Shown: in pieces, positions 1-64,000 of the stretch
Numbering within the stretch: position 1 is the stretch's first letter
Layout of the letters: each line of letters starts with the position of its first letter
Source of the DNA: Ianthella basta
Lineage: Eukaryota; Porifera; Demospongiae; Verongiida; Ianthellidae
Length of the DNA: 64,000 bases
Reading direction: 5' to 3'
Assembly: GCA_964019415.1 (NCBI GenBank)
Contig: OZ025877.1
Location: 1,327,501 to 1,391,500 of the forward strand
Translations under genes and position numbers: made by a program
Notes under the pieces: model-generated
What the model was told of the DNA's origin: nothing
The model's input: the letters and a program-made list of their open reading frames with translations, nothing else
Databases searched by the model: none

Positions 1-3
1 CCA

Positions 4-90
4 TAGGGCATACAATACAGTGGCGGCTACTGTAGGGCATACAATACAGTGCCAGCTACTGTAGGGCATACAAGAGCACACACAGCTCCA
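4..90. repeat. 29-bp tandem repeat, about 2.6 copies
   Basis: The motif TAGGGCATACAATACAGTG starts at 4 and 33, and a partial copy starts at 62, giving a 29-bp period. The array runs off the left edge. No coding signal is seen. Confidence 0.8.
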
Positions 91-276
91 AACAGCTTTA
101 GAGCTGTCACTTACAGTAGCCCAGCTTAGTGTGGCACTGTGACTCCACAAGTGACACTTGTCATGACACAGCACAGACTGCAGCTCACACACTAGTGAGC
201 AGTGCAGTGCATTAGGAATGGAACTCAGTCAAAGGGGCCATTTTGTTAGTTCACCGACTGCAGCAGTGTACAACTG

Positions 277-280
<4 letters not shown>

Positions 281-325
<45 letters not shown>

Positions 326-330
326 GTGTG

Positions 331-380
<50 letters not shown>
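281..380. repeat. (TG)n microsatellite
   Basis: About 100 bp of alternating TG with two C interruptions. Open frames on both strands here are Cys-Val or Thr-His runs and are not genes. Confidence 0.95.
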
Positions 381-1240
381 GGTGTCTAACAGGTGGTGTA
401 GTGCAGTGTGTTAGTGATGTGTGTGATACCTCATCCCTGCAGTGTGCCATCATCTTCATACAGTCAAGTAGTAGTGAAGTACTGTCAAAGATCATTGTTG
501 ATTTGGTTTGGGTACAGTCTAATCCCACTTTTGTTTAGTTCGAGCTGTATTCCCTCTAACTCCACATGTGACTGATACTGTATCAGTAGAGTGAAGTCTA
601 TACATAGCTATTCATTCATTCTATTCATTGTAAGTTAGTTTTGTGTACATTTAATCATTTGTATCTGTTTAGTTACTCAGACATGATGTCTGTGTTGTGT
701 AGTTATGGTGATTTCTTAGACATGAGTGCACCTGAGCACTTGTATGTGCTATATCTCAATACCTCATTTAGAAGCAAAAACAGAGCAGCTGTTGGTCTTG
801 TGTAGCCAGCCTCTCTTCAACTGCTTCTGTGTAGTGTGTGATTATCAGATTGCATAACAGGAAATGAATCAGAGGATTTAAAGGATCCTATGAGGATGGC
901 CGGGGTGTGGAGACCATGAGATTGTGTAATTGGGGGTATCCTTGATGGTCTGCCTGGGTGCAATGACACTTCTCACAATGGATTTGTCTCGTGTGTACAT
1001 GTGTACGAGCATGTCCATGTGTGTGTGTGTGTGTGTGTGTGTTTGTGCACGTGCACGCATGTGTGTATGCATGTGTGTGGGTGTGTGTGGGTGTGTTACA
1101 CGTAAGTTCCTATGGCAACCATACATGTGAGTTACCTTGGTAACCATATTCTGCAAAATACAGGCCTTTCTCACATGTATCTTGTTTTCAAAGTACAAAG
1201 TACATGTTGAGAACAACACAAGGGATGTCAACATGACCTT
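381..1240. other. Intergenic, no gene recognised
   Basis: Ordinary AT-rich sequence with a second interrupted TG/GTGC microsatellite at about 1017-1100. No conserved protein frame, RNA gene or terminal repeat was recognised. Confidence 0.5.
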
Positions 1241-1339
1241 TGTGTTGTGCTACCCCACACGCGTAGACAGAGGGTCACATACGGAAACGGAACGGAATGG
1301 AAAGCGCTTGAATTTGGATTTGGCGAACTGTTCTTGGGT

Positions 1340-2160
1340 GAGTTCTGTAGCAGGATAATTTGCCTGTTATTCTTAGTGCATGTGTTGGCTCGTTTTGTTG
1401 ATATTTGCAGACTATCGGTGGGGGCACGTCGGAAAACGTGTGCCAAAGAGTAGACGGGCGACGGTGGAACTCCATGCTGCTTAAACCCGTTTGTTTGTTA
1501 GCAGCCTAGTGATTTCAGGGGTTCTGTCGCGGCGATAACCCCCCCCCCCCGAAACTGAGCAACCAGGAGCTCTATCAGCAACGTTTAGCTAGGATTGTTT
1601 TCAATCCCCCGCCGTCTGTAATTGGAGATTTGTTGCCGTAGGACGTCGTCCTCGGTCGAAAGCGGCCTACTGACTTTTGGTGCAGTGTGTATAATCTGAC
1701 CGTTGTTCGTAGTGCGTGTGTTCGCTCGTTCTGTTTTGTGCTGACTATCTGCGCGGGCATGTCGGACAAGGTGTGCAAAAGAGTGGACGGGCGAGATAAT
1801 GCGGACGGTGGAGCTGTATGCTGCTTGAACCCGTTTGTTTGTTACGCACCTAGTGATTTCAGGAGTTCCGTCACGGCGATAATGATCCCCCTTGAAACCG
1901 ACCCCCCTAGAACGTTTTAGCAACGTTTAGTGCTGTTTTCTATCCCCCCCCCCCCCCCCCCCCCCCCCGGTCTGTTTTAGACGACTTCGCCGTTGCCGTA
2001 GGGTGTCCCCCTCGGTCGAAAGCGGACTCCGGACTTTTGGTGCAGTGTAATCAGACCCTTGTTCGTAGTGCATGTGCTCGCTCGTTCTTCATTTGCAGAC
2101 TGTCCGCGCGGGCTTGTCGGAGACAACTTGTGCGAAAGAGTAGACGGGCGAGATACAAGA
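1340..2160. repeat. GC-rich unit triplicated in tandem, with poly-C tracts
   Basis: Three diverged copies start near 1375, 1706 and 2064, so the spacing is about 333 and 357 bp. Each shares TTCGTAGTGC-like, GTAGACGGGCGA-like and TGATTTCAGG-like blocks. Poly-C tracts lie at about 1540 and 1946-1968. The third copy breaks off after GACGGGCGAGATAC. Composition is distinctly more GC- and CpG-rich than the rest of the window. It could be a duplicated promoter or first-exon region, but no coding frame is conserved across the copies. Confidence 0.7.
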
Positions 2161-2225
2161 AGCCAACATTAAAGTGTTCAGAGAGCTGTAGACATTATGA
2201 AGCATGCTCTTCTCTTTGAGGTGAG
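2160..2225 (+). other. Possible exon end with splice donor
   Basis: Directly after the third GC-rich copy, the sequence ends CTTTGAG followed by GTGAGT at about 2220, a strong eukaryotic 5' splice-site consensus. No downstream exon can be identified before the satellite, so this may be a fragment of a gene interrupted by satellite growth. It could equally be chance. Confidence 0.25.
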
Positions 2226-2510
2226 TAGAGTATTGTTTTCACTAGCTTGTTCTTGCTAGCTCTAGTTGTGCTAAAGTACGTTTCTCTCTTTTCTCATCTT
2301 GCTACAACTGATGCGGTATCTGCTTATAGAACGTGCTATTTATAGAATAACTAGCTGCAAGGACCGCCTTTGGTAAGCCCTAAATTTGGCCCTGTTTACC
2401 CGTTCCCCATCCCTTGCGACGCTCTATGCCACAGTGCAGTCCCTGTGCCTCTTGAAGTTTGATGGTTCCCATGCACCAGAGATTGGCAGGTGAAATTTGG
2501 CCTAAACTCC

Positions 2511-5500
2511 TATCTTGCCTCATCTTGCTATATCTTACCTCATCTTGCTTCATCTTGCTATATCTTGACTCATCTTGCCTTATCTTGCCTCATCTTGCTT
2601 CATCTTGCTTCATCTTGCTATATCTTACCTCATCTTGCTATATCTTGACTCATCTTGCTATATCTTACCTCATCTTGGTTCATCTTGCTATATCTTGACT
2701 CATCTTGCTATATCTTTCCTCATCTTGCTATATCATACCTCATCTTGCTTCATCTTGCTATATCTTGCCTCATCTTGCTATATCTTGCTTCATCTTGCTA
2801 TATCTTGCTTCATCTTGCTACATCTTGCTTCATCTTGCTTCATCTTGCTATATCTTGACTCATCTTGCTATATCTTGCCTCATCTTGCCTCATCTTGCTA
2901 TATATTTTGCTTCATCTTGCTATATCTTACCTCATCTTGCTTCATCTTGCTATATCTTGACTCATCTTGATATATCTTGCCTCATCTTGCTATATCTTAC
3001 CTCATCTTGTTTCATCTTGCTATATCTTGACTCATCTTGCCTTATCTTGCCTCATCTTGCTTCATCTAGCTTCATCTTGCTATATCTCTTAATGTGCTGC
3101 ATATCTTGCCTGATCTTGCAGTATCTTGCCTCATCTTTCTTCATCTTCCCTCATCTTGCTATATCTTGACTCATCTTGCAATTTCTTGCCTTATCTTGCT
3201 ATTTCTTGCTTCATCTTGCAATAGCCTGCCTCATCTTGCAATATCTTGTCTCATCTTGCCTCATCTAGCAATATCTTGCCTCATCTTTCTTCATCTTGCA
3301 TCATCTTGCTTCATCTTGCTATTTCTTGCCTCATCTTGCAATATCTTGCCTCATCTTTCTTCATCTTGCCTCATCTTGCTTCATCTTGCTATTTTTTGCC
3401 TCATCTTGCAATTTCTTGCCTTTTCTTGCTATTTCTTGCCTCATCTTGCAATATCTTCTCTCATCTTGCAATATCTTGCCTCATGTTGCTATATCTTGCC
3501 TTATCTTGCTTTTTCTTGCCTCATCTTGCAATATCTTGTCTCATCTTGCTATTTCTTGCCTCATCTTTCTCTCTTAATGTGCTGCATATCTTGCCTGATC
3601 TTGCAGTATCTTGCCTCATCTTTCTTCATCTTCCCTCATCTTGCTATATCTTGACTCATCTTGCAATTTCTTGCCTTATCTTGCTATTTCTTGCTTCATC
3701 TTGCAATAGCCTGCCTCATCTTGCAATATCTTGTCTCATCTTGCCTCATCTAGCAATATCTTGCCTCATCTTTCTTCATCTTGCATCATCTTGCTTCATC
3801 TTGCTATTTCTTGCCTCATCTTGCAATATCTTGCCTCATCTTGCTTCATCTTGCTATATCTTGCCTCATCTTGCAATATCTTGCCTGATCTTGCAATTTC
3901 TTGCCTTTTCTTGCTATTTCTTGCCTCATCTTGCAATATCTTCTCTCATCTTGCTATTTATTGCCTCATCTTGCAATATCTTGTCTCATCTTGCAATATC
4001 TTGCCTCATCTTACTTCATCTTGCAATATCTTGCCTCAACTTTCAATATCTTGCCTCATCTTGCTATACCTTGCCTCATCTTGCAATATCTTGCCTCATC
4101 TTGCAGTATCTTGCCTCATCTTTCTTCATCTTGCTTCATCTTGCTATATCTTGCCTCTTCTTGCAATATCTTGCCTTATCTTGCAATATCTTTCCTCATC
4201 TTGCTATTTATTGCCTTATCTTGCAATATCTTGTCTCATCTTGCAATATCTTGCCTCATCTTGCAATATCTTGCTGCATCTTGCAATATCTTGTCTTATC
4301 TTGCAATATCTTGTCTCATCTTGCAATATCTTGTCTCATCTTGCAATATCTTGCCTCATCTTGCTTTTTCTTGCCTCATCTTGCAATATCTTGTCTCATC
4401 TTGCAATGTCTTGCCTCATCTTGCTATATCTTTCTTCATCTTGCTTCATCTTGCAATATCTTACCTCATCTTGCTATTTCTTGCCTCATCTTTCTCTCAT
4501 AATGTGCTGCATATCTTGCCTCATCTTGCAATATCTTGCCTCATCTTTATTCATCTCCCCTCATCTTGCTATATCTTGTCTCATCTTGCAATTTCTTGCC
4601 GTATCTTGCTATTTCTTGCTTCATCTTGCAATATCCTGCCTCATCTCGCAATATCTTGTCTCATCTTGCATTATCTTACAATGTCTTGCCTCATCTTGCT
4701 ATTTCTTCCCTCATCTTGCAATGTCTTGCCTCATCTTGCTATTTCTTGCCTCATCTTGCAATATCCTTCCTCATCTTGCAATGTCTTGCCTCATCTTGTT
4801 ATTTCTTGCCTCATCTTGCAATATCTTCCCTCTTCTTGCAATATCTTGCCGCATCTTACTATTTCTTGCCTCATCTTGCAATATCTTGTCTCATCTTGCA
4901 ATGTCTTGCCTCATCTTGCTATATCTTTCCTCATCTTGCAGTATCTTGCCTCATTTTGCTATATTTTGTCTCATCTTGCAATATCTCGCCTCATCTTACT
5001 TTATCTTGCAATATCTTGCCTCATCTTGCAATATCTCGCCTCATCTCGCAATATCTTGCCTCATCTTGCAATATCTTGCCTCATCATGCCTCATCTTGCA
5101 ATATCTTGCTGCATCTTGCCTCATCTTGCAATATCTTGCTGCATCTTGCCTCATCTTGCAATATCTTGCCTCATCTTTCTTCATCTTGCCTCATCTTGCT
5201 TCATCTTGCTATATCTTATCTCATTTTGTAATGTCTTACCTTATCTTGCTATTTCTTGCCTCATCTTGCTATTTCTTGCCTTATCTTGCAATATCTTTTC
5301 TCATCTTGCTATTTCTTGCCTCATCTTGCAATGGCTTGCCTCATCTTGCAATAACTTGCCTCATCTTGCAATAACTTGCCTCATCTTGCAATATCTTGCT
5401 GCATCTTGCCTTATCTTTTCTCATCTTGCTATTTCTAGCTTCATCTTGCAATATCTTGCCTCATCTTGCAATATCTTGCTGCATCTTGCCTCTTCTTGCC

Positions 5501-8500
5501 TCAACTTGCAATGGCTTGCCTCATCTTGCAATATCTTGCCTCATCTTGCAATATCTTGCTGCATCTTGCCTTATCTTGCTTCGTCTTGCTATTTCTTGTC
5601 TCATCTTGTAATATCTTGCCTTATCTTGCTCTTTCTTGCCTCATTTTGCTATTTTTTGCCTTATCTTGCAATATCTTTTCTCATCTTGCTATTTCTTGCC
5701 TCATCTTGCAATGTTCTGCTTCATCTTGCTATTTCTAGTTTCATCTTGCAATATCTTGCCTCATCTTGCAATATCTTGCTGCATCTTGCAATATCTTGTC
5801 TCATCTTGCAATATCTGGCCTCATCTTGCTATTTCTTGCCTCATCTTGCAATATCTTGCTGCATCTTGCCTTATCTTGCTTCATCTTGCTATTTCTTGTC
5901 TCATCTTGTAATATCTTGCCTTATCTTGCTCTTTCTTTCCTCATTTTGCTATTTTTTGCCTTATCTTGCAATATCTTTTCTCATCTTGCTATTTCTTGCC
6001 TCATCTTGCAATGTTCTGCTTCATCTTGCTATTTCTAGCTTCATCTTGCAATGTCTTGCCTCATCTTGCTATTTCTTGCCTCATCTTGCAATATCTTGTC
6101 TCATCTTGCAATTTCTTGCCTCATCTTGCTATTTCTTGCCTCATCTTGCAATATCTTGCAATGTCTTGCCTCATCTTGCTATTTCTTGTCTCATTTTGCT
6201 ATATCTTGTCTCATCTTGCTATTTATTGCCTCATCTTGCGATATCTTGTCTCATCTGGCAATGTCTTGCCTCATCTTGCAATATTTTTCCTCATCTTGCA
6301 GTATCTTGCCTCATTTTGCTAAATCTTGCCTCATCTTGCTATTTCTTGCCTCATCTTGCAATATCTTGCCTCATCTTTCTGCATCTTGCCTCATCTTGCT
6401 TCATCATGCTATATCTTGCCTCATCTTGCAATTTCTTGCCTCATCTTGCAATATCTTGCCTCATAATGCTATTTCTTGCCTCATCTTGCAATTTCTTGCC
6501 TCATCTTGCTATATCTTGCAATTCCTTGCCTCATCTTGCTATTTCTTGCCTCATCTTGCAATATCTTGTCTCATTTTGCTATATCTTGCCTCATCTTGCT
6601 ATATCTTGTCCCATCTTGCATTATCTTGCCTCATCTTACTTCATCTTGCAATATTTTGCCTCATCTTGCAATGTCTTGCCTCAACTTGCAATGTCTTGCC
6701 TCAACTTGAAATATCTTGCCTCATCTTGCAATATCTTACCTCATCTTGCTATTTCTTTCCTTATATTGCAATATCTCGCCTCATCTTGCAATATCTTGCC
6801 TCATCTTTCAATATCTTGCATCATCTTGCAATATCTTGCCTCATTTTGCCTCATCATGCTGCATTTTGCCTCATCTTGCAATATCTTGCCTCATCTTTCT
6901 TCATTTTGCCTGATCTTGCTTAATCTTGCTATATCTTGTCTCATCTTGCAATATCTTACCTTAACTTGCTATTTCTTGCCTCATCTTGCAATATCTTTTC
7001 TCATCTTGCAATAGCTTGCCTCATCTTGCAATATCTTGCCTCATCTTGCTATATCTTGCCTCATCTTGCAATATTTTGTCTCATCTTGCAATATCTTACC
7101 TCATCTTGCAATATTTTGACTCATCTTGCAATGTCTTGCCTCATCTTGCTATATCTTGCTTCATCTTTCAATGTCTTGCCTCATCTTGCTATTTCTTCTC
7201 TCATCTTGCAATATTTTGCCATATCTTGCTATTTCTTGCTTCATCTTTCTATTTCTTCCCTCATCTTACAAAATCTTTTGTCGTCTTGCAATATCTTGCC
7301 TCATCTTTCTTCATCTTGCCTCATCTTGCTTCATCTTGCTTCATCTTGCCTCATCTTGCTATATCTTGCTTCATCTTGCCTCATCTTGCTTCATCTTGCC
7401 TCATCTTGCCTCATCTTGCTATATCTTGCTTCATCTTGCCTCATCTTGCAATATCTTGCCTCATCTTTCTTCATCTTGCCTCATCTTGCTATATCTTGCT
7501 TCATCTTGCCTCATCTTGCAATATCTTGCCTCATCTTTCTTCATCTTGCCTCATCTTGCTATATCTTGCTTCATCTTGCCTCATCTTGCAATATCTTGCC
7601 TCATCTTGCTTCATCTTGCCTCATCTTGCTTCATCTTGCCTCATCTTGCCTCATCTTGCTATATCTTGCTTCATCTTGCCTCATCTTGCAATATCTTGCC
7701 TCATCTTTCTTCATCTTGCCTCATCTTGCTTCATAATGCTATATCTTGCCTGATTTTGCAATTCCTTGCCTCATCTTGCTATTTCTTGCCTCATCTTGCA
7801 ATATCTTGTCTCATTTTGCTATATCTTGCCTAATCTTGCTATATCCTGTCTCATCTTGCATGATCTTGCCTCATCTTACTTCATCTTGCAATATCTTGCC
7901 TCATCTTGCAATATGTCGCCTCATCTTGCAATTTCTTGCCTCGTCTTGCAATGTCTTACCTCAACTAGAAATATCTTGCCTCATCTTGCAATATCTTGCC
8001 TCATCTTACAATATCTTACCTCATCTTGCTATTTCTTGCCTCATCTTGCAATATCTTGCCTCATCTTGCAATATCTTGCCTCATCTTTCAATATCTTGCC
8101 TCATTTTGCTATTTCTTGCCTCATCTTGCCTCATCTTGCAATATCTTGCCTCATCTTGCCTCATCTTGCAATATCTTGCCTCATAATGCTATTTCTTGCT
8201 TCATCTTGCTATATCTTGTCTCATCTTGCAAAATCTTACCTTATCTTGCTAACTCTTCCCTCATCTTGGTATTTCTTGCCTCATCTTGCAATATCTTTTC
8301 TCATCTTGCAATAGCTTGCCTCATCTTGCAATATCATGCCTTATCTTGCTATTTCTTGCATCATCTTGCAATATCTTGCCTCATCTTGCAATATCTTGCC
8401 TCATCTTGCTTCATAATGCTATATCTTGCCTGATTTTGCAATTCCTTGCCTTATCTTGCTATTTCTTGCCTCATCTTGCAATATCTTGTCTCATTTTGCT

Positions 8501-11500
8501 ATATCTTGCCTAATCTTGCTATATCCTGTCTCATCTTGCATGATCTTGCCTCATCTTACTTCATCTTGCAATATCTTGCCTCATCTTGCAATATGTCGCC
8601 TCATCTTGCAATTTCTTGCCTCGTCTTGCAATGTCTTACCTCAACTAGAAATATCTTGCCTCATCTTGCAATATCTTGCCTCATCTTACAATATCTTACC
8701 TCATCTTGCTATTTCTTGCCTCATCTTGCAATATCTTGCCTCATCTTGCAATATCTTGCCTCATCTTTCAATATCTTGCCTCATTTTGCAATATCTTGCC
8801 TCATCTTGCCTCATCTTGCAATATCTTGCCTCATAATGCTATTTCTTGCTTCATCTTGCTATATCTTGTCTCATCTTGCAAAATCTTACCTTATCTTGCT
8901 AACTCTTCCCTCATCTTGGTATTTCTTGCCTCATCTTGCAATATCTTTTCTCATCTTGCAATAGCTTGCCTCATCTTGCAATATCATGCCTTATCTTGCT
9001 ATTTCTTGCATCATCTTGCAATATCTTGTCTCATCTTGCAATATCTTACCTCATCTTGCGATATTTTGCCTCATCTTGCAATGTCTTGCTTGATCTTGCT
9101 ATATGTTGCTTCATCTTGCAGTATCTTGCCTCATCTTGCTGCATCTTGCCTCATCTTGCAATATTGTGCCTCATCTTTCTTCATCTTGCCTGATCTTGCT
9201 TCATCTTGCTATATCTTGCCTCATCTTGCTGCATCTTGCCTCATCTTTCTTCATCTTGCCTGATCTTGCTTCATCTTGCAACATCTTGTCTCATCTTGCA
9301 ATATCTTACCTTATCTTGCTATTTCTTGCCTCATCTTGGTATTTCTTGCCTCATCTGGCAATATCCTTTCTCATCTTGCAATAGCTTGCCTCATCTTGCA
9401 ATATCTTGCCTCATCTTGCTATATCTTGCCTCATCTTGCAATATCTTGTCTCATCTTGCAATATCTTGCCTCATCTTGCTATATCTTGCTTCATCTTGCA
9501 ATATCTTGCCTTATCTTGCTATTTCTTGCCTCATCTTTCTATTTCTTGCCTGATCTTGCAAAATCTTTTGTCGTCTTGCAATATCTTGCCTCATCTTGCA
9601 ATATCTTGCCTCATCTTGCTATTTCTTGCCTCATCTTGCAATATCTTGTCTCATCTTGCAATATCTTACCTCATCTTGCAATGTCTTGCCTCATCTTCAA
9701 ATATCTTGCCTCACCTTTCTTCATGTTGCATCATCTTGCTTCATCATGCTATATCTTGCCTGATCTTGTAATTCCTTGCCTCATCTTGCTATTTCTTGCC
9801 TCATCTTGCAATATCTTGTCTCATTTTGCTATATCTTGCCTCATCTTGCTATATCTTGTCTCATCTTGCATTATCTTGCCTCATCTTACTTCATCTTGCA
9901 ATATCTTGCCTCATCTTGCAATATGTCGCCTCATCTTGCAATATCTTGCCTCGTCTTGCAATGTCTTGCCTCACCTAGAAATATCTTGCCTCATCTTGCA
10001 ATATCTCGCCTCATCTTACAATATATTACTTCATCTTGCTATTTCTTGCCTCATCTTGCAATATCTTGCCTCATCTTGCAATATCTTGCTTCATTTTTCA
10101 ATATCTTGCATCATCTTGCAATATCTTGCCTCATCTTGCAATGTCTTGCCTCATCTTGCTATTTCTTGCCTCATCTTGCAAAATATTTTGTCATCTTGCC
10201 TCATCTTGCAATATCTTGCCTCATCTTGCTATTTCTTGCCTCATCTTGCAACATCTTGTTTCATCTTGCAATATCTTACCTCATCTTGCAATATCTTGCC
10301 TGATCTTGCAATATCTTGCCTCATCTTTCTTCATCTTTCCTCATCTTGCTTCATGTTGCTTCATCTTGCCTCATCTTGCTATATCTTGCTTCATCTTGCC
10401 TCATCTTGCAATATCTTGCCTCATCTTGCTTCATCTTGCCTCATCTTGCTTCATCTTGCCTCATCTTGCCTCATCTTGCTATATCTTGCTTCATCTTGCC
10501 TCATCTTGCAATATCTTGCCTCATCTTTCTTCATCTTGCCTCATCTTGCAATATCTTGCCTCATCTTGCTTCATAATGCTATATCTTGCCTGATTTTGCA
10601 ATTCCTTGCCTCATCTTGCTATTTCTTGCCTCATCTTGCAATATCTTGTCTCATTTTGCTATATCTTGCCTCATCTTGCTATATCTTGTCTCATCTTGCA
10701 TGATCTTGCCTCATCTTACTTCATCTTGCAATATCTTGCCTCATCTTGCAATATGTCGCCTCATCTTGCAATTTCTTGCCTCGTCTTGCAATGTCTTACC
10801 TCACTTGCAATATCTTGCCTCATAATGCTATTTCTTGCTTCATCTTGCTATATCTTGTCTCATCTTGCAAAATCTTACCTTATATTGCTAACTCTTCCCT
10901 CATCTTGGTATTTCTTGTCTCATCTTGCAATATCTTAATTCATCTTGCGATATTTTGCCTCATCTTGCAATGTCTTGCCTGATCTTGCTATATCTTGCTT
11001 CATCTTGCAGTATCTTGCCTCATCTTGCTGCATCTTGCCTCATCTTGCAATATTGTGCCTCATCTTTCTTCATCTTGCCTGATCTTGCTTCATCTTGCTA
11101 TATCTTGCCTCATCTTGCTGCATTTTGCCTCATCTTGCAATATCTTGCCTCATCTTTCTTCATCTTGCCTGATCTTGCTTCATCTTGCAACATCTTGTCT
11201 CATCTTGCAATATCTTACCTTATCTTGCTATTTCTTGCCTCATCTTGGTATTTCTTGCCTCATCTGGCAATATCTTTTCTCATCTTGCAATAGCTTGCCT
11301 CAACTTGCAATATCTTGCCTCATCTTGCTATATCTTGCAATATCTTGTCTCATCTTGCAATATCTTACCTCATCTTGCAATATTTTGCCTCATCTTGCAA
11401 TGTCTTGCCTCATCTTGCTATATCTTGCTTCATCTTGCAATGTCTTGCCTCATCTTGCTATTTCTTGTCTCATCTTGCAATATCTTGCCTTATCTTGCTA

Positions 11501-14000
11501 TTTCTTGCCTCATCTTTCTATTTCTTGCCTCATCTTGCAAAATCTTTTGTCGTCTTGCAATATCTTGCCTCATCTTGCAATATCTTACCTCATCTTGCTA
11601 TTTCTTGCCTCATCTTGCAATATCTTGTCTCATCTTGCAATATCTTACCTCATCTTGCAATGTCTTGCCTCATCTTCAAATATCTTGCCTCATCTTTCTT
11701 CATGTTGCATCATCTTGCTTCATCATGCTGTATCTTGCCTGATCTTGCAATTCCTTGCCTCATCTTGCTATTTCTTGCCTCATCTTGCAATATCTTGTCT
11801 CATTTTGCTATATCTTGCCTCATCTTGCTATATCTTGTCTCATCTTGCATTATCTTGCCTCGTCTTACTTCATCTTGCAATATCTTGCCTCATCTTGCAA
11901 TATGTCGCCTCATCTTGCAATATCTTGCCTCGTCTTGCAATGTCTTGCCTCAACTAGAAATATCTTGCCTCATCTTGCAATATCTCGCCTCATCTTACAA
12001 TATATTACCTCATCTTGCTATTTCTTGCCTCATCTTGCAATATCTTGCCTCATCTTGCAATATCTTGCTTCATTTTTCAATATCTTGCATCATCTTGCAA
12101 TATTTTGCCTCATCTTGCAATGTCTTGCCTCATCTTGCAATGTCTTGCCTCATCTTGCTATATCTCGTTTCATCTTGCAATATCTTGCCTCATCTTGCTA
12201 TTTCTTGTCTCATCTTGCAATATCTACCCTTATATTGCTATTTCTTCTCTCATCTTGCTATTTCTTGCCTCATCTTGCAAAATATTTTGTCATCTTGCAA
12301 TATCTTGCCTCATCTTGCAATATCTTGCCTCATCTTGCTATTTATTGCCTCATCTTGCAACATCTTGTTTCATCTTGCAATATCTTACCTCATCTTGCAA
12401 TATCTTGCCTGATCTTGCAATGTCTTGCCTAATCTTGCTATATCTTGCCTCATCTTGCAATATCTTCCCTCATTTTGCTATATCTTGCCTCATCTTGCTA
12501 CATCTTGTCTCATCTTGCATTATCTTGCCTCATCTTACTTCATCTTGCAATATCTTGCCTCATCTAGCAATATGTCGCCTCATCTTGCAATATCTTGCCT
12601 CATCTTGCAATGTCTTGCCTCATCTTGCAATATCTTACCTCATCTTGCTATTTTTTGCCTCGTCTTGCAATATCTCGCCTCATCTTGCAATAGCTTGCCT
12701 CATCTTTTAATATCTTGCATCATCTTTCAATATCTTGCATCATCTTGCTGTTTCTTGCCTCATCTTGCTGCATTTTGCCTCATCTCGCAATATCTTGCCT
12801 CATCTCGCAATATCTTGCCTCATCTTGCCATATCTTGCCTCATCTTGCTGCATCTTGCCTCATCTTGCAATATCTTGCCTCATCTTGCAATATCTTGCTG
12901 CATCTTGTCTTATCTAGCAATATCCTGCCTCATCTTGCTAGTTCTTGCTTCATCTTGCAATATCTTGTCTCATCTTGCAATATCTTGTCTCATCATGCTA
13001 TTTCTTGCCTCATCTTGCAATATCTTGCCTCATTTAGCAATGTCTTGCCTCATCTTGCTATATCTTGCTTCATCTTGCTATTTCTTGCCTCATCCTTCTC
13101 TCTTAATATGCTGCATATCTTGCCTCATCTTGCAATATCTTGCCTCATCTTTCTTCATCTTCCCTCATCTTTCTTCAGCTTGCAATTTCTTGCCTCATCT
13201 TGCAATATCTTGCCTCATCTTGCAATATCTCGCCTCATCTTGCAATATCTTGCGTCATCTTGCAATATCTTGCCTCATCTTTATTCATCATGCCTCATCT
13301 TGCAGTATCTTGTTGCATCTTGCCTCATCTTGCAATATCTAGTCTCGCCTTGCAATATCTTGCCTCATCTTGCAATATCTTGCCTGATCTTGCTATTTCT
13401 TACCTCATCTTTCAATATCTTGTTTCATCTTGCAATATTTTGCCTCATTTTGCTATATCTTGCCTCATTTTGCTATATCTTGCCTCATCTTGCCATATCT
13501 TGCTGCACCTTGCCTCATCTTGCAATATCTTACCTCATCCTTCTTCATCTTGCCTCATCTTGCTTCATCTTGCTATATCTTGTCTCATCTTGCTATATCT
13601 TGACTCATCTTGCAATATCTTGCCTTATCTTGCTATTTCTTGCCTCATCTTGCAATATCTTGTCTCATCTTGCAATATCGTGTCTCATCTTGCAATATCT
13701 TGCCTCATCTTGCAATATTTTGCCTCATCTTGCAATATCTTGCCTCATCTTGCTATTTCTTGTTTCATCTTTCTATATCTTGCCTCGTCTTGCAATTTCC
13801 TGCCACATCTTGCTATTTCTTCCCTCATCTTACTACACCTTGCTTCATCTTGCTATATCTTGCCTCATCTTGCTATATCTTGCCTCATCTTGCTATTTCT
13901 TCCCTCATCTTACTACACCTTGCTTCATCTTGCTATATCTTGCCTCATCTTGCTATATCTTGCCTCATCTTGCTATTTCTGGCCTCATCTTGCAATATCC
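2511..14000. repeat. 11.5-kb satellite array of a 10-bp unit
   Basis: The whole stretch is built from decamers of the form NNATCTTGCN, usually alternating as a 20-bp dimer (TCATCTTGCA then ATATCTTGCC), about 1150 units in all. Variants use TTTC, TTAC or TTGA in place of TTGC. Larger units are superimposed. A landmark AATGTGCTGC recurs at 3091, 3576 and 4501, with a variant near 13107. A ~680-bp block beginning near 7733 is repeated near 8413 and again near 10573. The plus strand is almost free of stops because the decamer contains none in any frame. Hydrophobic open frames of up to about 1037 codons are therefore a by-product. Period 10 shifts the frame each unit, so all three frames encode the same Leu/Ser/Cys/Ile-rich pattern. 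Confidence 0.97.
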
Positions 14001-14697
14001 AGGAAACGCTTGCACACTATTTTATGGATTCATATAAATACTTACAGTATAATTGCAAATCATAGATCACGAGCTAGAGAATTTTATATAGCACTATGGC
14101 TCATGTTTATGTATATGCCACGATTTTGATTCCGGTGCCCAGTGTGGACAACTGACCCAAATCGTATTAGTTGCCTCATCTTGCTAGTTCTCGCCATATC
14201 TTGCTGTATCTTTTTATCCTTCTCGTCTTCCTATATCTTGCCTAATCCTGTACATCTTGCCTCATCTTGCTGTATTGTGTATGTCCATGCATGCATGAGG
14301 TCAATACCAGCATTGTTTTCTGCAAAGAGAAGCATGGAGAAGGTATAGCTTACATGACTGCAAACGGAATGCATGCATATACATATACATGAGAGACTGA
14401 TAGTGTTCACTTAAGTTATTGTTTTTCTGTATTGTATAATAATCTGAATCTGAATGATTAAAGTTTAGACTGGATCCACTTTGAGGCCATTTTGTTGGCA
14501 ATACACCACAGAATGTGGTAGTAGTATCCACCATAAAATGATGGATATTCTCCACCAGCATTGGTGTTTATGTATTCACCCTTTTCCACCAATTTTGGCG
14601 GAATATTTCCACTAATGACGTACATGTAGCTTCTCTCTATTGCACTACAGTTGCCATGCAATTAGCAAACTAGGCTAATGTTTTCAAACTGAAATTT
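14001..14697. other. Satellite fringe and unique spacer
   Basis: Unique sequence, then a decayed island of the same ATCTTGC decamer at about 14170-14275, then AT-rich spacer up to the 33-bp array. No gene recognised. Confidence 0.6.
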
Positions 14698-15543
14698 ATG
14701 AAGCTTGGCTACATAGGGGCCAGCACTCGAATGAAGCTTGGCTACATGGGGTCCAGCACTCGAATGAAGCTTGGCTACATGGGGGACAGCACTCAAATGA
14801 AGCTTGACTACATGGGGGCCAGCACTCGAATGAAGCTTGGCTACATGGGGGCCAGCACTCGAATGAAGCTTGGCTACATGGGGGCCAGCACTCGAATGAA
14901 GCTTGGCTACATGGGGTCCAGCACTCGAATGAAGCTTGGCTATATGGGGGCCAGCACTCAAATGAAGATTGGCTACATGGGGGCCAGCACTCGAATGAAG
15001 CTTGGCTACATGGGGTGAAGCACTCGAATGAAGCTTGGCTACATGGGGGCCAGCACTCAAATGAAGCTTGGCTACATGGGGGCCAGCACTCGAATGAAGC
15101 TTGGCTACATGGGGGCCAGCACTCGAATGAAGCTTGGCTACACAGGGGCCAGCACTCGAATGAAGCTTGGCTACATAGGGGCCAGCACTCGAATGAAGCT
15201 TGGCTACATGGGGGCCAGCACTCGAATGAAGCTTGGCTACATAGGGGCCAGCACTCGAATGAAGCTTGGCTACATGGGGGCCAGCACTCGAATGAAGCTT
15301 GGCTACATAGGGGCCAGCACTCCAATGAAGCTTGGCTACATAGGGGCCAGCACTCGAACCAAGCTTGGCTACATAGGGGCCAGCACTCGAACCAAGCTTG
15401 GCTACATAGGGGCCAGCACTCGAATGAAGCTTGGCTACATAGGGGACAGCACTCGAATGAGGCTTGGCTACATAGGGGCCAGCACTCAAATGAAGCTTGG
15501 CTACATAGGGGCCAGCACTCGAACCAAGCTTGGCTACATAGGG
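14698..15543. repeat. 33-bp minisatellite, about 25 copies
   Basis: Unit of 33 bp containing AAGCTTGGCTACAT and GGGGCCAGCACTCGAAT, repeated about 25 times with few substitutions, and cut by the assembly gap. Since 33 is a multiple of 3, an 11-residue peptide repeat is open on both strands (MKLGYMGASTR on plus, SSAGPHVAKLH on minus). No start context, flanking exon or signal peptide supports translation. Confidence 0.95.
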
Positions 15544-15743
15544 NNNNNNNNNNNNNNNNNNNNNNNNNNNNNNNNNNNNNNNNNNNNNNNNNNNNNNNNN
15601 NNNNNNNNNNNNNNNNNNNNNNNNNNNNNNNNNNNNNNNNNNNNNNNNNNNNNNNNNNNNNNNNNNNNNNNNNNNNNNNNNNNNNNNNNNNNNNNNNNNN
15701 NNNNNNNNNNNNNNNNNNNNNNNNNNNNNNNNNNNNNNNNNNN
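15544..15743. other. Assembly gap (200 N)
   Basis: Exactly 200 N, a usual placeholder for a gap of unknown size. It lies inside or at the right edge of the 33-bp array, so the true array length is unknown. Confidence 1.
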
Positions 15744-17060
15744 CTATGTGCATATGGGCATATGAATGGAATACATGACACATTTTGTGAGCTCACGCAC
15801 GGTCAGAGCTTCAGGTACAAGTCATTCAATTAGTTGTGTGGAGGATGTGGGTTATTTATTTTGTAGCTACATAGGCAATTTTGGTATTTCATCACAGCAA
15901 AGTACATGAGGGCATTATGGCATAAGATAATGATTTGTGCTGATCATGAAGATAGTGTATGATATGTGAGTATATATGTACCAAGAATGAACTATAAGAC
16001 CCAGGACTGTTCTGTATGCATGTATGCACGCACCTACTACATTTAATTTCACTAAAGCACTACACTGTCCTGATCGATGGCCAAATGCATTAGTATTTCT
16101 ACACGTATAATATATACACTTCTTATCACTATTATCACACATGAAAGATTCAGAATCATTGCACACTTGAGACAGGAGTGCTTTCTGTTTGGGTGCATGA
16201 CAGGTTGTGTACAAGCGAAGGCATGAACCAGATTCAATCTGTATAAGGCAGTTGTTTATATAGTCATGTGACCCTTGGTCACAAGTTGTGCGTGTGAGAG
16301 CACTTACTCTGCTTCTGACCTAATGTACTTATAATAACATTCACATGACTAATTAGATTCATAAAGCCATAGAATGCTGTCCACTGATATATCATATAGT
16401 CCACGTGTAGTGAGATTGCCCTGTGTGTGTGTGTGTGTGTTTACTATATAATACTGGTATACTTACAGAGGTGCACATATAATTCCACAGGATGCTGTAA
16501 GTGTTATGACCCTTGATCATGACCTATTATAACAACTTGTGCACATACGTCACATGTACGTAAGGCCCTGAACATACAGCACCCAGTGAAGAGGCACTTG
16601 TTCACATTCACATGGCCTTCATGCATGCAGCTGACCTGACCTGTCTGGCAGGGGTCTGAGGGGAATCTGTTTGCATGTCCCTACTAGCTGCCAAGTGTCA
16701 TACAGTTGACTCACATGATGGTTTTAATGACAATTTGTGTACATAACAGAGTAAGTGCAAGAGAGAGGGGAGAGTTTGCTCTCTGTTTGTACATTGGCTT
16801 GTCCAGCTAAGGTGCTTGTTCCAATTGCAAGTGTTGCCTCACGTGGTGTCCTGTCACAAGGTCATACCTTACAGTCCAAGGCCTTATAAGGTGTTTGTTG
16901 ATATAGTTATGATCACTTGTGTGTGTGACCCTTGGTCATATGTTTTGTGAACCCAGGAGCACCTACCCTCTGCTAATCACCTTTTGATTTCACATGACTC
17001 TACTGAGATTCATGTACATTCATAATATATAGAGTGCAATTGCAATGCAGTGATATAGGG
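15744..17060. other. Intergenic and 5' flank of the first receptor copy
   Basis: No gene recognised. From about 16440 the sequence is a duplicated 5' flank, also present near 19200-20000 and 34620-36200. Shared blocks include ACTGGTATACTTACAGAGGT, repeated TATGACCCTTG motifs and an AAGAGAGAGGGGAGAG-like purine block. A short (TG)n lies near 16421-16440. Confidence 0.6.
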
Positions 17061-17065
17061 CCACC

Positions 17066-17072
17066 TATATAA
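17066..17072 (+). promoter_or_regulatory. TATA box of receptor copy A1
   Basis: TATATAA lies 162 bp upstream of the ATG at 17228. It is followed about 30 bp later by the block AAGTTGACTGAGC. The same TATA and downstream block recur upstream of the head fragment at 36380, which supports a shared core promoter. Confidence 0.55.
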
Positions 17073-17227
17073 GGGGGCTGCCCATAGTGAAAACAAGTTG
17101 ACTGAGCTAGTTTTAAGACTTTGTAGAGTCTAGAGCAGATACGTGAAAACTGTAGCTACGTATGTATGCTGTGGAGAACAGATTCTACTAGCCAGGGACT
17201 GCAGGGAAAGTGTGCTGACTGTGCAGA

Positions 17228-18761
17228 ATGATCAAGTCAGGTCAAAGAGGGACCCAACTGCTGTGTGCCATCCTTACCATCCTGAATCTATTGCAGAGAT
17301 CCACTATCGCAGCAGCATCTATGAACTGTACATCAAGAGCCACACAGTATGCCCATCATCAATGTCAATATTATAATTCTGGTATTTCAATCAGCAATGG
17401 CTTCAATGAGTGCAAGTTTAACTTTTCATCATTGCCTAATGGATCACTGACGTTTGATACCTTTGACATTGGACCAGCTCTTCTGTATATTCTGATCGAC
17501 CTCGCTCTTCTGATGATCTACTTCCCTGTCCTCATCCTGTTCAACTTCAACCTTGCTGCAGGACCAGCACAGGGTTTTGTGTTCTTCTATCAGGTCCTCC
17601 CAGCCCTATTAGATATTGATACACTGACATATCTTAATGCAATCTCTGGTGGTTTCAGTTGGGGCCTTCTTACAATGCAGAGTCCTATCTATTAATGACA
17701 TTGTTTTCTACCCTACCCTGCCCTTCATTGCACTCCAGTACTTCAAACTGCCCCTTGTTGCAGTGGTAGTAGTCACAACGGTAGTGTTGGTCAAGTGTAT
17801 TGCTTGTCCTTGTGCATCCTGGCGCCGTCCTTGGGCCAAGCTCAGACGTTCTGTTCGGCATTTTAGGAGGAAGTATGCCTGGAATGGTACAGTGTTGAAT
17901 GGATTGTGTAGCATTGCCATACTGACATACGGCTTTGTCATTCAGCAATCCTTCACTGTTCTCCAACCAGCAAAGTGTTGCCCAAATGGTACCAGGTACT
18001 GTTCACATTATTGTATTGAGCTTTACGCCAGTGCACAAGATTTCTCTTCTAACTTCATTCCAGTTGCAGCAACTGCACTTTTCATTTTGTTGCTTTTCCT
18101 ATCCCTCCCCCTCCTCCTGCTGTATTACCCCTGTGTACCAGCTCTTATGCAGCGTATAACAAAGAGGTCCTCTCCACTTATAACATGTCATAAACTGGCT
18201 CCAGTGTTTGATGTGTTTCAGAGTGCATACAAGCCAAAACTTCGGTTCTTTGCTGCATTTCCTCTCCTCTATCGCTTTGTGATCTGGATGATGTTTACTG
18301 GTCTTTCAACAATGCTAACTGAACAACAAAGGAATGCCATCATTGCTCTTGTACTCATACTCATTCTGGCAATCCACTCTCTGGTTCAGCCTTACAGTAA
18401 GCCAGGACACAACTACATTGAAACACTCTACTTAGTGAATTTGGTGATTGTTTCGGTAATGTATGGGATCCATCGTAACTTGGAGTTCTCTCATGAGCTT
18501 AATGGGTCTATTGTTTTGCATAGTGGCAATGGCTTCTCTATTAGACTTTCTGTGCCAGAGATTATAGCAGTAGTCCTTTCATGGCTTCCCATGGTGATAG
18601 TCACTGGATACATTCTGTGGAAATGCAGGGCTGCTTGTTGTAAGAGAATCAAGAGAAATGTTAACAGGAGACCATCAGTTGAGGAAGGAGCTGTACAAGT
18701 GCCACCTTCTGAAGCCTATCTGGATCTAGATGATGAGGATCTGGAGGAGACAATTAATTAG
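17228..18761 (+). pseudogene. Subtype A multi-pass membrane protein, frameshifted (A1)
   Basis: This copy matches the intact gene at 20485 throughout. It has a signal peptide, an ectodomain ending in GSLTFDTFDIGPA, then the family core with CHKLAPVFDVFQ and QPYSKPGHNYIETLYLV and an acidic tail DLDDEDLEE. The frame breaks at 17685-17692, where CTAT is present twice. The first frame stops at 17695 and the second resumes with the conserved sequence to 18761. The rest is intact, so the lesion is recent, a segregating null allele, or an assembly error. The ATG at 17228 fits a TATA box 162 bp upstream. The family is the seven-to-nine-pass module found at the C terminus of many large sponge and cnidarian surface proteins. 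The function of this short form is unknown. Confidence 0.8.
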
Positions 18762-18870
18762 TACTAATAGTTATACAGTAATTATGGTAACACCCATGCA
18801 TGACAACAGATTCTGTACAGTGATATGAGCAAACAGTGTACATCATGTAAAACAATTATTAATATTATGA

Positions 18871-19196
18871 TTACTATACTTAATACATCACAGTGCCAGC
18901 TGATCAAGTCTAATAGTACTTTCACTTGAAAACACATGCATACACACTGCATATCATAAGTTTTCGTCTTTTTCGTTGAGTTATGAATATAACACCATCA
19001 GCATTGTTTATGAGGTGCATGCAGTTGCTGTGTGAGGCTATAGTCAATGTGGGATCATGAGCAAGATTACAGCAGTGAGGAGTTCGAGCTTGATGGAAGG
19101 AACCCCAATATAGATGGTCTGAAGAGTGATAGCAACCGTGTATAATCATAGATACAATTAGGGGTGTTCCTGTCTGTATAGACCTTTGAAATGGCA
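18871..19196. repeat. Shared 3' flank of subtype A genes, copy 1
   Basis: About 320 bp beginning near TACTTAATACATCACAGTG and ending near CTTTGAAATGGCAAA. Similar copies are at 22440-22760 and 45225-45545, each downstream of a subtype A gene. This marks the extent of the duplicated unit. Confidence 0.75.
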
Positions 19197-20484
19197 AATA
19201 ATACTGATAAACTTACAGTGATGCACATACATTAATTCCACATGATGCTGTAAGTGTTATGACTCTTGACCATGACCTTAGATAACTACTTGTGTACATA
19301 TGTTACATGAACGTAAAGCCCTGAACATACAGTACCCAGTGAAGGGCACTTGTTCTCATTCACACGACCTTCATGCAGCTGACCTGACCTGTCTGACAGG
19401 GGTCTGAGGGGAATCTGTTTGCATGTCCCCTCCTAGCTGCCAAGTGTCGTACAGTTGACTGACATGATGGTTTTAATGACAATTTGTGTGCATATCACAG
19501 AGTAAGAGCGAGAGAGAGGGGAGAGTGTGCTCTCTAGCTGTTTGTACAGAGGCTTGTCCAGCTGAAGTGCTTACTCTAAGTGTTGCCTCACAAGGTGTCC
19601 TATCACAGGGTTATAGTACCAGCAGATCTAGACTCCCCCATGCTCCTCTGGGAGAGGTCAGTCACACAAATACCTACCCCCAATGTACTGGCCTGGGTGA
19701 GTTTTACATTCCCCTCCTGACCTAGAGAAGCCTCTTAACTGTGAAGGAACCCAGTGAAGATTATATGGTGGTCCACATGACCTGACCTGACCTGTCTCAA
19801 TGACCCTGGGGGGAATCTGTTGGTATTCCCCCTTCTGCACTAAGAAGCCACTGATTTGCAACCACATCCCTTGATTGGGGAATTCACATCTGCTGACTTG
19901 CCTGACCTCTTAAAGGGGGATCTTTGCATTTTTAAAAGGGGAATTCTTGCATTTCCCTCACATGACGTAGTACTATGACACTTCACTCATGATCACAGGA
20001 AGGTTTATGACAATTTGTGTACATAACAGAGTAAGAGGGAGGGGAAGAGTTTGCTGTCTGTTTGTACAGTGGCTCAATATGGTAAGGTACAGCTGACTCA
20101 TATGACTCACTATCACAGCTTGTGTATACATACATGGGTGTAAGGTAAGCTGCATGTATATTGCATTATATAAATGGAGACATGTACCACCATGGATAGT
20201 ATAATATGACGATGCTGTCTGTATATAAGGTCACATGACCCTATAAGGTAATGTGACTGAGAGTGGCTTATGACCTTTGTTATGACCTTTTGTAAGACTT
20301 CTGGCATGACTAATCCAATTCATATATAGCTATTTCTGTATACATATATCAAAGGTCTGACAAAAGACTGTCATTTTAAGTACAAGTTGAGCAACTTTGT
20401 TGAGAGTGGAGGCAACTGGTGGTGTGTATATTGTGGACAATAGATTCTACTAGGGACTCCAAGGGACGCTACAAGGGAGATATT
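19197..20484. other. Duplicated 5' flank of receptor A2
   Basis: Repeats the flank seen at 16440-17100 with insertions. A region at about 19620-19920 has GACCTGACCTGACC and GGGGGAATCTG-like blocks. Weak TATA-like sequences are at 20222 (TATATAAG) and about 20343. No gene recognised. Confidence 0.5.
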
Positions 20485-22017
20485 ATGAAAATCATGTCAG
20501 GTCAGTGTGGGACACCACCGCTGTGTGCCTTCCTTATCATTCTGAGCTCGAGTCTGCTGCAGAGATCCACTACCGCAGCAGCATCTATAACTTGTACGTC
20601 CAGAGCCACACACTATGCCACCTATTCACCCTGCAGTCTCACTTTGAACCAAAATTCCTGTAATGCTTCCAACGAGTGTGAGATTATTATATTGCCTAAT
20701 GGATCATTGACATTTGATACCTTTGACATTGGACCAGCTCTTCTATATATTCTGATCGACCTCGCTCCTCTGATGATCTACTTCCCTGTCCTTATCCTGT
20801 TCAACTTCAATCTTGCAGCTGGACCTGCACAGGGTTTTGTGTTCTTCTATCAGGTCCTTCCAGCTCCCTTTTTTGCTGACACACTATTATACCTTAATGC
20901 ACTCACTGGTGGTTTCAGTTGGGGCCTCCTTGCAATGCAGAGTCCTATTAATGACATTGTTTTCTATCCTACCCTGCCCTTCATTGCACTTCAGTATTGC
21001 AAACTGGCATTTGTTGCGGTGGTTGTAATCGTGACAGTACTGTTGGTCAAGTGTGTTGCTTGTCCTTGTGCATCCTGGCGCCGTCCTTGGGCCAAACTTC
21101 GTCGTTCTGTTCGCCATTTCAGGAGGAAGCACGCCCAGAAGGGAACAGTGTTGAATGGATTGTGCAGTATTGTAGTACTGACATACGGCTTTGTCATTCA
21201 ACAATCATTAACTGTTCTCCAACCTGCTAGGTGTTGCCCAGGTGGTGCCTGGTACTGCTCTCATTATTGTGTTGAGCTGGAATACTTTAGTGTATTTAAT
21301 TCCTCTCTTGGCCTCATCCCATTAGCTGCACTTGTCATTTTGGTGCTTTTCCTGTCCCTCCCACTCCTCCTGCTGTATTACCCCTGTGTACCAGCTCTTA
21401 TGCAGCGTATAACAAAGAGGTCCTCTCCACTTATAACATGTCATAAACTGGCTCCAGTGTTTGATGTGTTTCAGGGAGCATACAAGCCAAAGCTTCGGTT
21501 CTTTGCTGCATTCCCTCTTCTCTATCGCTTATTGATCTGGATGCTGTTTTCTGGTCTTGCAGCAGTGCTAACTGAACAACAAAGAAATGCCATCATCACT
21601 CTTGTACTCATTCTTATTCTGGCACTCCACTCTGTGATCCAACCTTATCGTAAGCCAAGACACAACTACATTGAAGCACTCTACCTGGTAAATTTGGTTC
21701 TCATTTCAGTGGTGTATGGTCTTGTTAGCTTTGAATTCCATGGGCCTAGGGCTTGGTATCAGGGTAATGGCTTCTATATACCACAGTGCGTAGCAATAGC
21801 GCTTGCATTGCTGCCCATGGTAGTGTGCACAGGGTACATTATCTGGAAATGTAACTGCTCCCAGCGATGCAGGGCTGCTTGTTGTAGGAGAGTGCATGGT
21901 GGTTGCAATTGGAATGGGAGAGAATCGGGACAAGAAGAAGCTGTACAAGTGCCACCTTCTGAAGCCTATCTTAATCTAGATGATGAGGAGCTGGAGGAGA
22001 CAATCACAATTAAGTAA
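20485..22017 (+). CDS. Multi-pass membrane protein, subtype A (A2), intact
   Basis: Intronless, 510 residues from the ATG at 20485; a second in-frame ATG lies at 20494. The longer upstream frame opens with GTG and precedes a clear signal peptide, so I rejected it. Layout: signal peptide, ~55-residue ectodomain with cysteines and glycosylation sequons (NAS, NGS), and TM1 (LLYILIDLAPLMIYFPVLIL). LAAGPAQGFVFFYQ, a basic loop WRRPWAKLRRSVRHF, a Cys-containing loop CCPGGAWYCSHYC and CHKLAPVFDVFQ follow. Then come two or three more TMs around QPYRKPRHNYIEALYLV, a cysteine cluster CRAACC and an acidic tail DLDDEELEE. The order matches the C-terminal module of large sponge and cnidarian membrane proteins (family knowledge), here without the long extracellular part. 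A surface receptor or adhesion role is inference. Confidence 0.85.
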   Translation: MKIMSGQCGTPPLCAFLIILSSSLLQRSTTAAASITCTSRATHYATYSPCSLTLNQNSCNASNECEIIILPNGSLTFDTFDIGPALLYILIDLAPLMIYFPVLILFNFNLAAGPAQGFVFFYQVLPAPFFADTLLYLNALTGGFSWGLLAMQSPINDIVFYPTLPFIALQYCKLAFVAVVVIVTVLLVKCVACPCASWRRPWAKLRRSVRHFRRKHAQKGTVLNGLCSIVVLTYGFVIQQSLTVLQPARCCPGGAWYCSHYCVELEYFSVFNSSLGLIPLAALVILVLFLSLPLLLLYYPCVPALMQRITKRSSPLITCHKLAPVFDVFQGAYKPKLRFFAAFPLLYRLLIWMLFSGLAAVLTEQQRNAIITLVLILILALHSVIQPYRKPRHNYIEALYLVNLVLISVVYGLVSFEFHGPRAWYQGNGFYIPQCVAIALALLPMVVCTGYIIWKCNCSQRCRAACCRRVHGGCNWNGRESGQEEAVQVPPSEAYLNLDDEELEETITIK

Positions 22018-22439
22018 TGAAGTTATTAATTTGATGCATCTCATACTATTGAGATTGAGCTTTAAACAATATGATGGTATCGTTTGTTCAACTGCAATGG
22101 GCAGAGTTGTTTGCTTTTGTAGCGCATTCTATGGTATCAATAGTTATACAATGGTAACACCAATGATAACAGCTTACATTTAGTGAAATGAGCAGTGTAC
22201 ATTTTGCAAAACAATTATTACTAATTATGTGGTGTACTGTTGCCTGTATTGTTACTATTATTTCATGCTGACTTATTATTATTATGTATTCTTACATGTG
22301 GTTACGTGTGTTACGTGTACTTGTATGCGTAGTATTGTGCACGCTCAGTTTTGTAGTAGGCCTTTAATTGATCGTGTTCTAGTAATATCCTGGTACACTG
22401 ACGGCTGACGACAATGTACCAGGAATACAAATTGTACTT
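22018..22439. other. 3' spacer of receptor A2
   Basis: AT-rich sequence between the stop codon and the shared 3' flank repeat. No gene recognised. Confidence 0.5.
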
Positions 22440-22760
22440 AATACATCACAGTGTCAGCTGATCAAACCTAATCGTACTTGAAAGCATTCATATGCATGTA
22501 CACTGTCATAAGTGTCTTCTTATCTTTGAGTTATGAATATAACACCATCAGCATTGTTTATGAGGTGCATGCAGTTGCTGTGTGAGGCTATAGTCAATGT
22601 GGAATCATGAGCAAGTTCACAGCAGTGACGAGCTCGAGCTTGATGGAAGGGGCTCCTATATACTATATATTATATGGTCTGAAGACCGATAGCAATCGTG
22701 TCTAATTATAATTATAGACACAATTAAGGTCGTTATACCGTCCGTATAAGCCTATGAAAT
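22440..22760. repeat. Shared 3' flank of subtype A genes, copy 2
   Basis: Matches 18871-19196 closely (TACTTAATACATCACAGTG, GAATATAACACCATCAGCA, AGGCTATAGTCAATGTGG). It follows receptor A2. Confidence 0.75.
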
Positions 22761-22770
22761 GGCAAAAGCA

Positions 22771-22855
22771 TGAGAAAAAGCTGGCGTCACCTGCAGGAAC
22801 TGAACCCAAGGCTTTCTGGCTTTAGCCACTAAAACCTGCCACAGAGCTAAGATGC
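22771..22855 (-). other. tRNA-like sequence, probable SINE head or tRNA relic
   Basis: The minus strand reads GGCATCTTAGCTCTGTGGCA, resembling a tRNA D-arm/box A. About 30 nt later comes GGGTTCAGTTCCTGC, resembling box B. The spacing fits a tRNA, but the acceptor stem does not close well. I read it as a tRNA-derived SINE head or pseudogene and assign no anticodon. Confidence 0.45.
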
Positions 22856-23195
22856 CTTGTTTAGTACACTATCACAAAATTTTAAATTGTCATTATAATA
22901 TTATATATATAATTTATACAAAAATTAGTGCAATTTCTTAAATTGTCATTTGGAGCAACTAGCTAACATGAACCTGGTAATGCAAGCCCACTATTGAGCC
23001 ACCTCAGGATATTATGATAGCCATTAAGGTATGCAGCTATAAATTTATAAATTAATCGCATACAAATGTATGATTATGTGAATGATCACGCACGTACATG
23101 AGTGCTGACTGCCTTGTGAGGTTAAGTAAATATTGTCGTCCAAACATTAGAGCTTACACGGTACTGTGTATGTACTGAGATGACAGGAAGAGGAC

Positions 23196-23445
<250 letters not shown>

Positions 23446-23720
23446 GTGTGAGTGCATGCTGTGTGTGTGCACACATTCCAATATTGCATGATTTGTGCCA
23501 TTTATATATACCTTGTGATACCAATTGTTATGATCCTTGACTCTCGTGTGTATGTGTGTACATGCCTGGGCTGGATGTATTGCTATGAATACGATATACG
23601 TGTTGTCATGATCACATCTAATGGAGCCACAACTCGGAAGAATTGTAGGCGAGTGTACGTGCATGCATGCGTCTGTCTTCATTGACACTTCGTACCTTCT
23701 CCAGAGACATAGTATTTCAG

Positions 23721-23815
23721 GCAATGTGGGTCTGCTTGTTGTAAGAGAGGGAATAAACCAGGAGAGAACCAACTTGACGGGAAGATTTACTTGTGGAACC
23801 AATTGCAGCTGAAGT
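23721..23815 (+). pseudogene. Receptor C-terminal tail relic (subtype B-like)
   Basis: Matches the 3' end of the gene at 25847 around TGTGGGTCTGCTTGTTGTAA and the following GGAACCAACTGCAGCTGAAGT-like segment, but the frame is broken and no core precedes it. It opens the duplicated cassette of tail relic, AATAATAAACA minisatellite and GNAT fragment. Confidence 0.65.
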
Positions 23816-23855
23816 ATATTTTGACATCATTAATGCTTATGGCCATGCTACATTA

Positions 23856-24185
23856 ATAATGAATAATAAACATTGGTTGATAACTGGTAACTGCATGGTA
23901 TTTGATGAATAATAAACAATTGGTATTTGCTGAATAATAAACATTGACTGATAACTAGTAATTGGCTTTGATAAATAATAAACAATTGGTATTTGCTGAA
24001 TAATAAACATTGACTGATAACTAGTAATTGGCTTTGATAAATAATAAACAATTGGTATTTGATGAATAATAAACATTGACTGATAACTTGTGATCTACTG
24101 ATAACTGTGATCTACTTTACTGATAACTAGTAATTGGCTTGGATAAATAATAAACAATTGGTATTTGATGAATAATGAATGCTGC
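23856..24185. repeat. AATAATAAACA minisatellite, copy 1
   Basis: Imperfect tandem units built from TGAATAATAAACA, TTGACTGATAACTAGTAATTGG and TTGGTATTTG. The same family occurs at 42050-42575, 52005-52235 and 56080-56228. In the first three cases it lies just upstream of a GNAT fragment. Confidence 0.9.
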
Positions 24186-24283
24186 ATTATAAACATTAAT
24201 TTTACTGGTCATTATTGGTGAATAATAACATGGAGGGCACAAAAATGAGATTCACACTTCATGGTTAGCAGTTAGCTTTACTC

Positions 24284-24934
24284 ATGGAAGCAGCCATGGA
24301 TCACGTGAAGAGCAAACACAGCAAGCCCTTGACATTTCGTCTGACCCAAGTTGCTGCCAATACCACCTCATTCTGTTTGTATGCAAGTTTGGGATTCAAT
24401 ACCTGTGGTAACTTGTTGGAGTTCCATGGTCGTGTGTCTCCATTCAATGAACACACACCAGATGTCTCACGCACGAGCTCTATGGTCCTTAGAAGAGCTA
24501 CAGTGGAGGATGTAGCAGGCTGTGATGAGTTGTTCCAGGAAGCACATGGGGGAGGCATGGAGTGTAGAAATGAGATTCACGATGCAGTCGCTCACGGTCA
24601 AGGAGTTCATGGTTGGTCTGTGTATGTACTGACTGACAACAAAGATGGTTCTATTGCTGCCTACACTACAGGGCTACATGTGTTTGGGCATACTGTTGGG
24701 AGTAATGAAGCGATGTTTAAACTGTTTCTTGAAATGCTGTCGGTGGAGTTGGCCGAATCTGATCGGAAGAAATGTCGTATTCACATTGACCCAGTTCGCT
24801 ACCCAGATTTAGTACGCTGGATGCTTGTCAATAAGATGCAAGTTGAGAAGCAGCACACAATGATGTACAAGGGATGCTACACTGGTCCAGTGGGACCTTT
24901 TGTGCACTGTCCAACAGTGGACTACTGGCTGTAG
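24284..24934 (+). pseudogene. GNAT acetyltransferase, 5'-truncated copy with open frame
   Basis: 216 open codons matching residues from about 124 of the double-GNAT protein at 29683 and running past that protein's divergence point to a natural end (CPTVDYWL, stop at 24934). It lacks most of the first GNAT domain, including the QGRGIG acetyl-CoA loop, and begins exactly at ATGGAAGCAGCCATGGA after a minisatellite. The second domain looks intact, so it could still be translated, but without the first domain's cofactor loop activity is doubtful. It supplies the C-terminal ~34 residues missing from the 29683 copy. Confidence 0.7.
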
Positions 24935-25846
24935 TGAGTTTGAGTGAATGTATATAGATTGAATTATTTATGTGCATATTTATTTATGTATGAAGAATTA
25001 TAATTAGTTATTGCTATGGATTTCCTTATTACTTTGCCCCAATATTGTCAGTATAATGCTTTTTGCATGAATGAAATCCACATAGCCAAGTCTGCATGCA
25101 ACTGTGATCTACTTTACTTTTGATGATTGTTTTTGATCAATGATTATATATTCATGACCGACTATCACAACTTGTCTACAGGTTTATTGTTTACCTGTAA
25201 CAACTGCTTTGACAAAAACACCCTTTACTGTGTACACAACAGTCAACAGATGCCTGTCGGTTATAAACAGCATTTTTCCCAAAGTACCTAGGAATGGAGA
25301 TGCACAACCTATGGGGCAGACAATACCATGCACCTTTCATATCTCAAGGACTGTAGCCATGTAGTCATAGGCTGAATATGCAAAAGAAATAGAAAATATT
25401 ATATGTGTCGAATAGCAGCAGTGATGTGTGTTACATAGTACTTATCTGACGGATAGAAAGTGCCTTTCACACATCATGAATCGTGCGATGTGTTAAAAGG
25501 CCTGTTAGTGTACGTATATAGTGAGCTAGATCTTTAGCTTCAGTAAAATTGGACTAACTAGGTAATGGTGTGTGTGGCAGTCGCATATGCATGTGCATCC
25601 ATGTGCATCCATGTGCGTGTCAGTGTATTTGTTGTGTGTATGATACCTGGCTTGATGAGTTGCCATGAATACAACTGACCCATCATTAATATTTGTGACT
25701 ACATAATATTCATTGAAGACACACCTGGCCAGAAAGTGCATGCTTACAACTCAATCAGATTCATAGCCAACACCCTGAACTGCTATATCAACCACAGTAA
25801 GGCACTGCGCTTCCTAATCCAACAGCTTAAAGGATATCTGGAGATT
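24935..25846. other. Intergenic and 5' flank of receptor B1
   Basis: No gene recognised. The last ~300 bp (GCATGTGCATCC, GGCCAGAAAGTGCATG, CTCAATCAGATTCATAG) resemble the flanks of the genes at 46168 and 54053. The TATA box seen there is degraded here to CTATATCAACC near 25781. Confidence 0.5.
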
Positions 25847-27322
25847 ATGGAAGTGCAGAAGAAGTTGATACTGCTATGTGGGTTCGTAGTCATCTTAGGC
25901 TTGTTGCAGGGAAGTGCAGCTACTGGGTGTACTTCTGGAGTATCCAACTCACCATTTATGTTAGTTCAATGTCCATATACAGTCAAAACGTGTGATGATA
26001 TGTCTAACAGTTCAAATTTGCCTCGGATTTACAACTGCACTTTCAACAGCGGACTTGCTCCTGTTTATGTTCTCATTGGCCTCATTCCTCTGATGGTCTA
26101 CTTTCCTCTCCTCATCCTGTTTAACTTCAACCTTGCATCAGGACCTGCACAGAGTTTCATATTTTTTGTCCAGGCCCTCCCAGCAGCTATACCTTTGGAT
26201 CAACCTTTTTATGCCTCTTATACTGTCTGCGGTGGATTTATTTCAAGCCTACTAGCAATGCAAAATCCCATAACTGACCTCATTTTCCCACGTAGATTGC
26301 CCTATTTGGTATTGCATTACTGCAAACTGGTAGCTGTTTTTATAGTTGTACCTGTGACACTATTACTAGTCAAATGTATTGCCTGTCCATGCACTACCTG
26401 TTGCCTTCCTTGGGCCAAGCTCCGTCGCTCTGTTCGTCACTTCAGGGAGAAACGTGCTCAGAAGGGAACAGTGTTGAATGGGTTGTGCAGTATTGCCATA
26501 CTGACATACGGCTTTGTCATTCAGCAATCATTGACTGTTCTCCAGCCAGCTAAATGCTCAGATGGTGTCGAAACCTGTGCTTATTATTGCAATGAGTGGA
26601 AATACATGAGCATGCCTTATAGCCAGTATCTTGCTGCAGTCATTGTGGCACTCATCAGTTTGGTACTAGTCCTTCCCCTCCCACTCCTCCTGCTGTATTA
26701 CCCCTGTGTGCCAGCTCTTATGCAGCGTACAACAAAGAGGTCCTCTCCACTTATATCATGTCATAAACTGGCTCCAGTGTTTGATGTGTTTCAGAGTGCA
26801 TACAAGCCAAAGCTTCGGTTCTTTGCTGCATTTCCTCTCCTCTATCGTTTTGTGATCTGGATAATGTTTGCAGGTTTGTCAGCGGATGTAACAAAAGGTG
26901 GCAGGCAAGCTACTATCACCTTTGTCTTCATTCTTATCCTGGCAATCCACTCTGTGATCCAACCTTACAGTAAACCAAGACACAACTACATTGAAACGCT
27001 CTACCTAGTGAATTTGGTGATCATTTCGGTGAAATCAATGTTTTCATTGCAAGGCTCAAGCAAAGTTGATTGCAGTCCTACTCTTGAAACGTTGATAGCC
27101 TTATCATTTTTGCCAACATGTCTAGCATCACTGCCTATTCTCATTGGCACTTGGTATCTTCTGCGGAAACATAATTGCTCCAAGCGATGTGGGTCTGCTT
27201 GTTGTAAGAGGGTCAATCGAAACCAGAGGGAACTAGCTCAAGATGAAGATTTACCAGTGGAACCATCTGCAACTGCAGTTTATATTGACATAGCTGAAGT
27301 AGAGAGGTTGAATCAAGATTGA
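25847..27322 (+). CDS. Multi-pass membrane protein, subtype B (B1), intact
   Basis: Intronless, 491 residues from the ATG at 25847, which begins a good signal peptide (LILLCGFVVILGLLQGSAA). A 37-codon upstream extension is promoter and 5'-UTR sequence shared with paralogues. The ectodomain has paired cysteines and sequons (NSS, NCT). The core has TM1, LASGPAQSFIFFVQALPAA, QNPITDLIFPRRLPYL, TM2, basic loop, TM3, CAYYC loop, TM4, CHKLAPVFDVFQSAYKPKLR, TM5-TM8, and a tail with cysteines and a non-acidic end (AEVERLNQD). Oddity: the basic loop reads CCLPWAKLRR where every other copy has W-R/P-R/P-P-W or LRRPW, so two arginines and the tryptophan are replaced. Role unknown; surface location is inferred from the signal peptide and TM pattern. 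Confidence 0.85.
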   Translation: MEVQKKLILLCGFVVILGLLQGSAATGCTSGVSNSPFMLVQCPYTVKTCDDMSNSSNLPRIYNCTFNSGLAPVYVLIGLIPLMVYFPLLILFNFNLASGPAQSFIFFVQALPAAIPLDQPFYASYTVCGGFISSLLAMQNPITDLIFPRRLPYLVLHYCKLVAVFIVVPVTLLLVKCIACPCTTCCLPWAKLRRSVRHFREKRAQKGTVLNGLCSIAILTYGFVIQQSLTVLQPAKCSDGVETCAYYCNEWKYMSMPYSQYLAAVIVALISLVLVLPLPLLLLYYPCVPALMQRTTKRSSPLISCHKLAPVFDVFQSAYKPKLRFFAAFPLLYRFVIWIMFAGLSADVTKGGRQATITFVFILILAIHSVIQPYSKPRHNYIETLYLVNLVIISVKSMFSLQGSSKVDCSPTLETLIALSFLPTCLASLPILIGTWYLLRKHNCSKRCGSACCKRVNRNQRELAQDEDLPVEPSATAVYIDIAEVERLNQD

Positions 27323-28392
27323 CATGCATCCGTATATATACTAGTATTACTGTGTGCAATCATTTAAAGTTAATGGCCATGCAACGTTGCTTTAGTCCTA
27401 GCTTAAGCATTTATACATACACATATGACATTGTGCATGCATGTACTGTCTGATGTATACGCATGTAGTCCCACATGTATAATATACAGAAGAGGTGGTT
27501 TTGCATGCCAATGCTATCAATGATCTCCGCTCATTGGGCCAATTACGTCCTGTGCAGCTAGCTAGGGTTAACATTAATTGGTGTGGTATTGCTAGAGGAT
27601 GGCCAGCTACATGATGCGTGCATGTGTAGACACATGGGGGAATGCATGGATGGCTTATTAGGCAACACAGCTCATGCATTAAACGACTGTTTCCTGCTGG
27701 TACTGTCTGTACATGTGCACATACAGTCATGCAAGTTGCTACGTATATTCACAGTCCTAACCCTACGTTGACCATGGGTGCACTTCATTCCTTCTTATGA
27801 ATACGTCATGTAAAGAAGTATAATACGTATGGTCGTAATGTTTCTGGTGAACTTCTCACTTGCATGGCACTGATGAATTGAGATACACTTTTCCAGTGTT
27901 TGGACGCCATATACAGTAATTATACCAAATTATGCAAGCTATAGTCACAATCAACTGTCACTATAATTTTAGTAACTTAATGTACAGCTCACGACTCCAT
28001 GCTCATGTGTATAGTGTATGAATGAATGTATCACTTTAGATTGAGGCAAGTGTCTATAGGAACTTTGTAAAATGAATGACACAGGGCACCTACGACTCTA
28101 ATTCGTGTACGATGACTTACGTACCTAGGTCAAGGACTAGGATCTGAGCGCCGATGCCGCTGGAGTGAGCAGGAAATTTATCCTCCCCATGTATTAAAGA
28201 TACCCCAATGCCGCCATTTTGTTGCGCTGGTATACCTTACAGTACACGGCAGCTGCTTTATCTAAAGTGGCATAACTGTGCTCGATGCTCTGCACAATCT
28301 TCAGCTAATTTAAGGAAGGGGTATTAGTCAGCGCTGGTATCAATCTGCAGCTGACGTAACCATAGTCCTTTGGATATGCAAAAACTATACAA
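27323..28392. other. Intergenic, no gene recognised
   Basis: AT-rich spacer between receptor B1 and the foldback element at 28393. Short open frames have no recognisable similarity. Confidence 0.5.
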
Positions 28393-28707
28393 ACTAGTGT
28401 AGAAAATTCCTTTATAATTAAAGGAGATCTAGGAATGGCCAGCAGAAAAAGCATAGAAACAAGCAACAGTAACTCAACATCATGATGAACCAAATTGCCG
28501 TGAAGTTTGCTCTGCATTCCTAATTTCCTTGTACAGCTACATGGTTCCAAATATCTAGCTCGCTAGTCCCATGTGTATCATCAAGGAAATTAAGAATGCA
28601 GAGGAAACTTCACGCAATTTGGTTCATCATGATGTTGAGTTACTGTTGCTTTTTCTGCTGGCCATTCCTAAATCTTCTTTAATTATAAAGGAATTTTATA
28701 CACCAGT
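28393..28707. repeat. Foldback (inverted-repeat) element, 315 bp
   Basis: Left arm 28393 to about 28536 and right arm about 28575-28707 are inverted copies with several mismatches. Examples are AAAATTCCTTTATAATT against AATTATAAAGGAATTTT, and TAACTCAACATCATGATGAA against its complement. The loop is ~38 bp. It is a MITE-like hairpin. No target duplication was recognised. Confidence 0.8.
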
Positions 28708-29401
28708 AATAAATACCAGTTGATATGTATCTATTGTATAATTATCGTTCAATACAGATCAGGGTAGGGATGGCCGTGTATATATAATAGCGATTGATAC
28801 AGTGCAAGTTGCAAAATGTATAATAATAATAATAATAATAATAATTATTATTATTATAGGGTATTAATGTCATTAATGTGCATACAAATGGAGTATAAGC
28901 TGGTCACCAGACCCCCAGGCCCCCACTCCCCTCTCCCTCCCTCCAACTCACACAGCCCCGCCCTTTGCTCGTAGTGTTTGTCTACAGTACCTCACATGCT
29001 CACCTGATTGGTGCACTGTGCTCGTACTGGAGAGAGAGCAGGGTCTCGTGGGTGTGTTGTGCAATCTCCGCAAACTGCATCGTTTGAAGATTTGAAAAAT
29101 GGTATATATAAATATTGGTTGATATATACAAAAATGGAAGCTAAGGGTTCAAATTTCCTCGAGTTTTTACACAAACGGCATCCTATAATACTGTGGCAGT
29201 GGTCATAGCTAAACTACGCCATCACCATCACAACACTATGTCAGCCATTCTAGCTAGGTGTAATTCTCTTAACTATGCAATATAGGTAATGTCTTTGGGG
29301 CCTGTTAGCATTACAGAATTTTACTAGCTAGCCATCGATAATAGCTACAGTTTGCTAGCCAGTATATCCTCCGAGCGGCCTCTGTGTGTGATTTTTAATA
29401 G
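28708..29401. other. Spacer with AAT microsatellite
   Basis: Holds an (AAT)n tract turning into (ATT)n at about 28820-28858 and a C-rich tract near 28915-28945. No gene recognised. Confidence 0.5.
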
Positions 29402-29635
29402 GGTAAACCGGGGTAATTTCGTCACTAGGGTAATTCCGTCTCTAGGGTTTTGTCTCGACTCTTGTTCCTTGGCTGTGGGCTTTTAGCTCACCACAACATT
29501 GCTGTTTTACAACCAATCCACTGCACTGTCTAAACCTAAACGGGTGTGAGCGCGCTCCTTCTCGATAAGTAGTGGTAGACTCACACGACGGAATTACCCC
29601 GCTCTGAAATAGTGACGGAATTACCCCGGTTTACC
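29402..29635. mobile_element. MITE-like element with 25-bp terminal inverted repeats
   Basis: Left end GGTAAACCGGGGTAATT at 29402 and its complement ending at 29635 form 25-bp terminal inverted repeats with one mismatch. A second inner inverted pair is perfect over 13 bp (GGGTAATTCCGTC at 29428-29440, complement 29587-29599). The 234-bp element has no coding capacity. It ends only 47 bp before the GNAT start codon. No clear target duplication is visible. Confidence 0.75.
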
Positions 29636-29682
29636 TTAGCCAGTAAGAGCCCCCGGTACCCACGGGCGCTTGCGATATCAAA

Positions 29683-30636
29683 ATGGCTGCAGGCGAGCAG
29701 CGTTTCTCATCACAGACGTTTCCTGTCGAGGACGGTCGACACGTGGTCGTCAGGTCAGCTACAGAGAAAGACCTTAAAGGTATGAGTCGAATAGCGTACG
29801 AGGCCTTCTTCAAGTTTAACACATCCAAAGGACTGAAGGTGCCCTTCCCATCTCGTGAGGTTAGCGACGTCTTCACAAGTTTCTTTGAAATGTACCTTCA
29901 CAATGACTGTCCAGTGTTGGTGGCGTCTGACGGTAGCAGCGGTGTGTGTCTGGGGTCGGTTGTGTGTGACACCAGAGCGGAACAGTGCTGTGGGATAGGA
30001 CCAATTACCGTGGACCCCGCCCACCAGGGGCGTGGAATTGGACGAACTTTCATGGAAGCAGCCATGGATGACGTGAAGAGCAAACACAGCAAGCCCTTGA
30101 CATTTCGTCTGACCCAGGTTGCAGCCAATACCACCTCATTCTGTTTGTATGCAAGTTTGGGATTCAGTGCTTGTGGTAACTTGTCGGAGTTCCATGGTTT
30201 GCCATCTCCTTCCAATGAATACACACCAGATGTCTCACACACGAGCTCCATGGTCTTCAGAAGAGCTACAGTGGAGGATGTAGCAGGCTGTGATGAGTTG
30301 TTCCAACAAGCACATGGGGGAGGCATGGAGCGTAGAAATGAGATTCACGATGCAGTCACTCACGGTCAAGGAGTTCATAGCTGGTCTGTGTATGTACTGA
30401 CTGACAACAAAGATGGTTCTATTGCTGCCTACACTACAGGGCTACATGTGTTTGGGCATACTGTTGGGAGAAATGAAACGATGTTTAAACTGTTTCTTGA
30501 AATGCTGTCGGTGGAGTTGGCCAAGTCTGATCGGAAGAAATGTCGTATTCACATTGACCCAGTTCGCTACCCAGATTTAGTATGCTGGATGCTTGTCAAT
30601 AAGATGCAAGTTGAATTTTTGTATGTTTTGTGTAGT

Positions 30637-30714
<78 letters not shown>
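29683..30714 (+). CDS. Double-GNAT N-acetyltransferase, 3' end replaced
   Basis: Single open frame from the ATG at 29683. Residues ~20-172 form a GNAT domain, with motif A reading ITVDPAHQGRGIG (residues 109-120), the acetyl-CoA pyrophosphate loop, followed by a motif B-like SFCLYASLGF. Residues ~190-311 form a second, weaker GNAT-like domain lacking a clear Q/R-x-x-G-x-G. Tandem GNAT proteins usually have one catalytic and one structural half. The substrate is unknown. Compared with the copy at 24284 the match ends at about 30614 (MQVE). From there the frame enters TTTTTG and a (TG)n microsatellite, so the real C terminus (~34 residues) is missing and the last ~33 codons are microsatellite. 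An unseen intron is possible, but no donor fits the break. Confidence 0.7.
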
Positions 30715-30765
30715 TGTGTGTGTGTGTGTGCATGTGTGTGGTGTGTGTGTGCACATGCACACTCT
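30640..30765. repeat. (TG)n microsatellite at the GNAT break
   Basis: About 110 bp of TG beginning 25 bp after the GNAT homology ends. Confidence 0.95.
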
Positions 30766-30779
30766 CAATACATAAAATG

Positions 30780-32490
30780 GTGCATATACTCATGATACTC
30801 ATGTTGATATCCTCTGTTATGACCTTTGAGTCACATGACCTTTTATGACGATTTGTGTGCCTAACAAAGTAAGAGAGAGGGAGAGGGAAAGTTTGCTGTT
30901 ATATTATATCCAGAGTCTTAATGTGATAAAGTGCTTGTCATGACCCTGACTCCGATGACCTACTATCACAACTTGTGTACCAGACAAGAGAGGGGGAAAG
31001 TTGCTGTCTGTTTGTATAGAGTCCTAATATGATAAAGTGCTTGTCATGACCCTGACTCATATGACCTACTATCACAACTTGTGTACCAGACAAGAGAGGG
31101 AGAGGGAGAATGTGCTGTTTGTCTGCACATTTGTAGTGTGTGTGCATCAAATGTAGCATCTCAATTATACATTTCTCTTCACTATGTTTAGTAATACGGA
31201 TAATTATAGTAACACATACATGACTGAGTCGAAGTCCAATCGAAGCATACATTTATTTGAATTCCCAACAAGGAGGTGGGAGTTGAGGTAGCATGGATGT
31301 ACAGGAGATTGACGAAGTCTACTGCAATATATTTCTCCATGCAGCATTCTCCCTTGCAACCATATATACTCTAACCACATTCTGCACTGCTTGTGTTTAC
31401 AGTTTCATGGATTAGAGATTAACACTAGTACTCAGTCATGTATGACTGTGTATTTTGCATGAGATGACAAGTAGCATGTTCTCTTACTATATTGTGATAC
31501 TGCCATGCACACTGGTATTGGTATGTCGTCAGGCTGGGGGACTGCAGAAGTCCTTTTGTTGGCAGTCATGCTGAGACCACCTCCTATTCAATCAACAAAT
31601 GCATAATAATATAGAGCCGTAGACAGCTGTTTTGTCCTTGCTACGATTCACTAGCTGCATGGCTGTCTGTTTCCATATCTGCCATAAACTGAACACTTGA
31701 GGTTTCAACAGAAGCTGATAGGGTAGGCTATACGTTCTCAACAAGACTTTATGAGTGCATGAATCTGCATGTGCGTGCATGTGTGTATAAAGAGAGAGAG
31801 AGACGTATGTAAAATTAGGACAGTCTGCATTGTGTGAGTATGCACATGTGGTGTACTGCTTACTGCGTGAAGGGTATAAGAGCATACAGTCGGTTATAAT
31901 TATGCATGGTGTATTGTTACAGTAGCAGAGGTTGAAGTATGTTGGTGCATCTGTGTATGCGTACATGGAGGGAATGAGCTGAAAGTGTTTCTTTCTATGT
32001 CACTACATTGAGATATTGTGCGTGCATGCTCAATGTGCAATTATAGATACATACAAACGAAGACGGTCTTGGTGATGCAAACAAAACACAACGTTGTGAA
32101 ATACACATGGTAGGAAAGAGAGGGGGAGCTAGGGGAAAAATGTCAGTGAACCGGACCAGGCCAATGACTTCCAGACTTTTAGCTGACCCTTTGGCAGCTA
32201 AAACACTAGCTGGTCTTTGCCAACAGCCATTGATCCATTCCCTCCTGGCTTGAGAAGATGGATTGCACCAAACCCACCAACTACACTTGTAGTCTTGGTG
32301 TTTCAGTTTGTAGAGGGGTTGAAGCACGTGTGCAAGTGGTATTGTGCAGTCTTATTATGAATACCTTATGTATGAGAAGTTATTACTGACCACATTTGTA
32401 ACGAGATTATACCATACCCTGAGACTCAATGAGATTCATTGTTAGTACATACACAAGCTGTGTTGATATATGCACAAACAGGTGAAACTA
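30780..32490. other. Intergenic with duplicated subtype A-like flank
   Basis: 30815-31130 repeats the TATGACCTTTGAGTCACATG and purine-rich blocks of the subtype A 5' flanks, with an internal ~90-bp duplication (CTTGTCATGACCCTGACTC twice). A diverged retrozyme-like copy lies at 31510-31665. No protein gene recognised. Confidence 0.5.
31510..31665 (-). mobile_element. Diverged retrozyme-like repeat copy
   Basis: Shares the order of blocks of the repeat at 62100-62682: GGTATTGG, a GGGGGACT-like block, CAACAAATGCAT, then GTAGACAGCTGTTTTG. On the minus strand the last block is AAAACAGCTGTCTAC, the stem III/cleavage region of the hammerhead. The CUGAUGA box is decayed, so it is not a functional ribozyme. 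Confidence 0.5.
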
Positions 32491-32492
32491 CA

Positions 32493-32498
32493 TATAAG
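32493..32498 (+). promoter_or_regulatory. TATA box of receptor C1
   Basis: TATAAG in CATATAAGGAGC, about 40 bp before the block GAGTGCAGGCAAGC that also follows the TATA region of the paralogue at 38079. Confidence 0.4.
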
Positions 32499-32830
32499 GA
32501 GCTATATATATCGGCATGCTCACTGTGGGTGAGTGCAGGCAAGCTATATAGATCAGGCCTGCAGGACTGTGAAGACAGAGCTGAGAGTGATCTGAATCAG
32601 ATGTGCATTTGGTGTACGAACAACAGTGAGACCGACTGAAGAGTATATTTTATATGATTATATATTTATAATAGCAGCTGTGAATGGTGAAAATTGTAAC
32701 ACTGCAGCATCCCAATCATCATTTGCTGTCTATTCTTACAAGTTTGAGAAGCTCAGCAATAATACCTGGACTCTGAAGACACTGGTAGAGACAGTGGAAT
32801 TACTTGACTATAATTACATATAGCTAGATA

Positions 32831-34327
32831 ATGGCAGGGTGGAATGAGACACTGCTGTTGTGTGGGATTGCTATCACTTTGGGCTTGTTGCAAGAAAGTG
32901 GAGCTAACAAATGCTTTTCAGTACTTTCAAAGTGTTCGGCACAAGTGCCAATCACACTGATCCCAAACGATGCGAGTTGCTCACGTAACCTTTCCAATGA
33001 GTGCACCACTGGTACCTCACCAATGGTGGGACAGTTATTTCAACCAGCATTTTCTGGCTTTAGCTCTGGATTAGCTCTTCTCTATATTCTGATGGACCTC
33101 GCTCCTCTGATGATTTACCTTCCTCTCCTCATCCTGTTTAATGTCAACCTTGCATCAGGACCTGGACAGAGTTTTTTGTTCTACTACCAGGTCCTTCCAG
33201 CTGCTACCCAATTTGGACGGTATTTCTCCCCTGAAAACATAATCTGGGCCTTTATGACAATGCAGAGTCCAATAAATGACCTCATTTTCCCCCTCACACT
33301 GCCCTACATCGCACTTCAGTACTGTAAACTGGCAGTGGTGGGGTTAGTTGTAGTCACAACGGTAGTGTTGATCAAATGCATTGACTGTCCGTGTGCATCC
33401 TGGCGCCGTCCTTGGGCCAAGCTTCGACGCTCTGTTCGCCATTTCAGAGAGAAGCATGCCCAGAGGGGTACAGTGTTGAATGGATTGTGTAGCATTGCCA
33501 TACTGACATACGGCTTTGTCATTTTGCAGTCCTTCTCTGTTCTCCAGCCTAGCAGAAGTGGACTTAATGTTTCAAATGTCTGCGCTTATTACTGCATTGA
33601 ACTGCAATACTTTGACTCTGATCATTGCCACCTTCCATTCTTCCTTGTGGCCGTCCTCTTTTTGTTGCTTTTCCTATCCCTCCCCCTCCTCCTGCTGTAT
33701 TACCCTTGTGTACCAGCTCTTATGCAGCGTATAACAAAGAGGTCCTCTCCACTTATAACATGTCATAAACTGGCTCCAGTGTTTGATGTGTTTCAGAGTG
33801 CATACAAGCCAAAACTTAAGTTCTATGCTGCATTTCCACTCCTCTATCGATTTGGGATCTGGATGCTGTTGTCTGTGCTTTCTTCTGTACCACTACTAGG
33901 AAGAGAACACATCCAATTCTTTATCACCTTTGTCTTCATACTTATCCTGGCAATCCACTGTCTGGTTCAGCCTTACAGTAAGCCAAGACACAACTACATT
34001 GAAGCACTCTACCTGGTGTATTTGGTGATCATTTCAATGATACTCACATTTATACGGACAGTTGGTGATATCTCTGCTCAGAGTCTTTCTAATCTATTAC
34101 TACTCCTAGGAGTGAGTCTTTTAGCACTAGCACTGGCATTGCTGCCCTTGATTGTTGGCATTGGGTGGATTCTCTGGAAATGCAATTGTTCCAAGCGATG
34201 CAGGGCTGCTTGTTGTGAGAGAGTGAGGCAGAACAGGAGAGAACCAGTTGAAGAAATAGCTGCACAACTGCCACTTTCTGAAGTGTACATTGGAATGAGT
34301 GAAGTGGAGCAGTCAAATGATGACTGA
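32831..34327 (+). CDS. Multi-pass membrane protein, subtype C (C1), intact
   Basis: Intronless, 498 residues. Signal peptide 1-25, cysteine-containing ectodomain 26-78. Hydrophobic segments lie at about 80-103, 160-183, 214-236, 268-292, 331-352, 362-380, 391-410 and 421-449, and a possible half-membrane segment LASGPGQSFLFYYQVLP at 107-123. A basic loop at 191-213 (WRRPWAKLRRSVRHF) follows the second full segment. If that loop is cytosolic, the 107-123 segment must cross or re-enter the membrane. CHKLAPVFDVF is at 311-321 and QPYSKPRHNYIE at 380-391. The tail has CNCSKRCRAACC (451-462), a likely palmitoylation cluster. Oddity: the TM3-TM4 loop lacks the first cysteine present in the other copies (SRSGLNV). 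Closest paralogue is the gene at 38079. Function unknown. Confidence 0.87.
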   Translation: MAGWNETLLLCGIAITLGLLQESGANKCFSVLSKCSAQVPITLIPNDASCSRNLSNECTTGTSPMVGQLFQPAFSGFSSGLALLYILMDLAPLMIYLPLLILFNVNLASGPGQSFLFYYQVLPAATQFGRYFSPENIIWAFMTMQSPINDLIFPLTLPYIALQYCKLAVVGLVVVTTVVLIKCIDCPCASWRRPWAKLRRSVRHFREKHAQRGTVLNGLCSIAILTYGFVILQSFSVLQPSRSGLNVSNVCAYYCIELQYFDSDHCHLPFFLVAVLFLLLFLSLPLLLLYYPCVPALMQRITKRSSPLITCHKLAPVFDVFQSAYKPKLKFYAAFPLLYRFGIWMLLSVLSSVPLLGREHIQFFITFVFILILAIHCLVQPYSKPRHNYIEALYLVYLVIISMILTFIRTVGDISAQSLSNLLLLLGVSLLALALALLPLIVGIGWILWKCNCSKRCRAACCERVRQNRREPVEEIAAQLPLSEVYIGMSEVEQSNDD

Positions 34328-34585
34328 TTCATTTAGCTAAAGCGATTGTTGTGGTTTGATATTAGCTACTAGTTACTGTATTTGTAGCTACACAAGGTGC
34401 TGTTATAAAGTAAAAGACCCAATTTTTTGTCCTATTCAAAGCATGGTGTCCTCTGCAAATATACATAATTGTTACTGCAATTGAAATACGTACTGTAGCT
34501 ACGTACATGTTAATATAGTATACCAGTGATTTTGCATGAACGGTAGCCAATTAAGTCTTTGCAAATACAAATTAACACACATAAT

Positions 34586-34625
<40 letters not shown>

Positions 34626-34733
34626 ATATAATACTGGTATACTTACAGAGGTGCACATATAATTCCACAGGATGCTGTAAGTGTTATGACCCTTGACCAT
34701 GACCTTTCATAACGACTTGTGCACATACGTTAC
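34328..34733. other. 3' spacer and duplicated subtype A 5' flank
   Basis: Spacer, a (TG)n at about 34588-34621, then ACTGGTATACTTACAGAGGT and TATGACCCTTGACCATGACC, the start of the subtype A flank. The flank stops abruptly at 34733. Confidence 0.6.
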
Positions 34734-34895
34734 ATTGTCTGGAATTGTTGCAAGCGATTTAGATCTGCTTGCTATGAGAGAGTCCGGTGGAACATAAGCG
34801 AATCAGGACAAGAAGAAGCTGCACAAGTGCTACCTTCTGAAGCCTATCTAGATCTAGATGATGAGGATCTGGAGGAGACAATCACAATGAACTAA
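34734..34895 (+). pseudogene. Receptor tail fused to a 5' flank (subtype A)
   Basis: 54 codons starting at the end of TM8 (W-N-C-C-K-R) and running through SGQEEAAQVLPSEAY and DLDDEDLEE to the stop at 34893. Upstream is a subtype A 5' flank, joined at ACATT. The whole ectodomain and core are missing, as expected of a deletion between flank and tail. The short ACATT match at the join suggests microhomology. Confidence 0.8.
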
Positions 34896-35390
34896 AATTT
34901 GATGCATATTAGAACGTTGACTGTACTTTGAACAACATCACAGTGCTGCTTGTTCTACAGTGCAGAATATTGTATTATTGCTATCCATTGGTAACACCCA
35001 TGATAACTGTTTTCACTCATGCAGGTTAGCAACATGAACAAACAGTGTATACATACATCTTGTATTACTGTATTATATGTAATTATTATACATAATGTGT
35101 GTCCTTACATACAAGATATGTAATACGTACTGTATACTGCATGGTATACCATAGATACGTATATGACTCTGTTATATACTAGTACAGTGGAACCTTTCTA
35201 ATTATGACAGCCATCTTTGCGCCAGTTCTGACTGACCTGTATAGAGAGGTGGCTGCTCTGATTGCAATGCTTTAGTGTTATTTGGGACCAGGGAGGCTGG
35301 CTACCTGCTGGCTCACTCCATTCATGGGGTCCACTTAGCCAAGTCTTGGCTGTGGTATTACAAGTACAATTACAAGTACAATTACAAGTA

Positions 35391-35598
<208 letters not shown>

Positions 35599-36204
35599 AG
35601 ATAATACTGGTATACTTACAGAGGTGCACATATAATTCGACATGATGCTGTAAGTGTTATGACTCTTGACCGTAACATTTCATAACAACTTGTGACATAT
35701 GTTACATGTATGTAAGGCTTTGAACATACAGTACCCAGTGAAGGGGCACTTGTTCACATTCACATGACCTTCATGCAGCTGGCCTGACCTGTCTGGCAGG
35801 GGTCTGAGGGGAATCTGTTTGAATGTCCCCTCCTATCTGCCAAGTGTCATACAGTTGATTCACATGATGGTTTTAATGACAATTTGTGTGCATATCACAG
35901 AGTAAGAGGAAGAGAGAGGGAGAGTTTGCTCTCTGTTTGTACAGAGGCTTGTCCAGCTAAGGTGCTTGTTCCAAGTGTTGCCTCACATGGCACCCAATCA
36001 CAAGGTTATACCTTACAGTCCAAGGCCTTATAAGGTGTTTGTTGATATAGTTATGATCACTTGCGTGTGTGACCCTTGGTCATGTAGGTTTAATATGTGA
36101 ACCAAAGAGCACTTGCCCTCTGCTTATGACCTTTTCTATAAACTTTGATTTCACATGACTCTACTCAGATTCCTAATACCATATGTAGGGTGCAATGCAG
36201 TGAC

Positions 36205-36233
36205 ATATATAAGGGCCACCTATATATATAAAG
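36205..36233 (+). promoter_or_regulatory. Duplicated TATA region of the A head fragment
   Basis: Two TATA motifs (ATATATAAGG and TATATATATAAAGG) precede GGGCTGTCCATAGTGA and AAGTTGACTGAGC, matching the core promoter of the copy at 17228. Confidence 0.5.
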
Positions 36234-36379
36234 GGGCTGTCCATAGTGAACACAAGTTGACTGAGCTAGTTTTAAGACTTTATTGAGAGTAGAGACATGA
36301 AAAAAGTTGCTATGTATGCTGTGGAGAATGGAATCTACTAGCTAGGGACTGCAGAGAACGTGTATTGACTGTGCAGATC

Positions 36380-36553
36380 ATGGCAGGTCAGAGTGGGACA
36401 CAACTGCTTTGTGCCTTCCTTATCATCCTTGGTCTAGCCCTGTTGCAGGGATCCACTGCCGCGTGTGCAGCATCTATAAACTGTACATCAAGAGCCACAC
36501 AGCATGCCTGTCATCTATGTCCAAACTCCCTGTATTGCAATCGCCATCCAAAC
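36380..36553 (+). pseudogene. Receptor head fragment, subtype A
   Basis: From the ATG at 36380 it encodes the signal peptide (LLCAFLIILGLALLQG) and the start of the ectodomain (INCTSRATQHACH). It then breaks into AGAGCTTACAGGGTACTGTG, a sequence also found at about 23150 next to a (TG)n. No TM core is present. Promoter and signal peptide are intact, so it would yield only a short secreted peptide. Confidence 0.75.
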
Positions 36554-36604
36554 AGTAGAGCTTACAGGGTACTGTGTATGTACTGAGATGACAGGAAGAG
36601 GACA

Positions 36605-36705
36605 TGTGTGTGTGTGTGTGCATGTGTGCATGTGTGCATGTGTGTGAGTGCATGTGTGCATGTGTGCATGTGTGTGTGCGTGTGTTGTGTGTGTGCGTGT
36701 GTGTG
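36605..36705. repeat. (TG)n/TGCATG microsatellite
   Basis: Same junction sequence and repeat type as at 23196. Confidence 0.9.
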
Positions 36706-37427
36706 ATTGCAGGAGTGCACATGTATTACATATTGACAGCTAGAGAGAGATGTATAACAATTGGGGCACTCTTTTATGAATACACATCTTACATGTTTTC
36801 TGAAGGACATGATCGTACAGTTGGCTATGAACACTGAACTGACCCCCAGGGTGGTTGTCTTAGACAGGTTCCATTGTATATAGTAAATTAAGGACCTGAC
36901 TCTGCATACACATATGCATATGTACACGAGCCATTGTACCTGTGTATACAGTATGTGTGGACTTGCCATTTCAAAGAAATGCTTGGGAGGAATGAACTGA
37001 AAGTGCTTCTTTTGTTGCAAGTTCATTGTGATATTATTGTGCATTCATGCTCAATGGTAATAATATTATTATAATTATAATACAAATGAAACAGTTACTG
37101 CTGTGGTGGTATATGTTTATGATTGAAGTGAAGTTGAATGCGTAGTGTGAATGTGCCTTTGTTAGCCTTGGCTTTGTTATGTGTGAAAGCGAAATTGTGA
37201 GTTCACCATACCATTGTTGGCTATTGTGGTTGCTATTGTGAGCTTGTGCATTGCATTGTCCTCTGCAGTGCTGAGCATCTCATCTTGAGAAGATGGATAT
37301 ATGGATAAATTTGCAATAAGTTTGTAATTTATATAGCTTCCATGTATGACTCTATATACTCATTTTGATTATGAAGGGCACTCACTATGGCTGTAGGTGT
37401 ATCACATTAAACACATGCACCAAGATC
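36706..37427. other. Intergenic, no gene recognised
   Basis: Includes a segment near 37135-37260 (GTGTGAATGTGCCTTTGTTA, TATTGTGGTTGC) that recurs near 40345-40460 and 48550-48630, a dispersed repeat of unknown type. Confidence 0.45.
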
Positions 37428-37590
37428 AGTAGTGGTGTCAAAGTTGGTAGGGGGGACTGAAGCCTATTGAGCGGTAACCAGTGATTGCCTCCGCACAATC
37501 ACCCAACAAAGATGCATAAAAATTATGGAAGATCCACAGACAGCTGCTTTAACCCTGATTGTTCCCCTACCAACTGAGACACCAATACTG
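37428..37590 (-). mobile_element. Diverged retrozyme-like repeat copy
   Basis: Aligns by eye to the unit at 62150-62290: GGTGTC, GGGGGGACT, GCCTATTGAGCGGTAACCAG, CAACAAAGATGCAT, CCACAGACAGCTG. On the minus strand the hammerhead stem III and cleavage region CAGCTGTCTGTGG survives. The CUGAUGA and GAAA boxes are mutated. Confidence 0.55.
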
Positions 37591-37929
37591 GTGGGTTTGG
37601 CATAATGTCCAGTGATTGCCATTCCATGTATTGCCTCTGCAGTGGCTAACTGTAAGCAACTGCCCACTCTTAATTAACATTCTATCTATGTCTTAATTGC
37701 ATTGTTTAATTGTTTATAATACCATGCAGTCTTTCACCTTTTCTTACAATGCATTGAAGTCATATATATTACTAAATACACAGTCTTAGGAGGACATTAT
37801 GTTTTTATGAGACGTTATAACTGACCTCATACGTAGTGAAATTACCATATCCACAGACTCAATGAGATTCATTAATTCCTATTAATATGTGCAATAGCTG
37901 CGTTTATACACATATGGGTACAGGTGGCA

Positions 37930-37941
37930 GTATATATATGG
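37930..37941 (+). promoter_or_regulatory. TATA region of receptor C2
   Basis: GTATATATATGG followed about 40 bp later by GAGTGCACGCAGGCAAGC, matching the promoter-proximal block of C1. Confidence 0.4.
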
Positions 37942-38078
37942 GCTATGTATGTTACTCACTGTATATGTGGTTGAGTGCACGCAGGCAAGCAATAGGACCT
38001 GGCATGTATCTCTGAAAACAGAGCTGGTACGTACTAGAGACAGTGGAATTATTTTGACCAGCTATATGTAGCTAGAAA

Positions 38079-39575
38079 ATGGCAGGGCTGAATGAGACAC
38101 TGCTGTTGTGTGGGATTGCTATCATTTTGGGCTTGTTGCAAGAAAGTGGAGCTAACAAATGCTCTTCAGTACTTTCAAAGTGTTCAGCACAAGTGCCATT
38201 AATTCCGGCCGCGATTGATGCAAGTTGCTCACATAACCTTTCCAAGGAGTGCACCACTGGTACCTCACTAATGGAGGGACAGTTAATTCAACCAGCATTT
38301 TCTGGCTTTAGCTCTGGATTAGCTCTTCTCTATATTCTGATTGACCTCGCTCCTCTGATGATCTACTTACCTGCCCTTATCCTGTTTAATGTCAACCTTG
38401 CATCAGGACCAACACAGAGCTTCTTGTTTTACTACCAGGTCCTCCCAGCTGCTACCCAGTTCGGACTGTATTTCTCCCCTGAAAACATAATCTGGGGCTT
38501 TATGACAATGCAGAGTCCAATAAATGACCTCATTTTCCCCCTCACACTGCCCTACTTTGCACTTCAGTACTGTAAACTGGCAGTTGTGTTGTTAGTTGTA
38601 GTCACAACGGTTGTCTTGGTCAAATGCATTGACTGTCCTTGTGCATCCTGGCGTCGTCCTTGGGCCAAGCGTAGACGCTCTGTTCGCCATTTCAGAGAGA
38701 AGCATGCCTTGAAGGGTACAGTTTTGAATGGAATGTGCAGCATAATCATACTGACATACGGCTTTGTCATTGAGCAATCCTTCGCTGTTCTCCAGCCTGA
38801 CAAATGTGGCCAGGATTTTTCAGGTGTCTGTGCTTATTACTGCAATGAATTGAAATACTTTGACTCTGATCATTGTTATCTTCCATTCTTCATTGTGGCA
38901 CTCATCAGTTTGGTACTTGTTCTTCCCCTCCCCCTCCTCCTGCTGTATTACCCCTGTGTACCAGCTCTTATGCAGCGTATAACAAAGAGGTCCTCTCCAC
39001 TTATAACATGTCATAAACTGGCTCCAGTGTTTGATGTGTTTCAGAGTGCATACAAGCCAAAGCTTCGATTCTTTGCTGCACTCCCTCTCCTCTATCGCTT
39101 TGTGATCTGGATGCTGTTTTCCACTCTTCCTGCAGTACAAGTACTAGCAAGAGAACACATCCAATTCTTTATCACCTTTGTCTTCATACTTATCCTGGCA
39201 ATCCACTCTCTGGTTCAGCCTTACAGTAAGCCAAGACACAACTACATTGAAACACTCTACCTGGTGAATTTGGTGATTATTTCAATGATATTTATATTTT
39301 TATGGGCAGTTGAAGATGCCTCTACTCAGAGCCTTCTTGGTCTATTAGTAATTGTAGCACTGCTTCTTCTAGCACTGGTACTGTCATTGCTGCCCTTGGT
39401 TGTTGGGATTGGGTGGATTCTCTGGAAATGCAATTGTTCCAAGCGATGCAGGGCTGCTTGCTGCAAGAGAGTGAGGCAGAACAGGAGAGAACCGGTTGAA
39501 GAAAGTGCTGCACAGCTGACACTTTCTGCAGTATACGTTGAAATGAGTGAAGTGGAGCAGTCAAATGATGACTGA
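38079..39575 (+). CDS. Multi-pass membrane protein, subtype C (C2), intact
   Basis: Intronless, 498 residues, the same length and start context as C1 (AAAATGGCAGGG). The signal peptide and TM plan match C1. The ectodomain differs mainly in residues ~40-50. The TM3-TM4 loop keeps all cysteines (KCGQDFSGVCAYYC), unlike C1. The basic loop is WRRPWAKRRRSVRHF. The last third of TM7-TM8 has diverged from C1 while the CHKLAPVFDVFQ block is nearly identical at the DNA level, which suggests conversion of the core. Function unknown; probably a plasma-membrane protein. Confidence 0.87.
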   Translation: MAGLNETLLLCGIAIILGLLQESGANKCSSVLSKCSAQVPLIPAAIDASCSHNLSKECTTGTSLMEGQLIQPAFSGFSSGLALLYILIDLAPLMIYLPALILFNVNLASGPTQSFLFYYQVLPAATQFGLYFSPENIIWGFMTMQSPINDLIFPLTLPYFALQYCKLAVVLLVVVTTVVLVKCIDCPCASWRRPWAKRRRSVRHFREKHALKGTVLNGMCSIIILTYGFVIEQSFAVLQPDKCGQDFSGVCAYYCNELKYFDSDHCYLPFFIVALISLVLVLPLPLLLLYYPCVPALMQRITKRSSPLITCHKLAPVFDVFQSAYKPKLRFFAALPLLYRFVIWMLFSTLPAVQVLAREHIQFFITFVFILILAIHSLVQPYSKPRHNYIETLYLVNLVIISMIFIFLWAVEDASTQSLLGLLVIVALLLLALVLSLLPLVVGIGWILWKCNCSKRCRAACCKRVRQNRREPVEESAAQLTLSAVYVEMSEVEQSNDD

Positions 39576-39915
39576 TTTCTTTCAGCTAGCTATAGAGATT
39601 GTTGTGGTTTGATATTGCCAGCTACAGCTATATGCTACTGTATTTATAGCTACACAAGGTGCTGTTAGTAATATAAAACTAACTTCATACTAAGGTGAAC
39701 TCTGAATGCTGCATGGGGCAGAGACCCATTTTTTGTATTATTCAAATATGACGTCCTCAGCAAAATTATTAGCTAAATGAATAGTGTTGAATATTATTAC
39801 CAAATAGAAATAGCTACATGTTGATGCAGTTTGTAATAATACTTTCAATGTATACATAATTATAGCTCTATAGCAAACTAGGGTTCACAGAATTATGGTC
39901 TGGCTTCCTGTTCCT

Positions 39916-40032
39916 TGCTGTAAGAGAGTGAGGCAGAACAGGAGAGAACCAGTTGAAGAAAGTTCTGCACAGATGACACTTTCTGAAGTGTACGTCAAAA
40001 TGAGTGAATTGGAGCAGTCAAATAATGACTGA
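39916..40032 (+). pseudogene. Duplicated 3' tail of receptor C2
   Basis: 39 codons from CCKRVRQNRREPVEE to the stop at 40030, differing little from the C2 tail and followed by a second copy of the C2 3' flank (TTTCTTTCAGCTAGC, TGTGGTTTGATATTGCCAGC). A local tandem duplication of the gene's 3' end. Confidence 0.8.
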
Positions 40033-41487
40033 TTTCTTTCAGCTAGCTATTGTTGTGGTTTGATATTGCCAGCTATATTTTGCTACAATATTTATATATA
40101 GCTACACAAGTTTTTTGTATTATTCAAACATGATGTCCTTGGCAAAATTATTAGCGCTAACTGGGAAATATGAATAATAATTACCATAACTGAAATATAT
40201 AAGTACCTGTTACTGCATGTTTTAATATAATTGTTTTGCAAGTACACATTTGGCAATATAATATTATAGTGAACTATAGGCTTCACAGAATTGTGCTCTG
40301 GCTTTCTGTTACATTGCCTAAGGTTCTTGAGGACTGAACAACTCGTTGTATTGTGTGAATGTGGGCCTTTGTCATGTGTGAAGGTGAAGGAGAGATCCAT
40401 TATTGTCTATTGTGGTTGCCATTGTGGTTGACTGTGCATTGCATGTCCAATTGTAGCACTGGACAACATGAGCAGAGTCAGTCTAGTCCATCAGCTAAAA
40501 CATCATGCATGCGTGTCAAGTGTAATGGCAGTCACGACTCGGAAGAAATATGATATGAGTACAGCACATGCCGAAGATAGAGCTGCAAGGAGACATTTGT
40601 GGGTTTATATTAATTTTGGTCCAGCTACACATAACCTTTGATTTATGTACTAGTAATTGTTCACTTCCCATCATTGGAACATGGTGTTCTGATGACATGC
40701 TGATTTCAGTTCAATATTCATGCACAGTAACTCCCTCTACAACTCAACTCTTTGCCTCACCTGAACTCCGTGGAGCACACACTTTGCATTCCTAAATACC
40801 TGTATGTATAGTGGTCTACAAGTTATAAGTGGGTTGATATATGCGGTCTTAAGCTTAATGCACAGAACAATTTCCTGGTTATAAAGCACATTGTTTCTCT
40901 TGGTCTCTTGGCCAGTGCACAATTGCAACAATAAAATTCCATAAATGGCAGTATAGCTACAGTATTATAATTATGCACCTGGTTCCAGCTATAATACAAA
41001 TTAAACATACAGAACAGTCATGGTAATAATTACACTGATCAATAGACACACACACTACAACATGCTTACGCTGCTCTCTCACACACCATCCACTGCATGT
41101 GAGAGAAGTTCTTACTGAGCAGTGTACCTGTATGTATGGACGTACTTCAGTATACAATATGTACATATGAGTGTATTTGTATGAGTTTGAGAGGAAATGA
41201 GTACATATACATAATTAGTGTGTCTATATGTATATATTGGTATGTTTCATTGTGGGCCATTCATTGTAGCTACGTATTCATACATAGATATATATGTATT
41301 TTCATGATCTATCAAATGCATATGTGTTCTTGTGTATGTGAGTGTATTTGTGTGTACGTGTGTGAATGCCTGCATGGATTAGACCTATTGCTATGAATAC
41401 GTGCAATTACTGTGTTGTCAAGTCTAATGATCAGAAAGTCATAACTCAGAAGAAATGTACACGAGTGTACCTATCTCCATAGACATA
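40033..41487. other. Intergenic, no gene recognised
   Basis: C2-like 3' flank, then the dispersed repeat at about 40345-40460. An AT-rich stretch with many short TATATG runs follows at 41130-41340. Short frames show no similarity I recognise. Confidence 0.45.
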
Positions 41488-41640
41488 ATTGTTCCAGGCA
41501 ATGTGGGTCTGCTTGTGTAAGAGAGTGAAGTGAAACATGCATATGTACAGGAGAGAACCGGCTCAAGTTGAAGATGTACCAGTGGATCTGTCTGCAGCTG
41601 AAGTTTATTTACATAACCGAAGTTAGAGTAGATGAATCAG
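41488..41640 (+). pseudogene. Receptor C-terminal tail relic (subtype B-like)
   Basis: Begins AGGCAATGTGGGTCTGCTTG and continues through GAGAACCGGCTCAAGTTGA and GCAGCTGAAGTTTATTTA with frame breaks. It opens the second relic-minisatellite-GNAT cassette. Confidence 0.65.
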
Positions 41641-42049
41641 AATTGACATCCAAGTATTATGTGTACAATCATTAACGTTCATGCCATGCAACATTAAATC
41701 TATAGTCCTTGCTTAAGCATATGAGGCAAGCATAAGGTACGTAGTCTTGTGTGGACAGACCGCTACCTCCCCTCCATTTATATTAGAACTGATGATGTTT
41801 TTGTGCAATAACTGGAAGCAGTGGAAAGGGATGGACTAGCATATATGCAATGTATATAAAATTAGTGCTCTTGTCATTGATTTCAATGTGAATCATTGTA
41901 ACACTAGTTGATGAATAATAATAGTAGTTGATAAATTATACTGAAATGTGATGAATTATTAATAGTATGTATGCAACATATACACAGTGATAAATATCAA
42001 AATTAATGGTGTTGGACGAATAACTTAATATTTTACTGGATAATAATGA

Positions 42050-42575
42050 TAAATAGCAGTTGATGAATAATAAACAATGGCTGATAACTAGAAAATGGTA
42101 GTGGATTAATAATAAACAATGGCTGATAACTAGAAAATGGTAGTGGATTAATAATAAACAATGGCTGATAACTAGAAAATGGTAGTGGATTAATAATAAA
42201 CAATGGCTGATAACTAGTAAATGGTAGTTGATGAATAATAAACAATGGCTGATAACTAGAAAATGGTAGTGGATTAATTATAAACAATGGCTGATAACTA
42301 GAAAATGGTAGTGGATTAATTATAAACAATGGCTGATAACTAGTAAATGGTAGTTGATGAATAATAAACAATGGCTGATAACTAGAAAATGGTAGTTGAT
42401 GAATAATAAACAATGGCTGATAACTAGAAAATGGTAATGGATTAATAATAAACAATGGCTGATAACTAGTAAATGGTAGTTGATGAGTAATAAACAATGG
42501 CTGATAACTAGAAAATGGTAGTTGATGAATAATAAACAATGGCTGATAACTTGTAAAATGGTAGTTGATGAATAA
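42050..42575. repeat. 42-bp AT-rich minisatellite, about 12 copies
   Basis: Unit contains AATAATAAACAATGGCTGAT, AACTAGAAAATGGTAGT and GGATT or TGATG. The period is 42 bp, a multiple of 3, so the minus strand carries a 14-residue peptide repeat (FIIHQLPFSSYQPL). Same family as 23856-24185. Confidence 0.93.
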
Positions 42576-42706
42576 TAAATGCTACATAGTGAGCATTTTC
42601 TGTTGATTGTTGCACGTCCATGAATAATAACATGAAGGGCACAAGTGAGATTCATGATAAATCCTTCACAGTCAAACACTTCCCAGCTAGCTAGCTAACT
42701 TTACTC

Positions 42707-42947
42707 ATGGAAAATGTCCTGGATCACGTGAAGAGCACATGCATATGTACACGAAGCAAACCATTGACATTTCGTCTCATCTACATTGCAGTCAATACCA
42801 CTTTGTTCAGTTTGTATGTAAGTTTGGGCTTCTATTCTTGTGATAACATGCTAATGCTGGAGATCCATGGTCTACTGTCTCCTTCCAATGAGCACACACC
42901 AGATGTCTCACACACAAGTTCTATGGTCCTTAGAAGAGCTTGGACTC
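42707..42947 (+). pseudogene. GNAT fragment, truncated at both ends
   Basis: Matches the middle of the double-GNAT protein (SKPLTFRL, HTPDVSHTSSMVLRRA) with an insertion (CICTRSK) and substitutions. Homology stops at AGAAGAGCT. Non-functional. Confidence 0.75.
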
Positions 42948-43190
42948 ATATATATTTGCTCTGGTCATGTTATGTGTCAATGTTATAAGACAGTAGTCAC
43001 ATATCTCCCGGCCACAATTTGCAATATTCATGTTCTTAATTAGATTCATAGTTTTAGCATACAAAATACATTGATATATAAAGAGCTTGCATGCAGGAAG
43101 GACAGTCCACAAAGTGTGATCGAATGTCACAGGTTCATGCAGGTTTGAAGACACACTTAGGAATAGAGTCAACGGCTGATCTTGTGGACC

Positions 43191-44696
43191 ATGTCAGGTC
43201 AGTTTGGGAGACTACTGCTGTGCGGCTTCCTAATTACCTTGAGCTTGTTGCAGGGATGCACTACTGCAGCGTATTTCAACTGCACACCAGGAGCTAACAG
43301 GGTCTCACCCTATCATTTGATCTACAGGTCTAGAAATATGAGCATTTACAACATCTCTGATGAGTGCAAGTTCAAATTCATTCCACATTTACAGGGACCA
43401 TTAATGTGGTTTTATAACTTTGACGTTGGGCCAGCCCTCATTTATACTTTGATTGACATTGCTCCTCTACTAGTCTACTTTCCTCTTCTCATCCTGTTAA
43501 ATGTTAATCTTGCATCAGGACCTGCACAGAGTTTTGTGTTCTTCTACCAAGCCCTACCAGCTGTTAATAGGATTGATAGGGAAAGATATCTTAATGCATT
43601 GGCTGGTGGTTTCAGTTGGGGCCTCCTTACAATGCAGAGTCCTATTAATGATATCATCTTCTTTCCAATTTTGCCCTTCATTGCACTTCAGTACTGCAAA
43701 CTGGTAATTGTTGTGATGGTTGTAATTGTGACGGTACTGTTGGTCAAGTGTATTGCTTGTCCTTGTGCATCCTGGCGCCGTCCTTGGGCTAAGCTCCGAC
43801 GTTCTGTTCGCCATTTCAGAGAGAAGCATGCCCAGAGGGGAACAGTGTTGAATGGGTTGTGCAGCATTGGCATACTGACATACGGCTTTGTCATTCGGCA
43901 ATCTTTCACTGTTCTCGAGCCAGCTAGGTGTTGCCCAGGTGGTGCCAGGTACTGCTCCTACTATTGCACTGACATGGAATACTGCAGTGTACACGATTGC
44001 TCTCTTGCTTTTATCCCAGCAACTGCGCTTTTCCTCGTGGTACTCATTCTTCCCCTCCCACTCCTCCTGCTGTATTACCCCTGTGTACCAGCTCTTATGC
44101 AGCATATAACAAAGAGGTCCTCTCCACTTATAACATGTCATAAACTGGCTCCAGTGTTTGATGTGTTTCAGGGTGCATACAAACCAAAGCTTCGGTTCTT
44201 TGCTGCATTCCCTCTCCTCTATCACTTCGTGATTTGGATGATGTTTACTAGTCTTGCAGCAGTGCTAACTGAACAACAAAGGAATGTCATCATCACCTTT
44301 GTCTTCTTTCTTATCCTGGCAATCCACTCTCTGGTTCAGCCTTACAGTAAGCCAAGACACAACTACATTGAAACACTCTACCTAGTGAATTTGGTTATCC
44401 TTTCAGTGATAGAAGGGATTGAATTAAGCTTCCTCTTCCCTCCTAGCAATATAGCTTGCATAGAGAACAATATTAGATATGATCTACTATTACTAAGAGC
44501 CCTCGCAGGGCTACCCTTGGTTGTTGTCATTGGGTGGATTCTCTGGAAATGTTATTGCTGCAAGCGATGCAGGGCTGCTTGTTGTGAGAGAGTCAAGCAA
44601 ATTCGAAACCAAAGAGAATCAGGGCAAGAGAAAGAAGTACATGTGCTACCTTCAGAGGTGTACCTTGAACTAAATGACATGGAGCAGTGCAGATGA
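43191..44696 (+). CDS. Multi-pass membrane protein, subtype A (A3), intact
   Basis: Intronless, 501 residues from the ATG at 43191 (MSGQFG, matching MSGQCG of A2). A slightly longer frame begins with TTG and is not used here. The ectodomain is quite different from A1/A2 and has three sequons (NCT, NMS, NIS). Core: SGPAQSFVFFYQALPA, GGFSWGLLTMQSPINDI, the basic loop, CCPGGARYCSYYC, CHKLAPVFDVFQGAYKPKLR, QPYSKPRHNYIE. Oddities: the conserved MQR before ITKRSSP is MQH, LLYR is LLYH, and the acidic DLDDE tail of A1/A2 is replaced by a subtype C-like end (LELNDMEQ). It may be a recombinant of A core and C tail. Function unknown. Confidence 0.85.
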   Translation: MSGQFGRLLLCGFLITLSLLQGCTTAAYFNCTPGANRVSPYHLIYRSRNMSIYNISDECKFKFIPHLQGPLMWFYNFDVGPALIYTLIDIAPLLVYFPLLILLNVNLASGPAQSFVFFYQALPAVNRIDRERYLNALAGGFSWGLLTMQSPINDIIFFPILPFIALQYCKLVIVVMVVIVTVLLVKCIACPCASWRRPWAKLRRSVRHFREKHAQRGTVLNGLCSIGILTYGFVIRQSFTVLEPARCCPGGARYCSYYCTDMEYCSVHDCSLAFIPATALFLVVLILPLPLLLLYYPCVPALMQHITKRSSPLITCHKLAPVFDVFQGAYKPKLRFFAAFPLLYHFVIWMMFTSLAAVLTEQQRNVIITFVFFLILAIHSLVQPYSKPRHNYIETLYLVNLVILSVIEGIELSFLFPPSNIACIENNIRYDLLLLRALAGLPLVVVIGWILWKCYCCKRCRAACCERVKQIRNQRESGQEKEVHVLPSEVYLELNDMEQCR

Positions 44697-45224
44697 GCCA
44701 AGAGTGATATCAATGTATAATAATGACTTTAGTTTAATGCATGGTATGTTGAAGTTATACTAATTGCTGTACTGAACAGTTTAGTCCATTGGCATTAGAA
44801 AAAAAATCTGAGTTTGGTTTGCTAAATTAAAATCGCACACTTGTTCTTGTGTTTGGTGCAAATTACAAGACTTAGTAGTATATATGCAGCTATTATATGT
44901 TATAACTAGCTGGTAAGCTATGGTACACTGTCATATCTATATCATTCAGTGATGGTAGAGATTGATACTGCTGTAATGTCATCAATTTAATCATACTATC
45001 ATATGTCATGCTCTATATCGTTGCATACATGAATTCTCTGCTAGCTAGAGCATATTTACAACCATTATTATGTATAATTTTTATATTGTATTCAGATTTA
45101 TGTATTCATATGGCTTTGTGTTAGTAATCATGTATAATTATTAATTATTACCATATAAAGAGAAAATTTTGCAAGTTTAATGTTTACAATTGTTTTTGTG
45201 ATTTGACCAGATTTGCACAGTTTG
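44697..45224. other. 3' spacer of A3
   Basis: AT-rich, no gene recognised. Confidence 0.5.
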
Positions 45225-45545
45225 TACTTAATACATCACAGTGCCAGCTGATTAAGCCTCATTGCACTTTCACTTGGAAACACACATGCATGCACACTGT
45301 TATAAGCTTAAGTTTTATTCTTTTTCTTTGAGATATGAATATAATCTATAACAGTATCAGCATTGTCTATGAAAGGCATGCAGTTGTTATATGTGAGGCT
45401 ATAGTCAATGTGGAACCACGAGCAAGATCATGCACAGCATGCAGTGATCATAAACAGCTCAAACTGATGGAAGGGGCTCCTATGTATTATAATTATGGTC
45501 CAAAGACCGATAGCAATCATGTCTAGTCATAGACTCAATTTGTTG
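45225..45545. repeat. Shared 3' flank of subtype A genes, copy 3
   Basis: Third copy of the block at 18871 (TACTTAATACATCACAGTGC, GAGGCTATAGTCAATGTGG). It is followed at 45550 by GTAGTGAGCTTGAGTAAG, matching the 3' flank of the GNAT fragments, so a GNAT cassette was probably deleted here. Confidence 0.7.
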
Positions 45546-46061
45546 TTACCGTCCGTGACTGTAGTGAGCTTGAGTAAGTACATGTACATGTAGAAACCAT
45601 ATTTGCATGTTTACTGTATTAATTTATTTCGTCTTGTACATTGTAAAGAGTGAATGTATTGCATGCTAACATGCACCAGACCTGTCAACCTCCAAGTCAT
45701 GCTTTACATATGCATGGATGAATGATATTAGAGAAGAGGGATGGGTGCATATATACAAGGCTTATTAGAGTAACCAAGCTAAACGTTTTGGCTTCAGTAA
45801 AATTGCGAATAACTATGGTCTAGGTACAGTAAGACTAGCGTGTGTGACACTTGTATGTGCACGTGCACTCGTGTGCATGAGAGTGTATTTGTGTGTATGC
45901 ACCTACACACCTGGCCTGGATGCAGGTGTTGCTATGAATACATTCAAGTTGCTGGTCAATCGTTTTGATTACTTTCTATGTATAGCCACGCTTGGCCAGA
46001 AAGTGCAGGCTTACAACTCAATTAGATTCATAGTTTACACCTTGCATGCAGCTGCCTTTAC
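45546..46061. other. 5' flank of receptor B2
   Basis: GNAT-type 3' flank remnant, then a block shared with 53640-53945 (GCACTCGTGTGCATGAGAGT, GGCCAGAAAGTGCA). The open frame through it is non-coding flank. No gene recognised. Confidence 0.5.
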
Positions 46062-46068
46062 TATAAAA
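46062..46068 (+). promoter_or_regulatory. TATA box of receptor B2
   Basis: TATAAAA in TTTACTATAAAAACAGC, 106 bp upstream of the chosen ATG. The paralogue at 54053 has TATATAAATA at the matching place. This supports starting the protein at 46168 and not in the upstream open frame. Confidence 0.6.
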
Positions 46069-46167
46069 ACAGCACTAAGGCACTGTAAGTACTCACTGCT
46101 GCATCCTGAAGACAAATACGGGATCTGTACAGTGCTGTACGTATGGTTTGAAGGCATTCTAAAAATT

Positions 46168-47682
46168 ATGGGAGTTGCAGTGCAAATCAAGTTGGTACTG
46201 CTGTGTGGATTTGTTGTTACCTTGGGCTTGTTGCAGGGAATTGCAGCTGATGGATGCTCTTCAGAAGTATTCAAGTATAACTATTTGTTTGTATTTGATT
46301 GCCCATCTTATGATCTTCCAATCATTTATGATAACAGTTCATGCAGGACCGGGCCTAGGGATATTTCAGAACATAGACGCACATTTTCAAACTGTACTTT
46401 TGACAGTGGGCTTGCTTCTGTTTATATTCTGATCAACCTCATTCCTCTGATGATCTACTTTCCTCTCCTCATCCTGTTTAACTTCAACCTTGCATCAGGA
46501 CCGGCACAGAGTTTCATTTTCTTCTACCAGGCCCTCCCAGCTGCCATTCCTTTGGACCAGACTACTTATGTTGGCTATACACTCGCGGGAGGATTCATTT
46601 CAAGCTTGATAGTAATGCAAAATCCAATAACTGGCCTCCTTTTCCCACGTACATTGCCCTATTTAAGACTACAGTACTGCAATCTGGTAGCTGTTATGGT
46701 GGCTGTAATTGTGACACTAGTTCTGGTCAAGTGCATTGACTGCCCTTGCACTACCTGGCGTCGTCCTTGGGCCAAGCTCCGTCGTTCGGTTCGTCATTTC
46801 AGGAACAGGCGTGCTTGGAAGGGAACAGTGTTGAACGGGTTGTGTAGCATTGCCACACTGACATACGGCTTTGTCATTCAGCAATCATTCACTGTTCTCC
46901 AGCCTACTAAGCACTGCTTGAGTGGTGCTAAATACTGTGCCTATTACTGCAATGAGTGGAATTACACCAACACCCCTGAATATCGTCCATTCATTGCTGG
47001 AGCACTCGTCAGTTTGGTACTTGTTCTTCCCCTCCCACTCCTCCTGCTGTATTACCCCTGTGTACCAGCTCTTATGCAGCGTATAACAAAGAGGTCCTCT
47101 CCATTTGCAACATGCCATAAACTGGCTCCGGTGTTTGATGTGTTTCAGAGTGCATACAAGCCAAAGCTTCGGTTCTTTGCCGCGTTTCCTCTCCTCTATC
47201 GCTTTGTGATCTGGATGCTGTTTTCTATTCTATCAGTCCAACTACCTAATGAAAGACAACTAATGATCACCTTTGTCTTCATTCTTATCCTGGCAATCCA
47301 CTGTCTGGTTCAGCCTTACAGTAAGCCAAGACACAACTACATTGAAACACTCTACCTGGTGAATTTGGTGCTCATTTCAATAATGCTAACATTTACCGCG
47401 CAATTTGATGATCACGTTGAAGGCAATTCTCATGGTGATCATGCTCTATTTCATGTGATAATGTTTTTGCCAGTTTTACTTGCATTGCTTCCTATGCTAT
47501 TTAGTTTTTGGTACTTTATCTGGAAACGCAAATGCTGCAAGAAATGCAGGGCTGCTTGCTGTAAGATAAGAGTGCATCAAAACAGGAACGAATCAGCGGA
47601 AGATGAAGCTGCACAGTTACCAATGTCTGAAGCATACCTTGATATGAGTGAATTGATTCCAAAAGAGCCGCCAGAATTTTGA
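46168..47682 (+). CDS. Multi-pass membrane protein, subtype B (B2), intact
   Basis: Intronless, 504 residues from the ATG at 46168, with signal peptide LVLLCGFVVTLGLLQG. The open frame extends 108 codons upstream, but that stretch holds the TATA box and is flank. The ectodomain (~75 residues) is the longest in the array, with SNCT and NSS sequons. Core: LASGPAQSFIFFYQALPAA, QNPITGLLFPRTLPYL, WRRPWAKLRRSVRHF, CAYYC, a near-family-identical CHKLAPVFDVFQ block, with SSPFATC replacing SSPLITC. TM7-TM8 are followed by CCKKCRAACC and a longer tail ending in ELIPKEPPEF. It is the only complete B copy besides the gene at 25847 and the reference for reading the damage in B3 and B4. Function unknown. 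Confidence 0.86.
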   Translation: MGVAVQIKLVLLCGFVVTLGLLQGIAADGCSSEVFKYNYLFVFDCPSYDLPIIYDNSSCRTGPRDISEHRRTFSNCTFDSGLASVYILINLIPLMIYFPLLILFNFNLASGPAQSFIFFYQALPAAIPLDQTTYVGYTLAGGFISSLIVMQNPITGLLFPRTLPYLRLQYCNLVAVMVAVIVTLVLVKCIDCPCTTWRRPWAKLRRSVRHFRNRRAWKGTVLNGLCSIATLTYGFVIQQSFTVLQPTKHCLSGAKYCAYYCNEWNYTNTPEYRPFIAGALVSLVLVLPLPLLLLYYPCVPALMQRITKRSSPFATCHKLAPVFDVFQSAYKPKLRFFAAFPLLYRFVIWMLFSILSVQLPNERQLMITFVFILILAIHCLVQPYSKPRHNYIETLYLVNLVLISIMLTFTAQFDDHVEGNSHGDHALFHVIMFLPVLLALLPMLFSFWYFIWKRKCCKKCRAACCKIRVHQNRNESAEDEAAQLPMSEAYLDMSELIPKEPPEF

Positions 47683-48136
47683 TTACTTCAATAACAATTC
47701 TAAACATAACATGTGGTTCAAATTTTCATTTAGCTAGACTGCAATGCCTTGGCTGTGGTAATAATATTATAAGCACAAGTTTATATGTACCATGTCATGC
47801 ATGCGTGTGTATATACATGTACGTATGTGTACCTGTGAATTATGATATGATGTCAATTTATTAACGTTTTGATCATTAATTATTTTCATGACCTATCACA
47901 TGCATGTGCACTAGTGTGTATAATTATGTGAGTGCAAAATGGGGTCTTGTGGCTCTCAGTCATGTGCATATGGACACGCAGTAGATTTGATAGAGTGCTT
48001 GCTGTGTATATATGTAGATGAATGGCCATTGGGTGTTGTTCAGCTATTATGAAGTCATTTTAGTTCGTGGCTATGACTTGAGTTAATTCATATGTTGCCA
48101 ACTGTCTATCTTTTGTTTGTTAGCAGCAAATGGGAG

Positions 48137-48137
<1 letters not shown>
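47683..48137. other. Intergenic, no gene recognised
   Basis: 3' flank of B2 resembling those of B3 and B4 (CTGCAATGCCT, ATGATATGATGTCAATTTATT). No gene. Confidence 0.5.

Positions 48138-48211
<74 letters not shown>
48138..48211. repeat. (AC)n microsatellite
   Basis: About 74 bp of pure AC. Confidence 0.95.
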
Positions 48212-48216
<5 letters not shown>

Positions 48217-48775
48217 CAATCATGCCATATACATTACAACACTAAACGTCATGCATGCACATTCATGTGCATATATTGTACATACATTCAAGTGGATACG
48301 CAGTACGTATGTGCACACACATGCATGCTCCCATAGGTCTGAGTGTGCATTTGTGCACATGCATGCATGCATGTGTATTCGTGTGTATTGCATGTGAGCT
48401 ATTGTGCCATTGTACATGTACACTTATCATTTCACTCCTGATGAAAGGAGCTGTAAGAACTGAAAGTGGTCTCTTTCAGTGGCCATTGTACAATACTCCA
48501 GGTCTTGTCACGTTCTGTTTGCTTCATTAACCTGCTGTGGAGGCATTATTATTCAATTTGAAGTAGAATGTATTGTATGAATGTGGGCCTTTGTCAGGTG
48601 AGAAAGTGAAGGTGAGATCCATTATTGTCTAGAGAGTGAGGGTTTGAGAGAGAAGTGCTAACTGACCATGAGCGAGCGGTTCCATGTGTGGATGTGTCTC
48701 TGAATAATTATACATGAGTGTATTGTATGAGTACAAGTATGTGAGTGCATATAAAGTATACATGAGTTTATGTAG

Positions 48776-49670
48776 TTGTTGAGTGTGTGTGCGAGTGTAC
48801 GTAGTTGTTGAGTGTATGTGCGAGTGTACGTAGTTGTTGAGTGTGTATGTGAGTGTACGTAGTTGTTGAGTGTATGTGTGAGTGTACGTAGTTGTTGAGT
48901 GTGTGTGCGAGTGTACGTAGTTGTTGAGTGTATGTGTGAGTGTACGTAGTTGTTGAGTGTATGTGTGAGTGTACGTAGTTGTTGAGTGTATGTGTGAGTG
49001 TACGTAGTTGTTGAGTGTATGTGTGAGTGTACGTAGTTGTTGAGTGTGTGTGTGAGTGTACGTAGTTGTTGAGTGTATGTGTGAGTGTACGTAGTTGTTG
49101 AGTGTATGTGTGAGTGTACGTAGTTGTTGAGTGTGTGTGCGAGTGTACGTAGTTGTTGAGTGTGTGTGTGAGTGTACGTAGTTGTTGAGTGTGTGTGCGA
49201 GTGTACGTAGTTGTTGAGTGTGTGTGTGAGTGTACGTAGTTGTTGAGTGTGTGTGCGAGTGTACGTAGTTGTTGAGTGTGTGTGTGAGTGTACGTAGTTG
49301 TTGAGTGTGTGTGCGAGTGTACGTAGTTGTTGAGTGTGTGTGTGAGTGTACGTAGTTGTTGAGTGTGTGTGTGAGTGTACGTAGTTGTTGAGTGTGTGTG
49401 TGAGTGTACGTAGTTGTTGAGTGTGTGTGTGAGTGTACGTAGTTGTTGAGTGTGTGTGTGAGTGTACGTAGTTGTTGAGTGTGTGTGTGAGTGTACGTAG
49501 TTGTTGAGTGTGTGTGTGAGTGTACGTAGTTGTTGAGTGTGTGTGTGAGTGTACGTAGTTGTTGAGTGTGTGTGTGAGTGTACATAGTTGTTGAGTGTGT
49601 GTGTGAGTGTACGTAGTTGTTGAGTGTATGTGTGAGTGTACGTAGTTGTTGAGTGTGTGTGTGAGTGTAC
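48776..49670. repeat. 29-bp minisatellite, about 30 copies
   Basis: Unit GTACGTAGTTGTTGAGTGTG plus TGTGTGAGT, period 29 bp, with T/C and G/A variants (TGTGCGAG, GTATGTG). The Thr-His-Ser frames on the minus strand are by-products. Confidence 0.95.
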
Positions 49671-49937
49671 TTATGGGCATATTATATTATGCATGTTGTG
49701 GGCAATTCATAGCCTATACTTATCATTATTATAATATAAAACTGCTTAATTATGTATTCATAGGTACTTGGTCACAAAATGCATACTTGCAACTTAATTT
49801 GATTCATGAAAACTTACAACTTGCAATTCTATTTATCTAACTAGCTGCAGCAGTAAGGCACTGCTAACTGATGATATACCATGTGAACAAAACATACCAT
49901 AGATCTGTTCTAAGTATGGTTTGAAGGCATTCTGGAG

Positions 49938-51390
49938 ATGATGGGAGTGTACAACAGGTTGATGCTGCTGTGTGGGTTTGCTGTCATCTTGGACTTGTTG
50001 CAGGGAAGTGCAGATAGCGGGTGTACGTCTGAAGTATACATCAGGCCACTTATATTGCAAATTGGTTGTAAATATAACAATGACAGTTTGCCTTGGAAGG
50101 TTAGAGAAAAATTATCTTTTCAGAACTGTATCTTCAACAGTGGACTTGCTCCTGTTTACATTTTGATCAACCTCATTCCTCTGATGGTCTACTTTCCTCT
50201 CCTCATCCTGTTTAATGTCAACCTTGCATCAGGACCTGCACAGAGCTTCATTTTTTTCTACCAGGTCCTTCCAGCTGCCATTTCTTTGGACCAGGACACT
50301 TACGTTGGTGAACCCATTTCAAGCCAGCTAGTAATGCAAAATCCAATAACCAACCTCATTTTCCAACATACATTGCCTACAGTACTGCAATCTGGTAGCT
50401 GTTGTGGTGGTTATAATTGTGACACTAGTTCTGGTTAAGTGCATTGACTGCCCTTGCACTACCTGGCGTCCTCCATGGGCCAAGCTCCGTCGTTCGGTCC
50501 GTCATTTCAGGAACAGGCATGCTTGGAAGGGAACAGTGTTGAACGGATTGTGCAGCATTGCCATACCGACATACGGCTTTGTCATTCAACAATCATTCAC
50601 TGTTCTCCAGCCTGCGAAGCAATGCCTAGGTGGTGATGGATACTGTGCTTATTACTGCAATGAGTGGAATTACACCAACACCCCCGAATATTGTCCGTTC
50701 ATTGCTGGAGCAATCACCAGTTTGGTACTTGTTCTTCCCCTCCCCCTCCTCCTGCTGTATTACCCCTGTGTACCAGCTCTTATGCAGCGTATAACAAAGA
50801 GGTCCTCTCCACTTATCACATGTCATAAACCGGCTCCAGTGTTTGATGTGTTTCAGAGTGCATACAAGCCAAAGCTTCGATTCTTTGCTGCGTTTCCTCT
50901 CCTCCATCGCTTTGTGATCTGGATGCTGTTTTCTATTCTATCAGTCAAACTACCCAATGAAAGACAACTAACTATCATGTTTGTCTTCCTTCTTATCCTG
51001 GCACTCCACTCTCTGGTTCAGCCTTACAGTAAGCCAAGACACAACTACATCGAAACACTCTACTTGGTGAACTTGGCAATATTTCAGTGATGCTAACATC
51101 AACACTGCAATTTGCAAATAAAGTTGAAGCTAATCCTGATCGTGATCCTGCTCTATTTTTTGCAATAACACTTTTACCAGTTGTATTTGCATTCCTGCCC
51201 ATGCTCTTTGGCTTTTGGTCCTTTCTCTGAAAACACAATTGCTGCAAGGAATGCACGGCTTCTTGCTGTAAGAAGAAAGTTTTTATAAACAGAGAACGAA
51301 TCAGCGGAAGATGAAACTGCACAGCTACCAATGTCTGAAGCATACATTGACATGAGTGAATTGGTTTCAAAAGTGACACCAGATTTGTGA
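49938..51390 (+). pseudogene. Receptor subtype B, three disabling changes (B3)
   Basis: Signal peptide and ectodomain are intact from the ATG at 49938. Compared with B2 and B4, 11 bp are missing at about 50375 (ATTGCCTACAG for ATTGCCCTATTTAAGACTACAG), which shifts the frame at TM2. One T is missing at about 51080 (CAATATTTCAG), shifting it again in TM7. A conserved tryptophan codon after TM8 is TGA at 51228-51230. The basic loop also reads WRPPW. Segments between lesions remain nearly identical to paralogues, so inactivation is recent. Confidence 0.88.
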
Positions 51391-51750
51391 TTTCTTTAAT
51401 AATAATTGCCGGTATCCTGAACATTACATGCAGTTAAAAAGTATTACTTAACTAAACTGCAATGCCTCCAATGTATAGAGATTCTGCTTTACTTACTTAT
51501 GATATGGTGTCAATTTATTCACGCTTTGATCAATAATTAGATTCATGACTTACTGTATCACATGCATGTGCGCTCGTGTGTATGTGTGTTCATGCCCGGA
51601 CTGGACATATTGCTATGAATACAATAATTATACTTGTTGTCATGATCAAGTCTAATGGAAGTCACGACTTGGAAGAAATGTAGGCAAGTGTACGTGCATG
51701 CTCTGTCTTCATTGACACTTGGTACCTCTCTGGAGACATAGTATTACAGG
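51391..51750. other. 3' flank of B3
   Basis: Nearly identical to 55561-55905 downstream of B4, part of a segmental duplication. No gene. Confidence 0.6.
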
Positions 51751-51940
51751 CAATTTGGGACTGCTCGTTGTTAGTCTCGTTCCCAGCCCACCACTTCCGC
51801 TAACAAAACGACCATTTTGTTAGCGGAAGTGGTGGGCTGGGAACAAGACTAGCTCGTTGTAAGAGAGGGAATCAAGCCAGGAGAGAACCAACTGGAGAGG
51901 AAGATATACTAGTGGAACCAACTGCAGCTGAAGTAAATAT
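51751..51940 (+). pseudogene. Receptor tail relic interrupted by a hairpin insertion
   Basis: Tail relic like 55905-56030 and 23721-23815 (AGGCAATTTGGGACTGCTCG, AGGAGAGAACCAACT), split by an 80-bp hairpin element at 51772-51851. Confidence 0.7.
51772..51851. mobile_element. 80-bp hairpin mini-transposon with target duplication
   Basis: Starts TAGTCTCGTTCCCAG and ends with the near-perfect complement: 37-bp arms with one mismatch and a 6-nt loop (CGACCA). GCTCGTTGT is present on both sides (51763-51771 and 51852-51860). The paralogous site near 55930 has GCTCGTTGT once with no insert. An 8-9-bp duplication and a TAG terminus fit a hAT-type miniature element (family knowledge). Confidence 0.88.
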
Positions 51941-52004
51941 GTTACGCTATATATTTTGACATTGTTAATGGGTATCACCATGTAATGTTAATAATGAATA
52001 ATAA

Positions 52005-52235
52005 ACTAGTAATTGGTATTTGGTATTTGGTATTTGGTGAATAATAAACAATTGGCATTTGATGAATAATAAGCAATTGGTATTTGATGAATAATAAACA
52101 TTGACTGATAACTAGTAGTTGGTATTTGATGAATAATAAACAATTGGTATTTGATGAATAATAAACAATTTGTATTTGCAGAATAATAAACATTGACTGA
52201 TAACTAGTAATTGGTAGTTGATGAATAATGAATGC
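52005..52235. repeat. AATAATAAACA minisatellite, copy 3
   Basis: Same family as 23856-24185, upstream of a GNAT fragment. Confidence 0.88.
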
Positions 52236-52335
52236 TGCATGATAAACATAAATTTTACTAGTGATTATTGATGAGCAATAACATGGAGGGCACAAGATGA
52301 GATTCACACTTCATGGTTAGCAGCTAGCTTTACTC

Positions 52336-53009
52336 ATGAAAGCAGCCATGGACCACATGAGGAGCACACACAGCAAACCCTTGATGACATCTCGTCTGAC
52401 CCAAGTTGCAGTTACCATCTCATTCTGTTTGTATGCAAGTTTGGGATTCAGTGCTTGTGGTAACTTGTTGGAGTTCCATGGTCTACCGTCTCCATGCAAT
52501 GAGCACACACCAGATATCTCACACACAAGTTCTATGTTCTGTATATAGAAGAGCTATACACATACAGTGGAGGATGTAGCAGGCTGTGATGAGTTGTTCT
52601 AACAAGCACATGGGGGAGGCATGAAACACAGAAATGAGATTCACGACGCAGTCGCTCACAGTCAAGCAGTTCATGGTTGGTCTGTGTATGTACTGACTGA
52701 CAACAAAGATGGTTTCTATTGCTGCCTACACTACAGGGTTGCATGTGTTTGGGCACACTGTTGGGAGAAATGAAGCGATGTTTAAACTGTTTCTTGAAAT
52801 GCTGTTGGTGGAGTTGATTGAGTCTGACCAGAAGAAATGTCGTATTCACAGTGACTCAATTTGCTACCCAGATATATTACACTGGATGATTGTGACAGGG
52901 ATGCAAGTTGAGAAGTAGCATGTGTACACAATGATTGATGTACAAGGGATGCTACACTGGTCCAGTGGGGCTCTTTGTGTACTGTCCAACAGTGGACTAC
53001 TGACTGTAG
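52336..53009 (+). pseudogene. GNAT 3' fragment, degenerate
   Basis: Starts ATGAAAGCAGCCATGGA, matching the breakpoint of the 24284 copy, and continues to the equivalent of the natural end near 53009. The frame is broken by small insertions and deletions and by stops, for example an extra TGTATATAGA-like block near 52545, a stop at GTTCTAACAAGC and a stop at GAGAAGTAG. Confidence 0.8.
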
Positions 53010-53945
53010 TGAGCTTGAGTGAGAAAACCTTTCTGTTTACCATGTTTGTTTGTATGTCCATTTCAAAAGATGTTGCATGTGCTGTTGTATTACTACCTTG
53101 TAACAAGCTTATGCATGTCATACCTGTAAGCCTCCAAGTCATGTTTTGGTATGGAAAAATATTGGGTATGAGGAATGCTACATGTGTGTGTGTCTGTGTG
53201 TACACACATGCATGAGTGTGCATTTGTGCATGTGTGCATGTGTACATGCACATTAACTTAAGTCATATGGCTATGACATGAGTTAATTCATATGTTGCCA
53301 ACTGGTTAATGTTTTGTTTGTTAGCAGCAAATGGGAGTCTTGTGACTCTCAGCCATGTGCATAGTGACATGTCCACATAACCCTCATTATATATCACAAG
53401 TTGACTTGTCAACACACACACACAGACACACACACACACGTGTGTGTGTGTGTGTGTGCATGGGTGCATGTATGTGGGGTGAAACTGTAAATCCATTTTA
53501 CTTAAGATGATTGTTCACATGTTTCTGATCAATGATTATATACTCATGACCATCTATCACAGCTTGTGTACAGGTTGATTGTCTGTAACAACTGCTTTGA
53601 TAAAAACATACCTTTATATTATACTTGTAGACCATGAAGAGGGTGATGTCTTAGTAGAGTAGCCAAGCTAAACTTGTAGCTTCAGTAAAATTGCGAATAA
53701 CTATGGCCTAGGTACTGTAAGAATAGTGTGTGTGACAGCTGCATGTGCATGTGCACTCGTGTGCATGAGAGTGTATTTGTGTGTATGCACCTACACACCC
53801 GGCCTGGATGCAGGTGTTGCTATGAATACAGTCAAGTTACTGGCCAATCGTTTTGATTACTTTCTATGTATAGCCACACTTGGCCAGAAAGTGCATGTTT
53901 ACAACTCAATTAGATTCATAGTTTATACCTTGCAGCTGCCTTTAC
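53010..53945. other. Intergenic and 5' flank of receptor B4
   Basis: Contains a composite (AC)n(GT)n microsatellite at 53411-53459 and, from about 53640, the B2-type 5' flank. No gene recognised. Confidence 0.5.
53411..53459. repeat. Palindromic (AC)n(GT)n microsatellite
   Basis: ACACACACACG is followed by GTGTGTGTGTG, so the tract can fold on itself. Confidence 0.85.
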
Positions 53946-53955
53946 TATATAAATA
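53946..53955 (+). promoter_or_regulatory. TATA box of receptor B4
   Basis: TATATAAATA in TTTACTATATAAATAGCAC, at the position of the B2 TATA box. Confidence 0.5.
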
Positions 53956-54052
53956 GCACTAAGCACTATACGTACTCACTGCTGCACCCTGAAGACAAAT
54001 ACGGGATCTGTATACAGTGCTGTACGTATGATTTGAAGGTGTTCTGAAAATT

Positions 54053-55560
54053 TTGGGAGTCTCGGTGCATAACATGTTGGTACTGCTGTGTGGATTTGTT
54101 GTAACCTTGGGGTTGTTGCAGGGAAGTGCAGCTGCTGGATGCTCTTCAGAAGCATTCAACAATTTCTCTGTATTTGTTTGCCCATCTTATCATCATTCAT
54201 TCATTTATGATAACAGTTCATCTAGGAGCAGGCCTGGGAATATTTCAGAACTTAGACTCACGTTTTAGAACTGTACGTTTGACAGCGTATTTGCTCCTGC
54301 TCATATTCTGATCAACCTCATTCCTTTGATGGTCTACTTTCCTCTCCTCATCCTGTTTAACTTTGACCTATCATCAGGACCCGCACAGAGTTTCATTTTC
54401 TTCTATCAAGTCCTTCCAGCTGCCATTCCTTTGGACCAAGCCCCTTACGCTACTTATACACTCATGGGAGGAGCCATTTCAAGCTTGCTAGTAATGCAAA
54501 ATCCAATAACTGAGCTCATATTCCCACGTAGATTGCCCTATTTAGGACTACAGTACTGCAATCTGGTAGCTGTAGTGGTGGTTGTAATTGTGACACTAGT
54601 TCTGGTTAAGTGCATTACCTGCCCTTGCACTACCTTGCGTCGTCCTTGGGCCAGGCTCCGTCGTTCGGTCCGTCATTTCAGGAACAGGCGTGCTTGGAAG
54701 GGAACAGTGCTGAATGGGCTCTGCAGCATTACTATACTGACATACGACTTTGTCATTCAGCAATCATTTACTGTTCTTCAGCCTGCGAAGCAATGCCTAG
54801 GTGGTGATGGATACTGTGCTTATTACTGCAATGAGTGGAATTACACCAACAGCCCCGAATATCATCCATTCATTGCTGTAGCAGTCAGCAGTTTGGTACT
54901 TATTCTTCCCCTCCCCCTCCTCCTGCTGTATTACCCCTGTGTACCAGCTCTTATGCAGCGTATAACAAAGAGGTCCTCTCCACTTATCACATGTCATAAA
55001 CTGGCTCCAGTGTTTGATGTGTTTCAGAGTGCATACAAGCCAAAGCTTCGGTTCTTTGCTGCATTCCCTCTCTTTTATCGGTTTGTGATCTGGATGATGT
55101 TTTCTTTCCTATCTGTAAAACTACCCAATGAAAGACAACTAACTATCACCTTTGTCTTTCTTCTTATCCTAGCAATCCACTCTCTGGTTCAGCCTTACAG
55201 TAAGCCAAGACACAACTACATTGAAGCACTCTACTTGGTGAATTTGGCAATTATTTCAGTGATGCTAACATCAACACTGCAATTTGCAAATAAAGTTGAA
55301 GCTAATCCTGATCGTGATCCTGCTCTATTTTTTGCAATGACACTTTTACCAGTTGTACATGCATTCCTGCCCATACTGTTTGGTTTTTGGTATTTTACCT
55401 GGAAACGCAAGTGCTGCAAGGAATGCATGGCTACTTGCTGTAAGAAGAAAGTTTTTAAATCAGGAATGAATCAGCTGAAGATGAAACTGCACAGCTACCA
55501 ATGTCTGAAGCATACCTTGATATGAGTGTATTGGTTTCGAAAGAGACACCAGATTTGTGA
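54053..55560 (+). pseudogene. Receptor subtype B with lost start and stop codon in ectodomain (B4)
   Basis: The initiator is TTG (54053-54055) where B2 and B3 have ATG. An in-frame ATG seven codons later (54074) could still start a shortened signal peptide. In the ectodomain, TAG at 54266-54268 stands where B2 has TCA in T-F-S-N-C. The frame then continues unbroken through the whole TM core (QNPITELIFPRRLPYL, CHKLAPVFDVFQ, QPYSKPRHNYIEALYLV). A small deletion near 55455 shifts the tail so it ends at 55525, while the original stop aligns at 55560. TYGFVIQQ reads TYDFVIQQ. Translation of the long frame alone would give a core lacking a signal peptide. Confidence 0.85.
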
Positions 55561-55904
55561 TTTCTTTAATAATAATTGCCGGTATCCTGAACATGACATG
55601 CAGTTAAAAATATTACTTAACTAAACTGCAATGCCTCAACGTATAGAGATTCTGCTTTACTTACTTATGATATGGTGTCAATTTATTCACGTTTGATCAA
55701 TAATTAGATTCATGACTTACTGTATTACATGCATGTGCGCTCGTGTGTATGTGTGTTCATGCCCGGACTGGACATATTGCTATGAATACAATAATTATAC
55801 TTGTTGTCATGATCAAGCCTAATGGAAGTCACGACTTGGAAGAAATGTAGGCAAGTGTACGTGCACGCTCTGTCTTCATTGACACTTGGTACCTCTCTGG
55901 AGAC

Positions 55905-56030
55905 ATAGTATTACAGGCAATTTGGGACTGCTCGTTGTAAGAGAGTGAATCAAACCAGGAGAGAACCAACTTGAGAGGAAGATTTACTAGTGGAACCAAC
56001 TGCAGCTGAAGTATATATGTTACACTATAT
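55905..56030 (+). pseudogene. Receptor tail relic, uninterrupted copy
   Basis: AGGCAATTTGGGACTGCTCG to GCAGCTGAAGTATATATG, the empty-site counterpart of 51751-51940. Confidence 0.7.
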
Positions 56031-56079
56031 ATTTTGACATCGTTAATGTGTATCACCATGCAACGCTAATAATGAATAA

Positions 56080-56226
56080 TAAACATTGGCTGATAACTAG
56101 TCATTGGTATTTGGTGAATAATAAATAATTGGCATTTGATGAATAAAAAACATTGACTGATAACTAGTAATTGCATGGTATTTGATGAATAATAAACAAT
56201 TTGTATTTGATGAATAATATACATTG

Positions 56227-56280
<54 letters not shown>
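56080..56280. repeat. AATAATAAACA minisatellite ending in (AC)n
   Basis: Fourth copy of the minisatellite (56080-56228), then about 50 bp of pure AC. The GNAT fragment expected next is absent. Confidence 0.9.
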
Positions 56281-56282
<2 letters not shown>

Positions 56283-56321
56283 CCCGAGTGTGCATTTGTG
56301 TTTGCATGTATGTATGTTGCA

Positions 56322-57290
56322 GGGCCGTCGATGGCAATTTAGAAGTGGTAAGGCTATTGGGTGAGGATACAAAATATTACGAGCGAAGCGAGCAAAACAT
56401 TTTTTAGCTACTTTTCATTATCATACAGATAACGTTTGCTACAGATCTGTGCCTCAAGAATGGTGATGCCTTTGCTAGCCCCTCATGCACTCTCGATCAG
56501 TCAGTAAGTCGTTTTAAGAGGGTTACATAGATTTCACAATGATATCAGTGATATACAGCAAAAAGCAGCTAAATCATGTTTACTAAACGTTCAGCATTGT
56601 ATGAAGCTAGATACGTGCCCATGCATAGGCTACACATACGTATATATAGCTAAATATTAGATACAATAGCTAGTCTGATTTAGCTAGCTAGAATTTCAAA
56701 GTTGCTAGCTATTATGCAAAATCCTCACCTGGTATACCAGCTCTCTTGGAAAGTTCGAGAAACTATCTTCTTCACACCGAATTGACGCTTAGGGTACTGA
56801 AAACCTGCGCGAGGCTGATGAGGCTTGTCACCTATTGTAGGCGTTCTTAGGTCCACGTGCTTCGACGATGAGGCCATTTTGAATTGTTACATCACCGTTA
56901 AGGGTATAGCGATTTCGCTGACGTGTGGTGCTGCAAGCCATGCTTCGTAGCGCCAGGTGATGTGGGTCTATGGGCGCAAGAAAACGATTGCCTACGTACG
57001 CGCTGCTGGCCTCCATCTTTATTACGTTTTGAATCGATTACGTAACAAAACATGGCGGAGAAAGGAGCGTGCTTGCAAATCGTGAAGTATTGGACCCTAC
57101 TTGATATCTCCTGTTTCATTGTATCTGCTAACAATCTAAGATCATTGCTTCTTTGTTTCCTCAACGGTTAGTTAAGGTTGGGTAGGTGGTTTAGTAGCTA
57201 AAAACACTGCTTTTGAAAATTAAAAAACTGCTAGTTGTTCAAAAAGTGGTGCGGCCATGGCCGTACCGGCCGTACCGCTTCCGACGGCCC
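56322..57290 (-). mobile_element. Internally deleted hAT-like transposon, 969 bp
   Basis: Ends GGGCCGTCG (56322-56330) and CGACGGCCC (57282-57290) are inverted repeats. They are flanked by the direct repeat TATGTTGCA at 56313-56321 and 57291-57299. With the preceding base, the left end reads CAGGGCCGTCG, like hAT termini, and 8-9 bp fits hAT target duplications. On the minus strand it retains a first exon with a TTF-type zinc-finger start, typical of hAT transposases. The DDE core and hAT dimerisation region are absent. Confidence 0.8.
56729..56877 (-). CDS. hAT transposase first exon (zf-TTF start), orphaned
   Basis: The minus strand has an ATG at 56877 in GCCATTTTGAAT-like context and 49 codons plus 2 nt. 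It ends AACTTTCCAAGAGAGCTGGT..CCAG followed by a consensus donor GTGAGG at 56728-56723. The residues FQYPKRQFGVKKIVSRTFQ then SWYT are the opening of the TTF-type zinc finger of hAT transposases and ZNF862-like proteins, where W-P-W and cysteines would follow in the next exon. That exon is missing inside the element. Reading straight on gives a stop (TGA), so it is an exon remnant and makes no functional protein. Confidence 0.6.
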
Positions 57291-57611
57291 TATGTTGCAT
57301 GCTACTACCCGGACGGAAGAGGCTTTCACCCAAACAGCTCCCCAGGCGGTCAAGCTTTCAGCGCAACGGAATCTAGCTCCAGGTACACCAGTCCCCCATG
57401 CTAGGTATGGCCTGTCACTTACGTACGGTAGCGGAACATAACCTTGAGATCGGTTACTTTTTTTCACCTCTCTCACCCGAAGCGGTTACGGCAAGCACAC
57501 TGGGTCTTAGCCATTAGCTACTGGGCACAACCGAAGGAGGAGGTACAATTGGTTCTATTTATACCTCACTTCATTGCGCTATGAGTAAAATATAGATGAA
57601 AAGAACATGTC
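57291..57611. other. Spacer right of the hAT element
   Basis: GC-richer than its surroundings. No gene or repeat recognised. Confidence 0.4.
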
Positions 57612-57683
57612 CACCACTGTGCTCGAACCGGGAACTTTGGATTACAAATCGGCTACCTTAGTCGATGAGCCAATTGCCACTCT
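57612..57683 (-). other. tRNA-derived sequence (SINE head)
   Basis: The minus strand reads GTGGCAATTGGCTCATCGAC, TAAGGTAGCCGATTTGTAAT, then CCCGGTTCGAGCACAG: box A-like and box B-like motifs at tRNA spacing with an anticodon-loop-like TTTGTAA. The 3' half of the T and acceptor stems is degenerate, so a SINE or tRNA relic is more likely than an active tRNA. Confidence 0.55.
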
Positions 57684-57716
57684 GTGAATTTCCTGAATAT
57701 AATTTGCGCTTATGAA

Positions 57717-58040
57717 GCAATGTCATGTGACCACATGGATATTGGGTTAGTGGTTTCACTGTATTCACCCAAACCTACGTGGTTATGCAATCCACAATGT
57801 CATGTGACCAGATGGGACTGGGTTAACAATGGATTCACTGTGGGTATGCAATCCACAATGTCATGTGACCACATGGGATTGGGTGAACAATGGATTCACT
57901 GTGGGACCCAATCCCATGTGATTATGCAATCCACAATGTCATGTGACCACATGGGATTGGGTGAACAATGGATTCACTGAGGGACCCAATCCCACATGAT
58001 AATGCAATCTACAATGTCATGTGACCAACATGATTGGGTA
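57717..58040. repeat. Tandem repeat around the PLE target site
   Basis: Four to five units with AATGTCATGTGACCACATGG, GATTGGGTGAACAATGG and ATTCACTG. Some units carry the inverse ACCCAATCCCATGTG, so they can form hairpins. The last unit ends in the left target duplication of the Penelope-like element. Confidence 0.8.
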
Positions 58041-58290
58041 ATTGATAAAGGGGGGATTACTTGAGCGTTAAACACGTGGTACACTTTTTTTACCAAAAGG
58101 CAAAACGTTTCGGCCCCAAAAGGGCCTTCTTCAGTTGCACAAGAGTACAAAAAACAGAACATGCAAGATAAAAGGCAGCAGCAGAATAAATAGGGGATGG
58201 CAAGTGCACAAGTGACAGGACCTGATGTGTATGAATTAAATTAATAAATGAATTTAATGTCAATAAATTGAAATTGTAGTCAAGACGTCA

Positions 58291-59919
58291 TCAGTGCCTG
58301 TCACTATTGTGGGGGGGGAGGGAAGGCGGCCTTGAGGCAGCCCAGCAAGGGTTCAGCAACAAACCAGGGTCTAAGTTCATGGCATTTGGAGTGTTCTTAA
58401 TGTGTAGTGCTTCTTTGACTCTCCTTCTGTACCAGTCCACATCCCAGTCCACACACGCCGACTCATTCCATTGTATCTTGTGTCCTGTGTTCCACACATG
58501 TGTTGCAATGGCATTGTTCGGGTCAGCTTTCAATACGGCTTTCTTGTGCTCTTCAATACGGGTCTTCATCTGTCTTCCTGTCTCTCCAATGTATACTGAG
58601 CCACACTCACAGGGGACCCTATACACTACACACTTCTGTTCCTCCTGGGGGGTTGGGGCCTTGACATGAGTGAGGAAGCTTCTTAATGTCCGGGATGACC
58701 TGAAGGCTGTCTTGATGTTCAGGGAGCGGCAAACCAGACGAATCCTCTCACTCAGTCCTTTGACGTAGGGCAGCACCAGCATCTTCTGTGTCTCATCTTC
58801 TGTCTGCGTGGGAGGACGTCTGCGCCTTTTGTTGAGTACCCCAGCCGTGACGGCGTGTGGGTAGCCATTTGCCTGGAATACTCTGGACAGGTGGTTCAGT
58901 TCCTCTGCGAGACCATCTCCTGTGCAAAGCTGTTCTGCCCTTGACTTGAGGCATGATACCACACTTGTTTTCACTTGTGGGTGGTGGTGTGAACGGAAGT
59001 GAACATACCGGTCAGTATGAGTCTTCTTCCGGTACACAGAGGTGGAGAGGGAGTCTCCATTCCTCCTGACCAGCACATCAAGGAACGGCAGCTGGTTCTC
59101 CTCTTCAACCTCCATTGTGAACTGGATCTTCTCACAGAGATTGTTCAGATGATTCAGGAAGGCGACCAATTGGGTTCTGCCATGGGGCCATATGATGAAG
59201 GTGTCATCCACGTACCTGAGCCAGAGCTTTGGCTCTTTGTCCGCTGTTACCAATGCCGTTTGCTCGAAGTCTTCCATGAACAGCCCAGCGACAACTGGCG
59301 AAAGAGGTGATCCCATCGCTGTGCCTTCGGATTGTTCAAAGAACTGGTCGCCGTACATAAAGTACGTGGATTTAAGGCAGAGTTCCGTCAGGGAGCACAC
59401 CTGTTGTGGTGTCATGGTTGTTCTTCCACTGAGAGACTCATCATGTTCCAGCCTGTCCTTGATGATGACGAGTGCATCCTCCACTGGGACCTGGGTGAAG
59501 AGGCTTTTTACATCAAAACTGACCAGGCAATCCTTGCTGTCAATCTTCACGGATGAGATTCTTTCCACAAAGTGTGTTGAGTTCTTCACAAAGGAACTGG
59601 TACCTCCAGACAGTGGTGAGAGGACTCTCGCAAGCTCCTTGGCAAGGTCATACGTTGGGGAGCCAATGGTGCAGACAATGGGACGAAGTGGCACCTCAGC
59701 CTTATGGATCTTGGGCAGCCCATAAATCTGTGGTGCAGAGGACTGTCTTGGGGTGAGCTTCTTCCTCAGATATTCTGATAGGTTGCCCTCTCTCTCCACA
59801 CCCTTGATAGCATCAGTGACCCGTTTTTCCATTCTGGTAGTGGGGTTCTTGGGTAGCAACCGGTAGTTGTTCTCCGTCAGCAGGTCCTTTAGCTTGGATG
59901 TGTACTGGGTGGAGTCCAT
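58291..59919 (-). CDS. Penelope-like reverse transcriptase/GIY-YIG protein, left copy
   Basis: 542 residues from the first internal ATG, with the same protein as the plus-strand copy at 60178. The frame is open further upstream to the palindrome centre at 60042, including ILPADKGNATVV, a conserved Penelope-like motif, so the true N terminus is truncated. The mirror arrangement means two convergent-5' transcripts would be complementary over their whole length. Domains are given under the right copy. Confidence 0.9.
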   Translation of the reverse strand: MDSTQYTSKLKDLLTENNYRLLPKNPTTRMEKRVTDAIKGVEREGNLSEYLRKKLTPRQSSAPQIYGLPKIHKAEVPLRPIVCTIGSPTYDLAKELARVLSPLSGGTSSFVKNSTHFVERISSVKIDSKDCLVSFDVKSLFTQVPVEDALVIIKDRLEHDESLSGRTTMTPQQVCSLTELCLKSTYFMYGDQFFEQSEGTAMGSPLSPVVAGLFMEDFEQTALVTADKEPKLWLRYVDDTFIIWPHGRTQLVAFLNHLNNLCEKIQFTMEVEEENQLPFLDVLVRRNGDSLSTSVYRKKTHTDRYVHFRSHHHPQVKTSVVSCLKSRAEQLCTGDGLAEELNHLSRVFQANGYPHAVTAGVLNKRRRRPPTQTEDETQKMLVLPYVKGLSERIRLVCRSLNIKTAFRSSRTLRSFLTHVKAPTPQEEQKCVVYRVPCECGSVYIGETGRQMKTRIEEHKKAVLKADPNNAIATHVWNTGHKIQWNESACVDWDVDWYRRRVKEALHIKNTPNAMNLDPGLLLNPCWAASRPPSLPPHNSDRH

Positions 59920-60177
59920 AACTACTGTTGCGTTGCCCTTGTCAGCTGGCAGGATAGTGAGACCCTCACGCCTGCTGAGGTCTCTCAGATCCTTCAGGGC
60001 CTCTCGCTCAGTGCGGGTGAGTGTTGGCTTGGGTGGTTTTGCTGCCTCAGAGAAGCAAAACCACCCAAGCCAACACTCACCCGCACTGAGCGAGAGGCCC
60101 TGAAGGATCTGAGAGACCTCAGCAGGCGTGAGGGTCTCACTATCCTGCCAGCTGACAAGGGCAACGCAACAGTAGTT

Positions 60178-61806
60178 ATGGACTCCACCCAGTACACATC
60201 CAAGCTAAAGGACCTGCTGACGGAGAACAACTACCGGTTGCTACCCAAGAACCCCACTACCAGAATGGAAAAACGGGTCACTGATGCTATCAAGGGTGTG
60301 GAGAGAGAGGGCAACCTATCAGAATATCTGAGGAAGAAGCTCACCCCAAGACAGTCCTCTGCACCACAGATTTATGGGCTGCCCAAGATCCATAAGGCTG
60401 AGGTGCCACTTCGTCCCATTGTCTGCACCATTGGCTCCCCAACGTATGACCTTGCCAAGGAGCTTGCGAGAGTCCTCTCACCACTGTCTGGAGGTACCAG
60501 TTCCTTTGTGAAGAACTCAACACACTTTGTGGAAAGAATCTCATCCGTGAAGATTGACAGCAAGGATTGCCTGGTCAGTTTTGATGTAAAAAGCCTCTTC
60601 ACCCAGGTCCCAGTGGAGGATGCACTCGTCATCATCAAGGACAGGCTGGAACATGATGAGTCTCTCAGTGGAAGAACAACCATGACACCACAACAGGTGT
60701 GCTCCCTGACGGAACTCTGCCTTAAATCCACGTACTTTATGTACGGCGACCAGTTCTTTGAACAATCCGAAGGCACAGCGATGGGATCACCTCTTTCGCC
60801 AGTTGTCGCTGGGCTGTTCATGGAAGACTTCGAGCAAACGGCATTGGTAACAGCGGACAAAGAGCCAAAGCTCTGGCTCAGGTACGTGGATGACACCTTC
60901 ATCATATGGCCCCATGGCAGAACCCAATTGGTCGCCTTCCTGAATCATCTGAACAATCTCTGTGAGAAGATCCAGTTCACAATGGAGGTTGAAGAGGAGA
61001 ACCAGCTGCCGTTCCTTGATGTGCTGGTCAGGAGGAATGGAGACTCCCTCTCCACCTCTGTGTACCGGAAGAAGACTCATACTGACCGGTATGTTCACTT
61101 CCGTTCACACCACCACCCACAAGTGAAAACAAGTGTGGTATCATGCCTCAAGTCAAGGGCAGAACAGCTTTGCACAGGAGATGGTCTCGCAGAGGAACTG
61201 AACCACCTGTCCAGAGTATTCCAGGCAAATGGCTACCCACACGCCGTCACGGCTGGGGTACTCAACAAAAGGCGCAGACGTCCTCCCACGCAGACAGAAG
61301 ATGAGACACAGAAGATGCTGGTGCTGCCCTACGTCAAAGGACTGAGTGAGAGGATTCGTCTGGTTTGCCGCTCCCTGAACATCAAGACAGCCTTCAGGTC
61401 ATCCCGGACATTAAGAAGCTTCCTCACTCATGTCAAGGCCCCAACCCCCCAGGAGGAACAGAAGTGTGTAGTGTATAGGGTCCCCTGTGAGTGTGGCTCA
61501 GTATACATTGGAGAGACAGGAAGACAGATGAAGACCCGTATTGAAGAGCACAAGAAAGCCGTATTGAAAGCTGACCCGAACAATGCCATTGCAACACATG
61601 TGTGGAACACAGGACACAAGATACAATGGAATGAGTCGGCGTGTGTGGACTGGGATGTGGACTGGTACAGAAGGAGAGTCAAAGAAGCACTACACATTAA
61701 GAACACTCCAAATGCCATGAACTTAGACCCTGGTTTGTTGCTGAACCCTTGCTGGGCTGCCTCAAGGCCGCCTTCCCTCCCCCCCCACAATAGTGACAGG
61801 CACTGA
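60178..61806 (+). CDS. Penelope-like reverse transcriptase/GIY-YIG protein, right copy
   Basis: Reverse transcriptase motifs in order: PQIYGLPKIHK, SFDVKSLFTQVP (motif A), GTAMGSPLSPVVAGLFMEDF (motif B), LRYVDDTFII with catalytic YVDD at residues 236-239 (motif C), QLPFLDVLV, and YRKKTHTDRYVHF. From residue ~432 a GIY-YIG endonuclease follows: VVYRVPCECGSVYIGETGR, then TRIEEHKKAV, THVWNTGHKI and a late glutamate in VKEALHI. This RT plus C-terminal GIY-YIG order defines Penelope-like elements (family knowledge). The telomerase-like RT copies RNA at a nick made by the nuclease. The frame is open upstream from 60178 to the palindrome spacer, so the ATG at 60178 is internal and the N terminus is lost. 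No internal damage is seen. Confidence 0.92.
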   Translation: MDSTQYTSKLKDLLTENNYRLLPKNPTTRMEKRVTDAIKGVEREGNLSEYLRKKLTPRQSSAPQIYGLPKIHKAEVPLRPIVCTIGSPTYDLAKELARVLSPLSGGTSSFVKNSTHFVERISSVKIDSKDCLVSFDVKSLFTQVPVEDALVIIKDRLEHDESLSGRTTMTPQQVCSLTELCLKSTYFMYGDQFFEQSEGTAMGSPLSPVVAGLFMEDFEQTALVTADKEPKLWLRYVDDTFIIWPHGRTQLVAFLNHLNNLCEKIQFTMEVEEENQLPFLDVLVRRNGDSLSTSVYRKKTHTDRYVHFRSHHHPQVKTSVVSCLKSRAEQLCTGDGLAEELNHLSRVFQANGYPHAVTAGVLNKRRRRPPTQTEDETQKMLVLPYVKGLSERIRLVCRSLNIKTAFRSSRTLRSFLTHVKAPTPQEEQKCVVYRVPCECGSVYIGETGRQMKTRIEEHKKAVLKADPNNAIATHVWNTGHKIQWNESACVDWDVDWYRRRVKEALHIKNTPNAMNLDPGLLLNPCWAASRPPSLPPHNSDRH

Positions 61807-61962
61807 TGACGTCTTGACTACAATTTCAATTTATTGACATTAAATTCATTTATTAATTTAATTCATACACATCAGGTCCTGTCACTTGTGCACTTGCCAT
61901 CCCCTATTTATTCTGCTGCTGCCTTTTATCTTGCATGTTCTGTTTTTTGTACTCTTGTGCAA

Positions 61963-61990
61963 CTGAAGAAGGCCCTTTTGGGGCCGAAAC
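61963..61990 (+). other. Conserved 3' hairpin of the PLE (mirrored at 58107-58134)
   Basis: CTGAAGA, hairpin GGCCC-TTTTG-GGGCC, then GAAAC. This resembles the CUGANGA/stem II/GAAA core of hammerhead ribozymes, which Penelope-like elements are known to encode. I could not find a matching stem III and cleavage triplet, so it is only a candidate or a degenerate form. Confidence 0.4.
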
Positions 61991-62242
61991 GTTTTGCCTT
62001 TTGGTAAAAAAAGTGTACCACGTGTTTAACGCTCAAGTAATCCCCCCTTTATCAATGTCCAGACGTGGTAATGAATCTCTATTCTATCATGATTGGGTAA
62101 ACAGAGATTAATCACTGGAAATTTTACACCAACCAGCCTTCTACACCAATGGTGTCTCAGGATGCTGGGGGGCATCACGCCCTATTGATGGCAACCAGTG
62201 ATCACAGCCTTTCCCCGCTAGTCATCCTACAAAGATGGTAGA

Positions 62243-62287
62243 GCCACAGACAGCTGTTTCGCCCTAGTTGGGGCTCATCAGTGTGGC
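62243..62287 (-). ncRNA. Type-I hammerhead ribozyme, copy 1
   Basis: Minus strand, 45 nt. Stem I is GCCACA paired with UGUGGC (6 bp). The core box is CUGAUGA. Stem II is GCCC/GGGC with loop CAACUA. Then come GAAA and the stem III palindrome ACAGCUGU, and cleavage is expected after GUC (C just before UGUGGC). Every conserved core position is present. Stem III has no room for a loop, so cleavage is expected in a dimer, the minimal form reported for Penelope-like elements and metazoan retrozymes. Confidence 0.9.
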
Positions 62288-62610
62288 GTACTGATGGATG
62301 GTAAGATGACCAGCTACTCTTGTGTCTACCACTAGTGAAACACTTGTGGTTTCAACAGGAGCGAATACTAATGGGGGAAGGCTGCAAGTCATTTACGTAA
62401 GCGTGACTTGGCGCAGGGTTATTCAGAGGACAGTTTGTAGCAGTTGAACCACTGCTGAGGATTGGTTGACAGAGATTAATCACTGGAAATTTTACACCAA
62501 CCAGCCTTCTACACCAATGGTGTCTCAGGAAGCTGGGGGGCATCATGCCCTATTAATGGCAACCAGTGATCACAGCCTTCCCCCGCTAGTCATCCTACAA
62601 AGATGGTAGA

Positions 62611-62655
62611 GCCACAGACAGCTGTTTCGCCCTAGTTGGGGCTCATCAGTGTGGC
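62611..62655 (-). ncRNA. Type-I hammerhead ribozyme, copy 2
   Basis: Identical 45-nt sequence to copy 1, one unit away. A minus-strand transcript across both would be cut into a 368-nt unit-length RNA with ends suited to circularisation. Confidence 0.9.
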
Positions 62656-62682
62656 GTACTGATGGATGGATGGTAAGATGTT

Positions 62683-62976
62683 GTCCATTGTACATTTTAA
62701 TTTATTTATTTAAAACTTATCTTGCATTCACCATTGTTACCCAATACAGTACAATACATGGGTAACAATGGTGGATGGATGAGCTTTAAATAAATAATGT
62801 ACAATACATAGGTAACAGTGGTGAATGGATAAGTTGTAAATAAATGAATAAATGATGTACAATACATGGGTAACAATGGTGAATGCAAGATAAGTTTTAA
62901 ATAAATAAATTAAAATGTACAATGGATAGGTAACAATAGCAAATGGATAAGTTTTAAATAAATAAAGGAATTATTA
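62683..62976 (-). repeat. 3'-terminal tandem repeat of a LINE
   Basis: About five units of 50-60 bp (ACAATACATGGGTAACAATG, GTGAATGGAT, TTTAAATAAATAAAT on plus). It follows the stop codon of the minus-strand LINE frame, so it is probably the element's repetitive 3' UTR. Confidence 0.7.
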
Positions 62977-62977
62977 A

Positions 62978-63582
62978 TTAGTTTGGTGATGGTGAGGTCT
63001 GGGTCAGATTGTATAGAGCTGTTCTGAACAACTTTCTATCCTTAATAACTTTGATAGCTTGTAGCAAGGTGTTAAAGTGATATGCCCTTTGGTATTCAAA
63101 TGTCGAGCGATAGGCATTAGTTTGAGGACGCTTTATATGCAGGTTGTTCTTTCTGCACGTTGAGAGATAGTTAGCATTTTGGGCTGCGTTGGTGCTGAAC
63201 TTGGCAGTCAAGAATGCCGGTGCTCTGTTGGTCAAGCAGCAGTGTACCTAACTTAACATAGCTAGGTGCCTTCGATGATGTAAGGTGGTCCACCCTAGCA
63301 TTTGCCGAAGTGGGTGGCTTCTTGTTCTGGGTGGTTTCTGAAGGATCACCCGCATGGCATAGTTCTGGATTCTCTCAACCCTGTCACTGAGAGTGGTGCC
63401 ACAGGGGTGCCAGATGACAGAGCAATAATCAAGATGTGGGAGTACAAACAACTGGTAAAGCAGCTTTCTTATGGAACAAGGTAGGTAGTGACTTGCTCTT
63501 CTAATGAGAGCTAGCTTAGACAGGCATTTCTGTTGAACACTATCTATGTGCTGCTGCCAGTTTAATTCTGTATATATGTGTG
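62978..63582 (-). pseudogene. Non-LTR retrotransposon RT C-terminus, one in-frame stop
   Basis: The minus-strand frame reads ELNWQQHIDSVQQKCLSKLA from about 63575, then VLPHLDYCSVIWHPCG and VERIQNYAMRVIL, the thumb/C-terminal region of CR1/Jockey-type LINE reverse transcriptases. The frame meets TAG at 63248-63250, but the same frame continues with CCLTNRAPAFL, TNAYRSTFEYQRAYHFN and FRTALYNL to a natural stop at 62978. A single nonsense change and 5' truncation make this a dead copy. The exact clade cannot be fixed by eye. Confidence 0.78.
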
Positions 63583-63692
63583 TATTCGTCTCATTTCTCC
63601 TTTACTATCACAACACCATTTAAACAAGCTGAAACTGACAAATGCAGTACTATATCTTGTGAAGTAAGAAGAGAAACAGAAACTGCAAACAT
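63583..63692. other. Spacer
   Basis: Short AT-rich spacer between the LINE and the receptor fragment, nothing recognised. Confidence 0.4.
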
Positions 63693-63918
63693 TTATATGC
63701 AGCGTATAACAAAGAGGTCCTCTTGATTTATAACGTCACAAACTGGCTCCAGTGTTTGATGTGTTTCAGAGTGCATACAAACCAAAACTTCGGTTCTTTG
63801 CCGCATTTCCTCTCCTCTATTGATTTGTGATCTGGATGCTGTTTTCTACTCTTTCCGCTGTACTAACTAATGCTGTTTTCTATTCTATCTGTCAAACTGC
63901 CTAATGAAAGACAATTAA
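63693..63918 (+). pseudogene. Chimeric receptor core fragment
   Basis: Matches the conserved core from ATGCAGCGTATAACAAAGAG through TM5, with TGA replacing codons in S-S-P-L (CTCTTGATTTA) and in L-Y-R (CTATTGATTTG) and a small deletion (AACGTCACAAAC). After a C/A-like stretch (TTTCCGCTGTACTAACTA) it switches at ATGCTGTTTTCTA to a B-like stretch (TCTGTCAAACTGCCTAATGA). That motif is present twice, so two paralogues are joined at matching sequence. Both ends are truncated. Confidence 0.8.
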
Positions 63919-63964
63919 CCGTGGCCGTCAAAGGGGCAACGCAGCTTCCGTCTTGGGGACTAGC

Positions 63965-63995
63965 TCCCTAAGCATTGATTGATTGATTGATTTAA
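63965..63995. repeat. (ATTG)n microsatellite at window edge
   Basis: ATTGATTGATTGATTGATTT, about four units. Confidence 0.85.
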
Positions 63996-64000
63996 TTGAG

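Follow-up and report, generated by a model that had tools for sequence, protein, structure and literature searches.

A retrozyme of the sponge Ianthella basta whose insertion footprint resembles that of Penelope-like elements

What moves the retrozymes of animals is an open question. Penelope-like elements (PLEs) are called "a strong candidate" in PMC7229834, because the two kinds of element have type I hammerheads in common, form tandem copies, and co-exist, and passages of PMC7761336 and PMC11722881 say much the same. This work addresses the question through a tandem repeat at positions 62101 to 62680 of a 64,000-nucleotide stretch of the Ianthella basta genome (contig OZ025877.1; the whole stretch is referred to here as the window), where the insertion footprint points to PLEs. 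We consider it very likely that the repeat represents a single insertion of a non-autonomous, noncoding retrozyme that was copied and integrated by a PLE reverse transcriptase-endonuclease. PLE mobilization was proposed earlier from shared ribozymes and co-occurrence; the part that appears to be new is the mode of insertion, and a literature search within one library found no paper on a PLE insertion footprint of retrozymes.

The repeat was originally predicted, from its letters alone, to span positions 62100 to 62682 and to hold, on its minus strand, two identical 45-nt type I hammerheads with a spacing of 368 bp. An Infernal check (cmscan of the 64-kb window) confirmed the ribozymes: the copy that is 5' in RNA sense (62611-62655, minus strand) and the 3' copy (62243-62287, minus strand) are identical in their letters, and each matches RF00163 (Hammerhead_1) over 45 of 45 model positions at 42.5 bits (E value of 1.7e-7; cutoff, 34 bits). 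These are the only Rfam matches above the gathering score in the window. The spacing was borne out by a direct repeat of 206 nt that has 97% identity at a distance of 368 and holds both ribozymes, and the predicted bounds proved right within 1 to 2 bases. The palindromic stem III (ACAGCUGU) has no loop, as had been pointed out, and the Rfam consensus line likewise has a loopless stem III. According to PMC7761336, a weak helix III often blocks cleavage of a monomer and not that of a dimer. A 368-nt RNA, its circularity, and its cleavage from a dimer, which may well be needed for cleavage, are predictions from the letters of the repeat.

The array is a single arm of 1.6 units. A full unit (62101-62468, minus strand) is followed by a second, 5'-truncated one (62469-62680, minus strand), which is delimited by the direct repeat and by locus mapping (position 4681 of L058 is window position 62680); the turns of this copy differ at 6 of 217 positions. 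The left outer edge at 62101, read as one of the two types of 3' end described below (type A), was placed by eye where acagag lies beside the duplication of a neighboring PLE. Automatic mapping overruns this edge by 9 to 10 nt into unit-like flank, so that the window edge is classed as odd (157) in the counts given here. No stop-to-stop frame overlaps 62101-62680 among the frames of at least 100 aa that were considered. The GC content is 0.49 for the window unit and 0.50 for the majority consensus, the criterion for metazoan retrozymes being below 50%. The right flank is other repetitive DNA. Directly to the right of the array, at 62684-62926, lies a 60-nt perfect inverted repeat with repeats of 50 to 60 bp between its arms, which is perhaps MITE-like.

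A genome-wide copy count, suggested along with the original prediction, retrieved 63 exact copies of a 37-nt ribozyme string from the 209-Mb genome (29 forward and 34 reverse) and 0 copies of the same pattern read backward; the ribozyme copies are therefore not due to chance. The ribozyme patterns gave 0 matches in viral_contigs and 0 in genome_contigs. When the 368-nt unit was searched against its own genome (209 Mb in 96 contigs; 40 of 929 candidates scored, so that counts are lower bounds), the matches listed numbered at least 126 and were grouped by hand into 40 places. The loci used numbered 44, one per place, and 40 independent family 1 sites were left after four had been dropped: L036 and L046 as duplicates of L035 and L045 (300-nt flanks 100% identical), L007 as a duplicate of L006 (flanks 93 to 95% identical), and L004 as a second family. 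Family 1 copies depart from the majority base by 0.9% on average within the ribozyme region and by 2.5% elsewhere. Some insertions are nearly identical (L015 and L026 show 0 differences), and the family therefore moved recently. With a type I hammerhead at unit spacing, a short noncoding tandem repeat, dispersed copies, and target-site duplications, the retrozyme-like class first proposed is well supported; the repeat is a multicopy, non-autonomous retrozyme of the metazoan type.

The second family is known from the single insertion L004. Its 366-nt unit is identical to the family 1 unit of L010 at 244 of 357 aligned positions, and its ribozyme is nearly the same. The insertion has two head-to-head arms with edges, determined by eye, at CAAGCAACAA and TTTTGAACAACC, each beside AC-rich sequence and together flanking a predicted hairpin; the duplication is ∼10 to 12 bp long (by eye).

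How these repeats entered the genome can be read from their edges. When unit positions are counted from the ribozyme cleavage site in the direction of the RNA, the 3' ends are fixed at one of two positions, A (∼147) or B (∼193), and the 5' ends are scattered. An identical flank word of 9 to 17 bp delimits 27 of 40 sites, with duplication lengths of 9 bp (n = 2), 11 bp (n = 2), 12 bp (n = 1), 13 bp (n = 8), 14 bp (n = 9), 15 bp (n = 4), and 17 bp (n = 1); 21 of the 27 are thus 13 to 15 bp long. In a narrower band, words of at least 11 bp were found at 22 of 40 sites, compared to 0.08% of 7,791 shuffled flank pairs. By the rule used, 13 of 40 sites, the window copy included, have no duplicated flank word of at least 9 bp. 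The delimited sites present 46 3' edges, of which 23 fall at A (143 to 154), 20 fall at B (187 to 206), and 3 fall at neither (50, 133, and 185, the last being 2 nt short of the B interval). The A and B intervals, which were chosen after the data had been seen, cover 32 of 368 positions.

Two-arm insertions are arranged head to head, with their 3' ends outward. The 27 delimited sites comprise 16 with A on one arm and B on the other, 6 with a single A, 2 with a single B, and 3 with one odd end. Accordingly, every two-arm, duplication-delimited insertion with both ends classified (16/16) is mixed, an outcome with a chance of ∼1 in 65,000 if A and B were chosen independently at about equal rates. 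Across all 40 sites, 17 insertions are A+B, 6 have an A end alone and 6 a B end alone, 4 pair A with an odd end and 3 pair B with one, 3 show a single odd end (the window copy among them), and 1 is odd at both ends. Neither A+A nor B+B was observed among the 27 delimited sites or among all 40. Since 19 delimited sites carry two 3' edges, misassembly of inverted repeats is disfavored as a general explanation.

From these insertion ends, an internal copy of a proposed start module for reverse transcription can be placed in the window at 62424-62471 (minus strand), with B at ∼62424-62426 and A at ∼62469-62471. An inverted repeat, AGCAGT/ACTGCT, lies between A and B (∼62439-62456, minus strand), and a hairpin is predicted there for the consensus module. 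Two one-arm insertions, L030 (∼1977-1991) and L048 (∼4450-4460), have B-like bits (CTGTCCTCTG and AACTGTCCTTT) at an apparently free 5' edge, perhaps representing second arms of just 10 to 14 nt. A candidate motif, YCTCT, which lies just before the start sites, may be common to the PLE B ends and the retrozyme A and B ends (AACCTCTAC, AATCTCTATTC, AATCTCTGTC, and GTCCTCTTAAC).

The window also contains a PLE, directly left of the retrozyme. This element is palindromic (58041-62056), with 5'-truncated arms arranged head to head, 3' ends outward, and an inverted repeat that is 99.9% identical over 4,017 columns. Each arm carries a 637-aa open reading frame: that of the right arm (59893-61806, plus strand) matches RVT_1 (PF00078) at 1.4e-11 and has a GIY-YIG-like C terminus (YIGETGR..R..EH), and that of the left arm (58291-60204, minus strand) was taken from the frame listing and the inverted repeat. 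The GIY-YIG-like C terminus was seen by alignment to fragments from L050 and L043. The window protein has no Pfam GIY-YIG match of its own; against PF01541, the aligned L050 fragment scores 24.1 bits (cutoff, 22.6) and the L043 fragment scores 20.9, just short. A fold model of the C terminus was too poor for use (mean pLDDT of 41.3), and a search of solved structures gave only weak reverse transcriptase matches (best E value of 0.02). A minimal type I hammerhead-like motif was recognized by eye at 61959-61997 (plus strand; stem I GCAA/UUGC, CUGAAGA, GGCC/GGCC, and GAAAC GUU), with no Rfam match up to an E value of 5. Comparison of the arms identifies a 31-nt tail on the right arm only (62057-62087, plus strand), beyond which lies the right copy of a 12- to 13-bp target-site duplication, catgattgggtaa (62088-62100, plus strand; by eye; left copy at ∼58029-58041). 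This right duplication meets the retrozyme edge without a gap; the PLE was thus inserted at the retrozyme border, a single case that fits preference and chance alike.

Three candidate readings of this neighborhood were set aside. The retrozyme is not a pLTR part of the adjacent PLE, as the PLE arms share no sequence with the repeat and the array occurs elsewhere without that PLE. The window PLE is not favored as the helper, its start region (by eye) not being AC-rich, unlike those of the retrozyme and of the PLE termed C3 below. MicroRNA matches at 59986-60111 are an artifact of the PLE palindrome and fall below their cutoffs.

A six-frame genome search with the window PLE protein (69 of 1,322 candidates scored) gave at least 72 matches, several of them in head-to-head pairs, and open PLE frames extend up to 854 aa among the matches listed. 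In the C19 pair, the arms are identical over 273 nt, one side continues for 35 nt, and TTAACGATTAAAT is duplicated (tail and duplication by eye). In the C3 pair, the arms are 99% identical over 200 nt, one side has an additional ∼32 nt, and a duplication of ∼12 bp lies in a repetitive target (all by eye except the arm identity). The three PLEs (window, C19, and C3) have the retrozyme type of footprint, with tails of 31 to 35 nt and duplications of ∼12 to 13 bp. A hammerhead-like motif in sense orientation precedes the ends in 3 of 3 PLEs, that of C19 being CTGATGA..GATCGAAACGTC, and hand counting puts A 53 to 63 nt and B 86 to 94 nt past the cleavage position in the three. Searching the genome with the C3 module (40 of 1,070 candidates scored) returned at least 56 matches, and hand inspection identified 13 places with a partner on the opposite strand. 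These 13 listed pairs comprise 11 of B with A, 0 of B with B, and 2 others; the search favors copies with B, so that A+A copies could escape it, and in one of the 11 B-with-A pairs the B arm reaches the query end, leaving its edge open. The 3' module of L050 is 96% identical to that of C3.

Several further observations concern these elements and the rest of the window. Palindromes of ∼150 to 230 bp that consist of the C3 module only, with ends near A and near B, occur at L025 (1180-1404), L006 (15-168), and L053 (219-430). L008 holds, at ∼1501-1554, another type I hammerhead, in which stem III is longer; it scored 37.2 bits (over the cutoff) in one scan and 31.3 (below it) in a second, and the window PLE protein matches nothing in this 3-kb locus. 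Within the window, a long array of a 20-bp repeat (2511-13999; consensus, TATCTTGCCTCATCTTGCAA; ∼585 copies; 78% matches) contains many open frames that are probably artifacts, and DNA resembling this repeat flanks the C3 PLE pair (L061 and L062) and the retrozymes L052 and L057 (by eye). Frames of ∼380 to 640 aa were found at 17628-18761, 20404-22017, 25679-27322, 32828-34327, 43167-44696, 45769-47682, 54269-55525, and other positions, and a Pfam scan of these seven gave no match. In or near such frames, a stretch of 150 to 175 bp with 86 to 91% identity recurs at 18146, 21399, 26719, 33721, 38969, 44096, 47073, 50781, 54952, and 63696, perhaps reflecting a local tandem gene family.

The two kinds of element meet in one chimeric insertion, L049 (C16:3283263-3283665). 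Its right arm reaches the retrozyme A site and then continues as CAACCCTTTCTGATGCCTGAGC... of the C3 PLE. The PLE part corresponds to positions 186 to 233 of the C3 module at 95.8% identity, spanning A and ending at the PLE B site, and CAACC at the joint is common to both partners. L049 contains no further C3-module match, its left flank is unlike the rest of the PLE, and the joint pattern occurs once genome-wide. In the simplest reading, the insertion looks as if reverse transcription had started at B of a PLE RNA before the enzyme jumped to the corresponding position of a retrozyme RNA. The other reading, in which the retrozyme landed in a PLE end and sequence was lost afterward, is also conceivable, given that L049 is a single case that lacks a duplication and whose left edge is odd (129). 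A second candidate chimera, at L053, was rejected because both of its flanks resemble an old C19-type PLE, which indicates an insertion into a PLE.

The arms also carry a record of the RNA that was copied. Among 62 arms of at least 60 nt, 52 cross the ribozyme cleavage site, 12 of them at least twice, and 0 have a 5' end within 3 nt of it. With so many arms crossing this site and not one ending at it, the linear monomer left by cleavage was not the template of a run-off reaction. Thirty arms are longer than one unit, the longest reaching 1,207 nt. Differences amount to 57 of 8,111 positions (0.7%) between turns within an arm, 108 of 9,332 (1.2%) between arms of one insertion, and 3.4% between insertions; in L015, a young insertion with arms of 1,147 and 647 nt, the arms show 0 differences in 2,027 positions. 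A circle or an uncut oligomer fits as the template. Three circular folding energies were each lower than those of 50 shuffles, with z = -3.8 for the window unit, -6.8 for the family 1 consensus, and -5.9 for family 2. The consensus circular fold leaves both A and B unpaired, one on each side of the hairpin; in family 2, a hairpin loop contains the B site, and in the minimum-energy circle of the window unit other pairs take the place of the hairpin. These modeled folds are suggestive of an exposed start module. Folded alone, two start modules did no better than shuffles (z = -1.1 and -0.2). Covariation between families 1 and 2 was too weak to indicate a conserved overall fold, the circular alifold structure giving 103 pairs, of which 60 were identical, 11 were changed on both sides, 8 were changed on one side, and 24 were broken or gapped.

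A likely cycle can be outlined. In work on a purified Anolis PLE protein (PMC11167929), both strands were cut and extended, and reverse transcription began at two neighboring internal sites of the RNA, the stretch between them being the genomic "tail". For the sponge retrozyme, arms with at least two ribozymes would be transcribed, and the hammerheads, probably acting in a dimer, would excise a 368-nt RNA to be ligated into a circle. The PLE protein would then bind the start module with its sites A and B. As read from the footprint, the target strands would be cut ∼13 to 15 bp apart, and their 3' ends would prime two cDNAs, one at A and the other at B. Reverse transcription could round the circle up to ∼3 times and stop anywhere, and the two truncated cDNAs would be joined head to head and filled in, leaving the duplication. 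In its general form, an idea for which we see about as much weight on either side, PLE-type integration would be an obligatory asymmetric double priming (A on one strand and B on the other, on one RNA or two equivalent ones), and a complete insertion would have exactly one tail. The retrozyme would be the minimal natural substrate of this process, a ribozyme-made circle of ribozyme and A-hairpin-B module that the PLE enzyme copies by rolling-circle reverse transcription.

The PLE enzyme as agent has to be weighed against other routes, and some observations speak against it: no duplication is present at 13 of the 40 sites, and at 3 of the 27 delimited sites an edge falls at neither A nor B. LINEs too could leave duplications of 13 to 15 bp and 5' ends truncated to varying extents, and twin priming, which yields non-overlapping arms, could produce inverted arms. 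PMC7229834 names LINEs alongside PLEs. A LINE-type non-LTR element acting by target-primed reverse transcription is nonetheless improbable as the mover, for it leaves unaccounted for the presence of two kinds of internal 3' end, each represented once in an insertion, and a footprint that is common to PLEs of the same genome, the only elements with which it was compared. The printed 3' edges, inspected by eye, are all unit sequence at A or B, and none has a poly(A) or simple-repeat tail. L1-type twin priming itself is ruled out because the arms share sequence (41 to 368 nt) at 21 of 21 two-arm sites. Head-to-head palindromes are typical of PLEs and are explained in PMC3846280 by self-priming, in which one product folds back to form the inverted arm. 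Such a copy should repeat the outer end and the start of the first arm. The arms end instead at A versus B and begin at different unit positions (104 versus 285 in L015; 52 versus 309 in L012), and the purified PLE primes on both strands (PMC11167929); we regard fold-back as very improbable. Head-to-tail tandem units of high internal identity would be explained if the arrays were satellite-type DNA, amplified through recombination or a rolling-circle process at the DNA level, with the ribozyme as a relic. This account is barely credible and is largely contradicted by the existence of duplication-flanked single insertions, which are short and dispersed, with fixed 3' edges and head-to-head arms; the ribozyme region, moreover, has diverged less than the rest of the unit.

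A less remote alternative accepts PLE integration and takes the template to be an uncut oligomeric read-through transcript rather than a ribozyme-made circle. The 52 of 62 arms that pass through the cleavage site agree with it, as do the findings of PMC11167929 that Anolis PLE hammerhead mutants left in vitro insertion unaffected and that no reads begin or end at the cleavage site. In view of those findings, any contribution of the ribozyme to mobility is hypothetical. However, the ribozyme is conserved, the circular fold is more stable than shuffles, and copies from a linear template cannot exceed their source, yet the L015 arms reach the lengths given above. For the last reason a circle is preferred as the template, with the ribozyme as its probable maker, and we judge the uncut oligomer possible but doubtful. 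The insertion footprint brings the question of what moves retrozymes within reach of an assay with a single purified PLE protein and one 368-nt RNA, a short natural molecule expected to hold everything that the PLE enzyme requires. The footprint stands in a genome where PLE copies keep long open frames, and the rule of one A arm and one B arm can be checked in any retrozyme-bearing genome.

Among known systems, the repeat is closest to the metazoan non-LTR retrozymes (Cervera and de la Peña, 2020; PMC7229834), which are described as type I hammerhead-bearing, noncoding tandem units of 150 to 450 bp with dispersed copies, duplications of >4 bp, and a predicted circular RNA. Head-to-head two-arm insertions, A and B ends at one each per insertion, and a PLE-retrozyme chimera set the present case apart from that description; the word "inverted" is absent from the main text of PMC7229834. 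Plant LTR retrozymes (PMC7229834 and PMC7761336) are similarly ribozyme-bearing and non-autonomous and are thought to borrow the machinery of another element, but they differ in having a type III hammerhead, an LTR, PBS/PPT, a 4-bp duplication, and Gypsy as the proposed helper. With PLEs and their pLTRs (PMC11167929 and PMC3846280), the retrozyme shares a hammerhead upstream of two start sites for reverse transcription, an optional tail on one inverted copy (31 bp in PMC3846280, which also gives duplications of 8 to 10 bp), head-to-head arms, target duplications, 5' truncation, and tandem units. It is PLE-like in its ends only, having no open reading frame of at least 100 aa and hence no reverse transcriptase or GIY-YIG frame. 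Its hammerhead reaches the Rfam type I cutoff, whereas that of the PLE is minimal; its A and B sites lie 147 and 193 nt past the cleavage site, compared to 53 to 63 and 86 to 94 nt in the three PLEs; and its tail is ∼46 nt long, compared to 31 to 35 nt in the PLEs of the same genome.
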